Positions 1 to 64,000 of a DNA stretch of 64,000 nucleotides are shown here, piece by piece. This stretch comes from Escallonia rubra. Taxonomy: Eukaryota; Streptophyta; Magnoliopsida; Escalloniales; Escalloniaceae. Made by a program: the position numbers and the translations under genes. How positions within the stretch are numbered: the stretch's first letter is position 1; every line of letters starts with the position of its first letter. The stretch lies in NCBI GenBank assembly GCA_033065855.1, contig JAVXUO010002000.1, positions 330,836-394,835 of the forward strand, in the 5' to 3' direction. The notes beneath the pieces were generated by a model that had not been told where the DNA came from, made no database searches, and saw only the letters and a program-made list of their open reading frames with translations.

Positions 1-1200
1 AATTTTAGATTTACAAATTTAGCTTTTGGTCGTTGCCCTTGAAACGTAAAAGATAGTGATATGAACTGTGAATTATTGAAAAAAATCCACAATCGTGATA
101 AATTGATGAAAGGTCTTAAACGAGAATTTATCGCGCTTAAGGGAAGGAATCGCTTGTAAGTCAACAGAATTTTTCGGATCGAGATATTTTTATCACAATA
201 TATCGAAATTTTTATCGCGAGTGAAAATGTCTTTTGTTTTTCTAAAAAATGCGGGAAAAGAAAGCTTTACGAACGGGATGTAAACGTTAGCGAGATGCAG
301 GGACACCCACAACTGACTGACTGAGTGAGTACCGTCATACTATAATTTGCATTTTGCTGAGTTTATGCAAGACTAACTTCACAATTAGTTGATGCGGACG
401 TGATCATAGTTTAGGTACAAATTTATGACCACTTAAAGAATAAAAGAATTACTACCTTTTTCCATAGCAAGCACGTGGTGTAAGAATTTCACACTTAAAG
501 CCATTACCAAAATATGGTATATTTACGGTACAAACTTTAGTAGTGTTTGAAATCACTTTAAGTATAAAAAAAAAAACAAAAATAAAAATCAATTTAGTTT
601 TTTTTTTTTACAAAAACAAATGAGTGTTTGATTACCCAGTTTTTATTTTGAATTTTTTCTTTGGTGGTGGTTTGCAGTAGCGGTGGTGGGGGCGTGGTGG
701 TGGCCAGTAGCGGTGCCAGCGGCGTGGGTGGTGGTGGGAACTGGTGGTTTCAAAATAAAATTCAAGACTCCTAAATGAAAGTTTTCAAAAACAGTCATAT
801 TTTAGAAATTGGTTTTCAAAAATAAAAAAAAAAAACGAAAACTGTGTGTCAAATACGTTTATTTTTTCCAATTTACAAAACTGAGAAAAAATCGAAAACA
901 GAGCGGATTTATTATCTCTAACAAATTATTTCCGATTCACGAATCCCGAGTTATTGAGCAACACGAAGGCTAAAATGGCCCACAGTAAAGCAGAATGGCC
1001 CAGATTACAAATAAAGATATATTATGATCCACGGGCCTACACTTGACCAAAGCACCCAGCCATAAAGGCCGAGCCCAACAGCATTAAACAATTCCTCACC
1101 AAACGGTCACCTGCTCCCAGTCCCACCTAGAAGCCACCATACACACGCACGCCGCCTAGAGATTCCTTAACCCAACCCAACCCACCCTCCCACTCAGACC
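1..1200. other. Intergenic, AT-rich, upstream of polyubiquitin
   Basis: No coding region was recognised. The stretch is AT-rich with A and T runs and contains one small transposon-like element (entered separately, about 622-858). The last few hundred bases before 1360 become C-rich and would hold the distal promoter of the polyubiquitin gene. Confidence 0.6.
622..858. mobile_element. Small TIR element, GTGTTTGAT..-ended, GC-rich core
   Basis: The left end reads GTGTTTGATTACCC near 624 and the right end is its imperfect reverse complement near 845-857. Between the A/T-rich arms lies a GGTGG/CGGTGG-rich core (about 661-750). A related element with the same end motif (GTTTGATAACC) and a CCACC-rich core lies in intron 1 of the MYB gene at about 12480-12690. 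No target duplication was found, so the limits are approximate. It is a non-autonomous MITE-like element with no coding capacity seen; the superfamily is not assigned. Confidence 0.45.
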
Positions 1201-1365
1201 AATAATTAGTCCGACGTAGAAAAGTCCAAAAACTTGACGGGCCGGTCTAATGCTTTACAGCTCACGCCCCCACACGCGTCGCAACCTCATTGGACCTCCA
1301 GCTTAGCAATCTCCGTCCCCAGAGTTTCCGTTGCCGTAACGGACTCCCCCTCCCCAGCGGCCCAG

Positions 1366-1378
1366 CCTTACAAATACT
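1366..1378 (+). promoter_or_regulatory. Candidate polyubiquitin core promoter
   Basis: A TATA-like stretch (TTACAAATA, 1368-1376) lies about 100 bases upstream of the 5'UTR splice donor at 1477, within a C-rich region. Spacing would put transcription start near 1400. This is an inference from position; the match to TATAAA is weak. Confidence 0.35.
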
Positions 1379-1476
1379 CCCCCAATCCCCCTTCCCAATT
1401 CCTTCACATTGCAATTCCGAAGCCGAGCCTTACCCCAATTTCTTCACAGCTTTCTTTCTTCCAAATCTCGCTCAAG

Positions 1477-3500
<2,024 letters not shown>

Positions 3501-3667
3501 GCTGGGTCATGTGGCGGTGCTTGTGGCCGTGTTGGTCTTTATGTTGCGTCCGTTGGTGTCAGTTGTGAACAAAATGTGGTTCTGTTTCTGTGTTGATTGC
3601 AAAAACTGTGATCTCTGTGTGGCCTCCATGAGGCCTCAAGTGTGGTTTGGTTCGGTTGCTTCGTCGC

Positions 3668-3673
3668 AATAAA
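3668..3673 (+). terminator. Polyadenylation signal of polyubiquitin
   Basis: AATAAA lies 168 bases after the stop codon, in a T/G-rich 3'UTR typical of plant ubiquitin genes. Confidence 0.65.
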
Positions 3674-3719
3674 ATTTCTGTTCTCTAGTAAATACCACGT
3701 CTTCATTCCTGGGTTCTCA

Positions 3720-4950
3720 CATATTTGCGATTAGTAGTAGTAGTTCCAATCCTGGTTTCTCCAAAATTTTAAGAGAACTAAAAATAATGTGTTTTTGTTT
3801 TGATGAACTCACAACCAAGAGGCAACTTGTAGAAGTTTCATATGATTATTGAATGCTTGTTTATTTTCTTGATTTACTGTTGCTCATTTTGCCCTAGTTT
3901 AAGAAGGATAAAAATGTCAAGTAAGATTGGAAAAATCTTTAGGTATTTATCTTTGTAGCCACTAATTCAATCGACGTTATTTTTGTGAAAATCAGCACGA
4001 TAATCACCAAAATTTTCTTTACTGTCTCCTTTATTACCAAAAAATTCTTACCTAGCTTAGTCTTTTACTAATACTAGATTTGATCCGTTTTAGACGGGAC
4101 TCACGGGAGCAACAACAATCAAAGTATTTATTGAGATTGATCCCTTGCGTTTTACACGGGAGTAACAACGATCAAAGTGTTTATTGAGAGATTTTATACT
4201 TGTATGCCTAATAAAATTGACAGTGACGAAAAAATTAATTAGAATTTATTTTCACCTTTTTATACCAGTTTTTCTACCAATTTTTGTCGTAAAAATAAAC
4301 TTGAATAATAATTGTTCAGCTTTAAGCAATAAATGAAGATGTAATACATTATATGAAATCAAAACTGTTAGGGTTGGTTCACCAGATAGGGCAGGTCAAG
4401 AGGTCATTATAATGCTTTTTGGGACGGACATGATTATAAGTCGAATAGCACTATTATTCAACCAACTCACCACTTCAATCACCCAAAACTATCACACCAT
4501 CACTCATCGCAACCCACAACCACCACCCATCACAACCCACAACCACCACCACAACACCCATATGAACACATCACACCTCAAATCAGATCGCACCAATGCC
4601 ATCGAAAATTTGCTTTAATCTAGGGTAAAATGATGTGTAAAGTGTGACAGTATGGGAACTAGAAATTGGTTTCTGCGATTTTGACAAGCGACAGTTGATG
4701 GTGGTAGGAAGAGGGAGGACAAGAAGCTCAACGACAGAAATGGGTGACAAGTTGACGTGGAGGTGGTGATGTGTCGGCAATATAGGTTGAACTGTGCTGC
4801 CACGCGATAGTCATGGCCCGTTTTCTTATTCCTAAATGTCTAGACAAAAGTTATACCACTCCCTCCCGATATAGAATTATCACACTAAAGTGTGATGAAG
4901 CCGGTCCGAAAAATAACTTATTTGTCGCTTATATACGTTATTAAATGTCG
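3720..4950. other. Intergenic between polyubiquitin and eIF1
   Basis: No gene was recognised. A roughly 50-60-bp unit (ACGGGAG..AACAA..ATCAAAGT) is present twice within about 4100-4195. The part at 4480-4600 is a simple CACCAC/ACAACC-rich stretch and 4680-4800 is G-rich, a pattern like the GC-rich cores of small transposons elsewhere in this window, but I could not find clean terminal repeats. Confidence 0.4.
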
Positions 4951-4988
4951 AATATGGGACATGAGTGTAAGTCTATTAAGATCTGGTC
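4949..4988 (+). repeat. 40-bp direct repeat, copy 1
   Basis: A 40-bp sequence containing TATGGGACATGAG and TCTATTAAGATCTGGTC recurs at 5665-5704 with about three differences. The two copies flank the foldback element and the inferred promoter and leader exon of the eIF1 gene. Confidence 0.8.
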
Positions 4989-5011
4989 CTAAAAAACCAG
5001 AGCAGAAACGG

Positions 5012-5383
5012 GGAGTTTTTTCCCTAAATAATACATATTTAATACTTAATTACCAAAATACACTATTTTCAAACTTATTTACCCGCATACCACATTTTGG
5101 GAAATCGTGGTTTGAAACCACGTTTTCAAGGTAGAAATCGTGGTTTGAAACCACGATTTTTACCTGAAAGTAGAAATCTACTTGATTTTTACCTTAAAGT
5201 AGAAATTGTGGTTTGAAACCACGTTTTCAAGGTAGAAATCGCTGTTTGAAACAGCGATTTTTACCTTGAAAACGTGGTTTCAAACCACGATTTCCCAAAA
5301 TGTGGTATGCGGGTAAATAAGTTTGAAAATGGTGTATTTTGGTAATTAAGTATTAAATATGTATTATTTAGGGAAAAAACTCC
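5012..5383. mobile_element. Foldback (long-TIR) element with nested hairpins
   Basis: The two outer arms (about 5012-5140 and 5258-5383) are near-perfect reverse complements beginning GGAGTTTTTTCCC and ending GGGAAAAAACTCC. The element is flanked by GAAACGG at 5005-5011 and again at 5384-5390, read as a target duplication. Inside, the unit GTGGTTTGAAACCAC, itself a hairpin with a one-base loop, recurs several times, with one variant GCTGTTTGAAACAGC. Long arms and a 7-9 bp target duplication suggest a Mutator-type foldback MITE. It lies just upstream of the inferred eIF1 leader exon, so it may sit in that promoter. Confidence 0.85.
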
Positions 5384-5559
5384 GAAACGGGTGCGAAAAA
5401 GGGTCAAACCCGCTTAAGGTAGGTGTACACATGCGTTACGGAGCAACCAGCCCAAGTGTGTGGTCAACATCGAACACAGCTTTTCCAAAGGCCTGCCTTC
5501 TGAGTTTGTTTGTTGCCTCTCTTTTTTTTATCGTTCCATCTCTCACCTCTTATTATCGT

Positions 5560-5617
5560 TATCCAAAGAGCACCCATCTCCACCTTCTCGAAGCTTTCAA
5601 TTCCTTCATCCGATCAG
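5560..5617 (+). other. Inferred 5'UTR leader exon of eIF1/SUI1
   Basis: A C/T-rich leader-like sequence ends at CGATCAG|GTAAATC (5617/5618), a good splice donor with no in-frame start of interest. The next matching acceptor before the eIF1 start codon is TTTTGCAG at 9105. Plant SUI1 genes commonly have a 5'UTR intron. The exon start is unknown and the link to eIF1 is inferred. Confidence 0.5.
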
Positions 5618-5664
5618 GTAAATCTGTCTTCAACACACCTGTTTATGTTTGCATGTGTTTATAG

Positions 5665-5704
5665 CGAGTATGGGACATGAGGGCAAGTCTATTAAGATCT
5701 GGTC
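5665..5704 (+). repeat. 40-bp direct repeat, copy 2
   Basis: Partner of the repeat at 4949-4988, now just inside the inferred eIF1 5'UTR intron. Confidence 0.8.
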
Positions 5705-5785
5705 TTTCTATTTCCCGTTGATCGTTTATCATAGTCTTGGTTCTGTTATAAAGCAATTTCTTGAATATATATTCAACTGGGTATA

Positions 5786-5960
5786 CAGCGTGTCTAATTT
5801 CTGGGGTTCTGTATTTTGTTTGAGGTGAAAAGATGAGATTTTGATCCACTGTTTCTGAGTTTTTTTTGGCCCGATTCTTATATTTACAGCGTGTCTAATT
5901 TGTGGGATTCGGTATTTTGTTTGAGGTGAAAAGATGAGATTTTGATCCACTGTTTCCAAT
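5786..5960 (+). repeat. Tandem repeat (about 101 bp period) in eIF1 5'UTR intron
   Basis: The unit starting CAGCGTGTCTAATTT and running through TTTGAGGTGAAAAGATGAGATT appears at 5786 and 5887. A third, diverged copy begins near 6195 (CAGCGTCTATAATG). The spacing shows local duplication within the intron. Confidence 0.75.
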
Positions 5961-6862
5961 CTTGCTTCATGGTTTTCATTTGGGTACGATTTTCATTATG
6001 CCTGCATGTCTTAGAATCTAAAGTTTTTTTAGTAGAACATGTGCTGGGGCATAATTATCTCCAGATCTTATCGTCTTTTTCATTTCCTGTGATCGTTCAT
6101 CATATTCTGTATGCTGTTTTGGAGCAATCTCTTGAAAATTTGTATAACTGGGCATATTTCTTCCATTTTCTTTGGCCCAATTTTTTGTATTTACAGCGTC
6201 TATAATGTTTGGGTTTTTGCGAGTCATTAGGGATAAAATGATTGGATCTTGGTTTACTGTTTCTGATCTTGATTCATGGTATTTAGTTGGTTTGAGTTTT
6301 GTTATTCTTGCATGTTTTAGAATCTTGATTTACTTAATTCGGCACATTTGTCTAATGCTTTTGAACCGAACATGTTTATGTTTTTTGAAAGATATTCTTA
6401 CTTATATTTTGGGACGAAGTTAGTGAGAGTATAGTAGGGTATCTCATGATTTTTCCTTATCCCAATTCTTTGTTGCTATTTTAATTTGTTAGTGGTTGAA
6501 AATGAGATCTTTTTGTTGCTCATCTTGGTATTGGTGTCATTTGGTTTGAATTTTGTTATTCCTGCATGTCTTTTTATTTGATGTTCTTGTTAAAGAACTG
6601 CAGGTCATTTCTAGCATAAAAATTATGTATGACGGCAAAAGAAAAAGGTACTTTTTAATAAGTACCTACATGATACTTGATAGGTATCATAATCAAGGTT
6701 TTATCTATATTTTTAGCTTTGGGCGTTTAACCTTTACATCATATACCTATTTACAGATATAAATAAACCATATAGTTGTGTCATTAGATGAGGTTTTAAT
6801 TTGCAAGATGATTGATGTCGTCTAGATGTGATTCAATACATATTGTTGTGGTAGGTGATATC

Positions 6863-7680
6863 CTAGGTAGCACGGACACGGACATTGTGTCGGTGTCTGA
6901 CACCAACACTGGACACCGCAATTTCCAAAAAATCAGATTTTGGACACCGCAGGACACTCAAATACATTTTATAATCTAAAATAACAAACAATAATAAATA
7001 TACACTAAATCACTAATACAACAACATTTCTGAAATTAAGTACCGGCCAAAATGACTAAGTCAAAAAAAAAAAGAGAGGAACTTTTTCACTAGTAATCAG
7101 TACAAATGCTAAGTCAAAAAAAAGAAAGAAAGAGAGAAACGAGTCAACGACTCTTGACAGGGAGAAAAAACAAAAGAAAAGAAAGAAACGACTTGACCGA
7201 GAGGGAAGTGAGACGAGGAGGAAGAAGAACCTTTGGGTCTTGACGGCGGCGGAGGACCTCCGGTGACGACGATCAAGTGAGCTCGGGCGATGGCGATGGC
7301 GACTGGATCTGTCGGCTTCGGAATGTTGGCGACTGAGCTGCGGCGATAGCTTCGAGTCGGTAATGGCTTAGAAGGGCACCCGTGAGGTGAGTGAAGCAGA
7401 TGGTAATGGCTTTGTTAAAAAAACCCCACATATTCTATTTATTACATATTGATCCCCGAAATTAGTTCCAGAAATTCCAAATTAGACCCAAACGGTACAC
7501 TGCACAACGTCGTGTCCGACACTCCTCGACGAAGTGTTCGACACGGTGTCGGAAATTAAAAAAATATAAAAAAAAATGCCGACACCGATCAGCGGTGTCC
7601 GACACGTGTCGGCCGGTGTTGGGGTGTCCGTCCGTTTAGGACACCATACCTCCACCTAGGAGAGGTGTCCGTGCTTCCTA
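6863..7680. mobile_element. Non-autonomous Mutator-like element (MULE)
   Basis: The ends TAGGTAGCACGGACAC (from 6864) and GTGTCCGTGCTTCCTA (to 7680) are inverted repeats with one mismatch. GGTGATATC is present on both sides (6854-6862 and 7681-7689), a perfect 9-bp target duplication typical of Mutator-like elements. Subterminal DNA is rich in GTGTCGGTGTC/GACACC motifs. The core (about 7200-7400) is GC-rich, with GGCGATGGCG-type sequence that resembles a captured exon. No transposase is seen. It is inserted in the inferred 5'UTR intron of eIF1. A diverged relative may lie near 41000-41230 (GTGTCGGTGTTCGACACG). Confidence 0.85.
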
Positions 7681-7958
7681 GGTGATATCTTATGATAGTC
7701 AATATGACACGATATAGGAAACAGAATTTTCATACACGATAGGTATCATGTTTAACAAGCATGGTATTGGATACCTGAAATGGCGAGGAACAAGATAGTT
7801 AGGGCTGGGGTTTATCAGATAGAAGAAGCGCTGGTTCGATATCATGTTAGGATCTTTTTCAAAGCATATCGTGTAGCAAAGATCAACCTTAGTTGCTTCA
7901 GAATATAATACTTGTGTTGTGCGTATTAATCTGTCTGTGTAGTAATCTTATAGGATCT

Positions 7959-8485
7959 TCCTTTGAATTGGGTGTCTAAGACTAGAAACTTAGATCACCT
8001 CAACTAGTTTGGGTGACAGGTTTAATGTTGATGATGAGGATAAAAAAGTAGAAGCAGAGATGGAAAGTGGGTTTATACGAGCGCACAAATAGGTTTAAAG
8101 GTGAAGGTTCGGCTGTTGAGTATTTTGGATTTCGGCGTGGCAATGTCGCTCTACTGTTTTATACAGGAGCAAGCAAGACTGGACTCTCCTACTTTAATTT
8201 GAGAGCCAACTCCTTTGAATTGGGAATCTTAGACTTGAAACATAGATGATCATTTGACCCCAACTAGTTTGGGTTACAAGCTTAATGTTGATGATGAGGA
8301 TAAAATAGTAGAAACTGAGATGGAAAGTGTTTATACAAGAGCATAAAGAGGTTTGTCATAAAGTTCAGGTGAAGGTACGGCTATTGAGGATTTTGGATCT
8401 CTGCTTGGCAACATCACTCTATTGTTTTATGCAGGAGCAAGCAAGAGTGGATTCTCCTACTTTTAAATGGGGAGCCGACTTGAAG
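7959..8485 (+). repeat. Two-copy tandem repeat, about 252 bp
   Basis: TCCTTTGAATTGGG starts a unit at 7959 and again at 8211. Both copies contain AACTAGTTTGGGT, TTAATGTTGATGATGAGGA, and later GAGCAAGCAAGA..GGA.TCTCCTACTTT. The AACTAGTTTGGG motif resembles the 3' part of some plant LINEs and SINEs, so this may be a duplicated retroposon tail; that is a guess. It lies in the eIF1 5'UTR intron. Confidence 0.75.
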
Positions 8486-9114
8486 AACATTGGAGTTTTG
8501 CTACAGTTCTAATAATTTTGATACTCCAAACTAGACTTATAGGGGGTGCTTGTTATGCTGACAAGACCTTTGCTAGCTGTTGTCATCTGACTATTTTTCA
8601 TTCGTGGTTTAAATAGAAAGTTTCGAGAAGGTTTTGATGAGTTTTTCGTATCTACTTCACTTTGGAGAGACTTGATATTATTGGAGGAGATAGTTAATGG
8701 ACTGTGACTAGGGACATCCATCTTGGCCATCATAAAATAGGTTATACTTGCCATTTGATCCTAAATTTGGTGTGCTTAGATGTCCATTTGGGTTGCATTG
8801 TTCATAAGCTTTATATTTTAGAAATATGCAAAGGCTCACAAAGAGTATGTACCCGTGATCCTTAATTGCAAAATGGGCGGCTAATAGATTAAAAGTAACT
8901 GAAGAGTCATTTTGTAAGCTTAAACTCTTGGGTTTAAATGGACATTTTTGTGCAGTGTTTTTGGGGCTAGTTTGTGTCTGAGATCACTTGTTAGCGGTGA
9001 ATAGCCGATGTCATTACCTAACTTTAGTTGACTTCCATTTCAGCTGTGGGCATTTGAAAAGCAAGACAAACATCTTGTTAGTTCGTTCCCCTCCAACTTT
9101 TGCAGCCAAGGTTC

Positions 9115-10072
9115 ATGTCTGAGATTGACGTCCAGATCCCCACTACCTTCGGTACGTTATTTTCTTCCATTTTTAAATTTCCAATAGCATTCATGTTCTG
9201 GGCATGTGGGCGGTGTTTAAGGGATAAGTTGCTTGCTTCCATCTCATCTGCGAGGTAGCTTGTTTAGATTGTGGGCCCTGGGCCTTGCATTCCAGTTCCA
9301 TATGTAGCACTTACCCATCCCCCTAAAAGCAAAAAATGGAAAAATGCGAGAAAAAAACAGGGAGAGTAAAGACTTTCTTGTCTCCAGCATGGTACTGAAG
9401 ATAGTAATTTGAGCACACACGTAGCTGTACTTTAAGATTTTTGTGAAAAAAGACAGAACTTTCTTATGTTTGTGGATCCTTTGGAATGCCAAGATGCAAA
9501 TGAAACAAGCATTTGCTGCCTTTTGTTTTACGAATGTGCATTTTACTTTTGATTGGCAATACGTATAGTGTGATCTTACTGGGGTCTGAACAGATCCATT
9601 CGCTGAGGCAAATGCTGAGGACTCGGGTGCTGGGTCAAAGGAATATGTGCATATCCGTATACAGCAGCGCAATGGGAGGAAAAGCCTAACCACTGTCCAG
9701 GGATTGAAGAAAGAGTTCAGCTACAATAAGATACTCAAGGACCTTAAGAAGGAGTTTTGCTGCAATGGTACTGTTGTCCAAGACCCAGAGCTTGGCCAGG
9801 TAAGTTTGTGATACTAGATACTGAATGCCAGAACGTCATCCTTTTCTCTTGCCATTATTTTGATCTCTATATTGTTTATTTGGTGCAGGTTATCCAACTT
9901 CAAGGCGATCAGCGCAAGAACGTTTCGACTTTCCTTGTTCAGGTAATTCTCTTATCCACGCTGCTTATTACCATAATTTTCCGGTTTGTGTTTTTCTAGA
10001 AGTTTTCTTGATGTTGGTGTGAAACAGGCGGGCATTGTGAAGAAGGATCACATCAAGATACATGGTTTTTAG
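9115..10072 (+). CDS. SUI1: Translation initiation factor eIF1 (SUI1)
   Basis: Four coding exons (9115-9151, 9594-9799, 9889-9942, 10028-10072) with GT-AG introns and consistent phase give a 113-residue protein, the normal plant eIF1 length. It begins MSEIDVQIP and contains HIRIQQRNGRKSLTTVQG, FSYNKILKDLKKEFCCNGT and GDQRKNVSTFLV, ending HIKIHGF, the SUI1 signature along its whole length. eIF1 binds the 40S subunit near the P site and enforces accurate AUG selection during scanning. The ATG is nine bases after the inferred acceptor of the long 5'UTR intron (5618-9105). That intron has accumulated a MULE and tandem repeats without affecting the coding exons. I see no defect. Confidence 0.96.
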
Positions 10073-10259
10073 TCAGTAGCTGTGGCAGCGTATTGATCAC
10101 CTCTGTGGTTGCAACTACTGCTGTATTCAAGTGATAAATCTTGTATGGACACCTAAATATAGCCCCGTTGCATGTAATTTCGGTCTTTTTCAAACTGGTA
10201 CTCGCAATCTTTCTTGATGTTTGGTTTGATGTATGACTACTTAAATTTCCAGTGTTCAA

Positions 10260-12100
10260 TTTGGTGGTCTACTTTTGTTGGTTCAATCTTTTTCTCTCTT
10301 ATCTCTTTAGTTTTTCGGCTTTGTAGTGGAAAAATCCTACATCTCTGCCAAGATGACATATGCATACACAGCCACACACATTTAGGCAAATAGAGAAATG
10401 CGTTTATGGTACCGTCTTAAACTCCCCCCCTACCCTCCCTCCCTCCCTCTCCCCCTGCAAGTTACCAACGGAGGAATACATTACAGGGACGGGCTGCTAC
10501 GCAGAATCCGTTATATGCAAGGATCTACCAGGTAAGTAAATCCTTACGCCTGTTAAACATGTACGATAGTAAACAGATTTTTGAAATGTTCGAAGTCATG
10601 GCGGTTTTGTTCTCACCTTACGAGAAATCAAAGTCCTCTTGCTGCAGCTGCCACTTTAACATTATCTGAAATGTCTCGAGTCATGAAAGTTCTGTTCTCA
10701 CCTAACAAGAGCCAGAGTTGGAAATAGTGTAGCTGCAAGGCACTTGGTGTAATCTACAGGAAAGTTTCCCAGATGGATTTTCAAACATATATCTACATGT
10801 CCAGACATTGTTTGACAGGCCTGCCAGGATTCGAGTGTGCTCTTTCTAGATTTCGTGGCTGGTGCTGCAGGGCCGTTCTCCGGTGGTGGCATAGGCATGG
10901 GCAGATACAAGGGGTGGCAAGTGCAGGTCATGGCGACCCCAAAAATTTCGAAAATTAAGTGAAGCACCTTAATTTCTCGTACAATTTACCGTAACTAAAA
11001 AGTGACTCTTTCAAGTTAGTATTAATGCGTCTATTCTTCGTTAAATCAGCAGTTGCATCGGGGTCTGATGTGCTCGGCCCCCATCGCTCCACGGGTGTGG
11101 GATTGTTTGGAAAACCGGCCTCCATTCGACGCTAAATTTTCCCAGGCTAAATACTGGCACTCGTTCAAGAGATGGAGAGCAAACATAGGCAATGGGAAAC
11201 ATAAATAGATATTATCTAGAATCAAAAGGAGAGTTAAGAATGCTTTGATTTTGTTCAAGAGCAGATCCATTCAACAGGACGAGCAACAAGCCAAAAGTGA
11301 TTAATAGTGAGAACGTACGAATATTTTGAAGGTGAACAGATAATAAACGACGAATGAGCCGTCATGATCAGCTTTGCTTTTTCACGTGACACTGCTGCAA
11401 GTTTCTTCTGATTACAAAATGTTTGCCGACACATATGGTGATCCATCAGTAGCATCTTGTTTTTAGAAAAAACCACCGGTATCTCGCTTTAGCGACAATT
11501 CTTAGGTTTCTAGTGACACTTTTATGTGCACGTGGCAAAACAGGATTCTGACGATGGAGGCAGTGAAAGATGTGTGGCTTAAAGGCTACCACCCGGGTCG
11601 TATAAATCTTTATCTGATTCCGTATACGGTGATAATATTTATATTCGGTAAAATTTTTAGGGACTTTTAATGTTAGCGCTTTTACCGACAATTTTTTAGC
11701 GTCATTAATTAAAAGTTATTAAAAATATTTAACAACTATTAATTGTCGTTATATGAGAGTGGAGACAATGACTAATAAGATTGACGACAGGAGAACACCT
11801 TGGCAAGCAAGACAAAATGGGCCGGTGAAAAAGAGGATAGAAGGTGGTGAACCGATAGTTGCATCTTTCACGGCCTATCTTCTTTCTTTCGATTTGATTT
11901 GACTCGGTTTTTTTAACAATTTCTGATCTCTAGTCCACGATCACGAATTACGGAATAGAAGGAAGATTCTTTAAACGACAGTAACAGTGAAAAAAATTTC
12001 TATTTTAAATGCTTCTGAAGGTTGATGCCTCAGCCTATTTCGTCTTTTCCACGTTTTTTTCTTCCTTAGATTCACATGGAATTGTCTCGATCAGCAGTGC
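10260..12100. other. Intergenic between eIF1 and R3-MYB
   Basis: No gene was recognised. Short open frames at 10700-10970 have no family resemblance I know. C-rich and CCCT-rich tracts lie at 10425-10455. Near 11640-11770 there is a piece of the 'tagcgac' MITE family (separate entry). Confidence 0.4.
11640..11770. mobile_element. MITE fragment, TAGCGACAATTAAT family
   Basis: The stretch around 11705-11755, with AACTATTAATTGTCGTTATATGAG, matches the right end of the MITE at 47249-47444 (ACTATTAATTGTTATTATATACG) and the related copy near 37255-37425. Only one end is clear here. Limits are approximate. Confidence 0.5.
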
Positions 12101-12110
12101 CCACTTCCCC

Positions 12111-12128
12111 TATAAAACCCTATATATA
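12111..12128 (+). promoter_or_regulatory. TATA box of R3-MYB gene
   Basis: TATAAAA (12111-12117) is followed by TATATATA (12121-12128), about 120 bases before the start codon. The predicted leader contains the dinucleotide tract at 12172-12231. Confidence 0.65.
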
Positions 12129-12170
12129 GGTTGCTATGCTATCATTCCATTCAGCCAAGAGAAGATCACT

Positions 12171-12171
<1 letters not shown>

Positions 12172-12231
<60 letters not shown>
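12172..12231 (+). repeat. Compound microsatellite (CT)n(GT)n in MYB leader
   Basis: About 32 bases of CT followed by about 28 bases of GT end some 12 bases before the MYB start codon. It would lie in the 5'UTR and is likely to vary in length between individuals. Confidence 0.95.
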
Positions 12232-12234
<3 letters not shown>

Positions 12235-12242
12235 CGCTTCGG

Positions 12243-13156
12243 ATGGCTGCCTCTGAACAGTCTTCTTCCCATGGCTATTCTGTGCATTCTCAAGGTACAT
12301 TTTTCCTTGCAATGGAATGTTACCTGCTTAGTATATCTAAGATGTCAAACCTTTTGTTTTAGCTTTGAATCGTAATCCTGGACCTTGACAGCTGCAACCT
12401 CTCACTTCTATGACAGGAAGCCAGATGGCCCTGTTTGACACAATTTTTTTTTTCAGTTTTGAAAATTGGAAAAAAAGTTGCGTTTGATAACCATTTTTTT
12501 TTTCTTTATCAGTTTTAAAACTGAAGAAGAAGAAAAAAATTTCAAAAATGAGTTTTTTTTTTAGACCACCACCCTCCCACCGCCGGCGACAGCCACCAGC
12601 CACCGTCACGCCCCACCACAAAAAAAAACTCAAAATAAAAAATGGGTTATCAAACACCCAAAATGAAAACTGGGTTATCAAACACCCACATATAAAAGAA
12701 AAAAAAAAAAAAATTAAACTGCTCTTTAATTTTTTTTTTTTTTAAACTGAAAATAAAAAAAAAAATGTTGTCAAACAAAGCTTAGCCCGGCTTGAGCCAA
12801 CATGATGCCTCTTTTTCGGAAAAAATGAACACTTTTTCCTTTATTTCCTTTTGCTGCAAAGAAAGCAACTCCTTTGAATCTCCCTTGGTGAATTCGCACT
12901 GCTTGTTTCAGTGCAAAATAGCGAGGAGCCGGGACTCGAATTCTCTGAAGATGAAGCAGCACTTATAATTAGGATGTACAATTTGATTGGAGAGAGGTTT
13001 GTTGTATTTTTTTTTTTTTGGCCTTTCTTTCTTTTCTTGTTAAGACTTTTGATTGTCATATTGATCATCAGATGGTCTCTAATCGCTGGAAGGATTCCCG
13101 GACGAAGCGCAGAGCAGATCAAAAAGTACTGGAATTGTCGACACACTTTCAAGTGA
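12243..13156 (+). CDS. Single-repeat R3-MYB (CPC/MYBx type) repressor
   Basis: Exons 12243-12294, 12912-12996 and 13072-13156 join in phase to a 73-residue protein. After a Ser-rich N-terminus (MAASEQSSSHGYSVHSQ) comes one R3 MYB repeat: LEFSEDEAALIIRMYNLIGE, then RWSLIAGRIPGRSAEQIKKY, then WNCRHTFK. The first helix tryptophan is Phe and the other two Trp are present, as in CPC, ETC and MYBx proteins. These small nuclear proteins lack an activation domain and compete with R2R3-MYBs for bHLH partners, repressing anthocyanin synthesis or hair-cell fate. The bHLH-contact motif [DE]Lx2[RK]x3Lx6Lx3R is kept except for the first acidic position, which is Ala (ALIIRMYNLIGERWSLIAGR). Intron 1 (617 bp) is largely transposon-derived. 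Which subgroup it belongs to is inferred from the N-terminus and LEFSEDE. Confidence 0.9.
12431..12780. mobile_element. Nested TIR elements in MYB intron 1
   Basis: Outer ends CTGTTTGACACAA (12431) and TTGTCAAACAAAG (to about 12780) are imperfect inverted repeats. Inside, GCGTTTGATAACC (about 12482) faces GGGTTATCAAACACCC (about 12644 and again 12673), the end motif shared with the element at 622-858. The core at 12565-12620 is CCACC/CCGCC-rich. No target duplication was identified. The pieces account for most of intron 1 and do not touch the splice sites. Confidence 0.5.
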
Positions 13157-13605
13157 ATGAAGATTCACAGGCATGCAGACTGGGAGGAGTAACATGTTGC
13201 CATTTGCCATTCAAAGGAAACAAAATAAAAACATGTTACTGTCGGGTTGTAGGGTTAATTTTTGGGGCTCAATATGTGTTCCACAATCCACCTTGCTTGT
13301 TTTGTGAATGTGCACAAGAAAATTTATTTGAAGGAAAAGTCCACAGTTCGTTCCTCGGGTTCTGCTTGTGCTGCAGTAGGCTGTCCCAAGCTGAACATAA
13401 GACTGCTTGGTTTTCTTTAGAAAAGGAACCAGAGAGCACAACATGGGGGCATCAGCATCTTTCTTTCATTCCAACGTAGCAAGCAACTAAATTAAGCAAC
13501 AAAGTAAACCAGCATATATAACATGGGACACTAAATTTCATGTATATAATCGTACGCAATAATGCCAAAAAATTATTGGAAATTCATAGTCTTAGTTGGT
13601 GCAAT
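13157..13605. other. Between convergent MYB and BBE-like genes
   Basis: This 450-base stretch would hold the 3'UTRs of the forward MYB and reverse BBE-like genes. Nothing else was recognised; the open frame running through MYB exon 3 into this region is read-through. Confidence 0.5.
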
Positions 13606-13608
13606 ACA

Positions 13609-15258
13609 TCAATCACCACTCTTCTTCCGCCGTGACGAAAGAGGAGGAATGCTTTGCTCATTCCTGAAGAAATTACCAGGATCCACCCTGGTTTTCACTT
13701 TAACCAACCTTTTGAAATTGTTCTTGAAATACTTGGTGCCCCATATGCTTGCTTGTGCGTCACTTGTGTTGCCCTTTTCGTTCACTCCAATATCAAGATC
13801 TCTGTAATTGATATACGAAGCTCTTGGAGACTTGGAAGCATAGGGAGCCATGTAACGGTAGAGCCTTCTTATCCATTTTATATGCCTCTCGGCTGACACT
13901 TTGTCTTCTTCAGTCCAATACACCAAGTGCTGGATTTTGTACAAATTTCCAGCTCTGTGTGGAAAAGGAATTGCAGACTCAGAAATCTCTTCCATCTTTC
14001 CGCCATATGGATTCAGAACCAACTGAGCGGCCTTCGCCTCGTCTTCGTAAAAGAGTTTCCATATCCCTTTGATTCCTTCCTTCGATATAGGTTTCGTAAT
14101 GAAATCCGATTTGGCTTTGAAATACGGCTTATCAGCTTGAGTCCTGTTCAACAAAACCTCAAGTGGTTCACCACTTGGGATACCGTCATGATAGAGTACA
14201 GATTCGATCCAACTCATTTCCTTACAGTCTTCTTCTGCTAACCCTAGTTGAGGGAAGCTTTCTTGCATCAATGAAAGAAGCCTGTCGCGTCTACCAAGAA
14301 ACAAGGAGATGAAGAAAGCTTGTATTGTTACCTTACCATCTCGCGTTGTGTTTCTTCTTACATTGATCCTGATGAACAAATCTTCATGAAGTTTGCTGGC
14401 AACAGATTGCCATTGGTGAAAAAGATTGGTGGCATTTTGTTCTATGGTCTTTCTCACTGTGAATACGGTCACAGTTTCTGGAACTGGAACCAACTTTATT
14501 TTCCAATCGAGAATGACTCCAAAACTAGCACCTCCACCTCCTCTGATTGCCCAAAAAAGGTCTTCTCCCATGGATTTTCTGTCCAGAATTTCACCATCTA
14601 CGTTAACCAAGCGGGCATCAATGACATTATCGGCAGCAAGGCCATACTTTCGTAGCATATAGCCGTACCCTCCCCCACTGACGTGTCCACCAACACCAAC
14701 CGTGGGACAAACACCGGCTGGAAAGCCGAGAACTTTACTTTTCTCGGCAATCCTGTAATAAAGTTCACCAATAGTTGCACCGGTTTGAACCCATGCAGTA
14801 CTAGTTTCAGTGTCCACAGAGATCGATCTCAAGTTGATCATGTCAAGTATGATAAATGGTACTTGAGAAACATAGGAAAGACCTTCGTAATCATGGCCAC
14901 CGCTTCGAATCCTAATCTGCATGTCATGTTTCTTGGCACATTTTATGATGGTAGGGATTTGGGATTCATCCACTGGGGTAACAATTACAGCAGGCTTCGG
15001 GGTGTCGGATGAGATGAATCGGAGGTTTTCTATGGAGAACTGCAAGATAGGAAGGAAAGAAGAGTTGTTTGGGGTGTAAATGATTTGAGAGATGGAGGTG
15101 GAATTTTGAGACTCAATGGACAGGCACTGAAGGAAATCTTCATGATTTCGAGCTGAGGCTGCCCATGAAGATGAGAAGAGAAGAACAAACACAAATGAGA
15201 GCACTGAAGTTCTCTGAGTTTTCGTGTCCCCTATGAACTCAAGAATCAAGGTGTACAT
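13609..15258 (-). CDS. Berberine bridge enzyme-like FAD-linked oxidase
   Basis: One uninterrupted frame of 549 residues begins at ATG 15256-15258. An N-terminal hydrophobic segment (about residues 19-34, ending SSWAASA) is a secretion signal. The FAD-binding PCMH domain follows: RSGGHDYEG holds the histidine (about 122) and GVCPTVGVGGH the cysteine (about 184) that together attach FAD bicovalently in this family. Near the C-terminus lie SYINYRDLDIG (active-site Tyr-x-Asn, about 482-484) and IWGTKYFKNNFKRL, the BBE-domain end signature. Family members are secreted oxidases of alkaloids, cinnamyl alcohols or oligosaccharides; the substrate cannot be read from sequence. The length (about 530-550) and lack of introns are normal for the family. 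All cofactor residues are present, so it should be functional. Confidence 0.93.
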   Translation of the reverse strand: MYTLILEFIGDTKTQRTSVLSFVFVLLFSSSWAASARNHEDFLQCLSIESQNSTSISQIIYTPNNSSFLPILQFSIENLRFISSDTPKPAVIVTPVDESQIPTIIKCAKKHDMQIRIRSGGHDYEGLSYVSQVPFIILDMINLRSISVDTETSTAWVQTGATIGELYYRIAEKSKVLGFPAGVCPTVGVGGHVSGGGYGYMLRKYGLAADNVIDARLVNVDGEILDRKSMGEDLFWAIRGGGGASFGVILDWKIKLVPVPETVTVFTVRKTIEQNATNLFHQWQSVASKLHEDLFIRINVRRNTTRDGKVTIQAFFISLFLGRRDRLLSLMQESFPQLGLAEEDCKEMSWIESVLYHDGIPSGEPLEVLLNRTQADKPYFKAKSDFITKPISKEGIKGIWKLFYEDEAKAAQLVLNPYGGKMEEISESAIPFPHRAGNLYKIQHLVYWTEEDKVSAERHIKWIRRLYRYMAPYASKSPRASYINYRDLDIGVNEKGNTSDAQASIWGTKYFKNNFKRLVKVKTRVDPGNFFRNEQSIPPLSSRRKKSGD

Positions 15259-15261
15259 CAA

Positions 15262-17300
15262 CTATTTAGATTTATAACTTATAGTGAGTGCCTCAAGGAG
15301 ATATCTTGTTTGAAGATTGACAGGATGTGAAACTTGGATTTGCGTTACAATGTAGCTTGAAAAACCTTATGAAGGTTAAGCAAATTCGAGCATGTACTCT
15401 GATTAGATTTCTACCCAAGAAAGGTGAAACAAAAAACAACCCTAATTAATTGGGCAAGTAGTTGTAATTAAACTAGAGTATGAATGCGCCTGCAGGACAT
15501 AAAAATTCATCCAAAGGGTCAACTAGTTAACCTCAAACTCATAACATATTGTCCATCCAAAAGAAACTGCCGTCATTGACTTCGGACACTTTAATGAGAG
15601 TGAAATAGTGCAATTAATATCACCTTTCAGCAGTTCATTTTCATGCATACCCTTGTCAAGGACTGGGATCTTCTGTATAACGTCTCTGTAATAAAAAAAT
15701 ATCGCTAAATATTTTTGTAGGTGATAAAACATTGTCATATTAGATTTTAACAATAGCGATAAAACACTTTGAATGATGATTTTTTATCCTACAGTTGTTA
15801 TATCAGATATGGGGCGTCTGATATATGGTTGGACTCTGGTAGTATTCTAACACGTAACATTATGGGAATTAACGGGCAAAGTGTACGAATTATTACTCAC
15901 TTCGCAAAGTAACATTATGGGAATTAATGACAAAGTGTCACGAATTTATTATGTCTCACTATTTCAAAGTAAAAACAAATATACACGCTTGGAACAGTTC
16001 CAAAACAATACTGTCACGCTCAGAGTTGCCGTGTGTCATGTGTCATTTTTACGACTAAGGGAAAATCTGTAAAATAGCATTAACACTCCGCAAAGATGAT
16101 CGTGTTGGGACAAAAATACCCCTAATATAGAAAAGATTTCAGTAGAACTAAAGGGCAAACATGTCATTTTCCCTCCCTTCCACAATCCCCCTCACCCTCA
16201 CGGCCGGCCAAATCCTATTTTCGTCTATCCACTCACGAAGCCCTACCACCACCACGCACGGTGGCCTCACAGATCTGGTCGCGGGCGCCGTATGCAACAA
16301 CCACGGCAGACCCTCAGGAACCTCTGCTACCACCACTTGCAACACCTCCTTACAGACCTGGAAGCTCCTGCCTCCCTCACAGAGCTGGAAGTTTAATGGA
16401 TGATCGTATGGTCATTAGAAGAGAAATCAGGGGCAGAGATGTTATTGCTTTATTCTGACACCTGGAGTTGGACGTGGTGGCTGCTAGGCTGTCTCCGGTG
16501 ATCGGCAATGGTTGCTGGGGTGGCGATCGTATCAATTTGTCCATAGAAATTACATGGTCAGGTTAGATTTTGATTGTGGATATCTATGTTGGTAGCTGAC
16601 TGAGATTTCATAGGTGGGCAGTTCAGATTTTGTTGAACGTGGAGGTTGGGGATTCGATCGGAGGGAGCGACCTATAGTCGATGTTGACGGTAGGGCTGTA
16701 AAGTGGTGGTGTCTATTGGCCTGTTGTGATGGTTGTGGGTGGTGCAAACTGGAGTTGCATGGTGCAGATTAATCGGCCTGCTCTCTTTGATTTGCACTGT
16801 TAACGCTAATTCTGACCAAAAAAAATTGCTCTATACCCTAGCAGAACCACTCAATTATAAGGGCTTCTTTGATAGGTTATCTCAGAATTCCTCTTGTATT
16901 CACTATCTCAATTGACCATAACCCAGTAAAGGTTGTGTGGATTGGACAAATCTGTGCCCCGGATGCCACCATCATTACTAGCACCTTTAAAAATGTACTC
17001 AAATTCCAGGCCAAGTCTGGAACAAGCAAAGGAGATCTTCCCAGTCCAAGAAGAGCCAGTCCCCTCCTTCCTCTCTCATGCAAAAAGTGTAAGTTTATAG
17101 TAGATCAATTGGTTCAGCTTTGAAGTAGATTTATCATTCTCCATCAACAAATGTACAAGAACAAGGACTTTAATACAGATATATAAAAGAGCAAGATGCG
17201 CAAAGTCCCGTATTCATATGGAAAATACAAGAATTTTCCCTTTTAGAACACAGTTTTTCCAATCCCCTCCCACCCCCACCCCCATCCCTTGCTTCTGATA
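15262..17300. other. Intergenic between BBE-like and CRIPT genes
   Basis: No gene was recognised. The first few hundred bases should hold the BBE-like promoter. From about 16070 to 16815 the sequence becomes GC- and CACC/GGTGG-rich between weakly inverted ends (AAATAGCATTAACA near 16074 and TGTTAACGCTAATT near 16798), so a degraded TIR element is possible but not established. 16920-17100 is of unknown nature. Confidence 0.4.
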
Positions 17301-20300
17301 TCATACATTGCTTTGTTTATAGTTCTTGGTGTCAAGTACTTGCTTACCGCACATTGCACACGCTCCTGGAAAATAGAGCAAAAGCAAATTAGGTCACGTT
17401 GTAAAGCAACAGATAAACAGACACGGGCAACACGAAAACAGTCAACACTTGCCTTTAGTGTAAGCACAAGTATGACAGTACTGGGCATTCTGGTGAACTT
17501 GCTGCTTGCATATGATGCACTTGGTTGTTCCATACGGTGTCCATCTGGAAATAGGTCAATCTCTGGATTTAAGTAAATTGAACGATAAAATACATAAAGT
17601 CCGAAATAAAATCTTTGTATAGGGTAGCTATGTTGGGCCATGCAGAACAGAGATTCTACATTTTTGTGAGTGCAATATGGATTCTTGACCATCAACAACA
17701 TTAAAGCAATAAAGATCAGCGACACTCGGGGTGGTTGGCACCTAAGGGGATCATTTCGGGCTGGTTTACGGTTTGCTTTTAGGGTGAGCAGCTCTGTTCT
17801 AGGTTAGAATGTGGAGTGGGGAAAGAGACCTTTAGGTGGGATTCCAAACTCTATTTAGTCTAGCTAGGGGTACCTCCTTTTTGCTATGGCTTTGCTGAGA
17901 TGATAACTGGTTATGGCATTGTGTGGAATCCAGTGTTTAGATGGAATTTATACTTCATAACTCTCGTAAACTTGGTTCAGAGGAGGATAAAGTGCTTCCA
18001 AAGGGTATCCCAAAAGCATATCCCAAAGACTGTTGGAAGAGTAAGTTTCGAGTGGCAAGTGGTTTGGTAGTTTAAGGCCCCAAAGGAAGACGTCTTATAG
18101 TTGCCATGCAGCTTGGTCAGCTATTGTGAGGGGGGAAGGTTTTGTAGGATGGTGTCTCATGTGCAAGGCAAATGAGGAGAGTGTTGATCACTTTCATCTC
18201 CAATGTCCGCTGGTAACATAATTATGGGACTTTAAAGTTTTGATGGCTCATACTGCGGTGAAAATTCAAGTTAGTTAGTTGCTTGGACATGACTATGTCT
18301 TTCACTCTTATTCGGTTTGGTGCATCTGCTGGACGTGCAACGGTGGGCTCTTTCAAAATGAAAAATTGCCCATTGCTCCTATGTAAATTGCTTTTGGAGT
18401 CTAGGCCGTTCCCTATGGAGTTTTACTGTGGACGTTTTGGAGGTACCCAATATTTTTTTTGATAAATACAAGTTTGTCAGAAAGAATGACCCCCGAGGCG
18501 CAGACAACCCAATCACAAAAAGAAGACCAAAGCACCATAAAGGTGCCCTAGCCGCACCAAAAAACCCAAACAAATCAGTCAACACCACATCAAATCCACC
18601 TCAAACAGCTGATCCTATTAATCATACTTGTGATCATTTTGGCGAACAACAAAGCACTAGGATAGAGGTGGGGAAGAGAGAAAAAATAGAGCTCAAATCC
18701 TTCAAGCTCAGAAGCATAAAAAACCTAACTTATAGTCGTCAACTCCGAATGTGTAGGGGATGTTCGGAAAGGGTCAGTGCATGTTGGTGTCGGGTCCAAC
18801 ACAGCACCTTTCTAGAGCCGAGTGAAAGAAACGGCTTATAAATTTGCAGATAGTTAAAAATGACAGATTCAAATGTAGTACAATCACTTGAAACCATTAT
18901 AAAAGGGGCAAAACCCATATTTGGTAGCATAACCGGGGGCACGGCATACAATGGACTGAAACCATTGGATGTTTCGGCCTTTAGGCTCTCGAAGAAATAA
19001 GAAAATACGACATAAACATGAATCGAAGTGTCAAATGGCCGTGAACCCTCCCTCTTCCTCCCTCTCCCCCGCCCCTCCTTCCCTCCGTCTCCCTCTCCCT
19101 CAATCCCTCTCACTCTATCCCTCTTCCTCTCCCTCTTCCTCACAGTTGACTGACGACTACACGATATACACTTCAATTTAACAGATCTAGGTCACCTAAA
19201 CCATACACCAGATGCACTCGATCGACTTCAGAAACTGCGTGCATTACATGAGCCTAGGAGAGTCAAACCCAAATGAAAAAATTCTTCTCTCTTTGAAACT
19301 GTTGACCTTTGATTTACATATCTTGCCATTCGAATGATTACATATATTAGAGGTCTACATCTTCTAGTTAGTTCTGAGCCTACCAATTTAAAACCCTCTT
19401 CTTACCAAAGCTTCTCTCCATAGTCCATACTCTTGTACCATTATTCATGGCTTTCTCATCAACCGATACAACCTCATCTAGTAAAACAGTCTGAAATCAA
19501 TAAAAAACTTAAGGTTTAAAGAGCGAACTGCCTAAAGTATATATTCCCACCGTTTTATCAGATTTTCTCCATTGACTATTTGTGAATTCCTAGGATAGAT
19601 TTAGAACATGAAAACACTTACTTTTTTCCTAATGCAAAATCTACTCCCTCCCATTCATTGAATTTTGACAGTTTAAAATTACTGTGATAGATTCTGTACA
19701 TATAAACACCTATTCCCTCTATTTCATTTGATTTTCCTCTTTGACAGTGTGCAAAATCATAGGACTGATTTTGGTACATGTACACCTTGAATTAAACCCA
19801 AATAGCAACCAAAAAAAAGAAGAACTTTCCAATAGTAACTTCTTAACCATATCAATATATTCTCCCTCCGATTTTCTCCTTTTGACTTTTTCTGACTTCC
19901 TACAATAATTTAGTACATATGTACACGTTGCCTTTACTCTTATGTGGTTACCATAGCTTACCTGCCAAACGACACTTGTCTCATTTAATTGCTATTTGAG
20001 TTCACTACAATGTTTACATGTATCGGAATGTACCTCGGGTTTCACTTAAAGGAAAAATCCATCTAAATGGAGAGAGTATTAATGAATAATTTAGGTTAGA
20101 TAAATAACAAAATAATTGAAAATTTACTCGAGTTCGAGGCTCAAAGTTACCAACAAGCATAACCGTTTAGTACGACGAATCACCTTTGCTTAAAATCTGT
20201 AATTCTTAACTAAATCCAATGTTACATAAGAGAACGAATCACCTTTGCTTGCAATGCGTAATTCTTAACTAAATCCAATGTTACATAAGAGAAATAAGAT

Positions 20301-20621
20301 ATATACAGGTAGAGAAATAGGCATAAAAGAAAAAAGAAAAAGAAACCTGCTTTTCTTGGAGAGGAGTTTGTTCTCGTTAATTTTGCGGCCGCCGCCTTCG
20401 GTGGTGTTGCTGGCGCCGTCTTTCCACTTGTCCGGCACTATCACCTTCGACAGCTTCTTCTCACCTGCATTCCAATTCGATTCAATTCAGTTCAATTCCT
20501 TCAAATTGAAACCCTAGGTATTCAATTCATACGTATCGCAGATACCTCTATTTAGTCAACTGTAAAAATTATGTGCAAGAACGAGATTAAGAAAGAGCAA
20601 CTTACACTTTTCGCACACCAT
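17301..20621 (-). CDS. CRIPT: CRIPT homologue (cysteine-rich PDZ-binding protein-like)
   Basis: Four exons on the reverse strand (20606-20621, 20347-20464, 17453-17544, 17301-17365) join in phase to 96 residues. The protein starts MVCEKCEKKLSKVIVPDKWK, continues GRKINENKLLSKKSRWTPYG, and ends with four Cys pairs including CIICKQQVHQ, YCHTCAY and ACAMCGKQVLDTK, closing YKQSNV. This is CRIPT along its whole length. In animals CRIPT binds PDZ domains of synaptic scaffolds and is also linked to minor-spliceosome assembly; the plant role is little known. CxxC pairs suggest zinc binding. Intron 3 (17366-17452) begins GC (AAAG|GCAAGT) and ends AG, so it is a GC-AG intron; reading it otherwise breaks the conserved frame. 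Intron 2 is 2.9 kb or slightly less and carries a LINE relic and tandem repeats. Confidence 0.93.
17730..18440 (+). mobile_element. Degraded LINE (L1-type) 3' part
   Basis: Forward-frame pieces translate to a plant LINE C-terminal zinc-finger region: GWCLMCKANEESVDHFHLQC encoded at about 18147-18208, a CxxC...HxxxxC pattern followed by a typical LWDFKVL stretch. Upstream pieces also look LINE-like but are broken by stops. It lies antisense in CRIPT intron 2. A poly-T start at about 18452 with following sequence on the opposite strand may be part of a second retroposon. Limits are approximate. Confidence 0.6.
19020..19145 (+). repeat. Pyrimidine-rich low-complexity tract
   Basis: CCCTCTTCCTCCCTCTCC-type sequence inside CRIPT intron 2. 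There is no gene signal in the surrounding intron sequence. Confidence 0.8.
19640..20075. mobile_element. Cluster of Stowaway-like MITE termini
   Basis: CTCCCTCC/TTCCCTCT-type motifs followed by ATTTTGAC or GATTTTC recur at about 19649, 19711 and 19861, and an inverted counterpart (AATGGAGAGAGTA) is at about 20068. These resemble termini of Tc1/mariner-derived Stowaway MITEs. Individual elements cannot be delimited by eye. They lie inside CRIPT intron 2. Confidence 0.35.
20176..20293 (+). repeat. Tandem duplication, 59-bp period
   Basis: CGAATCACCTTTGCTT..TAATTCTTAACTAAATCCAA begins at 20176 and again at 20235 with few differences. It lies just downstream (in gene sense) of CRIPT exon 2. Confidence 0.85.
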
Positions 20622-20639
20622 TGTTACGCAGAATTTCCG

Positions 20640-22300
20640 GATTCGCAGAGCGGATGTATCAGAGAGAAAGCGAGAGCCCTAATTTTGTGTTTGTAGATCA
20701 AATCCAAAACTAAACGGGTTTGAGTCGGGTAAGGCGGGTAAATTAGGTCCGTGGACAATGACATTCTTTAATGTCAAAAGACTAATTTTTTTTAGTGACG
20801 AATGAGAATGACAACGGTGACATGGACAATTATACGACTAAATAAAATTGATAATTCCCATGAACATAATGCGACTAAAATTTGAAATACTAGCCCTCAG
20901 ATTAACTTGCAGACATGAATGCTACGCAAGTCTATTTTTTTGTATGATTTATGCAACCATCGAAGATGGTGTGCCTCCGGTTAGCTGGGGATGCTGCAAA
21001 AGTTGATTATATTAGTTTTTTCTATATCCATTTTTTCAATTTTATCTGTACGTTTATCATTTTTATTTTTATTTTCACAAACTTTTTTGTATCAATTCTT
21101 GTATGTTTACTATTTTCTACACTATTTGTACATATTTTTTCTCATTTTAATCCTACTCTTAACCTAATAAATTATTTATATACCCTTCATTTATCTTCCC
21201 AACGAGCCTCCGTACCCACTTTTCCGTACCCACTTTTTTACTTTTTTCTTAATAAATCATCACTCAATAGGCCCACCCCAGAACAAAATTACGTTGGTTT
21301 CCCTCCCCTTTCCCCTTCATTTCGCCCCTGGGCCCCCATTGGTGTGACATCCCCTTCCCCTCCACGAATTCCTGTAACTCCCTCTTTTCTTTCCAGTAAT
21401 TCCATCTTCTATTTCCCTATTTGTGTAATTCCCCTTCCCTGTTCGTGGAAAATGGAGGTGTTCGAAAATGGAGGAGATCCCTTCCCTGTTCGTGGAGGAA
21501 AATGGAGATAAACGAGAGATAGAAGAGAGAGTTAGGGCTCTATGACGTTGCAACTAGCTGTCAGAGAACATGGCCGAAAATTGTGAACAGGGGACGCTTG
21601 CTTTGATATTATCTGACACAGGGAGCAGAGAGTTTTCATGTTTACTAATACGGAAAAAGATAAAAGTACGTACAAAAAAAGATATATATTCCATTATTAC
21701 AAAAACGAAAACAAAATTCTGTAAATGTACGGCCCTAAGTTGTGTTAGGTTATATTTCTACTGTACAAAAAAAGGATCTTGAACTATTAGCATGTGATGA
21801 ATGTTGTACAAGCATGTAAAGTTCTTCTCTTCTTCAAATAAGTTATATTTGTAGTTGCACACAGTAGACTAATGATTCGTCACACTTTCTCAATGTTCTA
21901 GTTCCAATTTTCTTGATGAGATATTTTTTGCACCATTTCCAAGGTTAGGCTACAAGTATACACAATGTACTACGAATACTGTTATAAGTTTTGAATATGT
22001 AAACCAAAATTTAACTTTCAAAACATGTATCGAGTATTTTAAAACACTTGATCAGAGTCTATTTAAACACTGATTGTACTTGTAACATTGCATCTCATCG
22101 TAAGAAGTTCATTGACAGCTAATAATGACCTTTGGTCATAGAATAAAGTGTGTAGAAGTACATTATGATGTCAAAATGAGTCCTCATTTCGTTTTAGTCA
22201 TCCTTATAATCTTTTTAATTCGTTACCACAATTATGAAATTGAGGAGTATAAAAGAGATCGCCTTGCAATTTCCGTATCACCAAAAAAAAAAAAAAATCG
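20640..22300. other. Intergenic between CRIPT and XTH genes
   Basis: No gene was recognised. The stretch at 20950-21300 is T-rich and encodes only low-complexity hydrophobic residues. The promoter of CRIPT (reverse) should lie in the first few hundred bases. Confidence 0.45.
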
Positions 22301-22337
22301 CAAAAAAACAAAGGTTGAACAAATTGAATGAATCGAC

Positions 22338-22640
22338 TAATTATCATGTTATCCAATACAAGATGGTATGAAAAAAATAGTACAATAGATTTTAATTGGT
22401 AATACACCTGAATTGAAAACAAAAAACTTATTAGCCATTGTTCATCAATTCTATGGCACAAAAAAAAAAATAGAGGAAGAACAACGAGGGCCAAAAAATT
22501 GAATAATTTTATAAATGAATTAATAAACACGTTTTCCAATACAAGATGGTATGAAAAAGTAATACGATGTATTCCATTTAGTAATACAACACGATGAATT
22601 GAAACAAAAATTAATAAATTATTGCCATTTGTTCATCACT
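22338..22640 (-). repeat. Duplicated XTH 3'-end segment
   Basis: CCAATACAAGATGGTATGAAAAA occurs at about 22353 and about 22538. Each copy is followed at matching spacing by a GAATTGAAA motif and by TTGTTCATCA. The right copy of TTGTTCATCA overlaps the XTH stop codon region (22636-22638), so the left copy is a diverged duplicate of the gene's last bases and 3'UTR. Confidence 0.6.
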
Positions 22641-24986
22641 CCCATGGACTCAATGAACACTCTTCAGGCAATTTTGCGTATCTTTCAGTGTCTTTGCAGT
22701 AGTCATAGATAACAAGGTTTCTCTGAATCCAAGCAAAATCCATCTTCTGGTCATCCGAGAGGTGCCAAGCTTCATATTGATCCCACCAGTTCTTGGTGGT
22801 GGTGGATACACAAGCAGGATAAGGGTCCTCCCATTGGCAACCTTCAACATTAAATTCCTTGTAAGACGATACAAACGGTGCATTCTTCCAGTTCGTCTTC
22901 TCGAGGCCGCCTCGGGTCGCCCAGTCATCGGCATTCCAAATGCTCGAAAACAAGTACATTGGTTTCTCATTGGGGAAAAAGTTGTTCGCGTAGTCTGCGT
23001 TCTTGTACACCCTCACCGGAACTTTATCGACAAAAAAACTGGTTGCAAGAAAACAAATATATCAGCAAGACCTCTAGTTAAATTAAGCGGGCAAGCTATA
23101 GTAGATCCACAACAAAGCCGCACTGCATGCGAACCGAGTTGTCCGTGAGCTCAACTATAGATTTGTTTGACTTATTTTAAGTAAGTTGGCTTGTTTATGA
23201 ACAAAGTCAATCAAGTTTAAGTGTCAACATAAGTTTGTAAACACACCGAGTCAAGTTCGAACAGTACTCTCATTAATTTAAGTTTGACCGGTAGCTCGAT
23301 TCATTAAAAGATTGAATTAATGGAATTTTTTTGCTAAGGTAATTAATTTCTTCAATTATTGGACTCCCAATTTCCCCTGTCATTAGTGGATCTGATGAGC
23401 TGGATGTGTGGTGGACATAGTGAAGTTTAATAATAATGCCATTCATGTCGATGAACATGTAGCCCAAATATGAGGGCATAAGAACAAAGCCATGTTCACT
23501 GGTCCTTGCAAGCGATATGCTATCAACTTGCTTAACGTGGTTTGTACTAAGCTGACTTGCGCCAACCAATTTCTCGTACGCAGGTCTCATTCACGGCATA
23601 ACGTGCCGTGACGGGTACATTTTACTATTTGTAGTATTGTGAACGTCGCTTGTTTCAAAGTATTGTTTCGTGCAAAGTATGATAAAATTGTTGAACTCAT
23701 TTTCTGACCGCTTAAAATTTTAGAGCAAGTGACTCAGAGTTCTATTTTGACAAAGTCATGTAGATTTAAGCCCCCTTTTGTCATAGTGTACTTTGCACTG
23801 TTTATTTGTATATCTGGCGGTGATGCATCTTGATTTATCTCGTTATGTGCAACCGGAGACTCGTACGTGAGGGAGAGTGTTAACATGTGATAATATTATT
23901 GAACTAATTTTCTAACGGCTTAAGCTTTTAAAGTAATTAGTAACTTAGAGTTTCTGACGGTAAATTAGCAAAAAGAACTTACACAATCTGATGGGTGTTC
24001 CAGAGGATAGAATAGGTGTGGAAGTCCTCGGTGGGGTCAAACCAGAGCATATGCCTCATCTCACGGCCACCAGTCCCATTCTTGTACACATTGGTCTGTA
24101 TGAGATAGGGCTGCCCTGATCTGTTCCCCAAGAACTCGAAATCTAGCTCATCCCTCTCTGGCCCTGCTCCATTTTCTGTACACATCTGGAACAAGGTTCA
24201 GTTTTAGACTCTCAAAACATCAAGGGGCACCAAATTATATAGTCCTTCAACCTTAGGTTTTCTCTAATTGCATCCTCAAACTTAATATTCACATCGTATA
24301 TACAGCAAGAATGTCACTTGCCATTACTTTTATAATGTTAAGTGTCACTGCTAGCCCTGCGCTTTTCAGTTTCGTTTTCTTAAAGACAACTACTTTAGGA
24401 CTAATCATAGTCGTAAGAACTAACGTGATCAATATGCGTTAGTTGATTAACAAAGTTTAGATGTTAAATCGCCAGAAAAGAGAGAATGGTTGGCCAGACG
24501 AGCTGTTAGCCTTACCAATTACATGCATTATGCCCTGCGAAAGTATACAATACAAGGCTACTAACCAAAGAATTACTATGACTTACATAGTAAGCTGTCA
24601 CAACTCCGGCAGAGTCACCTCCGACCAACTTGAGCTTCATGCTAAACCACCCAAATCTGTACCTCTGTTTCGTTTGAAAACCACAGCCTGATTCAAAAGC
24701 TTCTGTTAGATTCACATTATGCAAGTGTACAGATTGTTTTCAAAGTTGATCAAAGCTCTTGAAGCATGGATTCTTATGTTGGTTATTTACCTGTATCATT
24801 ATCCAGGGAGAGATACCAGATCTGCCCATCTTCAGAAGTCTTGAAATGGTCTTCAGACCACATTATACTGAAATTATCATCAAATGAACTCTTGGACCCG
24901 GCTGCCTGGGATGAAGAGCAAGAAGCTGCAGCAACGAGAGTTGCAGTGAAGAGAAGAATTTCCATTGAAGAAGCCCTTCTCTCCAT
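22636..24986 (-). CDS. XTH: Xyloglucan endotransglucosylase/hydrolase (XTH1/2/3-like)
   Basis: Exons 24791-24986, 24587-24687, 23983-24185 and 22636-23038 on the reverse strand give 300 residues. The start is the first ATG, about 100 bases after a TATA box. A signal peptide ([16 protein letters not shown]) leads to a GH16 domain. The catalytic motif reads [13 protein letters not shown] with nucleophile Glu112, Asp114 and acid/base Glu116; Asn120 in NRS is the conserved N-glycosylation site next to it. [20 protein letters not shown] and the Cys-rich C-terminal XET_C region ([14 protein letters not shown] ... [18 protein letters not shown]) follow. These wall enzymes cut and rejoin xyloglucan during growth. 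Similarity around [20 protein letters not shown] and the SLSPWE end points to the XTH1/2/3 subgroup. All key residues are present. Intron 3 (23039-23982) contains an open frame I could not identify. Confidence 0.95.
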
Positions 24987-25083
24987 CTTTTGGGGTGGTG
25001 GGAATGGAAGCTTGAGAGGGGCGTGAGGCAATTCTCAGCTGGATCTCTCTGAGGCCTCGAAGATGAACCATAAATGCTAGCGG

Positions 25084-25095
25084 TATATATATATT
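25084..25095 (-). promoter_or_regulatory. TATA box of XTH gene
   Basis: On the reverse strand AATATATATATACC lies about 100 bases upstream of the XTH start codon, giving a predicted leader of roughly 70 bases. Confidence 0.65.
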
Positions 25096-25831
25096 TTTTC
25101 CAAAGGCTCTACTGGTCATCCAAGGGTAGAAGTGTCAAAACGAAGCTATGGTCTTTTCAAATGATTTTTATACGTTTTTGCAACTTTAATTTTTTATACT
25201 AAAGTAGGAGACAGCCTTTGAAATATATAATGCAGAACCCCCTCTTTAACATCTGTAAGATTTTAAAAGCAATTTGGGGGAGAGCAGCGCACGACAATTT
25301 ATTAGAGAAACCAAGCAATCAGAAAGAACACCAAAGATTTCCAAAAAAAAAAAAAAGGAATGAAAATCATTTAAATATTTGTCAAAACTTTCCTGTAAAA
25401 GTTTTCGCTTGGATTGTTCCACATTTTCCATACGCCCTATTATTAATTACCCTTCTGATTTTTCTAAATTTTCGAACTAAAATTTTAATATATTTAAACA
25501 TTGAAATAGAACTCAAATACTAATTAAGACCACATAGATACTATTTGACAAGTAAAACAACCGATAAACACAAAACAACCGGTAAACGCAGCGTTTACAT
25601 GTTTAAATTATTTTCTTAAACTAAAAAAAAGAAGAAGGAGGAAATTATGAAAAGAATGGAGTGTAAAAATGTTTTTGAGAAGCACTTTAGGGTGTTTAAA
25701 AGCACAACATAAAAAATACTTGGGCACCGACATAAAATGAGGTGAGGAGGAAAGAGAGAGAGAGAGAGGGGTCAGAAGAAGAGGAGAAAATCCAGGCTGC
25801 CAATGAATTGATTTTTAGAGTATAATATATA

Positions 25832-25839
<8 letters not shown>

Positions 25840-25867
<28 letters not shown>
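25840..25867 (+). repeat. (AAT)n microsatellite
   Basis: About nine uninterrupted AAT units, preceded by AT-rich sequence. Confidence 0.95.
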
Positions 25868-25868
<1 letters not shown>

Positions 25869-26242
25869 GAAAGTTCTTGGATTTGACAACTAGATCTTGG
25901 GGGGTCGAGAAAGGGCAGAATTCTTGGCTTTGCTGTCTACTTTGGAGTTAAATGGTGACTAAAAGGAAGTTGATTAGCATGAACCAAGGATGAACAGTGC
26001 CTTAAGGGTGTTGATTATTGGTCCATTCTTGACTCTTCCATCTGTTTTCTTTAATGAAAGCATGTTTGCCCAAACACTTCGGCTACAAAAGGGTGAAATT
26101 CTGCTGGGGAAAAGTGCTTCTTGATAGTATACATGACCAACATGCCATCCACATTAACCAACAAAGTTTATGCAAGGACAACGAAAGCCTTCTCAGCTAA
26201 CTTAAAATTTATACCCCTTTCGCCCCAAAAAAATCGCTCATA

Positions 26243-26250
26243 TGTGTGTG

Positions 26251-26282
<32 letters not shown>
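26243..26282 (+). repeat. (TG)n(TA)n compound microsatellite
   Basis: About eight TG units followed by CTATA and about eleven TA units. Confidence 0.95.
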
Positions 26283-28121
26283 AAAAAGTGAAGAGATAAC
26301 TTCACTTTTTTTGTTTTTACCCTTTATCTACTTCTCCTTTATTATATCTCTCTCCCTCGCTTACTCCACAAAACTGATTTTCTTTCTTATCTCTTCTTCA
26401 CCCGTTTCTCTTTCTCTCTCATCTTCCCCTTCTCCTCTCATTTCTCTGTCCTCTCTCTTCTTATTCCATCTCCACTCACCGTCTTTCTGCTCTCCTTTCT
26501 CTCTCATCTTCTTGCTCTCCTCTCATTTCTCTGTCACTTGGAAGTGATGGTGCCGTGAAACGAGGCCCATAAATCTGGTGATGACAATTTGCCGATGATG
26601 ATGATTGATTTGGACTTTTTCTGATGTATAAAGTAAACCCACCACGGATGTAAACATAATCTGCTTGTTCTTAGGCAATGTGGGTTTTATAGGTTGGGAA
26701 TTCAAATTCTGGATACGACGAGAGAATTTGACCATCTTTTTAATAATTCAGGACGGAGGGAATACATATAGTCAAATCTTTCGACTTCACTAAATTATAT
26801 ATGTACCCTTCATTTGTAACTGATAACTTGAAAATTGCAAATTGATCACAAGACGATTTTGTTTCGGATCACGATCATGACCCAAAGATTTTCCAATATG
26901 TAATCTTTCGGGGGAGAAACTTGACTTCATGACCACCAATCGAATTAAAAACTTTAAACAACAAGCTCAATGTCTTTTTGTATTCTCTCCACCTTTGATA
27001 GGACTGGTCAGGTGTTCAAGCGTTGCCAAAATCTTGTAGCCTTACCATGGGTCAAACATTAGCCCCCAGACATGCGAACCGGACAAGCCGATTGAATCGA
27101 TTATATCGTGAAGTCATCGGCCGTCCAGTTAGATTCAACAACTGGATCGACAAACCAGCGAGAACCACTTGAACCGGCCAAACTAAGCGATTACATAATC
27201 TCTTTAATAAAAGCAAAGTACTCGAGTTGCTTGTCCAAGGATTTGATTTAAACATTGGTCCTTGATGTGGAAATGCAGTGGGCGCACTGTTGATAGCTAA
27301 TACACTTTTGTTTAGATAGGAAACATTAATTCTATATTCCTATTACCTTTCTTTTCAAACTAATTTGTAGTTGAATTGCTTGGACCATTAATTGGACCAA
27401 TTAACCGGTGAACCAGCTCTTTGGCCTATTTGACGTGCGATTCATTTTTAGATAATTATGCCACCAGGGTCTGGCTTACGGTCGAGTCTTGGAGGTTCAT
27501 ACTAAATATTGAAAGAAAGGAAAAAAAAAACTTGAGTTCATTTGTAACGTAATTCTACACAAAAAGAACATTACTAGTAACGGAAACTCTCTTTTGGGGC
27601 ACAAGCAATGCCTGTACAAACACAAATATAACTTTGCTTAGTAGATAAATACAGAAAGTTCAAAAATTAGAATAAATAATACGTTAAATTGAAAGGCGGA
27701 CTCCAGATGGTGAGATAAAATCGAAAAAAAAGGGGTTATATGTAGTTGCTAATAGATGGAGAGAGGTGGAAGTGGGGTAAGAAAGTGAACATCAAGGAGC
27801 TAGGTTTAAATTTTTAATGACCTTACGATCATGATTAATTTTTCGGAAGAGATATATCATGATTTCAAAAAGTGAAATAAATGATACAATTAAAAGATCG
27901 AAAAAGACTTTACCATAAGGATGTTCTTCTTAATAATATTATAAATAGATACAAAACTCAGCAGTTTTATTATTTCTTCCTATTGTGTGAAAATTTTAGG
28001 CTCAAGTCATGTAGTAACGTGCATACACACATCATTGACGTGGGAAAGGCAATGGTAGGAATGCTTTTCGGATTTTTTTGGTACAAAAGGTTGGAATATC
28101 TTAATATGCATCTTTAATTAC

Positions 28122-29306
28122 GATTAAATACACTTAAGTGTCTCAAGAGTATACGAAAATTTCACCAGAGGACCTTTTTTTTTTTTCAATTTTTATATGT
28201 TGTGGTCTGGAGTTTCAAATTTACCATTAGTAAGTATTTCTGTCAAAATCCATAACATTGAAGACAAATTGTCAGGGACATAAGTGTCAACCCATGTTTA
28301 GTTTTTTTCTCCTCTTTTTTTCTCTTTTCCTATTCATTTCTTCAGCAACCCACCCTAATCTTACCGTTGCCACACCACCACCCACCACCAGTATGAGAAG
28401 ACGCTGCCGCCAAGACCAACACCTCGCCCATCTCTAGCATCCACCCACTCTCTTTTTCGGCCACCACTGTGCCGCATTCTCTCCCAACATTAACGCCACC
28501 ACTCCGCCGCGACCCTCTCACCTCAAGTTCAGTGCCTGTGTGTGTGTGCGCGCGCGCACACGTGGTGTTGCTTAGGGGGGGGGGGTGTTAAACAGGGGGG
28601 TATGCGTGAGTTGTTGTGTGACTGTCTTCTGGTGGGTATGGTGGGATGGGTTGGGTTGGGTTGGGGGTGGAGCGAACGAGTGGGTCAGTATGCTAGTGTG
28701 TGCGGTGGTGGGTGATGTGGGATGGGGTGGGGGTATGGGGAAAATGGGTGTGTGTGTGTACGGGAGTGGGTAGTAAAAAATTAGGCGGGGTAGGGCAAAC
28801 TTGTGGGGGTATGTGTATATGTGCATGTCTGTGGAGGGGTGGGTGACGGGCAAGAGGGGAACGGGTTGGTGTGTGACTCTGTGTATGTCGCGGTGGCTAA
28901 GGAAGGGGGCAGTGCATGTGGTGGGTTAGTGACGAGTTTTGGGTTGAGTTTGGCAAGTTAGGGTGTGTGTGTGTCACGGTAGCTGGGGAAGGGGGTGGTG
29001 CATGTAGCAGTTTTGGTTTGGTGGGTGACAGACGGCAGTATGTGGCGGTGTTAGGTTGGTGCCCGGTGGCCAGGGAAGGGGCGATGGTCGATAACGAAAG
29101 GGGGCAAATTTTTTTTTTTGGGTCACAATTACATGTAAATTGATGCTTTTGCCCTTAACGGTTTAGGAGCAAAGTTGGGGATTTTGACAGAAATAGTTAT
29201 TGATGACAAAATTGAAACTCCAAACGCTGACATGAAAAAAATAAAAAAACATAGGTCCTCAAGAGAGATTTTCGTGTACTCTTGGGGTACTTAAGTTTAA
29301 TTCAAC
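28122..29306. mobile_element. TIR element with CACC/GGTGG-rich core
   Basis: The left end (ACTTAAGTGTCTCAAGAGTA..ACGAAAAT..GAGGACCT, from about 28122) is matched in reverse by the right end (to about 29306) with similar spacing over roughly 60 bases. Further in, GTCAAAATCC and GGATTTTGACAGAAAT extend the pairing, giving long arms. The core switches from C-rich (28340-28530) to strongly G-rich (28560-29090). No target duplication was found. Architecture matches the Mutator-like element at 31901-33055. No transposase seen. Confidence 0.7.
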
Positions 29307-29399
29307 CCCGCATGTACATCTAAACCTCGGATTATTACATTTGGAAACCCACGTTCAACTCATTTCAAGTCAGGAGTTACAACCTCTGTGAAACCAATA

Positions 29400-30830
29400 A
29401 AACAACCCTAGAGGGGGGTGAATAGGGTTTTTAAAATATAATGGGGAATTTAAACTAAGCACAATCATAAATCTCAAACAAACCAAGTAATACTTCAATG
29501 AAGATGCTAACTAAACAATCTCAAACAATTAAAGAGCAATAAGTAAAGAGATTGAGTTAGAGATACTTGACAAGGAGATTTAAATGGTTCGGCTTGATAT
29601 ACCCTCAAGCCTACATCCACCTCTTCAAGGAAGTCCCTTGCAAGAGCACTAGAATCCACTAGCAACAATCTTCTTCCGGGTCAATATCAAAACCCTTACA
29701 ACACTTGGTGATATCCCCACACCAAGCACAAGCCTTGAATCCACAAAGCTCACCCAAGACTTGACAAACCCAAGCCTTGATCACAATCCTTTTACAAAGA
29801 TCAAATGTGTACAAAGAAACCCTCTTGAAAGGAAATTAGTACAAATGAAGCTCTAGTGCAATAGAGAGATGAGAGAATTGATGACTTGAAGGATGCTCAC
29901 TTTCAATCAAAGAATTGCTCACAAAGATGCTCTCTTTAATGATGTAAAATCATGAAGATGAAGAGAGAAAAGTTTAATCTATGAGCCTTGATGTTTCTCT
30001 AATGAATGAAGGCTTAGAATGTGGTTTTCATGGTGTATAATGAAGCCCCAAATCATTTATATAGAGAGCAAAAGAAATATAGTCGTTATAGGCATAAAGT
30101 GAGCAAAACTGCCAATGCAGTCGACTGTATTCCCAATGCAGTCGACTGTAATCCCTCTAAAATAGCCGTTGAAGTTTTGTCCTTGAAAATAGCCGTTGGA
30201 ACTGAATTTTGACCAATGAAGTCGACTGCATTCCAATGAAGTCGACTGTATTCAATTACAGTTGATTGTAATACCCTACTGCCTATCGGCTGCCTCACGG
30301 AACCCCCTTTCCTATTTTGGGTATAACTTTCTCTAGAAAAATCGGATTGATGGGCCGTTTTTTGCGTTGGAAAGCTAATGAAAATTTTTATCAAGATATG
30401 AAAAGATTAGCACCAAAAATATTTTTGAGAATATCTGAGTAAGTTCCAAAGTTCACTCATTTTCAAGAACCGCACTTGTGTGAATGTTTATGAACTCACA
30501 TGCAATGCACAAGGTGTCCTAAGGTTTTTTTAGGTCATAGTCATCAATCCAAGCATCAAACCAAGACTAGTTACATAATAGGAAAGATAAATTATAATCG
30601 ATAGTAACTTAGCCGATGCATTCTTTGTTGCTCTTCGACATTGAACTTGATGAAGCTTCTATAGCATGTCCACTATAACTTTAAGCTTCTTTGGCTTTAA
30701 TCCATCTATCCAACTTCTCAAATGTGTCTTCATGAGTGTGCATGTATATACCTACTAAGAATACACTCAAAGCACACATTAGAACATAATCAATGTGTAG
30801 CTATCATTAAAACTAGATGTAAGTCTAGGT
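29400..30830. repeat. Unclassified interspersed repeat with GTCGAC cluster
   Basis: The left part carries CCCTAGAGGGGGGTGAATAG, a sequence I recognise as recurrent in many plant genomes but cannot assign to a family. It is followed by non-coding sequence rich in CAAGCCTTGA-like words. At 30118-30268 the palindrome CAGTCGACTG or a one-base variant occurs five times. Ends are not defined and no coding region is seen. Confidence 0.45.
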
Positions 30831-31891
30831 TATCCAACCATAGCGGCTAACACTCTGCTTTGTCATTTGGGTAAAGCATTGTTACCGGCTAGATCGTGGG
30901 GTTACTACTCTTACATAGTCTTCTTCATTCTCATCATTATCAATTTTTGCACACAAACAAAAAAAGTTTATGCTGAGAAACTTGCCATCTATTTCCCTTC
31001 GTAGTCTTCACCCTTGTGATAGCATCACTGAAAATTTGATCATAGTCATGTGCGGAAGTTCATGGATAATAGCTGTGACGATGCGCATCCGAAAAAAAGA
31101 CTGTTTTTTCGAGTGAGCATCTTATTAGGGTTGATTAAATATAACTAGCGAGAAAACAAGAAACCCTAAATTGACTCTGAATATTCGATAAAGCCGTTTA
31201 ATCTATAGTACCTGAGATTCTGTATAGAAGAGTAATTTATATGATGAGAATATATTAGGCACTTTATTATACCCTAAAATGGAATTTACTTGTTTTTAAA
31301 TAGTCTTTAATTAATTTTATCTAAGCACAAATAAAGTAAGAACAAATCCTAAGTTAAATCTAGTTTTAATTTGAACTCAATATATTGTAGTTCCGACCCT
31401 AGGAGCGACCTAAATCTTGGTTCGTGGTTTTGAAAATTTGATTCCAATCAACTCTTTTAACTAAATAGTAGAAAATTGTTTATATTCTTTTTACATACCA
31501 AAATTTAATTGCGGGGAGGGGTTTCTATTCTAAACTAATTTACAAAAATAAAAGACCAGGGTAGAAAGATATACCTTTAATTAGGATAGGTTGCATGATC
31601 TAAAGGTCGATTTGGTGTTGAAAACTAAAAAAATGGTCTTTGCTGATTACAAAATCATCGTTTTTGGCCCTGAAGATTATCTTTCATGGATTTGGCTTCT
31701 TCTACAAAGTTGTGACTCTTACAAAAATACATGATTTAGGCTTTTAATTCACCTACATTGGATATCATATGAGCAATTTAGAGCTATTTGAAGTTCAGGC
31801 TTGTTGCTGAATGGTGGAAAATAGAGATTTTTATTCTAATGACTCTTCTCTAAAGCATCTTTCTTCTCATAGAAACATACAAGCCTCTGGG
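30830..31891. other. Intergenic, nothing recognised
   Basis: AT-rich sequence without coding regions of recognisable family, clear repeats or RNA genes. Confidence 0.4.
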
Positions 31892-31900
31892 TTTCTTTTA

Positions 31901-33055
31901 GGGCTAATTAAACCTATGTCCCTGAGATTTGGGGATAATTACACTCAAGGACACAAAGTTTCAAAATGTAACACTTATGTCCATCGACAAACGGAGCCCT
32001 AAAAATCTTAACGGTTTTAATGAAAAGACTGTATTGCCCCTGAGTTAGAACCTTATTTTTTTTAATGCCATTACTTCATTTAAAAAAAAAGACTTTAACC
32101 AACCCTAATTTTCTTAAATCAAGGCTGTTTTTTAATGCCATTACTCTTAACCCCCCCCCCCCCCCTCACCTGTATCCCCCTTCCCCGTCACCCACCCACC
32201 CATTCTTCCTCCCCTTCCCCGGCGCCGCACGGCCACCAAGACTTCCCTTCGCCCACCCATTCGGCAGCCACCTCTGTTAGACCACGCCGCCAGCAGCCCC
32301 CTTCCTCGCCCAACCCCGTTGCAACCCCCTCCCTTAACCAACCCCGTCGCAATGCCGCAGCGTCGGAGGTTGGTCTTAACCGTGGTGGTCAAAAAGGATG
32401 AAACCCGAAGTCGGCGACGATGGTCGTCCTCCGGCGACCGGTGGATCTGGTCGACGGGTTAGATCTTAATCGTGGCCTCAACCAACCCCGCGCAACGCCA
32501 CAGCGTCGGAGGTTGGTCTTAACCGTGGCCTGGTTTGCCGCGGGTTAGATCTGGTCGGTGGCGAGGGGCCGAAATGGCCTGTGTTTTCGACGACCGATTC
32601 AGCAAAAAAATACTTTTGTACAGGGGCTGCCGGCGGCGAGGGGCCGGGGAAGGAGGGACTGCCGACGGCAGGGGCGGGGGAGGGAGGCGACGGCCGGCGG
32701 GGACAGTCAGGGATACCCTAATTAGAAAACCCTAATTTGAAAATTAGGGTTTCAAGAATATCCTAATTTGCAAATTAGAGTTTCAAGAATATCCTAAAAC
32801 TAAAACTGATAAATAAATCATATATAATAATAAACAGATATTTTTCAATATATACAGTACAAGGGGTAGTATCGTCATTTTAAAAATATATATTGATGAC
32901 ATCATACAAAAAGTACAATTTTTGGATGGAACCCTAACGGATGGACACGGCTGATACATTTTAAAAGTGTTTGGTCACGAAATGTTACATTTTGAAACTC
33001 GTTGTCCTTGACTGTAATTATACCCAAACCTCAGGGATATAAGTGTAATTTGCCC
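31901..33055. mobile_element. Non-autonomous Mutator-like element (MULE)
   Basis: The element starts GGGCTAATTAAACCTATGTC (31901) and ends with the imperfect reverse complement CCTCAGGGATATAAGTGTAA followed by TTTGCCC (33055). The arms pair for more than 60 bases. TTTCTTTTA flanks both sides (31892-31900 and 33056-33064), a perfect 9-bp target duplication. The core is GC-rich, starting with a 15-C run at 32151. A segment GTCGGAGGTTGGTCTTAACC is repeated about 142 bases apart (near 32362 and 32505). The core may be captured host sequence, but I see no recognisable domain and no transposase. Confidence 0.88.
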
Positions 33056-33064
33056 TTTCTTTTA

Positions 33065-34177
33065 TCTTTGACTTTTCCTATCCTATTTAGGGCTACTTAA
33101 GGCTATTTATATAAAGGTCTTGAGAGTTGAAGAGTCACACAAGGAGACTAAAGTGACAATCCTTATTGCCACAAAGAGATAAGATGAAAAAGACTAAAAA
33201 AATAAATAATACCCTTACCGGTTGGTACATTTATGCCATTAAGGAGAATCGTTTGGTTCAAAGAAAAACCGAACTGTACTCTTTTCCTCCTTAATTTACT
33301 TTTAAGCCTTTTTGAGAAGAAAAAAGACTACATTTTAATTAAAATACACGTGAGAAATTCAAATTTTCTTAATTAATAGGTTTATTTATACTCTCTAGTA
33401 TTTCCTAGTTTTTGGTGGAACCAACTTCGTTTTGGAGGTGCATAATTAGTAACCTTTAGTGAATCGTATTTCATCGTATTTCATAATTTCCATTTTGAAA
33501 TCACTTATGAACCACTCCGGAGTACAAGACCAAAAATTACTCATATATGTGCATGAAGTTATGTTGCTGCTTGTTTTTTTTTTTCATTTTCAAAATGCTT
33601 CTATGAATTATGATTTTTTTTCCGTTCATCTTAGGAAGCTGAGAGAGAGAGAGAGAGAAAGAAAGAAAAAAAGAAAAAAGATGCAAGTAAATACAAGAAG
33701 TTTAATACTTTTAATAATAAATAAATTTGCAACTTTCCATCATTATCAATTATTAAAGGATCGACAGTATTTAACCTTGTTTTCCTTTTAGAAACTATTC
33801 CGTATTTCTCTAACCTTTCACTATATCTTCTTGGGCAAATTAATAAAGACACCCTTTCAACTATGATTAAGTGCTGATTTAACGCTTAAATTTTTTCGCA
33901 AACGGATATGCTCCCAATAAGCACAACGTTAAATTTTAGTTAGAAAATGATCGAGTAAGTAGTAGATAACTAACAAATAGAAAAGAAAACATGGGAACCA
34001 AATTAGTAATGACAATTTTAAAAAAAAATTGGACCATAGGTATCCTTTAATGAGCTCAAGTGTGAGCTATAGCGACGATTTTTCTTGAAGGAAAAATGTG
34101 CACAGAATGAACTTCGTTCATGTCACCTACTTGGATTACTCCAGGGCGTTAACAATGGTGAATACGCAGAATCCCAG
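33065..34177. other. Intergenic upstream of PPR gene
   Basis: AT-rich, with a short (GA)n tract at 33641-33658. The PPR promoter should lie in the last few hundred bases. No other gene was recognised. Confidence 0.45.
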
Positions 34178-35899
34178 ATGCTTCATCACTTCATCAGGTC
34201 ACTCTCCACTTCAGCAACAGCAGCACCGAAAGCAGCTCCCAACTGGAGAACCCAAGTCAAACAATCCCAACTCGTTTCTCAAATCTCCTCCATTCTATTG
34301 CAGAGACTCAACTGGGGTCCCCTTCTCAAAACCCTAAACCTCTCATCCAAAATAACCCCATCTCTCTTCCTCCAAATCCTCCACAGAACCCAAACAAACC
34401 CGCAAATCTCCCTCAGTTTCTTCAACTGGGCTAAGAAAAACCTAGGGTTTCAACCGGACCTCAAAGCCCAATGCAAGCTGGCCCACATCCTAATCCGAGT
34501 CGGGTTATCCCAACCCGCAAGACCCATCTTGGATTCTTTGATCCAAGCCCACCCACCAACGCAGATTGTGGAATCATTGATTTGTTCATGTAGAGGTACC
34601 GATTCTCAGTCCCTTGTGTTTAGTTCTGTTGTTGAATGTTACTGCACGAAGGGGTTGTACTTTCAAGCTTTAGAGGTTTCTCAGAAATCTAAAGATCTTA
34701 GGCATGTGATTTTGGTTCAAGGTTGTAATCCGCTTGTTGGTTGTTTACAGGACAGAAATGTGATTCAACTAGTTTATTGTTGTTGTGCTTGGATGTTTCG
34801 TAATGGGGCTTTGATGAGTCAGTCTACTTGGTCTATAATTGCTAGAGTTCTATGCAAAGATGGAAAGTTTGAGAGGATTGTTAAGATTAAAGACATGGGC
34901 ATATGTAATTCTTTAGTGTACAATCTTTTAATTCATGGTTATAGTGAAGGAGGGAACTTCAAAGCTGCATTTGACAATTTAAATGAGGTGTGCAATAGGA
35001 AACTCGACCCGTGTTGTGGAACTTACTGTTCAATTCTTGACGGGGCTTGTAAATTTGAGGATGTTGAAGTGATTAAATTGATAATGGATGATTATCTGGT
35101 AGAAATGGGGTACATTCCGAAAGATTTGTTATTGGAATGTGATTTAGTGATTCAGAAGCTTTCTGACATGGGGAAGACGTATGCAGCGGAAATGGTCTTT
35201 AAGAGAGCGTCCGTTGAGAAGATTGAGTTGCAGGATGCTTCTTATGGGTGCATGCTAAGGGCATTTGCTAAGGAAGGTAAAGTAATGAAAGTAATTAAAA
35301 TGTATCGCGTTATGTTAGGGAAGGGAACTGTAGTGAGCGATCGCTGTTATTACACATTTGTGAATGCGATCTGCAAGGAATATCCCTCGGAGGAAATAAG
35401 CGAATTGTTGGCAGATATGATTATAAGACGTTTTACTCCTTGTTCCTCTGAACTCTGCAACTATATGACATCTCTATGTGATAAACGTAGATGGAGAGAA
35501 GCAGAAGAGCTTTTGAATGTCATTATAGATAAAGGGGTCTTGCCAGATTCTTTTTGCTGTTCTTCTTTGGTGTCACATTACTGCTCTAGCAGACGGGTTG
35601 ATTCAGCTGTTGCATTGCATACAAAGATGAAAGAATTGGAGGGTGCTTTGGATGCCGAGACATATAATATACTTCTCAATGGGCTGCTTAAAGAAAGAAG
35701 AGCTGAGGAGGCACTTGAAGTGTTTGACTACGTGAGGAGAAGAAATCTGCTATGCAGTGCAAGTTTTTCAATTATGATCTCTGGACTTTGTCGTGAAAAT
35801 GAATTGAGGAAAGCCATGAGGTTACATGATGAAATGTTGAAGATGGGTCTTAAACCTGATGGGAAAACGTATAAACGCTTGATTGCTAGTTTTAGGTAG
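34178..35899 (+). CDS. P-class pentatricopeptide repeat (PPR) protein
   Basis: An intronless frame of 573 residues from the first in-frame ATG (34178). The N-terminus MLHHFIRSLSTSATAAPKAA is basic, Ser-rich and lacks acidic residues, as expected for a mitochondrial or plastid targeting peptide. The body consists of tandem 35-residue helical hairpins. Clear repeats include YNLLIHGYSEGGNFKAAFDN, YGCMLRAFAKEGKVMKVIKM, YNILLNGLLKERRAEEALEV and FSIMISGLCRENELRKAMRL, the last followed by HDEMLKMGLKPDGKTYKRLI. There is no E, DYW or SMR domain, so it is P-class. Such proteins bind specific organelle transcripts and guide stability, splicing or translation. The target cannot be predicted here because many repeats are diverged. 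The open frame extends 31 codons upstream without an ATG. Confidence 0.92.
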   Translation: MLHHFIRSLSTSATAAPKAAPNWRTQVKQSQLVSQISSILLQRLNWGPLLKTLNLSSKITPSLFLQILHRTQTNPQISLSFFNWAKKNLGFQPDLKAQCKLAHILIRVGLSQPARPILDSLIQAHPPTQIVESLICSCRGTDSQSLVFSSVVECYCTKGLYFQALEVSQKSKDLRHVILVQGCNPLVGCLQDRNVIQLVYCCCAWMFRNGALMSQSTWSIIARVLCKDGKFERIVKIKDMGICNSLVYNLLIHGYSEGGNFKAAFDNLNEVCNRKLDPCCGTYCSILDGACKFEDVEVIKLIMDDYLVEMGYIPKDLLLECDLVIQKLSDMGKTYAAEMVFKRASVEKIELQDASYGCMLRAFAKEGKVMKVIKMYRVMLGKGTVVSDRCYYTFVNAICKEYPSEEISELLADMIIRRFTPCSSELCNYMTSLCDKRRWREAEELLNVIIDKGVLPDSFCCSSLVSHYCSSRRVDSAVALHTKMKELEGALDAETYNILLNGLLKERRAEEALEVFDYVRRRNLLCSASFSIMISGLCRENELRKAMRLHDEMLKMGLKPDGKTYKRLIASFR

Positions 35900-37880
35900 C
35901 TGCTAGCAGGCTTCCCATTGCTGTTCATATGTGCACTAGTAGACCTATACAATCAGAACCATCAAGCTGCTGGCTCGATACTATTCACACTATCATTGCA
36001 GTTCTTCTCTGGTAGTCTATGCCATTTTCAAATCCTGTAATTTTTCCTCAGTAGTGTGGTGATCACATATGTGGCAGACTCGTATAGCTAAGAAATCTTG
36101 TTGATTTGTTCTCTTTAGTTCGCATAGTTAGAATGTTAGTAGAAGCAGTGGTTGATTTAAGCACATCGTGAATGTGAGATCGGTTAGAATTCGATATGAT
36201 AAACATGCCAATACCTCTCTCTCTTCGATGTGGATCAACTTGTTTGTAATTGTGACCAAATTATACTTGGTAGTACACAGACTTGGAATCACTGACTGGT
36301 TTGTATGTTGATACTTTACCAAGTTCATTGACCTTTTTTCTGTACAGTGTTCATCTGTGCCTTGATATGATTTCTATGTTCCATACTGCTTTTCTTCTGT
36401 TTGGACAGAAACTTTATTCTAGGATGGCCTTGGCTTATGTTTTGGCCGACTCTAAGCAAATGTATTTTTTGCTTCTGGTGGCAACAACCAAAGTTAGTAC
36501 GTTCTGGAACTGTCCTACTTCAGTCTGTCACTGATTGGAAACAAATTTAAGAGCAAGACGTGGTTTCTTTCGTTACCGTTTCGAAAGTCACCACAACCTC
36601 GTACACTACATCAGTTCTTGACATAAACTGTTCAGCATTTTTCACCTTGAATTCAAAATACGATAGCAAAATCGTTTTTTCTGGAGGAGTTGGGTTTCTC
36701 GCGTTCTTTAAAGAAATTGCTCTGGCGGACGGTGCCACGTGATTTGCATACCCATTCCTGCAGCGGACATTGCTATTGACGGCAGCAAAATTTATCGACA
36801 ATTTATGGTCACTGTATGAGAGTGTTGTAGACTAGTCTTCCTAATAGGGTTGCGGTCAAAATCTTTACGACAATATAGGTTGGTTCCATTCCAAAAAAGC
36901 CATTAACATGCCATGAAACTCAGACATTGCCATACATAGTAAGACATGAAGGTGATTTGAACCCAAGCTAAAAAGGGTTAATAGTAATATTACGCGGCCA
37001 TATGGCAAAATGATGGCACACTTTATATTGTATCCACTTCTTCTGCTTTAAATTTGAAGATTAATTTGAGCTCTACTTATTCTTAGTCCCTGTGAAGCTC
37101 CTCTATAACAGTTCTCCTAAACTAACGCTTAATTTTACTCGAAGAGTGTCTTGAACTCAGTCATCCAGAACAATTGTTCATTCTATCGTGATACTAAATC
37201 ATGATAGATTATTGGCAGTTTTTTCCCGAAAAAATTTGGCTGTTGTTCGAGTTGAAAGAATCTTTCTCCTACCTCTCATATAGCGACAATTAATTAAAAC
37301 TTTATGGTTTCAATAGCTTTTATCTAATGACGCTAATAAAGACTATTAATAATTGTGATTGAAAGTATTAGCAGAAAAATCACAAGAAATATTTATCGAC
37401 TATTAACTCGGTAGCAGTAAAAGTTTGTTCCTTTCCTAACAAATATAATCAACGCTAGGGCTAACTTTAAATTACTGCAAGAGAAAATCAATCGACTGAG
37501 GCATCTCAAGACCGCGAGTTGTTTGAATCGGTTAACGGTGCTAAAGAGCCTCATTCCAACCTTTGGCAAAGTAATTAGCAAGGTAATTGAGGATTCGTTC
37601 CTGTCACTAAAGAATTTAACTTTGAGCCTATTTCGCTACAAAAATGATCTAGCATGAATCAACGATTGTGTTTTAAAAAAAAAAACGATGGCGTTTGGTC
37701 CACGTGTGAGAACACTCTATTCGCGCTGTTAAAACATCTTTCAACCTTTTGTCGCAAATTAGCAATTGTACCTTAAGCATACTTGCTTGTACGATGCGTA
37801 TTGACTATACGTAACTTACACAACGTATGTAAGCGGACAGTCAACAAAACCCCCGTTGCTCACTCTTCGACCACCGCAAA
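35900..37880. other. Intergenic between PPR and OST3/6 genes
   Basis: No gene was recognised. A MITE of the TAGCGACAATTAAT family lies near 37255-37425. The last 150 bases before 37881 should hold the OST3/6 promoter and leader. Confidence 0.45.
37255..37425. mobile_element. MITE, TAGCGACAATTAAT family
   Basis: CTCATATAGCGACAATTAAT (about 37276-37295) and the opposite-end sequence TTATCGACTATTAACTC (about 37392) match the two ends of the MITE at 47249-47444. Both copies also carry TCCTAC just outside the arms. No clear target duplication. Limits are approximate. Confidence 0.55.
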
Positions 37881-38906
37881 ATGGCGATCTCCTCCACCCC
37901 CACCCTCCTCCTCCTCCTCTTCCTCCTCATCCTACCCTCCGCCATCCTCTCATCCGATCCCGATTCCTCCGCCGTAAGCGAACTCCTCCACCTCCAATCC
38001 CAGTCAAAATCCGGTCTCATCCATCTCTCGGACCACCTCCTCCGCCGCGTCCCCCACCCCCCCCCCCCCCCCCGTCCCTTCTCCCTCCTCATCTTCTTCG
38101 ACGCCCAGCAGCTCCACGACAAAACTGAGCTCCGCCTCAAGCACCTAAAGTCCGAATTCTCCCTCCTCGCCACCTCCTTCATCCAAAACAACCCATCGAA
38201 CCCTAACATCTTCTTCGCCGATATTGAATTCAAAGAATCCCAATCATCCTTCGGCCTCTTCGGCGTCCAGGCCCTCCCTCACATCCGCCTCGTCGGCCCA
38301 GAGGCCAAAGACCCCAAATCCGACTCCATACAGATGGACTCGAACGATTTCTCGAACCTCGCCGAGTCCATGGCCCAGTTTGTCGAGTCAAAGACCGGAC
38401 TCACCGTCGGGCCAATCCATCGCCCACCCATGTTGTCGAAGACCCAAAACGGTCTACTTGTCTTGGCATTTTTGATCTCGTTGCCATTTTTGGTGAAAAG
38501 GGTTTTGTCAGGTGAGACTTTGTTGCACGATTGGAGGATTTGGCTATCTGGGGCAGTTTCGGTGTACTTTTTTAGCGTTTCGGGTGCGATGCACAACATT
38601 ATTAGGAAAATGCCGATGTTTTTGGCGGACAGGGAGGACCCATCGAAGCTGGTTTTCTTTTACCAGGGGTCCGGAATGCAGCTGGGGGCGGAGGGGTTCG
38701 CGGTGGGGTTCTTGTATTCCATTGTGGGGATAATGCTGGCGTTTGTGACACATGTGCTGGTTAGGGTGAGGAACGTGACGGTGCAGAGGTTTGTGATGGT
38801 TGTGGTGCTGTTGGTCTCGTTCTGGGCGGTCAAGAAGGTGGTGTTTCTGGATAATTGGAAGACTGGGTACGGGATCCATGCATACTGGCCTTCGAGGTGG
38901 ACTTGA
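37881..38906 (+). CDS. OST3/6: Oligosaccharyltransferase OST3/OST6 subunit
   Basis: An intronless frame of 341 residues. A signal peptide (residues about 1-24, rich in Leu) leads to an ER-lumenal thioredoxin-like domain (about 60-180), then four membrane segments (about 191-206, 220-238, 270-293, 302-320) and the family C-terminus TGYGIHAYWPSRWT. This is the OST3/OST6 (TUSC3/MagT1) subunit of the complex that transfers glycans to Asn in the ER. The lumenal domain has no CxxC redox motif at the FFDAQQLHDKTEL position, unlike yeast and animal relatives; my recollection is that plant members commonly lack it. A run of 17 C at 38057-38073 encodes part of the HPPPPPRPF loop, so copy number there decides the reading frame; it is in frame in this sequence. 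Confidence 0.93.
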   Translation: MAISSTPTLLLLLFLLILPSAILSSDPDSSAVSELLHLQSQSKSGLIHLSDHLLRRVPHPPPPPRPFSLLIFFDAQQLHDKTELRLKHLKSEFSLLATSFIQNNPSNPNIFFADIEFKESQSSFGLFGVQALPHIRLVGPEAKDPKSDSIQMDSNDFSNLAESMAQFVESKTGLTVGPIHRPPMLSKTQNGLLVLAFLISLPFLVKRVLSGETLLHDWRIWLSGAVSVYFFSVSGAMHNIIRKMPMFLADREDPSKLVFFYQGSGMQLGAEGFAVGFLYSIVGIMLAFVTHVLVRVRNVTVQRFVMVVVLLVSFWAVKKVVFLDNWKTGYGIHAYWPSRWT

Positions 38907-39265
38907 TAGCGGACGAGGGATTGGAGTTTATTTTCAGTTAGGTAAAAGTTTTATTTACTAGTTTGAATGTGTACGTCATAGTCGAAAAGAATTGGTCACA
39001 CAGAATAAATTCAGCTTCTTAACTGGATGTATTGTTGATTTTTAACTGCTACACTGCTAGTAAAATTTTGGGTGGTAATGATATGCCTCGAGATTTGATC
39101 ATCCAGTATGATGTTTTAATACCTTTCTTAAGTGTTGCTATTAGAATTATTCAGGAAAGTGAGATAGTGGCTATTCTGCAGATGTATTTTTGGTTCTATA
39201 GTTGCATTTCCCCAGCAATGCTAAATTAGATTTAAGCTTTTAGTGATTGCCTCTTTTAAATGGGT

Positions 39266-39562
39266 GAGAGAATCAGCAGTGTGTTATTTAACCCTGCATT
39301 GGTGAGTTGTTAGGCATATGCAAAATTTCTGTCTTAGTGGATTGCTTGGCTTGTTGAAATAGTAAAATATGAATTTAGCTTGAGCACAGAAGGTGTCCTG
39401 CCATCAATTTTCTGAGAGAATCAGCAGTGTGTTATTTAACCCTGCATTGGTGAGTTGTTAGGCATATGCAAAAGTTCTGTCTTAGTGGATTGCTTGGCTT
39501 GTTGAAATAGTAAAATATGAATTTAGCATGAGCACAGAAGGTGTCCTTTCATCAATTTTCTG
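39266..39562 (+). repeat. Recent tandem duplication, 148-bp period
   Basis: The unit starting GAGAGAATCAGCAGTGTGTT at 39266 is repeated from 39414 with only a few substitutions over its full 148 bases. It lies about 360 bases after the OST3/6 stop codon. Confidence 0.95.
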
Positions 39563-42052
39563 GAACAACCCCCCCTTCTCTCTCTCTTTCCTCCCCTCCC
39601 TTTCCCCGACAAACACTTAATGTGAGTGAGGCTCTCACCGTTCTGAGATCTGAAGAGGCTTAGGTGTACGCAACCTCTTCTCCATGTCTTTTGAAGTTAA
39701 TTTCTTTGTCAAGCAGAGTCTTAGATGTACATTTTTGTGCTGTGCTAGAAATAGCTTGTGCCATATTTTGTCTTATGGAACCTGCAATTTGTGTGTTAGT
39801 TTTCCATTAGTGATCATCGTGTTCTGAATACAGGTGCAAGTTATGTAAGTAATGATGCAGTTGCAACATTGAATAGCTGGCTCCAAGCTTATGCAAACCT
39901 GCTTGAATATACAGTTTTGCCTCTTTAACTTCATCTCCTAGTGTGGATCTAGTTTAATTGCTTTAAAGAAGACTGATGAGGGAAGTAAGAAAGAGTACTT
40001 TTTATTTTTACTTGAATCATGTTATTAGCTGGTATCTTTGAAAAAAAAATAGTTGACATTTAACCATTGTAATTATCAGTAGAGAGTTCAAGTTACAGAT
40101 GCTGCGATTGTGTGCGTGCTCATGGTCACGTGCTTGGTGGTGCTTCTATGTAGTTGGTATGACATACTAGAGGTGCTTTTTGAAAATATGTTCTGCTACT
40201 TAAATTAACTATTGGCTCTTTGTTACCTTTGAGAGACAACTGGTAATAGTGTCATTAATTGAGGCATCACATATGCTTATGTAAACTTTTGCGAGGAAGG
40301 TATCAGGAATCACTTGAGACATAGGTTTTGCTGTCAACTCTTGTCATTTCAGTGGTGTTTTGAGGCGATCCTTCAGATCTCGTGACGGGTTCTTTTGGCA
40401 TGTTCCTGTGTATTGTCACATGGCAGGTGTAGTGAGTGGTGGTTTTCTCCCGCAGAAGGGTTTTGCGTGCAATTTCATTGTGTTCTGCCCATTTTCTTAG
40501 GATTGCATGGTATGATACATGGGATACCAAGTTTCTTGTGCCTTTGTACAGAGAAGCTCAAGAGGCCGCACTCTAGCTCAACTTCAGCCTAGGTAACGCT
40601 AAGGTTTTTAAAACCGATTAAAACCGACACTCATGTTTCTCAATCACCGAGGGATTGGCGCGGTATTGAGGTCTGGGGCCTTTTAATTTGTTGGATTGTG
40701 TATAAGCCATATTGAGTCTTTGGACTGCACCTCTTGCACTTTGGTAGCTCTATTGAATACCAGTTCCAATTAGAGACATCCAACGCTCTTCTTATTTCGT
40801 TAGCTTCGGACAGGATTGACCAGATGACACTCTTTGTCGAAGCACTGGATTGGAAGTCATTCTGATCTGGCCATATTGCCTTTTCCTCTTTGGCGCTTTT
40901 TTTGCATGTACTCATGATGCTAAACCCTTGAAGAATATATAGCCCAGGAAAAATTCCATTTCTTGTCCGGCATGTAAGCCTATGTTACATAGACTAGGTA
41001 TAAGTGTCCAAGTCGGGTATGTGTCTAAGTGTTGGATTCGTCTAATTTTTAGAACACAAGGCACTGGAACACGGCAGAATATTTCTGTTTATGGGTACTT
41101 GTTATTTATTTCGTATTATGTGAAGCACATGGTTCCAGTGATAATTGTGGCATATTCTACGAGATATGTTGGACACATATCTCATACCTATTTTCAAGTG
41201 TCGGTGTTCGACACGTATTCTGGAGAGTCAATGTAACAGATATATCACCTTGTCGTTTGGTTTTAGAACGTAGAAATTTCAAACTTGTGTAGGTGTTGTA
41301 TGGTAGACAACGTTCTTGTATTCAATACATGCAGAAATTACCTCTTATGCAATGTTCGCACTAAGGAGCCAAGTAATGGAATCACAAGGTTCTTTACAAA
41401 TCAAAACCCGCTTGAATTTGGGTCTATATAGAATACGGACTCTTTGAAGACGGTGGGATAGTGTAGAACACAAGAAGGTATTACAGCATATAACATACTC
41501 GATCTGCAAAACTCTTTAAGTTTTTCTTTTACGTTGCTACAGAATTTATTGGGAATATGACCTTTATGCCTTCGAGGACAAGGATCCATCAACATCTGAA
41601 ACGAATCTTAGAGGAGGATTCTCCAATCTGTTGAAGGGCATTGAGCTTCTCGAATGGAACTGTCAACTTCTGGGACTCGCCTGATTATTTTCTGAGTTCA
41701 CGTATTCCGTCGATTTCCAAAAGGAGCTATCAACTTATTGAAGTTCGGAGATGTCGTGAGGCTTTCGAATGATAACATCTCTCACCTCTCTATGAACTCG
41801 GTGACACAATCCAACGGGTTCTATCTGAGTTTGAACATGATAGTCTAGTGCTTGTTTATTATGAAATTTCAGAAATGAATTTTGTTCAGCAACTGAAAAT
41901 TTATCGTCATGGGTAATCTCATGCTGCGGATCGGACAAAGATGTGCCCTCGAGCACACCGACCTCTTCTCCTCCTCCTCCTTTCCCACGGGGCATCCAAG
42001 CAACTTGCAGACCCAGTTACTCAGGTTACATTTGACGCATGTTACATTTTAC

Positions 42053-42134
42053 TTTCAAACCTGCGTGTGCTTTACTTTCATATAAACGTGCTAACAGATT
42101 CTTCTTTGAAAGTAAAACACACGGGGGTTTGAAA
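42053..42134. repeat. Short inverted repeat (foldback)
   Basis: TTTCAAACCTGCGTGTGCTT (42053 on, arm continuing to 42080) pairs with the arm at 42105-42134 (AAAACACACGGGGGTTTGAA), with a loop of about 24 bases. It is probably a very small MITE or its remnant. Confidence 0.75.
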
Positions 42135-43222
42135 CCAATAATAAACTACGAGATAAAGCAGAAAAGGAGTCAGTCGCTGGGGTAGATAACGAGGCCGAGA
42201 CACATCGTGTATTAATATGATAGCATGCGACCCCAATCCCTACACAAAACATGTTAGAATCGAAGGACATGTTAGAATCGAAGGACGTATATATGATCAA
42301 GGTAATCATCTTCGGTTGCGTGCACTGACAAGGAGAAGTATGAATCACCGACGCCTCCGTGTTGAGATAGTGTGACCGAGGGAGAGGCATAGGTGAGCAG
42401 TTTGGTTGTGGCGTCTTCTCATGAGGTGTCGACAGTCTTTTCTGATCTCTCCGTAAGGGTGTTTTTCACTTTCAGTATGTTCGATTATTAAGAGAACTAC
42501 CATGACGCCCATCAGTGGATTATGTATAACTCTAATAATGCACTACTAGATTCTAAAAGCGTCGATGTGCACCGAAGTTGACCCCATTGCCGAGCTCAAA
42601 GCGCGTTTGGTCTCGACAAAATTCTCTTCCAAAGAGCGTTTTTGTAATGCGCTGTAGAGTTTAAAGTGGTCGTAGCTTCGATCTTCCTCTTCCTTTATCT
42701 TTTGGGAAGGAAAAGTCTTCCGGAAAAGATGATATTCCACACTTTCAGTTCAAAACAGGGGAGAAGAAGAAAACACGCATGAAATGGGCCACATATCTTA
42801 GCAATCCGTTACTTCTGCATCGGATTGCTATAACCCTTTACCCTCATGCCTGGGGTATTCTAGCAATCTGTTACCCCTGTAATACTTTTGTGTGCTTGTA
42901 ATTTGTGAAACTTTTCAGAGTCCTTTATGCAAAAGAAGTACTTTCGGTTGATTGCTTCAAGGAGATGCTCTAGAGCACATTGTGCTTTTTCACAATGTTG
43001 CGTGCCAATGCAGCTGAGTTTTGATGCCCTCATTATATATCCCTTTCCTCCTATTCTCATGTACAGTTCTTCTGAAGTGAGCAACACTCTTGTTAATCAC
43101 CGCTCTCGCTCCCGTTTGTTTGTCCACGTTGTTCGCTTTTGCGCTCTCACTTTCCCTTGTGCTTGCGCTCTGCTCAACAAGCCGGTGACATAGGATATAG
43201 GACTGGGGGAGGAGAAAGGGAG

Positions 43223-44020
43223 ATGGAACATCAAGTTGAGATGGTGGGAAGGGCATTTGTGGATCACTACTACAACCTCTTTGACAGTGATAGGGCTTCT
43301 CTCTCGTCTCTCTACCATCCGACGTCCATGCTCAGCTTTGAGGGCCAGAAGGTGCATGGGGTCGATGAGATTTGCAGTAAGCTTAAGAATTTGCCGTTTG
43401 GTCAATGTCATCATGTCATTAGCACCGTCGACACTCAGCCTTCGTCGTTCCCTGGAGGCATCATGGTTCTTGTTAGTGGCAGCCTCCATTTGCCTGGAGA
43501 GGACCATCCTCTTCGGTTCAGCCAGGTTCTCTCTCTCTCTCTCTCTCTCTCTCAATCTCTCTCACGCGCGCATAATAACATGGCAACGACATTGGCGCGC
43601 ATTTTTCTTGAGAAATTCACGAGTGGAAGTTTGGTAACCGGTAAAAAGATTTGTTACTAAAAGTGGTATTCTATCATACGAAATGCACTTATTATCGCCA
43701 ATCACCCCTCGGTTTTTTCTAAGAGACGCAAATTGTTCAATTGCTTTTGATAAGGGTATTTTAGTATAATCGTAATGTAAACCGGATTCTGGCATTCAAG
43801 CAAGGAGATACATCAATTTTTGTCGAACTCAGTTGATCCAATTTTTAAGTTTTGACCATTTCTGCTGCTAAGAAGGTTATGTGTAGTTTCTTACCGACAT
43901 CTTTCATGAACTTGGTTTAACAATTCGATGTTGTCACTTTTGCAGATGTTTCAATTGATTCCCATGCCAGAGGGAAGCTTTTTTGTGCAGAATGATGTAT
44001 TCCGCCTTAACTATGGTTGA
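43223..44020 (+). CDS. NTF2: Nuclear transport factor 2 (NTF2)
   Basis: Two exons (43223-43525 and 43946-44020) separated by a GT-AG intron give 125 residues, the normal plant NTF2 length. The protein starts MEHQVEMVGRAFVDHYYNLF and carries the family landmarks SMLSFEGQKVHGVDEI, HHVISTVDTQPS and FRLNYG at the C-terminus. NTF2 is a cytosolic homodimer that binds Ran-GDP and FxFG nucleoporins and returns Ran to the nucleus. The start is the first ATG that gives the family N-terminus; the same frame is open upstream but without support. A (CT)n tract (43527-43553) begins immediately after the exon 1 donor. It coincides with the left edge of the tandem duplication: a second copy of this intron and exon 2 lies at about 51735-52202. 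Confidence 0.95.
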
Positions 44021-44622
44021 AATCTAACCATTCTCGGATGTTTGATTGGGCGGTGATCCGTGAATTCTTCTAAAAATATAATAAGAATGCTATTTCCTAT
44101 TTTCTCTATCTTCCAAATAAAAGCAAAACCGTGTAAAATGGACTAGGACTAATGAAGAGGAAATTATTGTGCAAGTTTTCCTCATTTTTCTACATTGTGG
44201 AATTCAATGCCTTTGTTTCACTAGATTTTTTAATGTGTGAGAATAAGAAGACACCCTTTCTCGTGATCAATCCGACCACTTTCTTCATCCCTCGAAGGAG
44301 GAGGAGAATAGAGCCAGGAGGGAGAAGTTAAACATAAGATAATCGCATGTTATACTGTAAAACATTTATAAACAACTTTCTGTGGTGGTCGTGGAAAAAG
44401 CAAGATTCTCATAGAATATAACGAGCATGAGAGAGGAAAAAACAAAAAGAATTAACATGCTCCTTTGTGTAACATTTTTTCTCGGATTCCAACCAAGCCT
44501 TAGGTTATGTTCACAATACTCAAACTTGATTGTCAAGGTTAATTTCTCAGGTGTGGAGGCTCCAACAAATCATTCTTGGGAGGCACTCATCGGGTCCGGT
44601 CAAAGAAGACTTGTTACGTGAG

Positions 44623-45284
44623 GAGGGACGGATCCAGAAAGTTTAATCGGGGGCGCCAAAAAGACATAAAAAAATTGATGACTAACATAAAAGAATAAAG
44701 AAGGTTTAAGTTCATCAACATTACTACTGCTAACATTTTTTGTTTGAAAGAACTAACCAATTGTGTGTGACTTTGACTTCCCCATCTACAAAAATAAGCA
44801 TATTATAATTAACGCAACTATTGAATACGTTAAATGCATAGTAAATTAATTAGTTCGTGTTTTTCGTAACTATTGAATACATTAATAATATAAGAATTAA
44901 ACTAATGAATAGCGTAACTATTGAAATAGCGTAACAATTGAATACGTTAATACTATAATTAGCGTAACTATTGAATTTGTTAATACTCCAAGAATTAAAC
45001 TATAAACAAAAGAACTCATCTTGATCAATTCGTGTTTTTTTGGTAATCTGGAAATTTGAAATTTGAGATTTGGAAGAATGAAGAATGAGAATGAAGAAGA
45101 TTATGACGGCCGATGACACAAAGAATAAATAATACAACAAATAAAACCCTAATTAATAAGTTACGATATAATGGCATTTTCGTAAATATGTGAAATGTGA
45201 GTATTATTATCAATAACTAAAAACAAATCCAAAAAATTGGGGGGTGCCGTGGCCCCCCCGGGCCATGCTACAGTTCCGTCCCTG
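44623..45284. mobile_element. hAT-like non-autonomous element, 662 bp
   Basis: Ends AGGGACGGATCC (left) and TTCCGTCCCT (right) are short inverted repeats. TACGTGAG lies on both sides (44615-44622 and 45285-45292), an exact 8-bp target duplication as made by hAT transposases. The inside is AT-rich with imperfect repeats of GCGTAACTATTGAATACGTT between 44810 and 45000. No transposase. The element is absent from the corresponding place in copy B. Confidence 0.88.
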
Positions 45285-46076
45285 TACGTGAGACCGCGTG
45301 CAGACTTTGTTTGCACCGTAATTGCACACTTTGTTTAGATGACAAGATCTTATTAATCAGTTTTAAAGATGACGTGGAGAGTCATTCCCACCTAAAATAC
45401 CCGTCAATTTCCACAAAACACGTGATTTTACAAACTTCTTCTAAGACAAAAGGAAATAACACAAATCCATATTGTCCAAACCTATAGTCTCACGTTGGCA
45501 AAACATGAAAGTGGTACAAAGTTTTGTTCTATAGTCATAATAATGTTGGCCTTATATACACTATTGTGGTAAACCTATGGTCCACATTGATTCGCATATC
45601 ACAATAATCTTTCTTTGCCCCCTATTATACAAGAAGTTATTCAATAAAAAACTATAGCTGGTGGACAAATCCGCCGACATCTTCATCAACAATCACATGC
45701 TCTAAAGTTTGGACAAAGTTTCGCAAAAGCCATTGGGGTGGGGTGGGGTGACGATTAATGCTCAAACCCATTTACCATCCGGCATGATCTTAATGTGTTG
45801 TTTATTTTAAAATTTAAGAACCAGTGAGTTTAAGTAGATAATAGATGGGTGTTCATTTAACCATATAGATAGTCTACCTTTTTTAAATGAAAAGTTTCCG
45901 TAACCTAAATTTTTTCTTATCTTCTCTCTCACAATGTCACCACGTAAAAAGTATGCCGCCGCCGCCACTTTTGCTTCGCGTTCGGGGGTGACCGTCATTT
46001 CTCCGGTTTTCTCTGTCACAAGTCAACTCTACGATGACTTAAAGTTATTTACTGAGCTTTGGTCCGAAAAGGTGAG

Positions 46077-46114
<38 letters not shown>
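46077..46114 (+). repeat. (TA)n microsatellite
   Basis: About nineteen TA units, directly before the truncated SINE in the copy A spacer. Confidence 0.95.
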
Positions 46115-46116
<2 letters not shown>

Positions 46117-46310
46117 TACAAAAATTGGCAGAACCGTAAGGCTTTGATTCAACCGGTAGAGAGTATTGTGCCTCGAAAACCTACAAGGCCACCACATATA
46201 TTTGAGCTCCCGATTCCCGCACCTATGTCGGAGCCGAAGCGCATGCATGAGACCCTAACCAGGTAGTATGCCTGAATTGAGATCTTGAGAACCGCTGAAC
46301 CAATTCCTTA
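46117..46310 (-). mobile_element. SINE copy, internally deleted
   Basis: The stretch GATTCCCGCACCTATGTCGG (about 46213), GTATTGTGCCTCGA (about 46164) and GAGATCTTGAGAACCG (about 46279) match the complete reverse-strand SINE at 63579-63856 in the same order. The segment that should hold the RNA polymerase III B box is missing here. The matching position in copy B has no such sequence, so it arrived after the duplication or was lost from copy B. Confidence 0.75.
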
Positions 46311-47248
46311 TCGGTATTCTCTTGTCAGTCTCACCTCTCACAGGTAATGATAGCGTCGGAGGGCAAAAGCAAGAATATGGTCTTTCTGGGTGAACTTTGG
46401 TGAAATTGTCACATATACACAAATGAAAGCAGCACACACCCATGAGTGTGATGCGCTGTATGTTCAAGTTGCCCTTTACTTTCCATATATAACGGGGAAT
46501 TGAATTATTGCGCTCTTTTTTCTTCTTCTTTTCCCCTTTCTTTTTTGCGGGTGGGCAAGGGGGTGCCACTATATAATATTAAGTTGGATTACAAAGTTAC
46601 AAATCCGTGATCAAACTTTGACTAGCACTTCAACCAATCTCAGATGAGCATAAGCGGAATTACTCTCATATTCTCGTGGTTTCTAAGTGTTTATTTAAGT
46701 AACGAGCCATATTAGATTATCGAGTTTTAGCGCTTCAGTTAATCTTAAACGAGCATAAGGTGAATTACATTCATAATATTGAAGTAATTTTTAAATAGAC
46801 ATTTGCATATCGATCCAACTTGAATTAATTGAGAACTTAAAAAGCTTGTCCAAACTTGATCTGATAATCTCGGATTAACTTGTAAATGGTCGACTCGATT
46901 GCTTAGGATACCTTGTCACCATAATAAATATACTAATACAAAAGCTGAAATCATGGAGTCAAAGTGACCATGTTGCCACCGGAATAAATACTAACACAAA
47001 ACTGAAATTATGGAATCAAAACCTAACCATTTCAGTGATAATAACCACCCGAATATTAATATTAATACTAATAAAACCAGGATAACGATCTTCTATTCTA
47101 CAACATATTTGCACTAACAGCTATAGTGATAAAAGATCGTCAGCGCAAGTATTTTGATACTATTATTAAAATTACAGTGATAATCTTTTAGTGTTAAAAT
47201 GTCCCTTTAACGACACTTTTCTTAAGGAAAAAATTTAGCTGTTAAACG

Positions 47249-47444
47249 CGTTGAAGGAATCTTCTCCTACCCTCATATAGCGACAATTAATGGTCGTTAA
47301 ATGTTTCTAATAAATTTTATTTAGTGACAAAAAAAAAAATGTTGCTAAGAATTGTCGTTCAAGTGTTAGCAAAAAAGCCATTAAAAATGTTTACTGACTA
47401 TTAATTGTTATTATATACGGGGTTGAAGGAATATTCCTACGACC
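47249..47444. mobile_element. MITE, TAGCGACAATTAAT family
   Basis: The left arm GTTGAAGGAATCTTCTCCTA..CATATAGCGACAATTAATGG is matched in reverse by the right arm ATTAATTGTTATTATATACG..GTTGAAGGAAT..TCCTAC. It is inserted in the copy A spacer and missing from copy B. Target duplication not resolved. Confidence 0.65.
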
Positions 47445-47762
47445 AGAGTAGCGGCCAAAATATGTTCTTTTCTTAATCACATCTAAAGTGTTGTACAGCA
47501 CTAGTTCCAAATCTGTAATGAATGCACTTAATAAAATAAGAATGCCCTAGTAATTTATATATATTGACATCAAGTGGCATCACTGTGACTAGTGGGTGGT
47601 AGACTATTTAATAAAAACCACGTGAAACCCAGAAATTATTTTAAATTTTTTGCTATCTTTTCCAAACTTTAATTATTACTAAATGCAATTTTGCACATTA
47701 TCTTGTTCCTTCAATCAGTTGCTAGATCTTTGTCACGTAATTTTCTTCACTCTCAGCTTGGC

Positions 47763-47769
47763 TATAAAA
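47763..47769 (+). promoter_or_regulatory. TATA box of PME copy 1
   Basis: TATAAAA lies 52 bases upstream of the PME start codon at 47821, matched by TATATAAA upstream of PME copy 2. Both are followed by AGACA.TAGAAGAACT. Confidence 0.7.
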
Positions 47770-47820
47770 AGACATTAGAAGAACTCAAACACCATAGCTA
47801 AGCCAAACACAGTACCAGTT

Positions 47821-50800
47821 ATGGCAATTACCCACCAACCTCTGCTAGAGCCTAGAGTTGTCAAAAGGGCCGGGCGGCCCGCGGGCTGGCCCGACCCGGC
47901 CCGGTTCTGGCCCGGGCTGGCCCGGCCCCGTCCATGAACAGTAGCGGCCCTGCACAAGGGGGGCTGGGACCTGGGCCTGGACCAGGCCTTCAGATTCTGC
48001 GAAAAAGCCCGGCCCGGCCCGGCCCGGAAACGGCCCGGTTTTGGCCCGGCCCGAATCCAGCCCGGTTTTGGCCCGGGCTTGGCCCGGTTCTGCGGCCCGG
48101 TTCTGGCCCTGTAGGCCTGTTTGGCATTTTCTGTTTCATTTCTCTTCTATGTTTCTTGTTTTCTTGTTTTTTTGTTTTCTGTTGGTTCTTCTTTCTTTCC
48201 CATAAGGGAAAGGTTTTCCCTTTTTTTTTTCTTTCATTATCTTCCACCCAATGCATCCATTATCCACATATCTCATATTTTAACATTTAACTAACATAGT
48301 AATTGTAAGTTGTAACAAGGAGGAGGTGGCAAGACTATAAAACATGGTTTTTTTTAATTATTTTTTATAAAATTACACAAATGTCCCTAAACTTTACGTA
48401 TTTATAAAAGCACCCCAAACTTTGAGAGTCATGGTGATATTATTGAGAAACGTCTCTATAAGAATATTGTTGCTCCGCACTTAGGATAATTAGCAATCAT
48501 TTTTCAGTAGACTTTCGGACAAAGAAACGTAATCTTGGGACATATTTTGAGATCGAGATTTGTGTACTATTCGAATTATACTTACAAGATTTTCTTTGAT
48601 TGCACGATTTTGACAAATCTCATATTCACGTCTCTTACGAAAACAACAAGAATTGGCACACAAAAAGAAAACATTTTTTTGCTTCTCGCTTTTGCTCTAG
48701 TTCTTTTTTAGTATTGAGGAATGATAATGGTAAAATATAAGAGCGCATCAACAATAAAGTTTTTCGAGCCTCAACCCATTATTAAAAGTAAAAGTAGCCT
48801 ACAACAGTTTGCTCTATATAACCATCATTGTCGCTAAATGTTATTAGTGTCATTTTGCATGCATTCTTTTAACAATTGTTTTAGCATTACAATCGTTTTG
48901 CATACGTTATTTTAAGAATTGTTTTAGCGTTATAAAATAAAAGTTACTAGACATATTTAAAAGGAAATACTCATGTAGTAACCAATTCTTTTTTCCCAAT
49001 TCAAGATAAATTCATGAGGAAGTTGTATCTCTAATAAAACAACATTATGAGTAAAGAGGGATAATTATAGCCAATTAAAGAAAAAAATTAACAAAAAAAA
49101 AAAAAAAAAAATTGGGCCCGGGCCCGGCCCAAGCCCGGCCCTAAATATTGGGCCTAGGGCCAGGGCTTGGACTGGGCCTAGCATTTCTCCCAGTCGGCCC
49201 GGCCCGGCCCGGCCCGGTTGGCAGCCCCACAGGCCCGGCCCCGGCCCGGCCCCACAGCAGGCCCGATGGGCTTGGGCTGGGCCGGCCCAAGCCCGGCCCT
49301 TTGACATCTCTACTAGAGACACCCAAGAAAAGCTCCCATTTCAAGTTCCTGTATGTTTTCCTCTCCATAGTTGTTGTCATAAGCCCAGTTGCTTATGTTG
49401 CTACCAGGCTGAAATACTCCACTTCCCCTTCTCCTTTGAGAGCTCATATTTGCGATAAGGCCCACGATCGGGTATCATGCATGGCTATGGTATCCGAAAT
49501 AACATCTGCTCGATCGATCCAAACAAACGATATAGACCTGCTACAGGTCTTTTTGGAGAAATATATGTCGCATTTACGAGATGCAGTTGAAATGACGAAG
49601 GATGTTAGCATTCGGATCAACAACCCCAAGGAACAAGCGGCTTTAGCTGATTGCCTGGAGTTGATGGATATGTCAAAGGATAGGCTGATGGACTCGGTTG
49701 TGGCACTTGGGTATCGGACGGCCCATTCCCGTTCAGATGCTCATGCATGGCTTAGTAGTGTACTCACTAACCATGTTACGTGCTTGGATGGGCTCGATGG
49801 GCCAGCCCGGTCCATCATGGAGCCTAGTCTCGAAAACTTGATATCAAGGGCAAGAACATCCTTGGCAATGGTGGTTGCAATATCACCACTGAATGCCGAA
49901 GTTCTTCGACCGCTGAACGGGGACTTCCCGTCGTGGGTCACATCTAGGGATCGAAAGCTCTTAGAAGCTTTCCCTAATGTCATCAATGCCAACGTGGTGG
50001 TGGCAAAGGATGGCAGTGGTAACTACAAAACTATCCAAGAAGCCGTAGCATCTGCACCAAATAATGGCAAGAGCCGGTACGTTATCTACATTAAGAAAGG
50101 AACTTATAAAGAGAATATTGAAATCGGAAAGACGAAGACAAATGTGATGATCACGGGTGATGGCATGGATTCGACCATCATCACGGGTAGCCTAAACGTC
50201 GTCGATGGGTCAACGACGTTCAAATCTGCAACAGTTGGTAAAATATCTTCTCATCTTTTTAATTAAAACTTAACTTGCCATAAATACTTCATGCTAGTGC
50301 ATGAAACCCTCATTGCACAAAATTTTCTTCCATGAGTTCACTGAAATTTTATTTTTGTCTCCAACTTTTGGACCATTGACATCATTTTTGACAAAAAGTT
50401 TAAGCTTGTGGGCCATTTCTACAAGGCCCAAGCTATGACTGGTGAGGCCCATTAAGTACTTGGACATGACAGGTCCTAGTGAGAAATGATCTAAATTGGG
50501 CAGTAGAGACTAGAGTATTATATTTAAGACTTCGGTAAAGAAGAATGAAACCTTTTCCATAACAAACTTTGTTGTATGATCTACAAAAATGCAGCTGCTG
50601 TTGGGGATGGATTCATAGCCCAGGATCTGTGTTTCCAAAACACAGCTGGGCCGGAGAAGCACCAGGCCGTGGCGCTACGCGTCGGCGCCGATCAGTCCGT
50701 TATAAACCGTTGCCGGATCGACGCTTACCAAGACACCCTCTACACTCACACCCTCCGCCAATTCTATAGAGATTGCTACATTACCGGAACCGTGGACTTC

Positions 50801-51286
50801 ATATTTGGCGACGCAGCTGTGGTGTTCCAAAATTGCCAACTCGTGGCCCGAAAGCCCATGAGCGGACAGGGTAACATGGTAACGGCCCAAGGCCGAACTG
50901 ACCCGAACCAAAACACCGGGACCTCGATCCAGAGTTGTAATATCATAGCGAGCGCAGACCTTGAGCCCGTAAAGGGGTCCATAAAATCTTACTTGGGCCG
51001 CCCGTGGAAAGAGTACTCGAGGACTGTTGTCATGCAATCGTACATTGGAGACCACATTGACGCAACAGGTTGGTCAGTATGGACTGGGGACTTTGCTTTG
51101 AAAACATTGTACTATGGCGAGTACTCGAACCGAGGACCGGGCGCGGGTACTGCCAAGCGCGTTAGCTGGCCCGGATACCGCGTCATCACTAGCGCGGCCG
51201 AGGCGAGGAAATTCACGGTAGCCGAGCTGATACAAGGAGGGGCATGGATAAAGTCTAGTGGAGTGACATATACCGAGGGGTTGTGA
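47821..51286 (+). pseudogene. PME: Pectin methylesterase copy 1, exon 1 split by a hAT element
   Basis: The gene begins MAITHQPLLE (47821-47852), is interrupted by a 1460-bp hAT element (47853-49312), and resumes as TPKKSSHFKFLYVFLSIVVV at 49321. Exon 1 then runs to 50237 and exon 2 from 50595 to 51286. Apart from the insertion the frame is open. It encodes a type-I PME: membrane anchor, PMEI-like pro-region (HICDKAHDRVSCMAM...), and the catalytic domain with GTYKEN, QAVAL, QDTL, DFIFG and LGRPW, the five PME signatures. Family enzymes remove methyl groups from wall pectin. Reading from the start codon meets a stop inside the element; the open frame entering from the element's right end has no ATG until well into the pro-region. 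One difference from most PMEs is Asp after DFIFG, where Asn is usual. The gene is probably inactive unless the element is spliced out. Confidence 0.88.
47853..49312. mobile_element. GC-rich hAT-like element in PME copy 1, 1460 bp
   Basis: Ends TAGAGTTGTCAAAAGGGCC (47853) and GGCCCTTTGACATCTCTA (to 49312) are inverted repeats. Flanks are CTAGAGCC (47845-47852) and CTAGAGAC (49313-49320); the uninterrupted copy B reads CTAGAGAC, so the 8-bp target duplication has one later change on the left. Both ends (about 200 and 230 bp) are long runs of GGCCCGG-like words; the middle is AT-rich and shares no recognisable transposase. The TAGAG.TGTCAAA..GGGCCGGGC end type is common for non-autonomous hAT elements in plants. 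Confidence 0.93.
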
Positions 51287-51445
51287 GGTTGGGGCATCTG
51301 TTACTTTCAGGGGCTTTTGTTGTATTAACTACCGGTAAGACATTGTGAGAAGTTGCTTCTTGAATTGGGCCCTGTCGTATGGCAATAAAACCAAGGACAT
51401 TTGTGAAAGAGGTATCGTTTAGTTGATGGGTTTTGCCTAAGATTA

Positions 51446-51730
51446 AACTAGGGGCACTTCCTCCATCGAAGTTACAAACAAATCTGGCGTTCCTAACCAT
51501 CTCGGGTACCACAATATTACATGTTCTCCGCACTAGTGCAGATCCACAAAATTGTAGCCTCAAGGAGTGTAGCTGGAACGATGGACACATCCCCTACTCG
51601 CTGCATCTCTCAAAAGCCCGTACCGCAAACGAATTGCACTGCTTCGAAAGTAGCTATTGAAAATACATAAAACCAGAGGGCTAATGTGAGAAAAAAAATC
51701 ATTTTTTATTCGGTAACATAACCAGTGGGC
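51446..51730. other. Junction DNA between duplication copies
   Basis: These 285 bases belong neither to the shared 3' flank of the PME genes nor, clearly, to NTF2. No feature recognised. They may be filler captured at the duplication junction or part of the original sequence later lost from copy B. Confidence 0.5.
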
Positions 51731-51734
51731 TGGC

Positions 51735-52202
51735 TCTCTCTCTCTCGCATGCCCATAATAACGTGGCAACGACATTGGCGCGCATTTTTCTTGAGAAGTT
51801 TATGAGTGAAAGTTAGTCACCGGACAAAAGATTTGTTACTTACTAGAAGTCGTATTCTTTTGTACGAATGCACTTATTATCGGCAATCACCCCTCGATTT
51901 TCCTAGGAGATGCAGATGGTTCAGTTGCTTTGAATAAGGATACTTCAGTATAAACATAAGGAAAACTGGATTCTGACATTTGAGTAAGGAGATGTATCAA
52001 TTTTTTTGGAACTCAGTTGGTCCAAATTTTACGTTTTGACCATTTTTACTGTTAAGTGTTAAGGAGGTTATGCGTAATTCCTTACTAGTGGCCGATAACA
52101 TCTTTCATGCAATTTAGTTTAACGATTCGATGTTGTCACTTTTGCAGATGTTTCACTTGATTCCCATTCCAGAGGGATGCATTCCACCTTAACTATGGTT
52201 GA
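51735..52202 (+). pseudogene. NTF2 remnant (intron and exon 2)
   Basis: From CTCTCTCTCTCTCGCATGCC onward the sequence follows the NTF2 intron (CATAATAACGTGGCAACGAC at about 51753 versus 43571). It reaches the acceptor GTTGTCACTTTTGCAG and an exon 2 copy at 52148-52202. That exon is 55 bases against 75 in the intact gene, through loss of 20 bases after CCAGAGGG, which changes frame. Exon 1 is absent. It cannot encode NTF2. Confidence 0.9.
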
Positions 52203-54607
52203 GATCTAACCAATCTCGGATGTCTGATTGGGGTTGGGGGGGGGGGGGGGGGGTTGCCATTTTCTTTTTTCTCTCTCTTTCAAATAAAAGCAAAAGCGTG
52301 TAAAATGAATTACAACTAATAAAAAGAAGTTTTTCTCATTTTTCTACATTGTGGAATTTGATGCCTTAATTCACTAGATTCGAACGTGTGAGAAGAAGAA
52401 TACACCTTTTCTCATGATCAGCCTGACCAATTTCTTCATGGCTTGAAGAGTTCAAAAAAGGAGGAGCACAGAGAAGTTAAAAAGACCATATATGTATGTT
52501 ATACGATGAAGAGTTTATAGACAACTCTCTGTGATTGTACGTGAAGTATAATTCTCATACTATGTAACCAGGATGAGAAAGAAAAAAAAAAATGTAAGAT
52601 GCTCCTTTGTGTAACATTTTTCCTTAGATTCCAAAGGCAACCAAGCCTTAGTTTGTATTCACAACATTCAAACCTGTTTGTCACAGTCAATTTTTCAGGG
52701 ACGGAGGCTCCAACAAATCATCATTGGAAGGAACTCGTTGAGTCCGGTCAGTGAGGACCTCTCACCTAGCCCTCAATTTGCACAAATCACACGGTTTTAC
52801 ACACTTCTTTTTTTACTAAAGGAAACAACACGAAGGATATATGGTCTTTATCCCCAGTCTCACGTCGACAAAACAGAAACGTGATACAAAGTTCTGTTCT
52901 ATGGTCATAAACTCATAATGGTGTCGGCCTCATATACATTGTTGCAGTAGACCTACGCTCCACATTGATTCACAAATCTCAATCTTGTCAAGTCTTTCTT
53001 AGCCTCTATTCTATTATACATAAACTTTATCCAAAAAAAGAAAAAAAACTATAGCTGGTGGACAAATCTGTAGGCATCTTCGTCGACATTCACATGCTCT
53101 ATATATAGTTTCGATAAAGTTCTAAATATAAGCCTGGCAATAAATGCCCAAACTACTTTATAGTTCACATCCACATCTGACCGCTTAAAACTCACTAAAA
53201 CCCATCCATTTGATAATTTAATATTAGTAGGTCACTTTGAAATTTAAGAACTGCCTGCTATAAGTGATGTCGTAAATATGTGCTCGTTTAATCATATATA
53301 TAGTTACGTTAGAAGTCCCGCAACATAAAATTTTCTCCAGTGTTCTCCTTGACGAGCCACCACGTAAAAGTAGGTCATCGTTATCGTCATTGCCGTTCGA
53401 CTGTGAGAGCGTCTTTTCTCCGATCTATCTCTCTCACAAGATATTTCTTACTATGATTTTACTTTAAGTCATTGTAGAGTTAAAATCCGAAAAAACGTGT
53501 AGAGACCGGTAGTGCCATCCTTCCACTACTCCAAATTTGTCACAACCAAAGCTTTCAATTGTCCTGTCAATCTCACCACTCACAGGCAATGATAGCATCA
53601 GAAGGGAAAAGCAAGAATAGGATCTTTCTCGGTGAACTTTGGTGACATTTTCACATCTACAAATGAAAACAGCACACTCAGATGAGTGGGATACACTGTT
53701 ATCACAACATCCTTTGCATCATCAAGTTGCCCTTTCCTAGTTTACTTTCGATACATTCAAAGAAGACTTGCTTGGGTTCTTCTTTCTTCCTAGTCTCCTT
53801 TATTTTTTCAATTGCGGCCGAAGCAGATGGTGCGACAAAATGATATTAAGTTGGACTGTAAAGTGTTGGGAACGCGTGATCAAACTTTGATTAGAACTTC
53901 AACCAATCTCAGATAAGCATAAAGCGACTTGCTTTCATGTCTACATAGTTTTTAAATGTACATTTGCATATTGAGCCAACTTTAATTGATTGAGAACTTA
54001 AAATCCGCACTCAAACTTGACTATTATCTTTTGCACTGATCTCATAACCTCGGATTACCTCGTAAGTGGCCGATTTCTTAAGATACCTTGGCCATATTTC
54101 AACCCGATCTTATAAAACAGACATGTGGTACCACCATAATAAAAGATATAAAGCTGAAATCATGGAGTCAAAAACCTAATTATTAATAGTGATAACAACT
54201 ACCCGAACACTAATATTAATAAGAACGCGATAAGGATTCTCTGTTGTACAACATAATTGCCGTAACAGTTTTAGTGACAAAGAGTTACTAATTCAAGTAT
54301 TTTATTATCGTTACTAAAATTTATAATGATGATATTTTATTATTAAATCATTTAGCAATAATTTTTTTTATCAAAACGAAATTACTTTACAGCAGAAACA
54401 TCCTCATAATTTACAAATTGTGACATCAAGTAGCATCACTGGGACTAGTGGGTGGAACACTGTTTAATGAAAAAAAAAAAAACAATTTTATCTTTTTCTC
54501 TCTTTTCCAAAGTTTGATTATTACTAGATGCAATTTTGTACATTATCCTTTCCCTGCAATCAGTTGCTTGATCTTTGTCACGATCTTCTCTTCACTCTCA
54601 GCTTGTC

Positions 54608-54615
54608 TATATAAA
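54608..54615 (+). promoter_or_regulatory. TATA box of PME copy 2
   Basis: TATATAAA lies about 53 bases upstream of the start codon at 54668, at the same spacing as in copy 1. Confidence 0.7.
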
Positions 54616-54667
54616 GACACTAGAAGAACTGAAGGACCATAGCTAAGCCCAAAACACAGTATCAGTC

Positions 54668-56621
54668 ATGGCAATTCCCCATCAACCTCTGCTAGAGACA
54701 CCCAAGAAAAGCTCCCATTTCAAGTTTCTTTACGTTTTCCTCTCCATAGTTGTTGTCATAAGCCCAGTTGCTTATGTTGCTACTAGGCTGAAATACTCCA
54801 CTTCCCCTTCTCCTTTGAAAGCCCATATTTGCGATAAGGCGCACGATCGGGTATCGTGCATGGCTATGGTATCCGAAATAACGTATGTTCGATCGATCCA
54901 AATGAACGATATAGATTTGCTACAGGTCTTTCTGGAGAAATATATGTCACATCTACGAGATGCAGTTGAGATGGCGAACGATGTTAGTAATCGGATCAAC
55001 AACCCCAAGGAACAAGCGGCTCTAGCGGATTGCCTGGAGTTGATGGATATGTCAAAGGATAGGTGATGGACTCTGTTGTGGCACTGGGGTATCGGACGGC
55101 CCATTCCCGTTCGGATGCGCATGCATGGCTCAGTAGCGTGCTCACTAACCATGTTACGTGCTTGGATGGGCTAGATGGGCCAGCCCGGTCCATCTTGGAG
55201 CCTAGTCTTGAAAACTTGATATCAAGGGCAAGAACGTCCTTGGCAATGGTGGTCGCAATATCACCACCCAATGCCGAAGTTCTCCGACCACTGAACGGAG
55301 ATTTCCCGTCGTGGGTCACACCTAGGGACCGAAAGCTCTTGGAAGCTTTCCCTAATGACATCAATGCCAATGTAGTTGTGGCGAAGGACGGCAGTGGTAA
55401 CTACAAAACTATCCAAGAAGCTGTGGCATCAGCACCAAACAAGGGCAAGAGCCGTTACGTTATTTACGTGAAGAAAGGAACATACAAAGAGAATATCGAA
55501 ATCGGAAAGGCGAAGAAAAATGTGATGATCACGGGCGACGGCATGGACTCGACCATCATCACGGGTAGCCTAAATGTCGTGGATGGGTCGACGACGTTCA
55601 AATCTGCAACAGTTGGTAAAATATTTTCTCATCTTTTTAATTAAAGCTTAACTTGCTATAAATACTTCATCCTAGTGCAAGAAACCCTCATTACACAAAA
55701 TTTTCTTCCATGGGCTCACTGAAATTTCATATTTTCTCAACTTTTGGACCATTGACATCATTTTTGACAAAAGTTCAAGCTAAGAGCCTAAGACTGGTGA
55801 GGCCCATTAAGTACTCCTAGTGCTAAATGATCTAAATTGGGCTGTAAGATTGGTGTATTTAAGACTTTGGCAAAGAAGGATGAAACATTTTGCATAACAA
55901 GCTTTGTTGTATGATCTACCAAAATGCAGCTGCTGTTGGGGATGGATTCATAGCCCAGGATCTGTGTTTCCAAAACACAGCTGGGCCGCAGAAGCACCAG
56001 GCCGTGGCGCTACGAGTCGGAGCCGATCAGTCCGTCATAAATCGTTGCCGGATCGATGCTTACCAAGACACCCTCTACACTCACACCCTCCGCCAATTCT
56101 ATAGAGATTGCTACGTTACCGGAACCGTGGACTTCATCTTTGGCAATGCAGCTGTGGTTCTTCAAAATTGCCAGCTCGTGGCCCGAAAGCCCATGAGCGG
56201 ACAGGGGAACATGGTAACGGCCCAAGGCCGAACTGACCCGAACCAAAACACCGGGACCTCGATCCAGAGTTGTAATATCATAGCGAGCTCGGACCTTGAG
56301 CCCGTAAAGGGGTCCATAAAATCATACTTGGGCCGCCCGTGGAAAGAGTACTCGAGGACTGTTGTCATGCAATCGTACATTGGTGACCACATTGACGCAT
56401 CAGGTTGGTCAATATGGACCGGGGACTTTGCTTTGAAAACATTGTACTATGGCGAGTACTCGAACCGAGGGCCAGGCGCGGGTACTGCCAAGCGCGTTAG
56501 CTGGCCCGGATATCACGTCATCACTAGCGCTGCCGAGGCGAGGAAATTCACAGTAGCCGAGCTGATACAAGGAGGGGCATGGCTGAAGTCTAGTGGAGTG
56601 ACATATACCGAGGGGTTGTGA
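54668..56621 (+). pseudogene. PME: Pectin methylesterase copy 2, frameshifted in exon 1
   Basis: Exons 54668-55615 and 55930-56621 correspond to the full type-I PME gene, starting MAIPHQPLLETPKKSSHFKF. At 55061-55066 the sequence reads AGG TGA TGG where copy 1 has AGG CTG ATG G; one base is missing, so the frame stops after MDMSKDR in the pro-region. Everything downstream stays open in the shifted frame, including GTYKEN, QAVAL, QDTL, DFIFGN and LGRPW. The exon 2 products of the two copies differ at nine residues by my count. With restored frame the protein would be about 546 residues, a usual PME length. The downstream frame is open throughout, so the deletion is recent, restricted to this accession, or a sequencing error. 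Confidence 0.87.
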
Positions 56622-56799
56622 GCTTGAGGCATCTGTTACTTAAAGGGGCTTTTGTTGTAATAATAACTGGTAAGACATGGTGAGAAGTTGCTTCTTGGGC
56701 TTGGACCTTGGACTTGGGCGGTGTTGAATCGCAATAAGTCCAAGGACATTTGTCAAAGAGGTCCAATTTAGTTGATGGGTTTTGCCTAAGATTATGGTG

Positions 56800-57600
56800 A
56801 ATGATAAGTAGTAGGAAATTAGAAACATAATAATTTTCTGCATGTGTGGCTTTCGCAAACAGATTTGGAGTACACTCCTTCAGAACTTTAAAATAAGCTG
56901 ACCCCTTCTACCATAAGTTGGTGCAATTGTTTCCCTTTAATTTCCATCTGAAGTTGTGCAGTCTCTTGGCTTGAGTAAGAATCCCAAGGTACTGCCTTGA
57001 GGCTGTTTCGAGCAATAACAGAACCAATCACCCACAAAAACCGAATTGTTCGTCGCTTCAGCTGGTATTTCGACAATGAACCATGAAATTCTTAGACCAA
57101 AATTGACAGTGAGATTCGTTCACAATGGACGTCCAAAACTTGTGATGTATGATTGGTGATATGCATGATAGCCAATTGTTTTTAGTCTGTAACTGGTATA
57201 TGTTCAAGCCCAGTCATTTGCAGAAGCTACAATTTTCACCAGTACAACTGAAAGAATTCACCTCTTTACATGTTCATTCCTTGCCGTAATATCAAAAGAT
57301 AAGGGGGAAAAAAAAAGAATGTTGCATCATCCCAAATCAGTCACCTTCCAACATTGGAGAACATATCTTGCCTCACATCCCCAGTCCCACACCTAACTTC
57401 TCATCTTTGTTATCTACTTTTAAGTTAATAATTCACAAACACACAAGAGATGCAGTTCTCTTCTAAATTTACACCACTCTTCTTTGACAGCCTGCATTCT
57501 CCTCGCAGCTCCTCTTGTGACAAATATCCCCCAAGTACAAAAAGGGGACAATGACTGCCTTGTAGACATTTGTCCCTCTTCGGTTTCTCATGCCAAATTT
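56800..57600. other. Between PME copy 2 and RIC gene
   Basis: Beyond the end of the duplicated 3' flank no gene was recognised. The right part should hold the 3'UTR of the reverse-strand RIC gene. Confidence 0.45.
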
Positions 57601-57610
57601 GGGAAACTTA

Positions 57611-58952
57611 CTACGCCACTTCTATATTTGAAGGCTTCGTGTTGCCTTCAACGAATTTTGCCTTTGACGACTTTGCTGCTCGTGATGACCTCGAGGAAGA
57701 GGAAGACTTGGGGGAAGAAGTCGATTTGCTCTTCTTCCGCTTCTGTTTTTTGGGAATATTTGGAAGGTCCGAGGGTTGTATGTCCTTGAACATCTCGGAA
57801 GTTGCTTGTCGTCCCATGGATTCTCCAAAATCTATAGAAAAAAATTGGTCAGGATTGATATGTCTGATCCTTGTGCAAGCATAATCCCAAAATAACATCA
57901 AATTAATAACTCAAATCACGATGACATTTTCGAATACACGACGCCCAATGCAATCCTGCAGATTTCAAAATCCACACTGCACATGTAGCTAATGTGTCAC
58001 TGGGCTTCAAAGAGTAGGATGACCAGCAAACTCTTATTGAAGAGTCATACTGTTTCCAATCAAGACCAACCATGATTTTCCTAATTATATTACAACTACT
58101 CTAATAGTGTGTCTAATGTCTTTACATAGGTCATACTGGGGTGCTATATATAAGCTAAACCTACAAAAAAATCAACAAATTTGGACTGGTCCTCTCTTGG
58201 ACCATCCCTTGATTGATTCCCTTGTTATAAAAGCAATGTCTCGTGACAGATGAGCCAAATTCCTCCCGTTGGAGACAAAGAATCTTTGTAAGCTTTTTCC
58301 TATCTTACAAGTTAACTTCTCTAATTTATAAGAAACATTGGACAATTCTATATGTTGTCTTCCTAACATTTTCACCTATCCCTTGTTTGATTAGGAACCT
58401 TGCACATGATGTGAATCACTAAATACAGGGAGAAATATAAAGAAACAAACCTTGAGAGGACCAAGGGGAAAGAGCTGAACCAGAATTACCAATTGATGTG
58501 GCTGCAAAGTCGGGTCCTGTCTTGAACTCATTCATCTGTACATATTTATTTTAACAACAAACGTGACAACAGAAGAACCGAATTAATACGGAAGAACAAT
58601 ATACGTTCCACCACGTCGAATGAATAAAAGCAGTGGCGTACCCAACTAGGCGCGGTGCCAGAGGGGCTATCCCAACCAATATGCGCAACATGTTTGACAT
58701 CGGTTGGGTACCCAATTTCAATCTCGCGCTCCTTCACAACTGCAAGGGTGTTAGCGGAGACGTTACAGTTATGCATGGTTGTACGACTTTAACGATCGAC
58801 TTATAACGATTGTAACCTTTTTGGGCTACATGGTTATCATAAGGGGATTCGAATCCGGAAAACACACACATGAATTGAAGATAAAGATCATTACCAAAGA
58901 TTTGGGAGATGTATTTGAATCCTTTGTAAATCCCTTTCATCTTGGTTCCCAT
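57611..58952 (-). CDS. RIC: ROP-interactive CRIB protein (RIC)
   Basis: Four reverse-strand exons (58895-58952, 58642-58739, 58451-58535, 57611-57831) join in phase to 153 residues. It starts [19 protein letters not shown]. The CRIB motif follows at about residues 28-43, [16 protein letters not shown], with all the conserved core positions, then SGTAPSWMNEFK. The second half is basic and Ser/Lys-rich ([15 protein letters not shown]...). RIC proteins bind GTP-loaded ROP GTPases through CRIB and relay signals to actin, microtubules and vesicle traffic at the plasma membrane. The N-terminus and layout resemble Arabidopsis RIC10/RIC11; that subgroup is inferred. Exon joins are all GT-AG. No defect is visible. 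The basic C-terminal half could bind membrane lipid. Confidence 0.93.
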
Positions 58953-61900
58953 GGTGGAGACTCTGCAAGCCTTATAAAATTATCCTTCTTCTAGGACAAA
59001 TGTCACAGTAGAAGAAGCACCAAACAAAAATGGGGAGAGATGGTTCCTTTGCCTGTTAAAAAAGCAAGCGTGAACATGTGGGTATTTTCTCAAATCACCT
59101 TTTTCTTCAAAGAAAACAAAAGGGGGAAACAAAAATAAAACAAAAAGCTGGAAACAGTTTGCCTTGGAAATGGGAATGGTATCTATCCCTCACTCTAAGA
59201 GAATTGGTATACATATATGGAATCAAAAGGACATCTGGGCAATTGGGGATCTTAACCAATAACCAATGCTAACACAAGGATTTGCAGTAATACCTTTTTC
59301 AGACAAGGAATGAGATGATGCAAGGAGAAAGGAGGCTCAAAAGAGAAACTGCTTCCCCTTCCCTTCCAGCCACATTCCCCATCTCCCTTCAGCTGTAAGC
59401 TAACATTCTTGACACATACATTCAAAATGCATGCCAAAACAAACAAACCCAACGGGAAGAAACCAAGATAGAATTCAGGAAAAGAAGTAGAAAGCAAAAC
59501 AAAGAGAAATGCTGCTAGCTAGCTATGGGTGCTTTCTTGTTTGGGATGGAGTTGGACCTTAGATTGATGGAAAATGGCAAGAGAGTTGGCCCGAGGGGAG
59601 GGAAGAGAAATTAGGCAAAGGGGAAGAGAAGGAAGAAGAAGGAAGGGAAACACAGAGTGGGGAGAAGGGAAAGGTGGAGAACCACGAAAACCACCCAAAA
59701 GATGGATGGGGGATGGTTTTCTAAGGACATGGACAGAAACTAGAAAGTACACAGCAATGAATACACAAATAATGAAGTAAAGACATTGTCATAAATCTTT
59801 TTTTATTTTTTTTGGAATTTTTATTTATTGGGGGGCTGTAAATGGGGTCAAATAAAATGGAATTTGTTTGGTGCATCAGTGTTTTCTTGTTGAACGAAAA
59901 TGGCGGGTCTGATCTGGTCCTTTTCTATTTCTGTCTGTCTGAATTAAGCTCCTAAATAACTGCTTTAGCTCTCTTAAAATGCGGGCAACATTCAGACCAA
60001 AGAGAATATTATAGATTTTATGTCTTTGTTAATCCACCTACCCTTGTTTGTTTATTCCATCCCTCCCCCCCCCCCCCCACCCAAACAACACACACACACG
60101 CATCCTAAAAATAAAAGGAGCAATAATCTAAGAGATTCAACAAAATTTTCAAGGTTAATTAAGTTTTTTCACCTTTAAAGTTTACGATTTTGCAATTCAA
60201 ATTCTGGAATCGAATTGGTGGAGTGTAATAGTTCACACTAATTGCAAGCGGATGCTAAAAATATGATCGAATGCTTTTAGTTTGGATCGTTATTATAGAT
60301 GATGTTAAAGGGCATCCATTCACGGTTCTTAAACATGATTTCAGTTGTTGAGATGAAAATTTGAATGAAAGAGTTGTCAACCTATTTTATGCCTTCGATC
60401 CTTCGTAATGTGCTCCCTCGCTAGCATTCACCTCTTTTTATCTTTAAAAAAAAAATTAGTGTCAGACATGGACAAAACCTTTTTCTACTCAAATATCTTT
60501 AAAACCCATCTTATATAATTTATTTATTTGATGATTTTCTAAGAATTATGTTTATGTTCTTTTCTTTATAAGCTCCAAGAACATTACAACTGTGTCATCC
60601 CTCCCAACTGTCGAGAGTCATTGTTTGCTCATTCGTGCTATCCACAGAATAATCATATCAATTATTGTTCAGATTTGCTACCAAATGGAGAATTGAAGTC
60701 AGATTCTTTCCAAATCATGCCATGGTGTTCATTTCAAAATCATTCCTTAGTAATAAACTATGTTTAGCCACCCACACATATGTGCCTTAATTTCCTGATC
60801 TGCTGTGACACCACACCACCTTTCATGTGGTACCTTTGGGAACTCCAACCTAATCCTTATGTAAATATTAGGAAAAGAGAAAAGTTGGAGCCACGTCTTA
60901 TAAAGTTGTTGCTTGTTTTGCAACACAGCTGAACTTTTATGGTACCTGAACTTGGAGATGGTGTTAGTCATTTTCAGACAGCCTTGTGCTTTCCATGGTA
61001 ATACAGAGATCATCACGAGTTCCTTAAGAAGAAAAAAAAAAAAAAAAGACTTTGATTGCAGTTCTTATGTTTGATGTTGAACATTTACAAGGGTCTTTAA
61101 GGGATCTTCAAGAACATTTTTGATAGTCGAGCCTACGAGTAATAGGTTGTGACAAAGTTATCGTCCCAAGTTAGAAGAATTGGACCCTGAACCTTAATAA
61201 AATACGTGATGGAGTAAATATTACATGGTTCTGAATTATTAGTCCCGATCTCTGAGAACCGTTAAAATAAGAAAGCTAAGATAACAGAAGGACACACTAA
61301 AAGAGACAGATGGCTATTCTATATTACATCTAATGGTTTTAGATAGCCAGAATCACTGATTCGAAACTGTACATATTTTATTCTCAGTCAGTAATTTCAA
61401 TGTTTTGCTTAAATTTTCTCCCATTGAATCTCGTTTGGACGTAGCCAGACAGCCCAATCAAGTGGAGTGCAAATCATTTTTCAATATTCCATTTAAATCC
61501 CATTTTGCTACGTCCAACAAAGAAAATTACTTTCTAAAAACCAACAAATAAGATTTTATGTTATCCTATCTCTAACTTTAATCACAATGAGGAAATCAAA
61601 AACTCAAGTACCAAAAATAATATTAGGAAGCGAATTCAAAACATTTAATTTGCCCAATTTTATGAGGATTTGAACTAAGATCTGCTTTAAAGGGACGAGG
61701 GAAGTATGATTAGATGGTTGAACTAAAGCTTGTGAAATTCAATTAGAGTCAATGCCTGATTGGCTGGCTGCTGGCATACAGTTTTCTTAATTGCTACACA
61801 AAATAAGAAATAGCAACATTCTGGTTGAAGAGAATGTTATGACATTGTACTAGTTGTCCAAACATATATAGTGTGTGAGATTTCTCTTGCTATTGGCTTG

Positions 61901-62590
61901 TCTTTGATGATGATAGCTTAACAAGCAAACCAATAATTAATATACCATCTGACCAGTGTAACTTTACTAGTCACAACCTCTTCTTCCATGAAAATGACTG
62001 GAAATCTGTATACCTTATTTAGCCATTTCCACATCCAAAACTTGATCGATATCTAAATATTTGAACTACAAGAAAAAAATGAATCGAAATAGCGCAAACA
62101 ATTGAGAGAACCTTCAAACAAAGCGTTCGTGCCACGCAACATAATCATGTTCTTAGTTCCAAAATTTGGTTTTGAGGTTTGACGCTTTTCAAACGACCGC
62201 GAGCAACGAGCCGTAGGCCATTTTATTTCTATTTTGGATTGGCAGGAGACAGTTTTGGGGGGGTCAACATTTATTCCTGTGAATTATTCACAACAAGTTA
62301 TTATTCTTTTATTATGATTTCCAACTCGTTATGATGGAGCCTTACCATTACCAAACCCAGCTTCTATTGTAGGCCAAGCCCAAGGAACCTTACACCATAC
62401 TCAAAGGGGGAACTTATTGGGCTGGCAGTTCAATGCTGGAGGGCAATGGAATGGCTGACTAGAGCATGAAATCAGTATGGCTCTAATTTTGGGTTATTTT
62501 GTGGGCCTGTTCCTCCGGCAGCTAATAATGTTGAGGCTGGGCCGTCTACGGTGGTGCACTCTTTTGATGACAGTCAGGATACTCTTCCAC
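58953..62590. other. Intergenic, including RIC promoter region
   Basis: On the reverse strand 59550-59720 is strongly CT-rich, as in many plant 5' leaders, and may be the RIC 5'UTR or promoter. A 14-C run is at 60065-60078. No other gene, RNA gene or clear repeat was recognised in 59800-62590. Confidence 0.4.
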
Positions 62591-62597
62591 CTGCGGA

Positions 62598-63547
62598 TAG
62601 GGATGGCAAAAAAATCCGAACCCGCAGAATTCCACCCCGCCCCGCTAGGAGCGGGTTATTTTGACTTTGACCGAGGCGTGGGGCGGGTATGGTTTTTTTT
62701 AAAAAAATCCGCAATGGGTTAGGGGCGGGTATGGTATTTAGTCCAGACGCCCCGCGACCCGCCTCGCCCCGCGACCCGCCCCGCTATATTAACCCTATTC
62801 ATCTTTTAATCATAGTCGTCCATCCCACACATATATAACATGCCCTTTAGCCCTTATCAGCCCCCATTCCCCAAAACCCTATTTTCCAATCAATCTCTCT
62901 CTGCCGACAACAATGGTGCCGCACCGCCGTCGCGCCTCATCTTCTCTCCCTCTCCTTCGCACCGTCGGTGAGACGGCGACTGACCTGCGAGGATGCGACA
63001 CCTGCGCCGTCGCGATTGATGTTACTGCATCGTGCCGCACCGCCGTCGCACCTCATCTTCTCTCTCTCCTCCTTCGCACCGTCGGTGAGACGGCGACTGA
63101 CCTGCGACGATGCGACTGTCGACTGACCTAACGGCACCGTGGTGACTGACCTGCGCCGTTGCGATTGACGTTACTGCATCGTGGCGATTGACCTGCACCG
63201 TTGCGACTGACATAACAGCACCGTCGATGACTGACCTACGAGGCTGCGACGGACCTAACGGCACCGTCGGCGACTGACTCAACAGCCAGCCATCAGCAAG
63301 CCGCGATCTAGAAGAAGTGATCTGCTGCCAATTTCACTGCCGTGATCTACTGCCAATTTCGCATCGCTGGGGGGCGGGGCGGGGCGGGGCGGTCATGGGT
63401 TTTTTAAAGCATTTTAGGATCGATTATGGATTTGAGATGGTACAACCCGGAGCGGGGCGGGTGCGGGGCGGAGTGGGATTTCAAGGGTAGCGGGGCGGGT
63501 GCGGATCTTATAAGATCCGCATCCGATCCGCCCCATTGCCATCCCTA
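62598..63547. mobile_element. GC-rich hAT-like element, 950 bp
   Basis: It starts TAGGGATGGCAAAAAAATCC and ends CCATTGCCATCCCTA, an inverted-repeat end typical of plant hAT non-autonomous elements. Subterminal regions are rich in CCCCGCCCCG and GGGGCGGGGCGGG on the respective sides. Inside, a unit of about 115 bases with CCTCATCTTCTCTC and TTCGCACCGTCGGTGAGACG occurs twice (about 62925 and 63040). Flanks show no convincing 8-bp duplication, so the assignment rests on the ends. Confidence 0.75.
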
Positions 63548-63578
63548 TGGCTCACCGGTTGAGAGTGATGCGACAACA

Positions 63579-63856
63579 TTTTTTATTTTTTGGTGCAAAA
63601 AAAAGGTTGGACTGTAAGGCTATAATCCAACCGGCATGAAGTATTGCGCCTCGAGGACCTACAAGGCCGCTACATACATCTGAGCCCCCGATTCCCGCAC
63701 CTATGTCGGGGCCGAAGCGCACAAGGACCCGTGTGTGGAGCACATGCAGGGCGAAGACGTAAGTTTGTCACCAACAAGTGCGGCGGACAGGATTCGAACC
63801 CAGGTGAAAAACCTGAATTTGGATCTTGGGGACCGTTGAACCAACCCTTGTTGGCT
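63579..63856 (-). mobile_element. tRNA-derived SINE, apparently full length
   Basis: Read on the reverse strand it starts CAGCCAACAAGGGTTGGTTC and contains a polymerase III B-box (GGTTCGAATCC, about 63790-63802) preceded by an A-box-like GGTTGGTTCAACGG. It ends in a T-rich tail (CCAACCTTTTTTTTTGCACC). GTGATGCGACAACA flanks both sides (63565-63578 and 63857-63870), a perfect 14-bp target duplication as produced by LINE-type retroposition. A deleted copy lies at about 46117-46310. Confidence 0.88.
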
Positions 63857-64000
63857 GTGATGCGACAACAGGTTTATCGCTAGTTGTGTGCCTACGAGCG
63901 CCGTCCTTTTCGATGGTATGGGATTCGTACGCGAGTTCGCAGGCAGCCCAACCGAATGATAAGCTGACTCACTATCAGTATATGAGCTCTCTGGACTGGA

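Follow-up and report, generated by a model that had tools for sequence, protein, structure and literature searches.

A probable old tandem duplication of an NTF2-intron-to-pectin-methylesterase segment in Escallonia rubra

A segment reaching from the intron of an NTF2 gene to just past a type I pectin methylesterase (PME) gene occurs twice in the analysed DNA. The copies are adjacent, on the same strand and collinear beyond the coding exons, making this a tandem segmental duplication. It probably goes back to one old event with a unit of ~5–6 kb (later insertions aside). The single-copy ancestral state is one that we infer. The window, i.e. the whole stretch of 64,000 nucleotides that was analysed, is the terminal 64 kb of contig C963 (assembly of 566 Mb, 3222 contigs). 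Feature coordinates are given in Table 1.

Self-alignment yielded six collinear direct blocks, which bears out the initial annotation of an NTF2-intron-to-PME segment present twice in the same orientation. The collinearity was also found outside the PME exons, and the feared match of PME exons only was not seen. The copies had been proposed to start, on the left, within a CT tract after the NTF2 donor, and this was found: both begin in a CT run, and upstream of it no alignment between the copies was seen on inspection by eye. At the right side, an end just past the PME stop (56795) had been proposed. There is a sharp end past the stop, but the real edge lies at ~56827. As far as 56827, copy 1 of the contig C297 agrees with copy 2 of the window at 47 of 48 bases; beyond this point homology ends. 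The final 33 bp of homology are lost in copy 1 of the window and retained in C297. Hence, 56794 is just the end of matching in the window allele, and 51445 is not the original edge.

Table 1. Features of the window (positions count from its first base)
Feature	Position	Strand	Remark
FAD-binding/berberine-like (BBE) gene	13609-15261	-	Pfam
PPR-repeat gene	34085-35899	+	Pfam
OST3/OST6 gene	37881-38906	+	Pfam
NTF2 exon 1, parental gene	43223-43525	+	open frame; exons 1 and 2 Pfam NTF2 PF02136, E=8.2e-33
CT microsatellite at NTF2 donor	43528-43553	+	left edge of copy 1
Duplicated unit, copy 1	43554-51445	+	remainder of NTF2 intron with exon 2, intergenic sequence and PME1
NTF2 exon 2	43946-44020	+	whole in copy 1
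662-bp hAT-like element (putative)	44623-45284	+	in copy 1
PME1, type I pectin methylesterase	47821-51286	+	exon 1 interrupted in window haplotype; whole allele in C297
1,460-bp hAT-like element (putative)	47853-49312	+	splits exon 1 of PME1 behind codon 10
Filler between copies	51446-51733	+	
Duplicated unit, copy 2	51734-56827	+	
CT run	51734-51745		left edge of copy 2
NTF2 exon 2 remnant	52148-52202	+	in copy 2; lacks exon 1 and has a 20-bp deletion; acceptor AG retained
PME2, type I pectin methylesterase	54668-56621	+	1-bp deletion near 55063 shifts frame in C963
Gene-conversion patch, copy 1 to copy 2	56474-56627	+	in haplotype C297, not in window
Collinear block	43556-44610 / 51737-52758	direct	self-alignment
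Collinear block	45398-45720 / 52767-53121	direct	self-alignment
Collinear block	46316-46709 / 53558-53978	direct	self-alignment
Collinear block	46727-47198 / 53891-54347	direct	self-alignment
Collinear block	47551-47850 / 54407-54697	direct	self-alignment
Collinear block	49308-51445 / 54687-56794	direct	self-alignment

Two further contigs of the assembly cover the region. C297 (77 kb), a second haplotype contig, carries the region corresponding to the window, with the same two-copy arrangement and junction at 95–98%; divergence between window and C297 was 2–5% per longer block. C964 starts at window position 52646, repeats the right part of the duplicated region from there on and continues through the 3' flank. 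Over window positions 52646-62670 (compared with C964:1-10000), C963, C964 and C297 are three distinct sequences. Among 9951 gap-free columns, C963 had 94 private differences, C964 had 52 and C297 had 95, which is more than expected from two haplotypes. This three-sequence overlap may reflect polyploidy, pooling of individuals in the sample or the presence of a paralogous segment. A stretch of ~2.7 kb at C297:51084-53793 corresponds in place to 137 bp of the window (44328-44466), ~300 bp past NTF2 exon 2. Elsewhere, the window holds a polyubiquitin gene with five 228-bp repeats (2355-3500), a long imperfect palindrome at 5012-5383 (87% match to its own reverse complement; perhaps a foldback element) and two copies of a 148-bp direct repeat (39265-39562, 97%).

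NTF2 of copy 1 has a complete PF02136 domain (profile 1–116 of 116), and the exon-1 matches on C963 and C297 are free of stops. The second NTF2 had been described as an intron plus a shortened exon 2, and this agrees with both the window and C297: exon 1 is absent and exon 2 has the 20-bp deletion. The accompanying claim that the first gene is intact applies to NTF2 with its two exons, but not to the first PME, which is split by the 1,460-bp insertion. Among the other NTF2 matches in the same genome (C3211, C2912, C2600 and C1741), considered as a source of an internal outgroup, none is on a contig of the listed PME matches, although their neighbours may lie on a different contig.

Copy 2 does not follow directly on copy 1. 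They are separated by sequence that has no counterpart in either copy, here called filler, which measures ~290 bp in the window and ~350 bp in C297. Its final 208–209 bp are common to the window and C297 at 98%. The first 77 bp of the window filler are wholly unlike the longer C297 sequence at the same place and had no other match in the genome. In a genome search, the C297 filler had no match other than its allele in the window, apart from its first bases, which matched the right edge of copy 2. Filler lengths of 286 bp (window) and 340 bp (C297) were put to a shuffle test against the 3' flank, NTF2 exon 1 with its upstream sequence and the NTF2 intron/exon 2 stretch. No score exceeded the shuffles: in all 12 of 12 tests, 15 or more of the 100 shuffles did as well as the real sequence, while a duplicated-spacer stretch used as control gave a score of 181, where the best shuffle gave 29. 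With scores not above shuffles, the filler was rejected both as a degraded NTF2 exon 1 and as lost 3' flank.

CT-type runs of at least five units number eight in the entire window. Only two are in 42.0–58.5 kb, and these are the two left edges. Positions no more than 5 bp from a dinucleotide run of at least five units make up 0.7% of the window. A left edge at such a place is mildly unexpected and suggestive, but it was judged post hoc on one case. The microsatellite had been proposed as break or pairing site. A break is compatible with the left edge in the CT tract, which may be one broken end; alternatively, a later deletion may have stopped there. Pairing is unsupported, with no CT run at the right end of the present sequence and with filler at the join. 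Among the papers listed in a literature search (judged on titles and the starts of abstracts), none presented a plant tandem duplication edged by a CT tract.

Identity between the window copies, with gaps left out, was 93% in the PME block (90% with gaps) and 79–86% in four noncoding blocks, the last of which extends over the sequence upstream of PME into its first codons. The K2P of the flanks by block was 0.15–0.25 in the window, a range from which the chaining rule left out the block 46727-47198/53891-54347 (67%), and 0.17–0.29 in C297. The whole copies 1 and 2 of C297 gave an overall Ks of 0.22, a Ka of 0.027 and a Ka/Ks of 0.12; taken separately, exon 1 had a Ks of 0.29 and exon 2 one of 0.125. 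Between C297 copy 1 and C964 copy 2, the overall Ks was 0.27, with 0.30 for exon 1 and 0.23 for exon 2. For the two PME copies of the window, exon 2 was counted and gave 0.14. The PME intron differed between copies by p 0.09–0.11, which is below exon 1 and most flanks.

On these sequence distances, noncoding K2P and PME exon-1 Ks fit one old event, and the Ka/Ks of 0.12 shows conservation of PME. As exon-1 Ks is as high as the divergence of the flanks, the high PME identity thus stems mostly from purifying selection on the exons. Whole-locus gene conversion as its source was rejected for exon 1 (Ks 0.29, flank level). Exon 2 and the intron are less diverged than exon 1 and most flanks, and a single clock therefore requires some conversion. 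Conserved PME exons beside freely diverging spacers mean that high exon identity need not imply a recent duplication.

One such conversion patch was located in C297. The count comprised 129 sites of three patterns (117 + 7 + 5) and left out single-sequence differences and the patterns 00011 (6), 00110 (2) and 01100 (1). The paralogues were separated by 117 sites and the C297 copies joined by 12, 10 of them within 56474-56627. In this interval, 10 of 11 informative sites joined C297 copy 1 with C297 copy 2 and one was opposite. The longest run of joining sites was 6, which was matched in 1 of 20000 shuffles. The patch leaves the PME intron uncovered.

Both PME copies of C297 have the PMEI (PF04043) and Pectinesterase (PF01095) domains (exon-by-exon scan of the C297 sequences). 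Two insertions in copy 1 of the window are absent from C297, and we take them to be hAT-like from their flanks and ends. The flanks of the 1,460-bp element, CTAGAGCC and CTAGAGAC, agree at 7 of 8 bases (8-bp target duplication); its inverted ends are TAGAGTTGTCAAA and TAGAGATGTCAAA, and the site in C297 is empty. Forty loci (its own included) of 3147 candidates were scored, and the other 39 were near full length at 96–99%. The 662-bp element has perfect 8-bp flanks, TACGTGAG on either side, and imperfect inverted ends; 40 loci (its own included) of 1643 candidates were scored. Non-autonomous plant hAT elements likewise have 8-bp target duplications, short inverted ends and many similar copies.

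The frameshift of PME2 is missing from C297 and C964, where the frames are open. The 1-bp deletion is possibly a mutation or a sequence error, the latter because, over the 10-kb overlap, 7 indels of 1 bp occur in C963 alone, compared with 3 that are private to C297 and 1 that is private to C964. Tentatively, and with some doubt, the window haplotype might be a natural null for the PME locus, combining the insertion in PME1 with the frameshift in PME2 and segregating against whole-copy haplotypes. Should neither gene truly be present in the window haplotype, the locus would offer a natural knockout, and loss of both tandem PMEs would segregate despite long purifying selection.

The single tandem duplication probably arose as follows. 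One chromatid would have suffered a double-strand break where the NTF2 intron has its CT tract, and the sister or the homologue a break ~200 bp downstream of the PME stop. Non-homologous or theta-type end joining would then have linked the two ends and inserted filler; the filler at the join points to end joining. The product would be one whole NTF2, a dead NTF2 tail and, with an upstream region of its own, a second complete PME. Purifying selection would afterwards have kept both PMEs, which would also have exchanged one short tract or more. PME1 of the window haplotype was later struck by the hAT-like element, and PME2 there carries the frameshift, by mutation or in the sequence as read. Filler DNA at end joins is documented in maize together with exchanges between tandem copies, and the examples in the available part of that report are 1–131 bp long and derived from nearby sequence (PMC2686159). 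The filler here exceeds this range and its source was not found, which speaks against the end-joining account.

A longer history is unlikely. The unit may have been larger, with NTF2 duplicated as a whole, and a filler-bearing deletion stopping in the CT tract may later have taken the end of copy 1 together with exon 1 of the second NTF2. That the spot was rearranged more than once is evident from the 77 bp of the window facing a different, longer sequence in C297. However, neither NTF2 exon 1 nor the sequence upstream of it could be traced in the filler above shuffles, and this history requires two events.

Unequal crossing over between CT tracts would account for the left edge within the tract. 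It would call for a matching tract at both parental ends, which the present sequence does not have: since the only CT-type runs of at least five units in 42.0–58.5 kb are the two left edges, there is no right-end partner. The partner may have decayed or been lost since, but the join also carries filler, and we regard this origin as very improbable. Still further down is an assembly artefact, for which the chance appears negligible. The window is at a contig end where three similar contigs overlap, as such an artefact might have it, but its copies differ by 7–21% per block (gaps excluded), compared with 2–5% between window and C297. The same arrangement and junction in C297 also make an artefact unlikely, although C297 is from the same assembly and thus not independent data. 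A single old tandem duplication is the reading that we retain.

This duplication is ordinary tandem-duplication biology, and nothing in it departs from the known PME and maize kinds. Side-by-side copying is an ordinary growth route for such gene families; in tomato, the part of the report available gives 11 tandem events among PME genes (PMC7063471). As in the plant tandem type I PMEs described there, neighbouring genes with PMEI and Pectinesterase domains arose here by tandem duplication. In contrast to that description, the unit here also carries the 3' part of NTF2 as a dead passenger, and both PMEs are interrupted in one haplotype. The locus is a clear example of a tandem duplication dragging along the exon of a neighbour, with a readable join. 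The maize p1/p2 cluster, as far as the available text describes it (PMC2686159), likewise has tandem copies, filler at the join, exchange between copies and transposons nearby. Its filler measures 50 bp and was traced to nearby sequence, whereas the filler here measures ~290–350 bp and lacks a located source.
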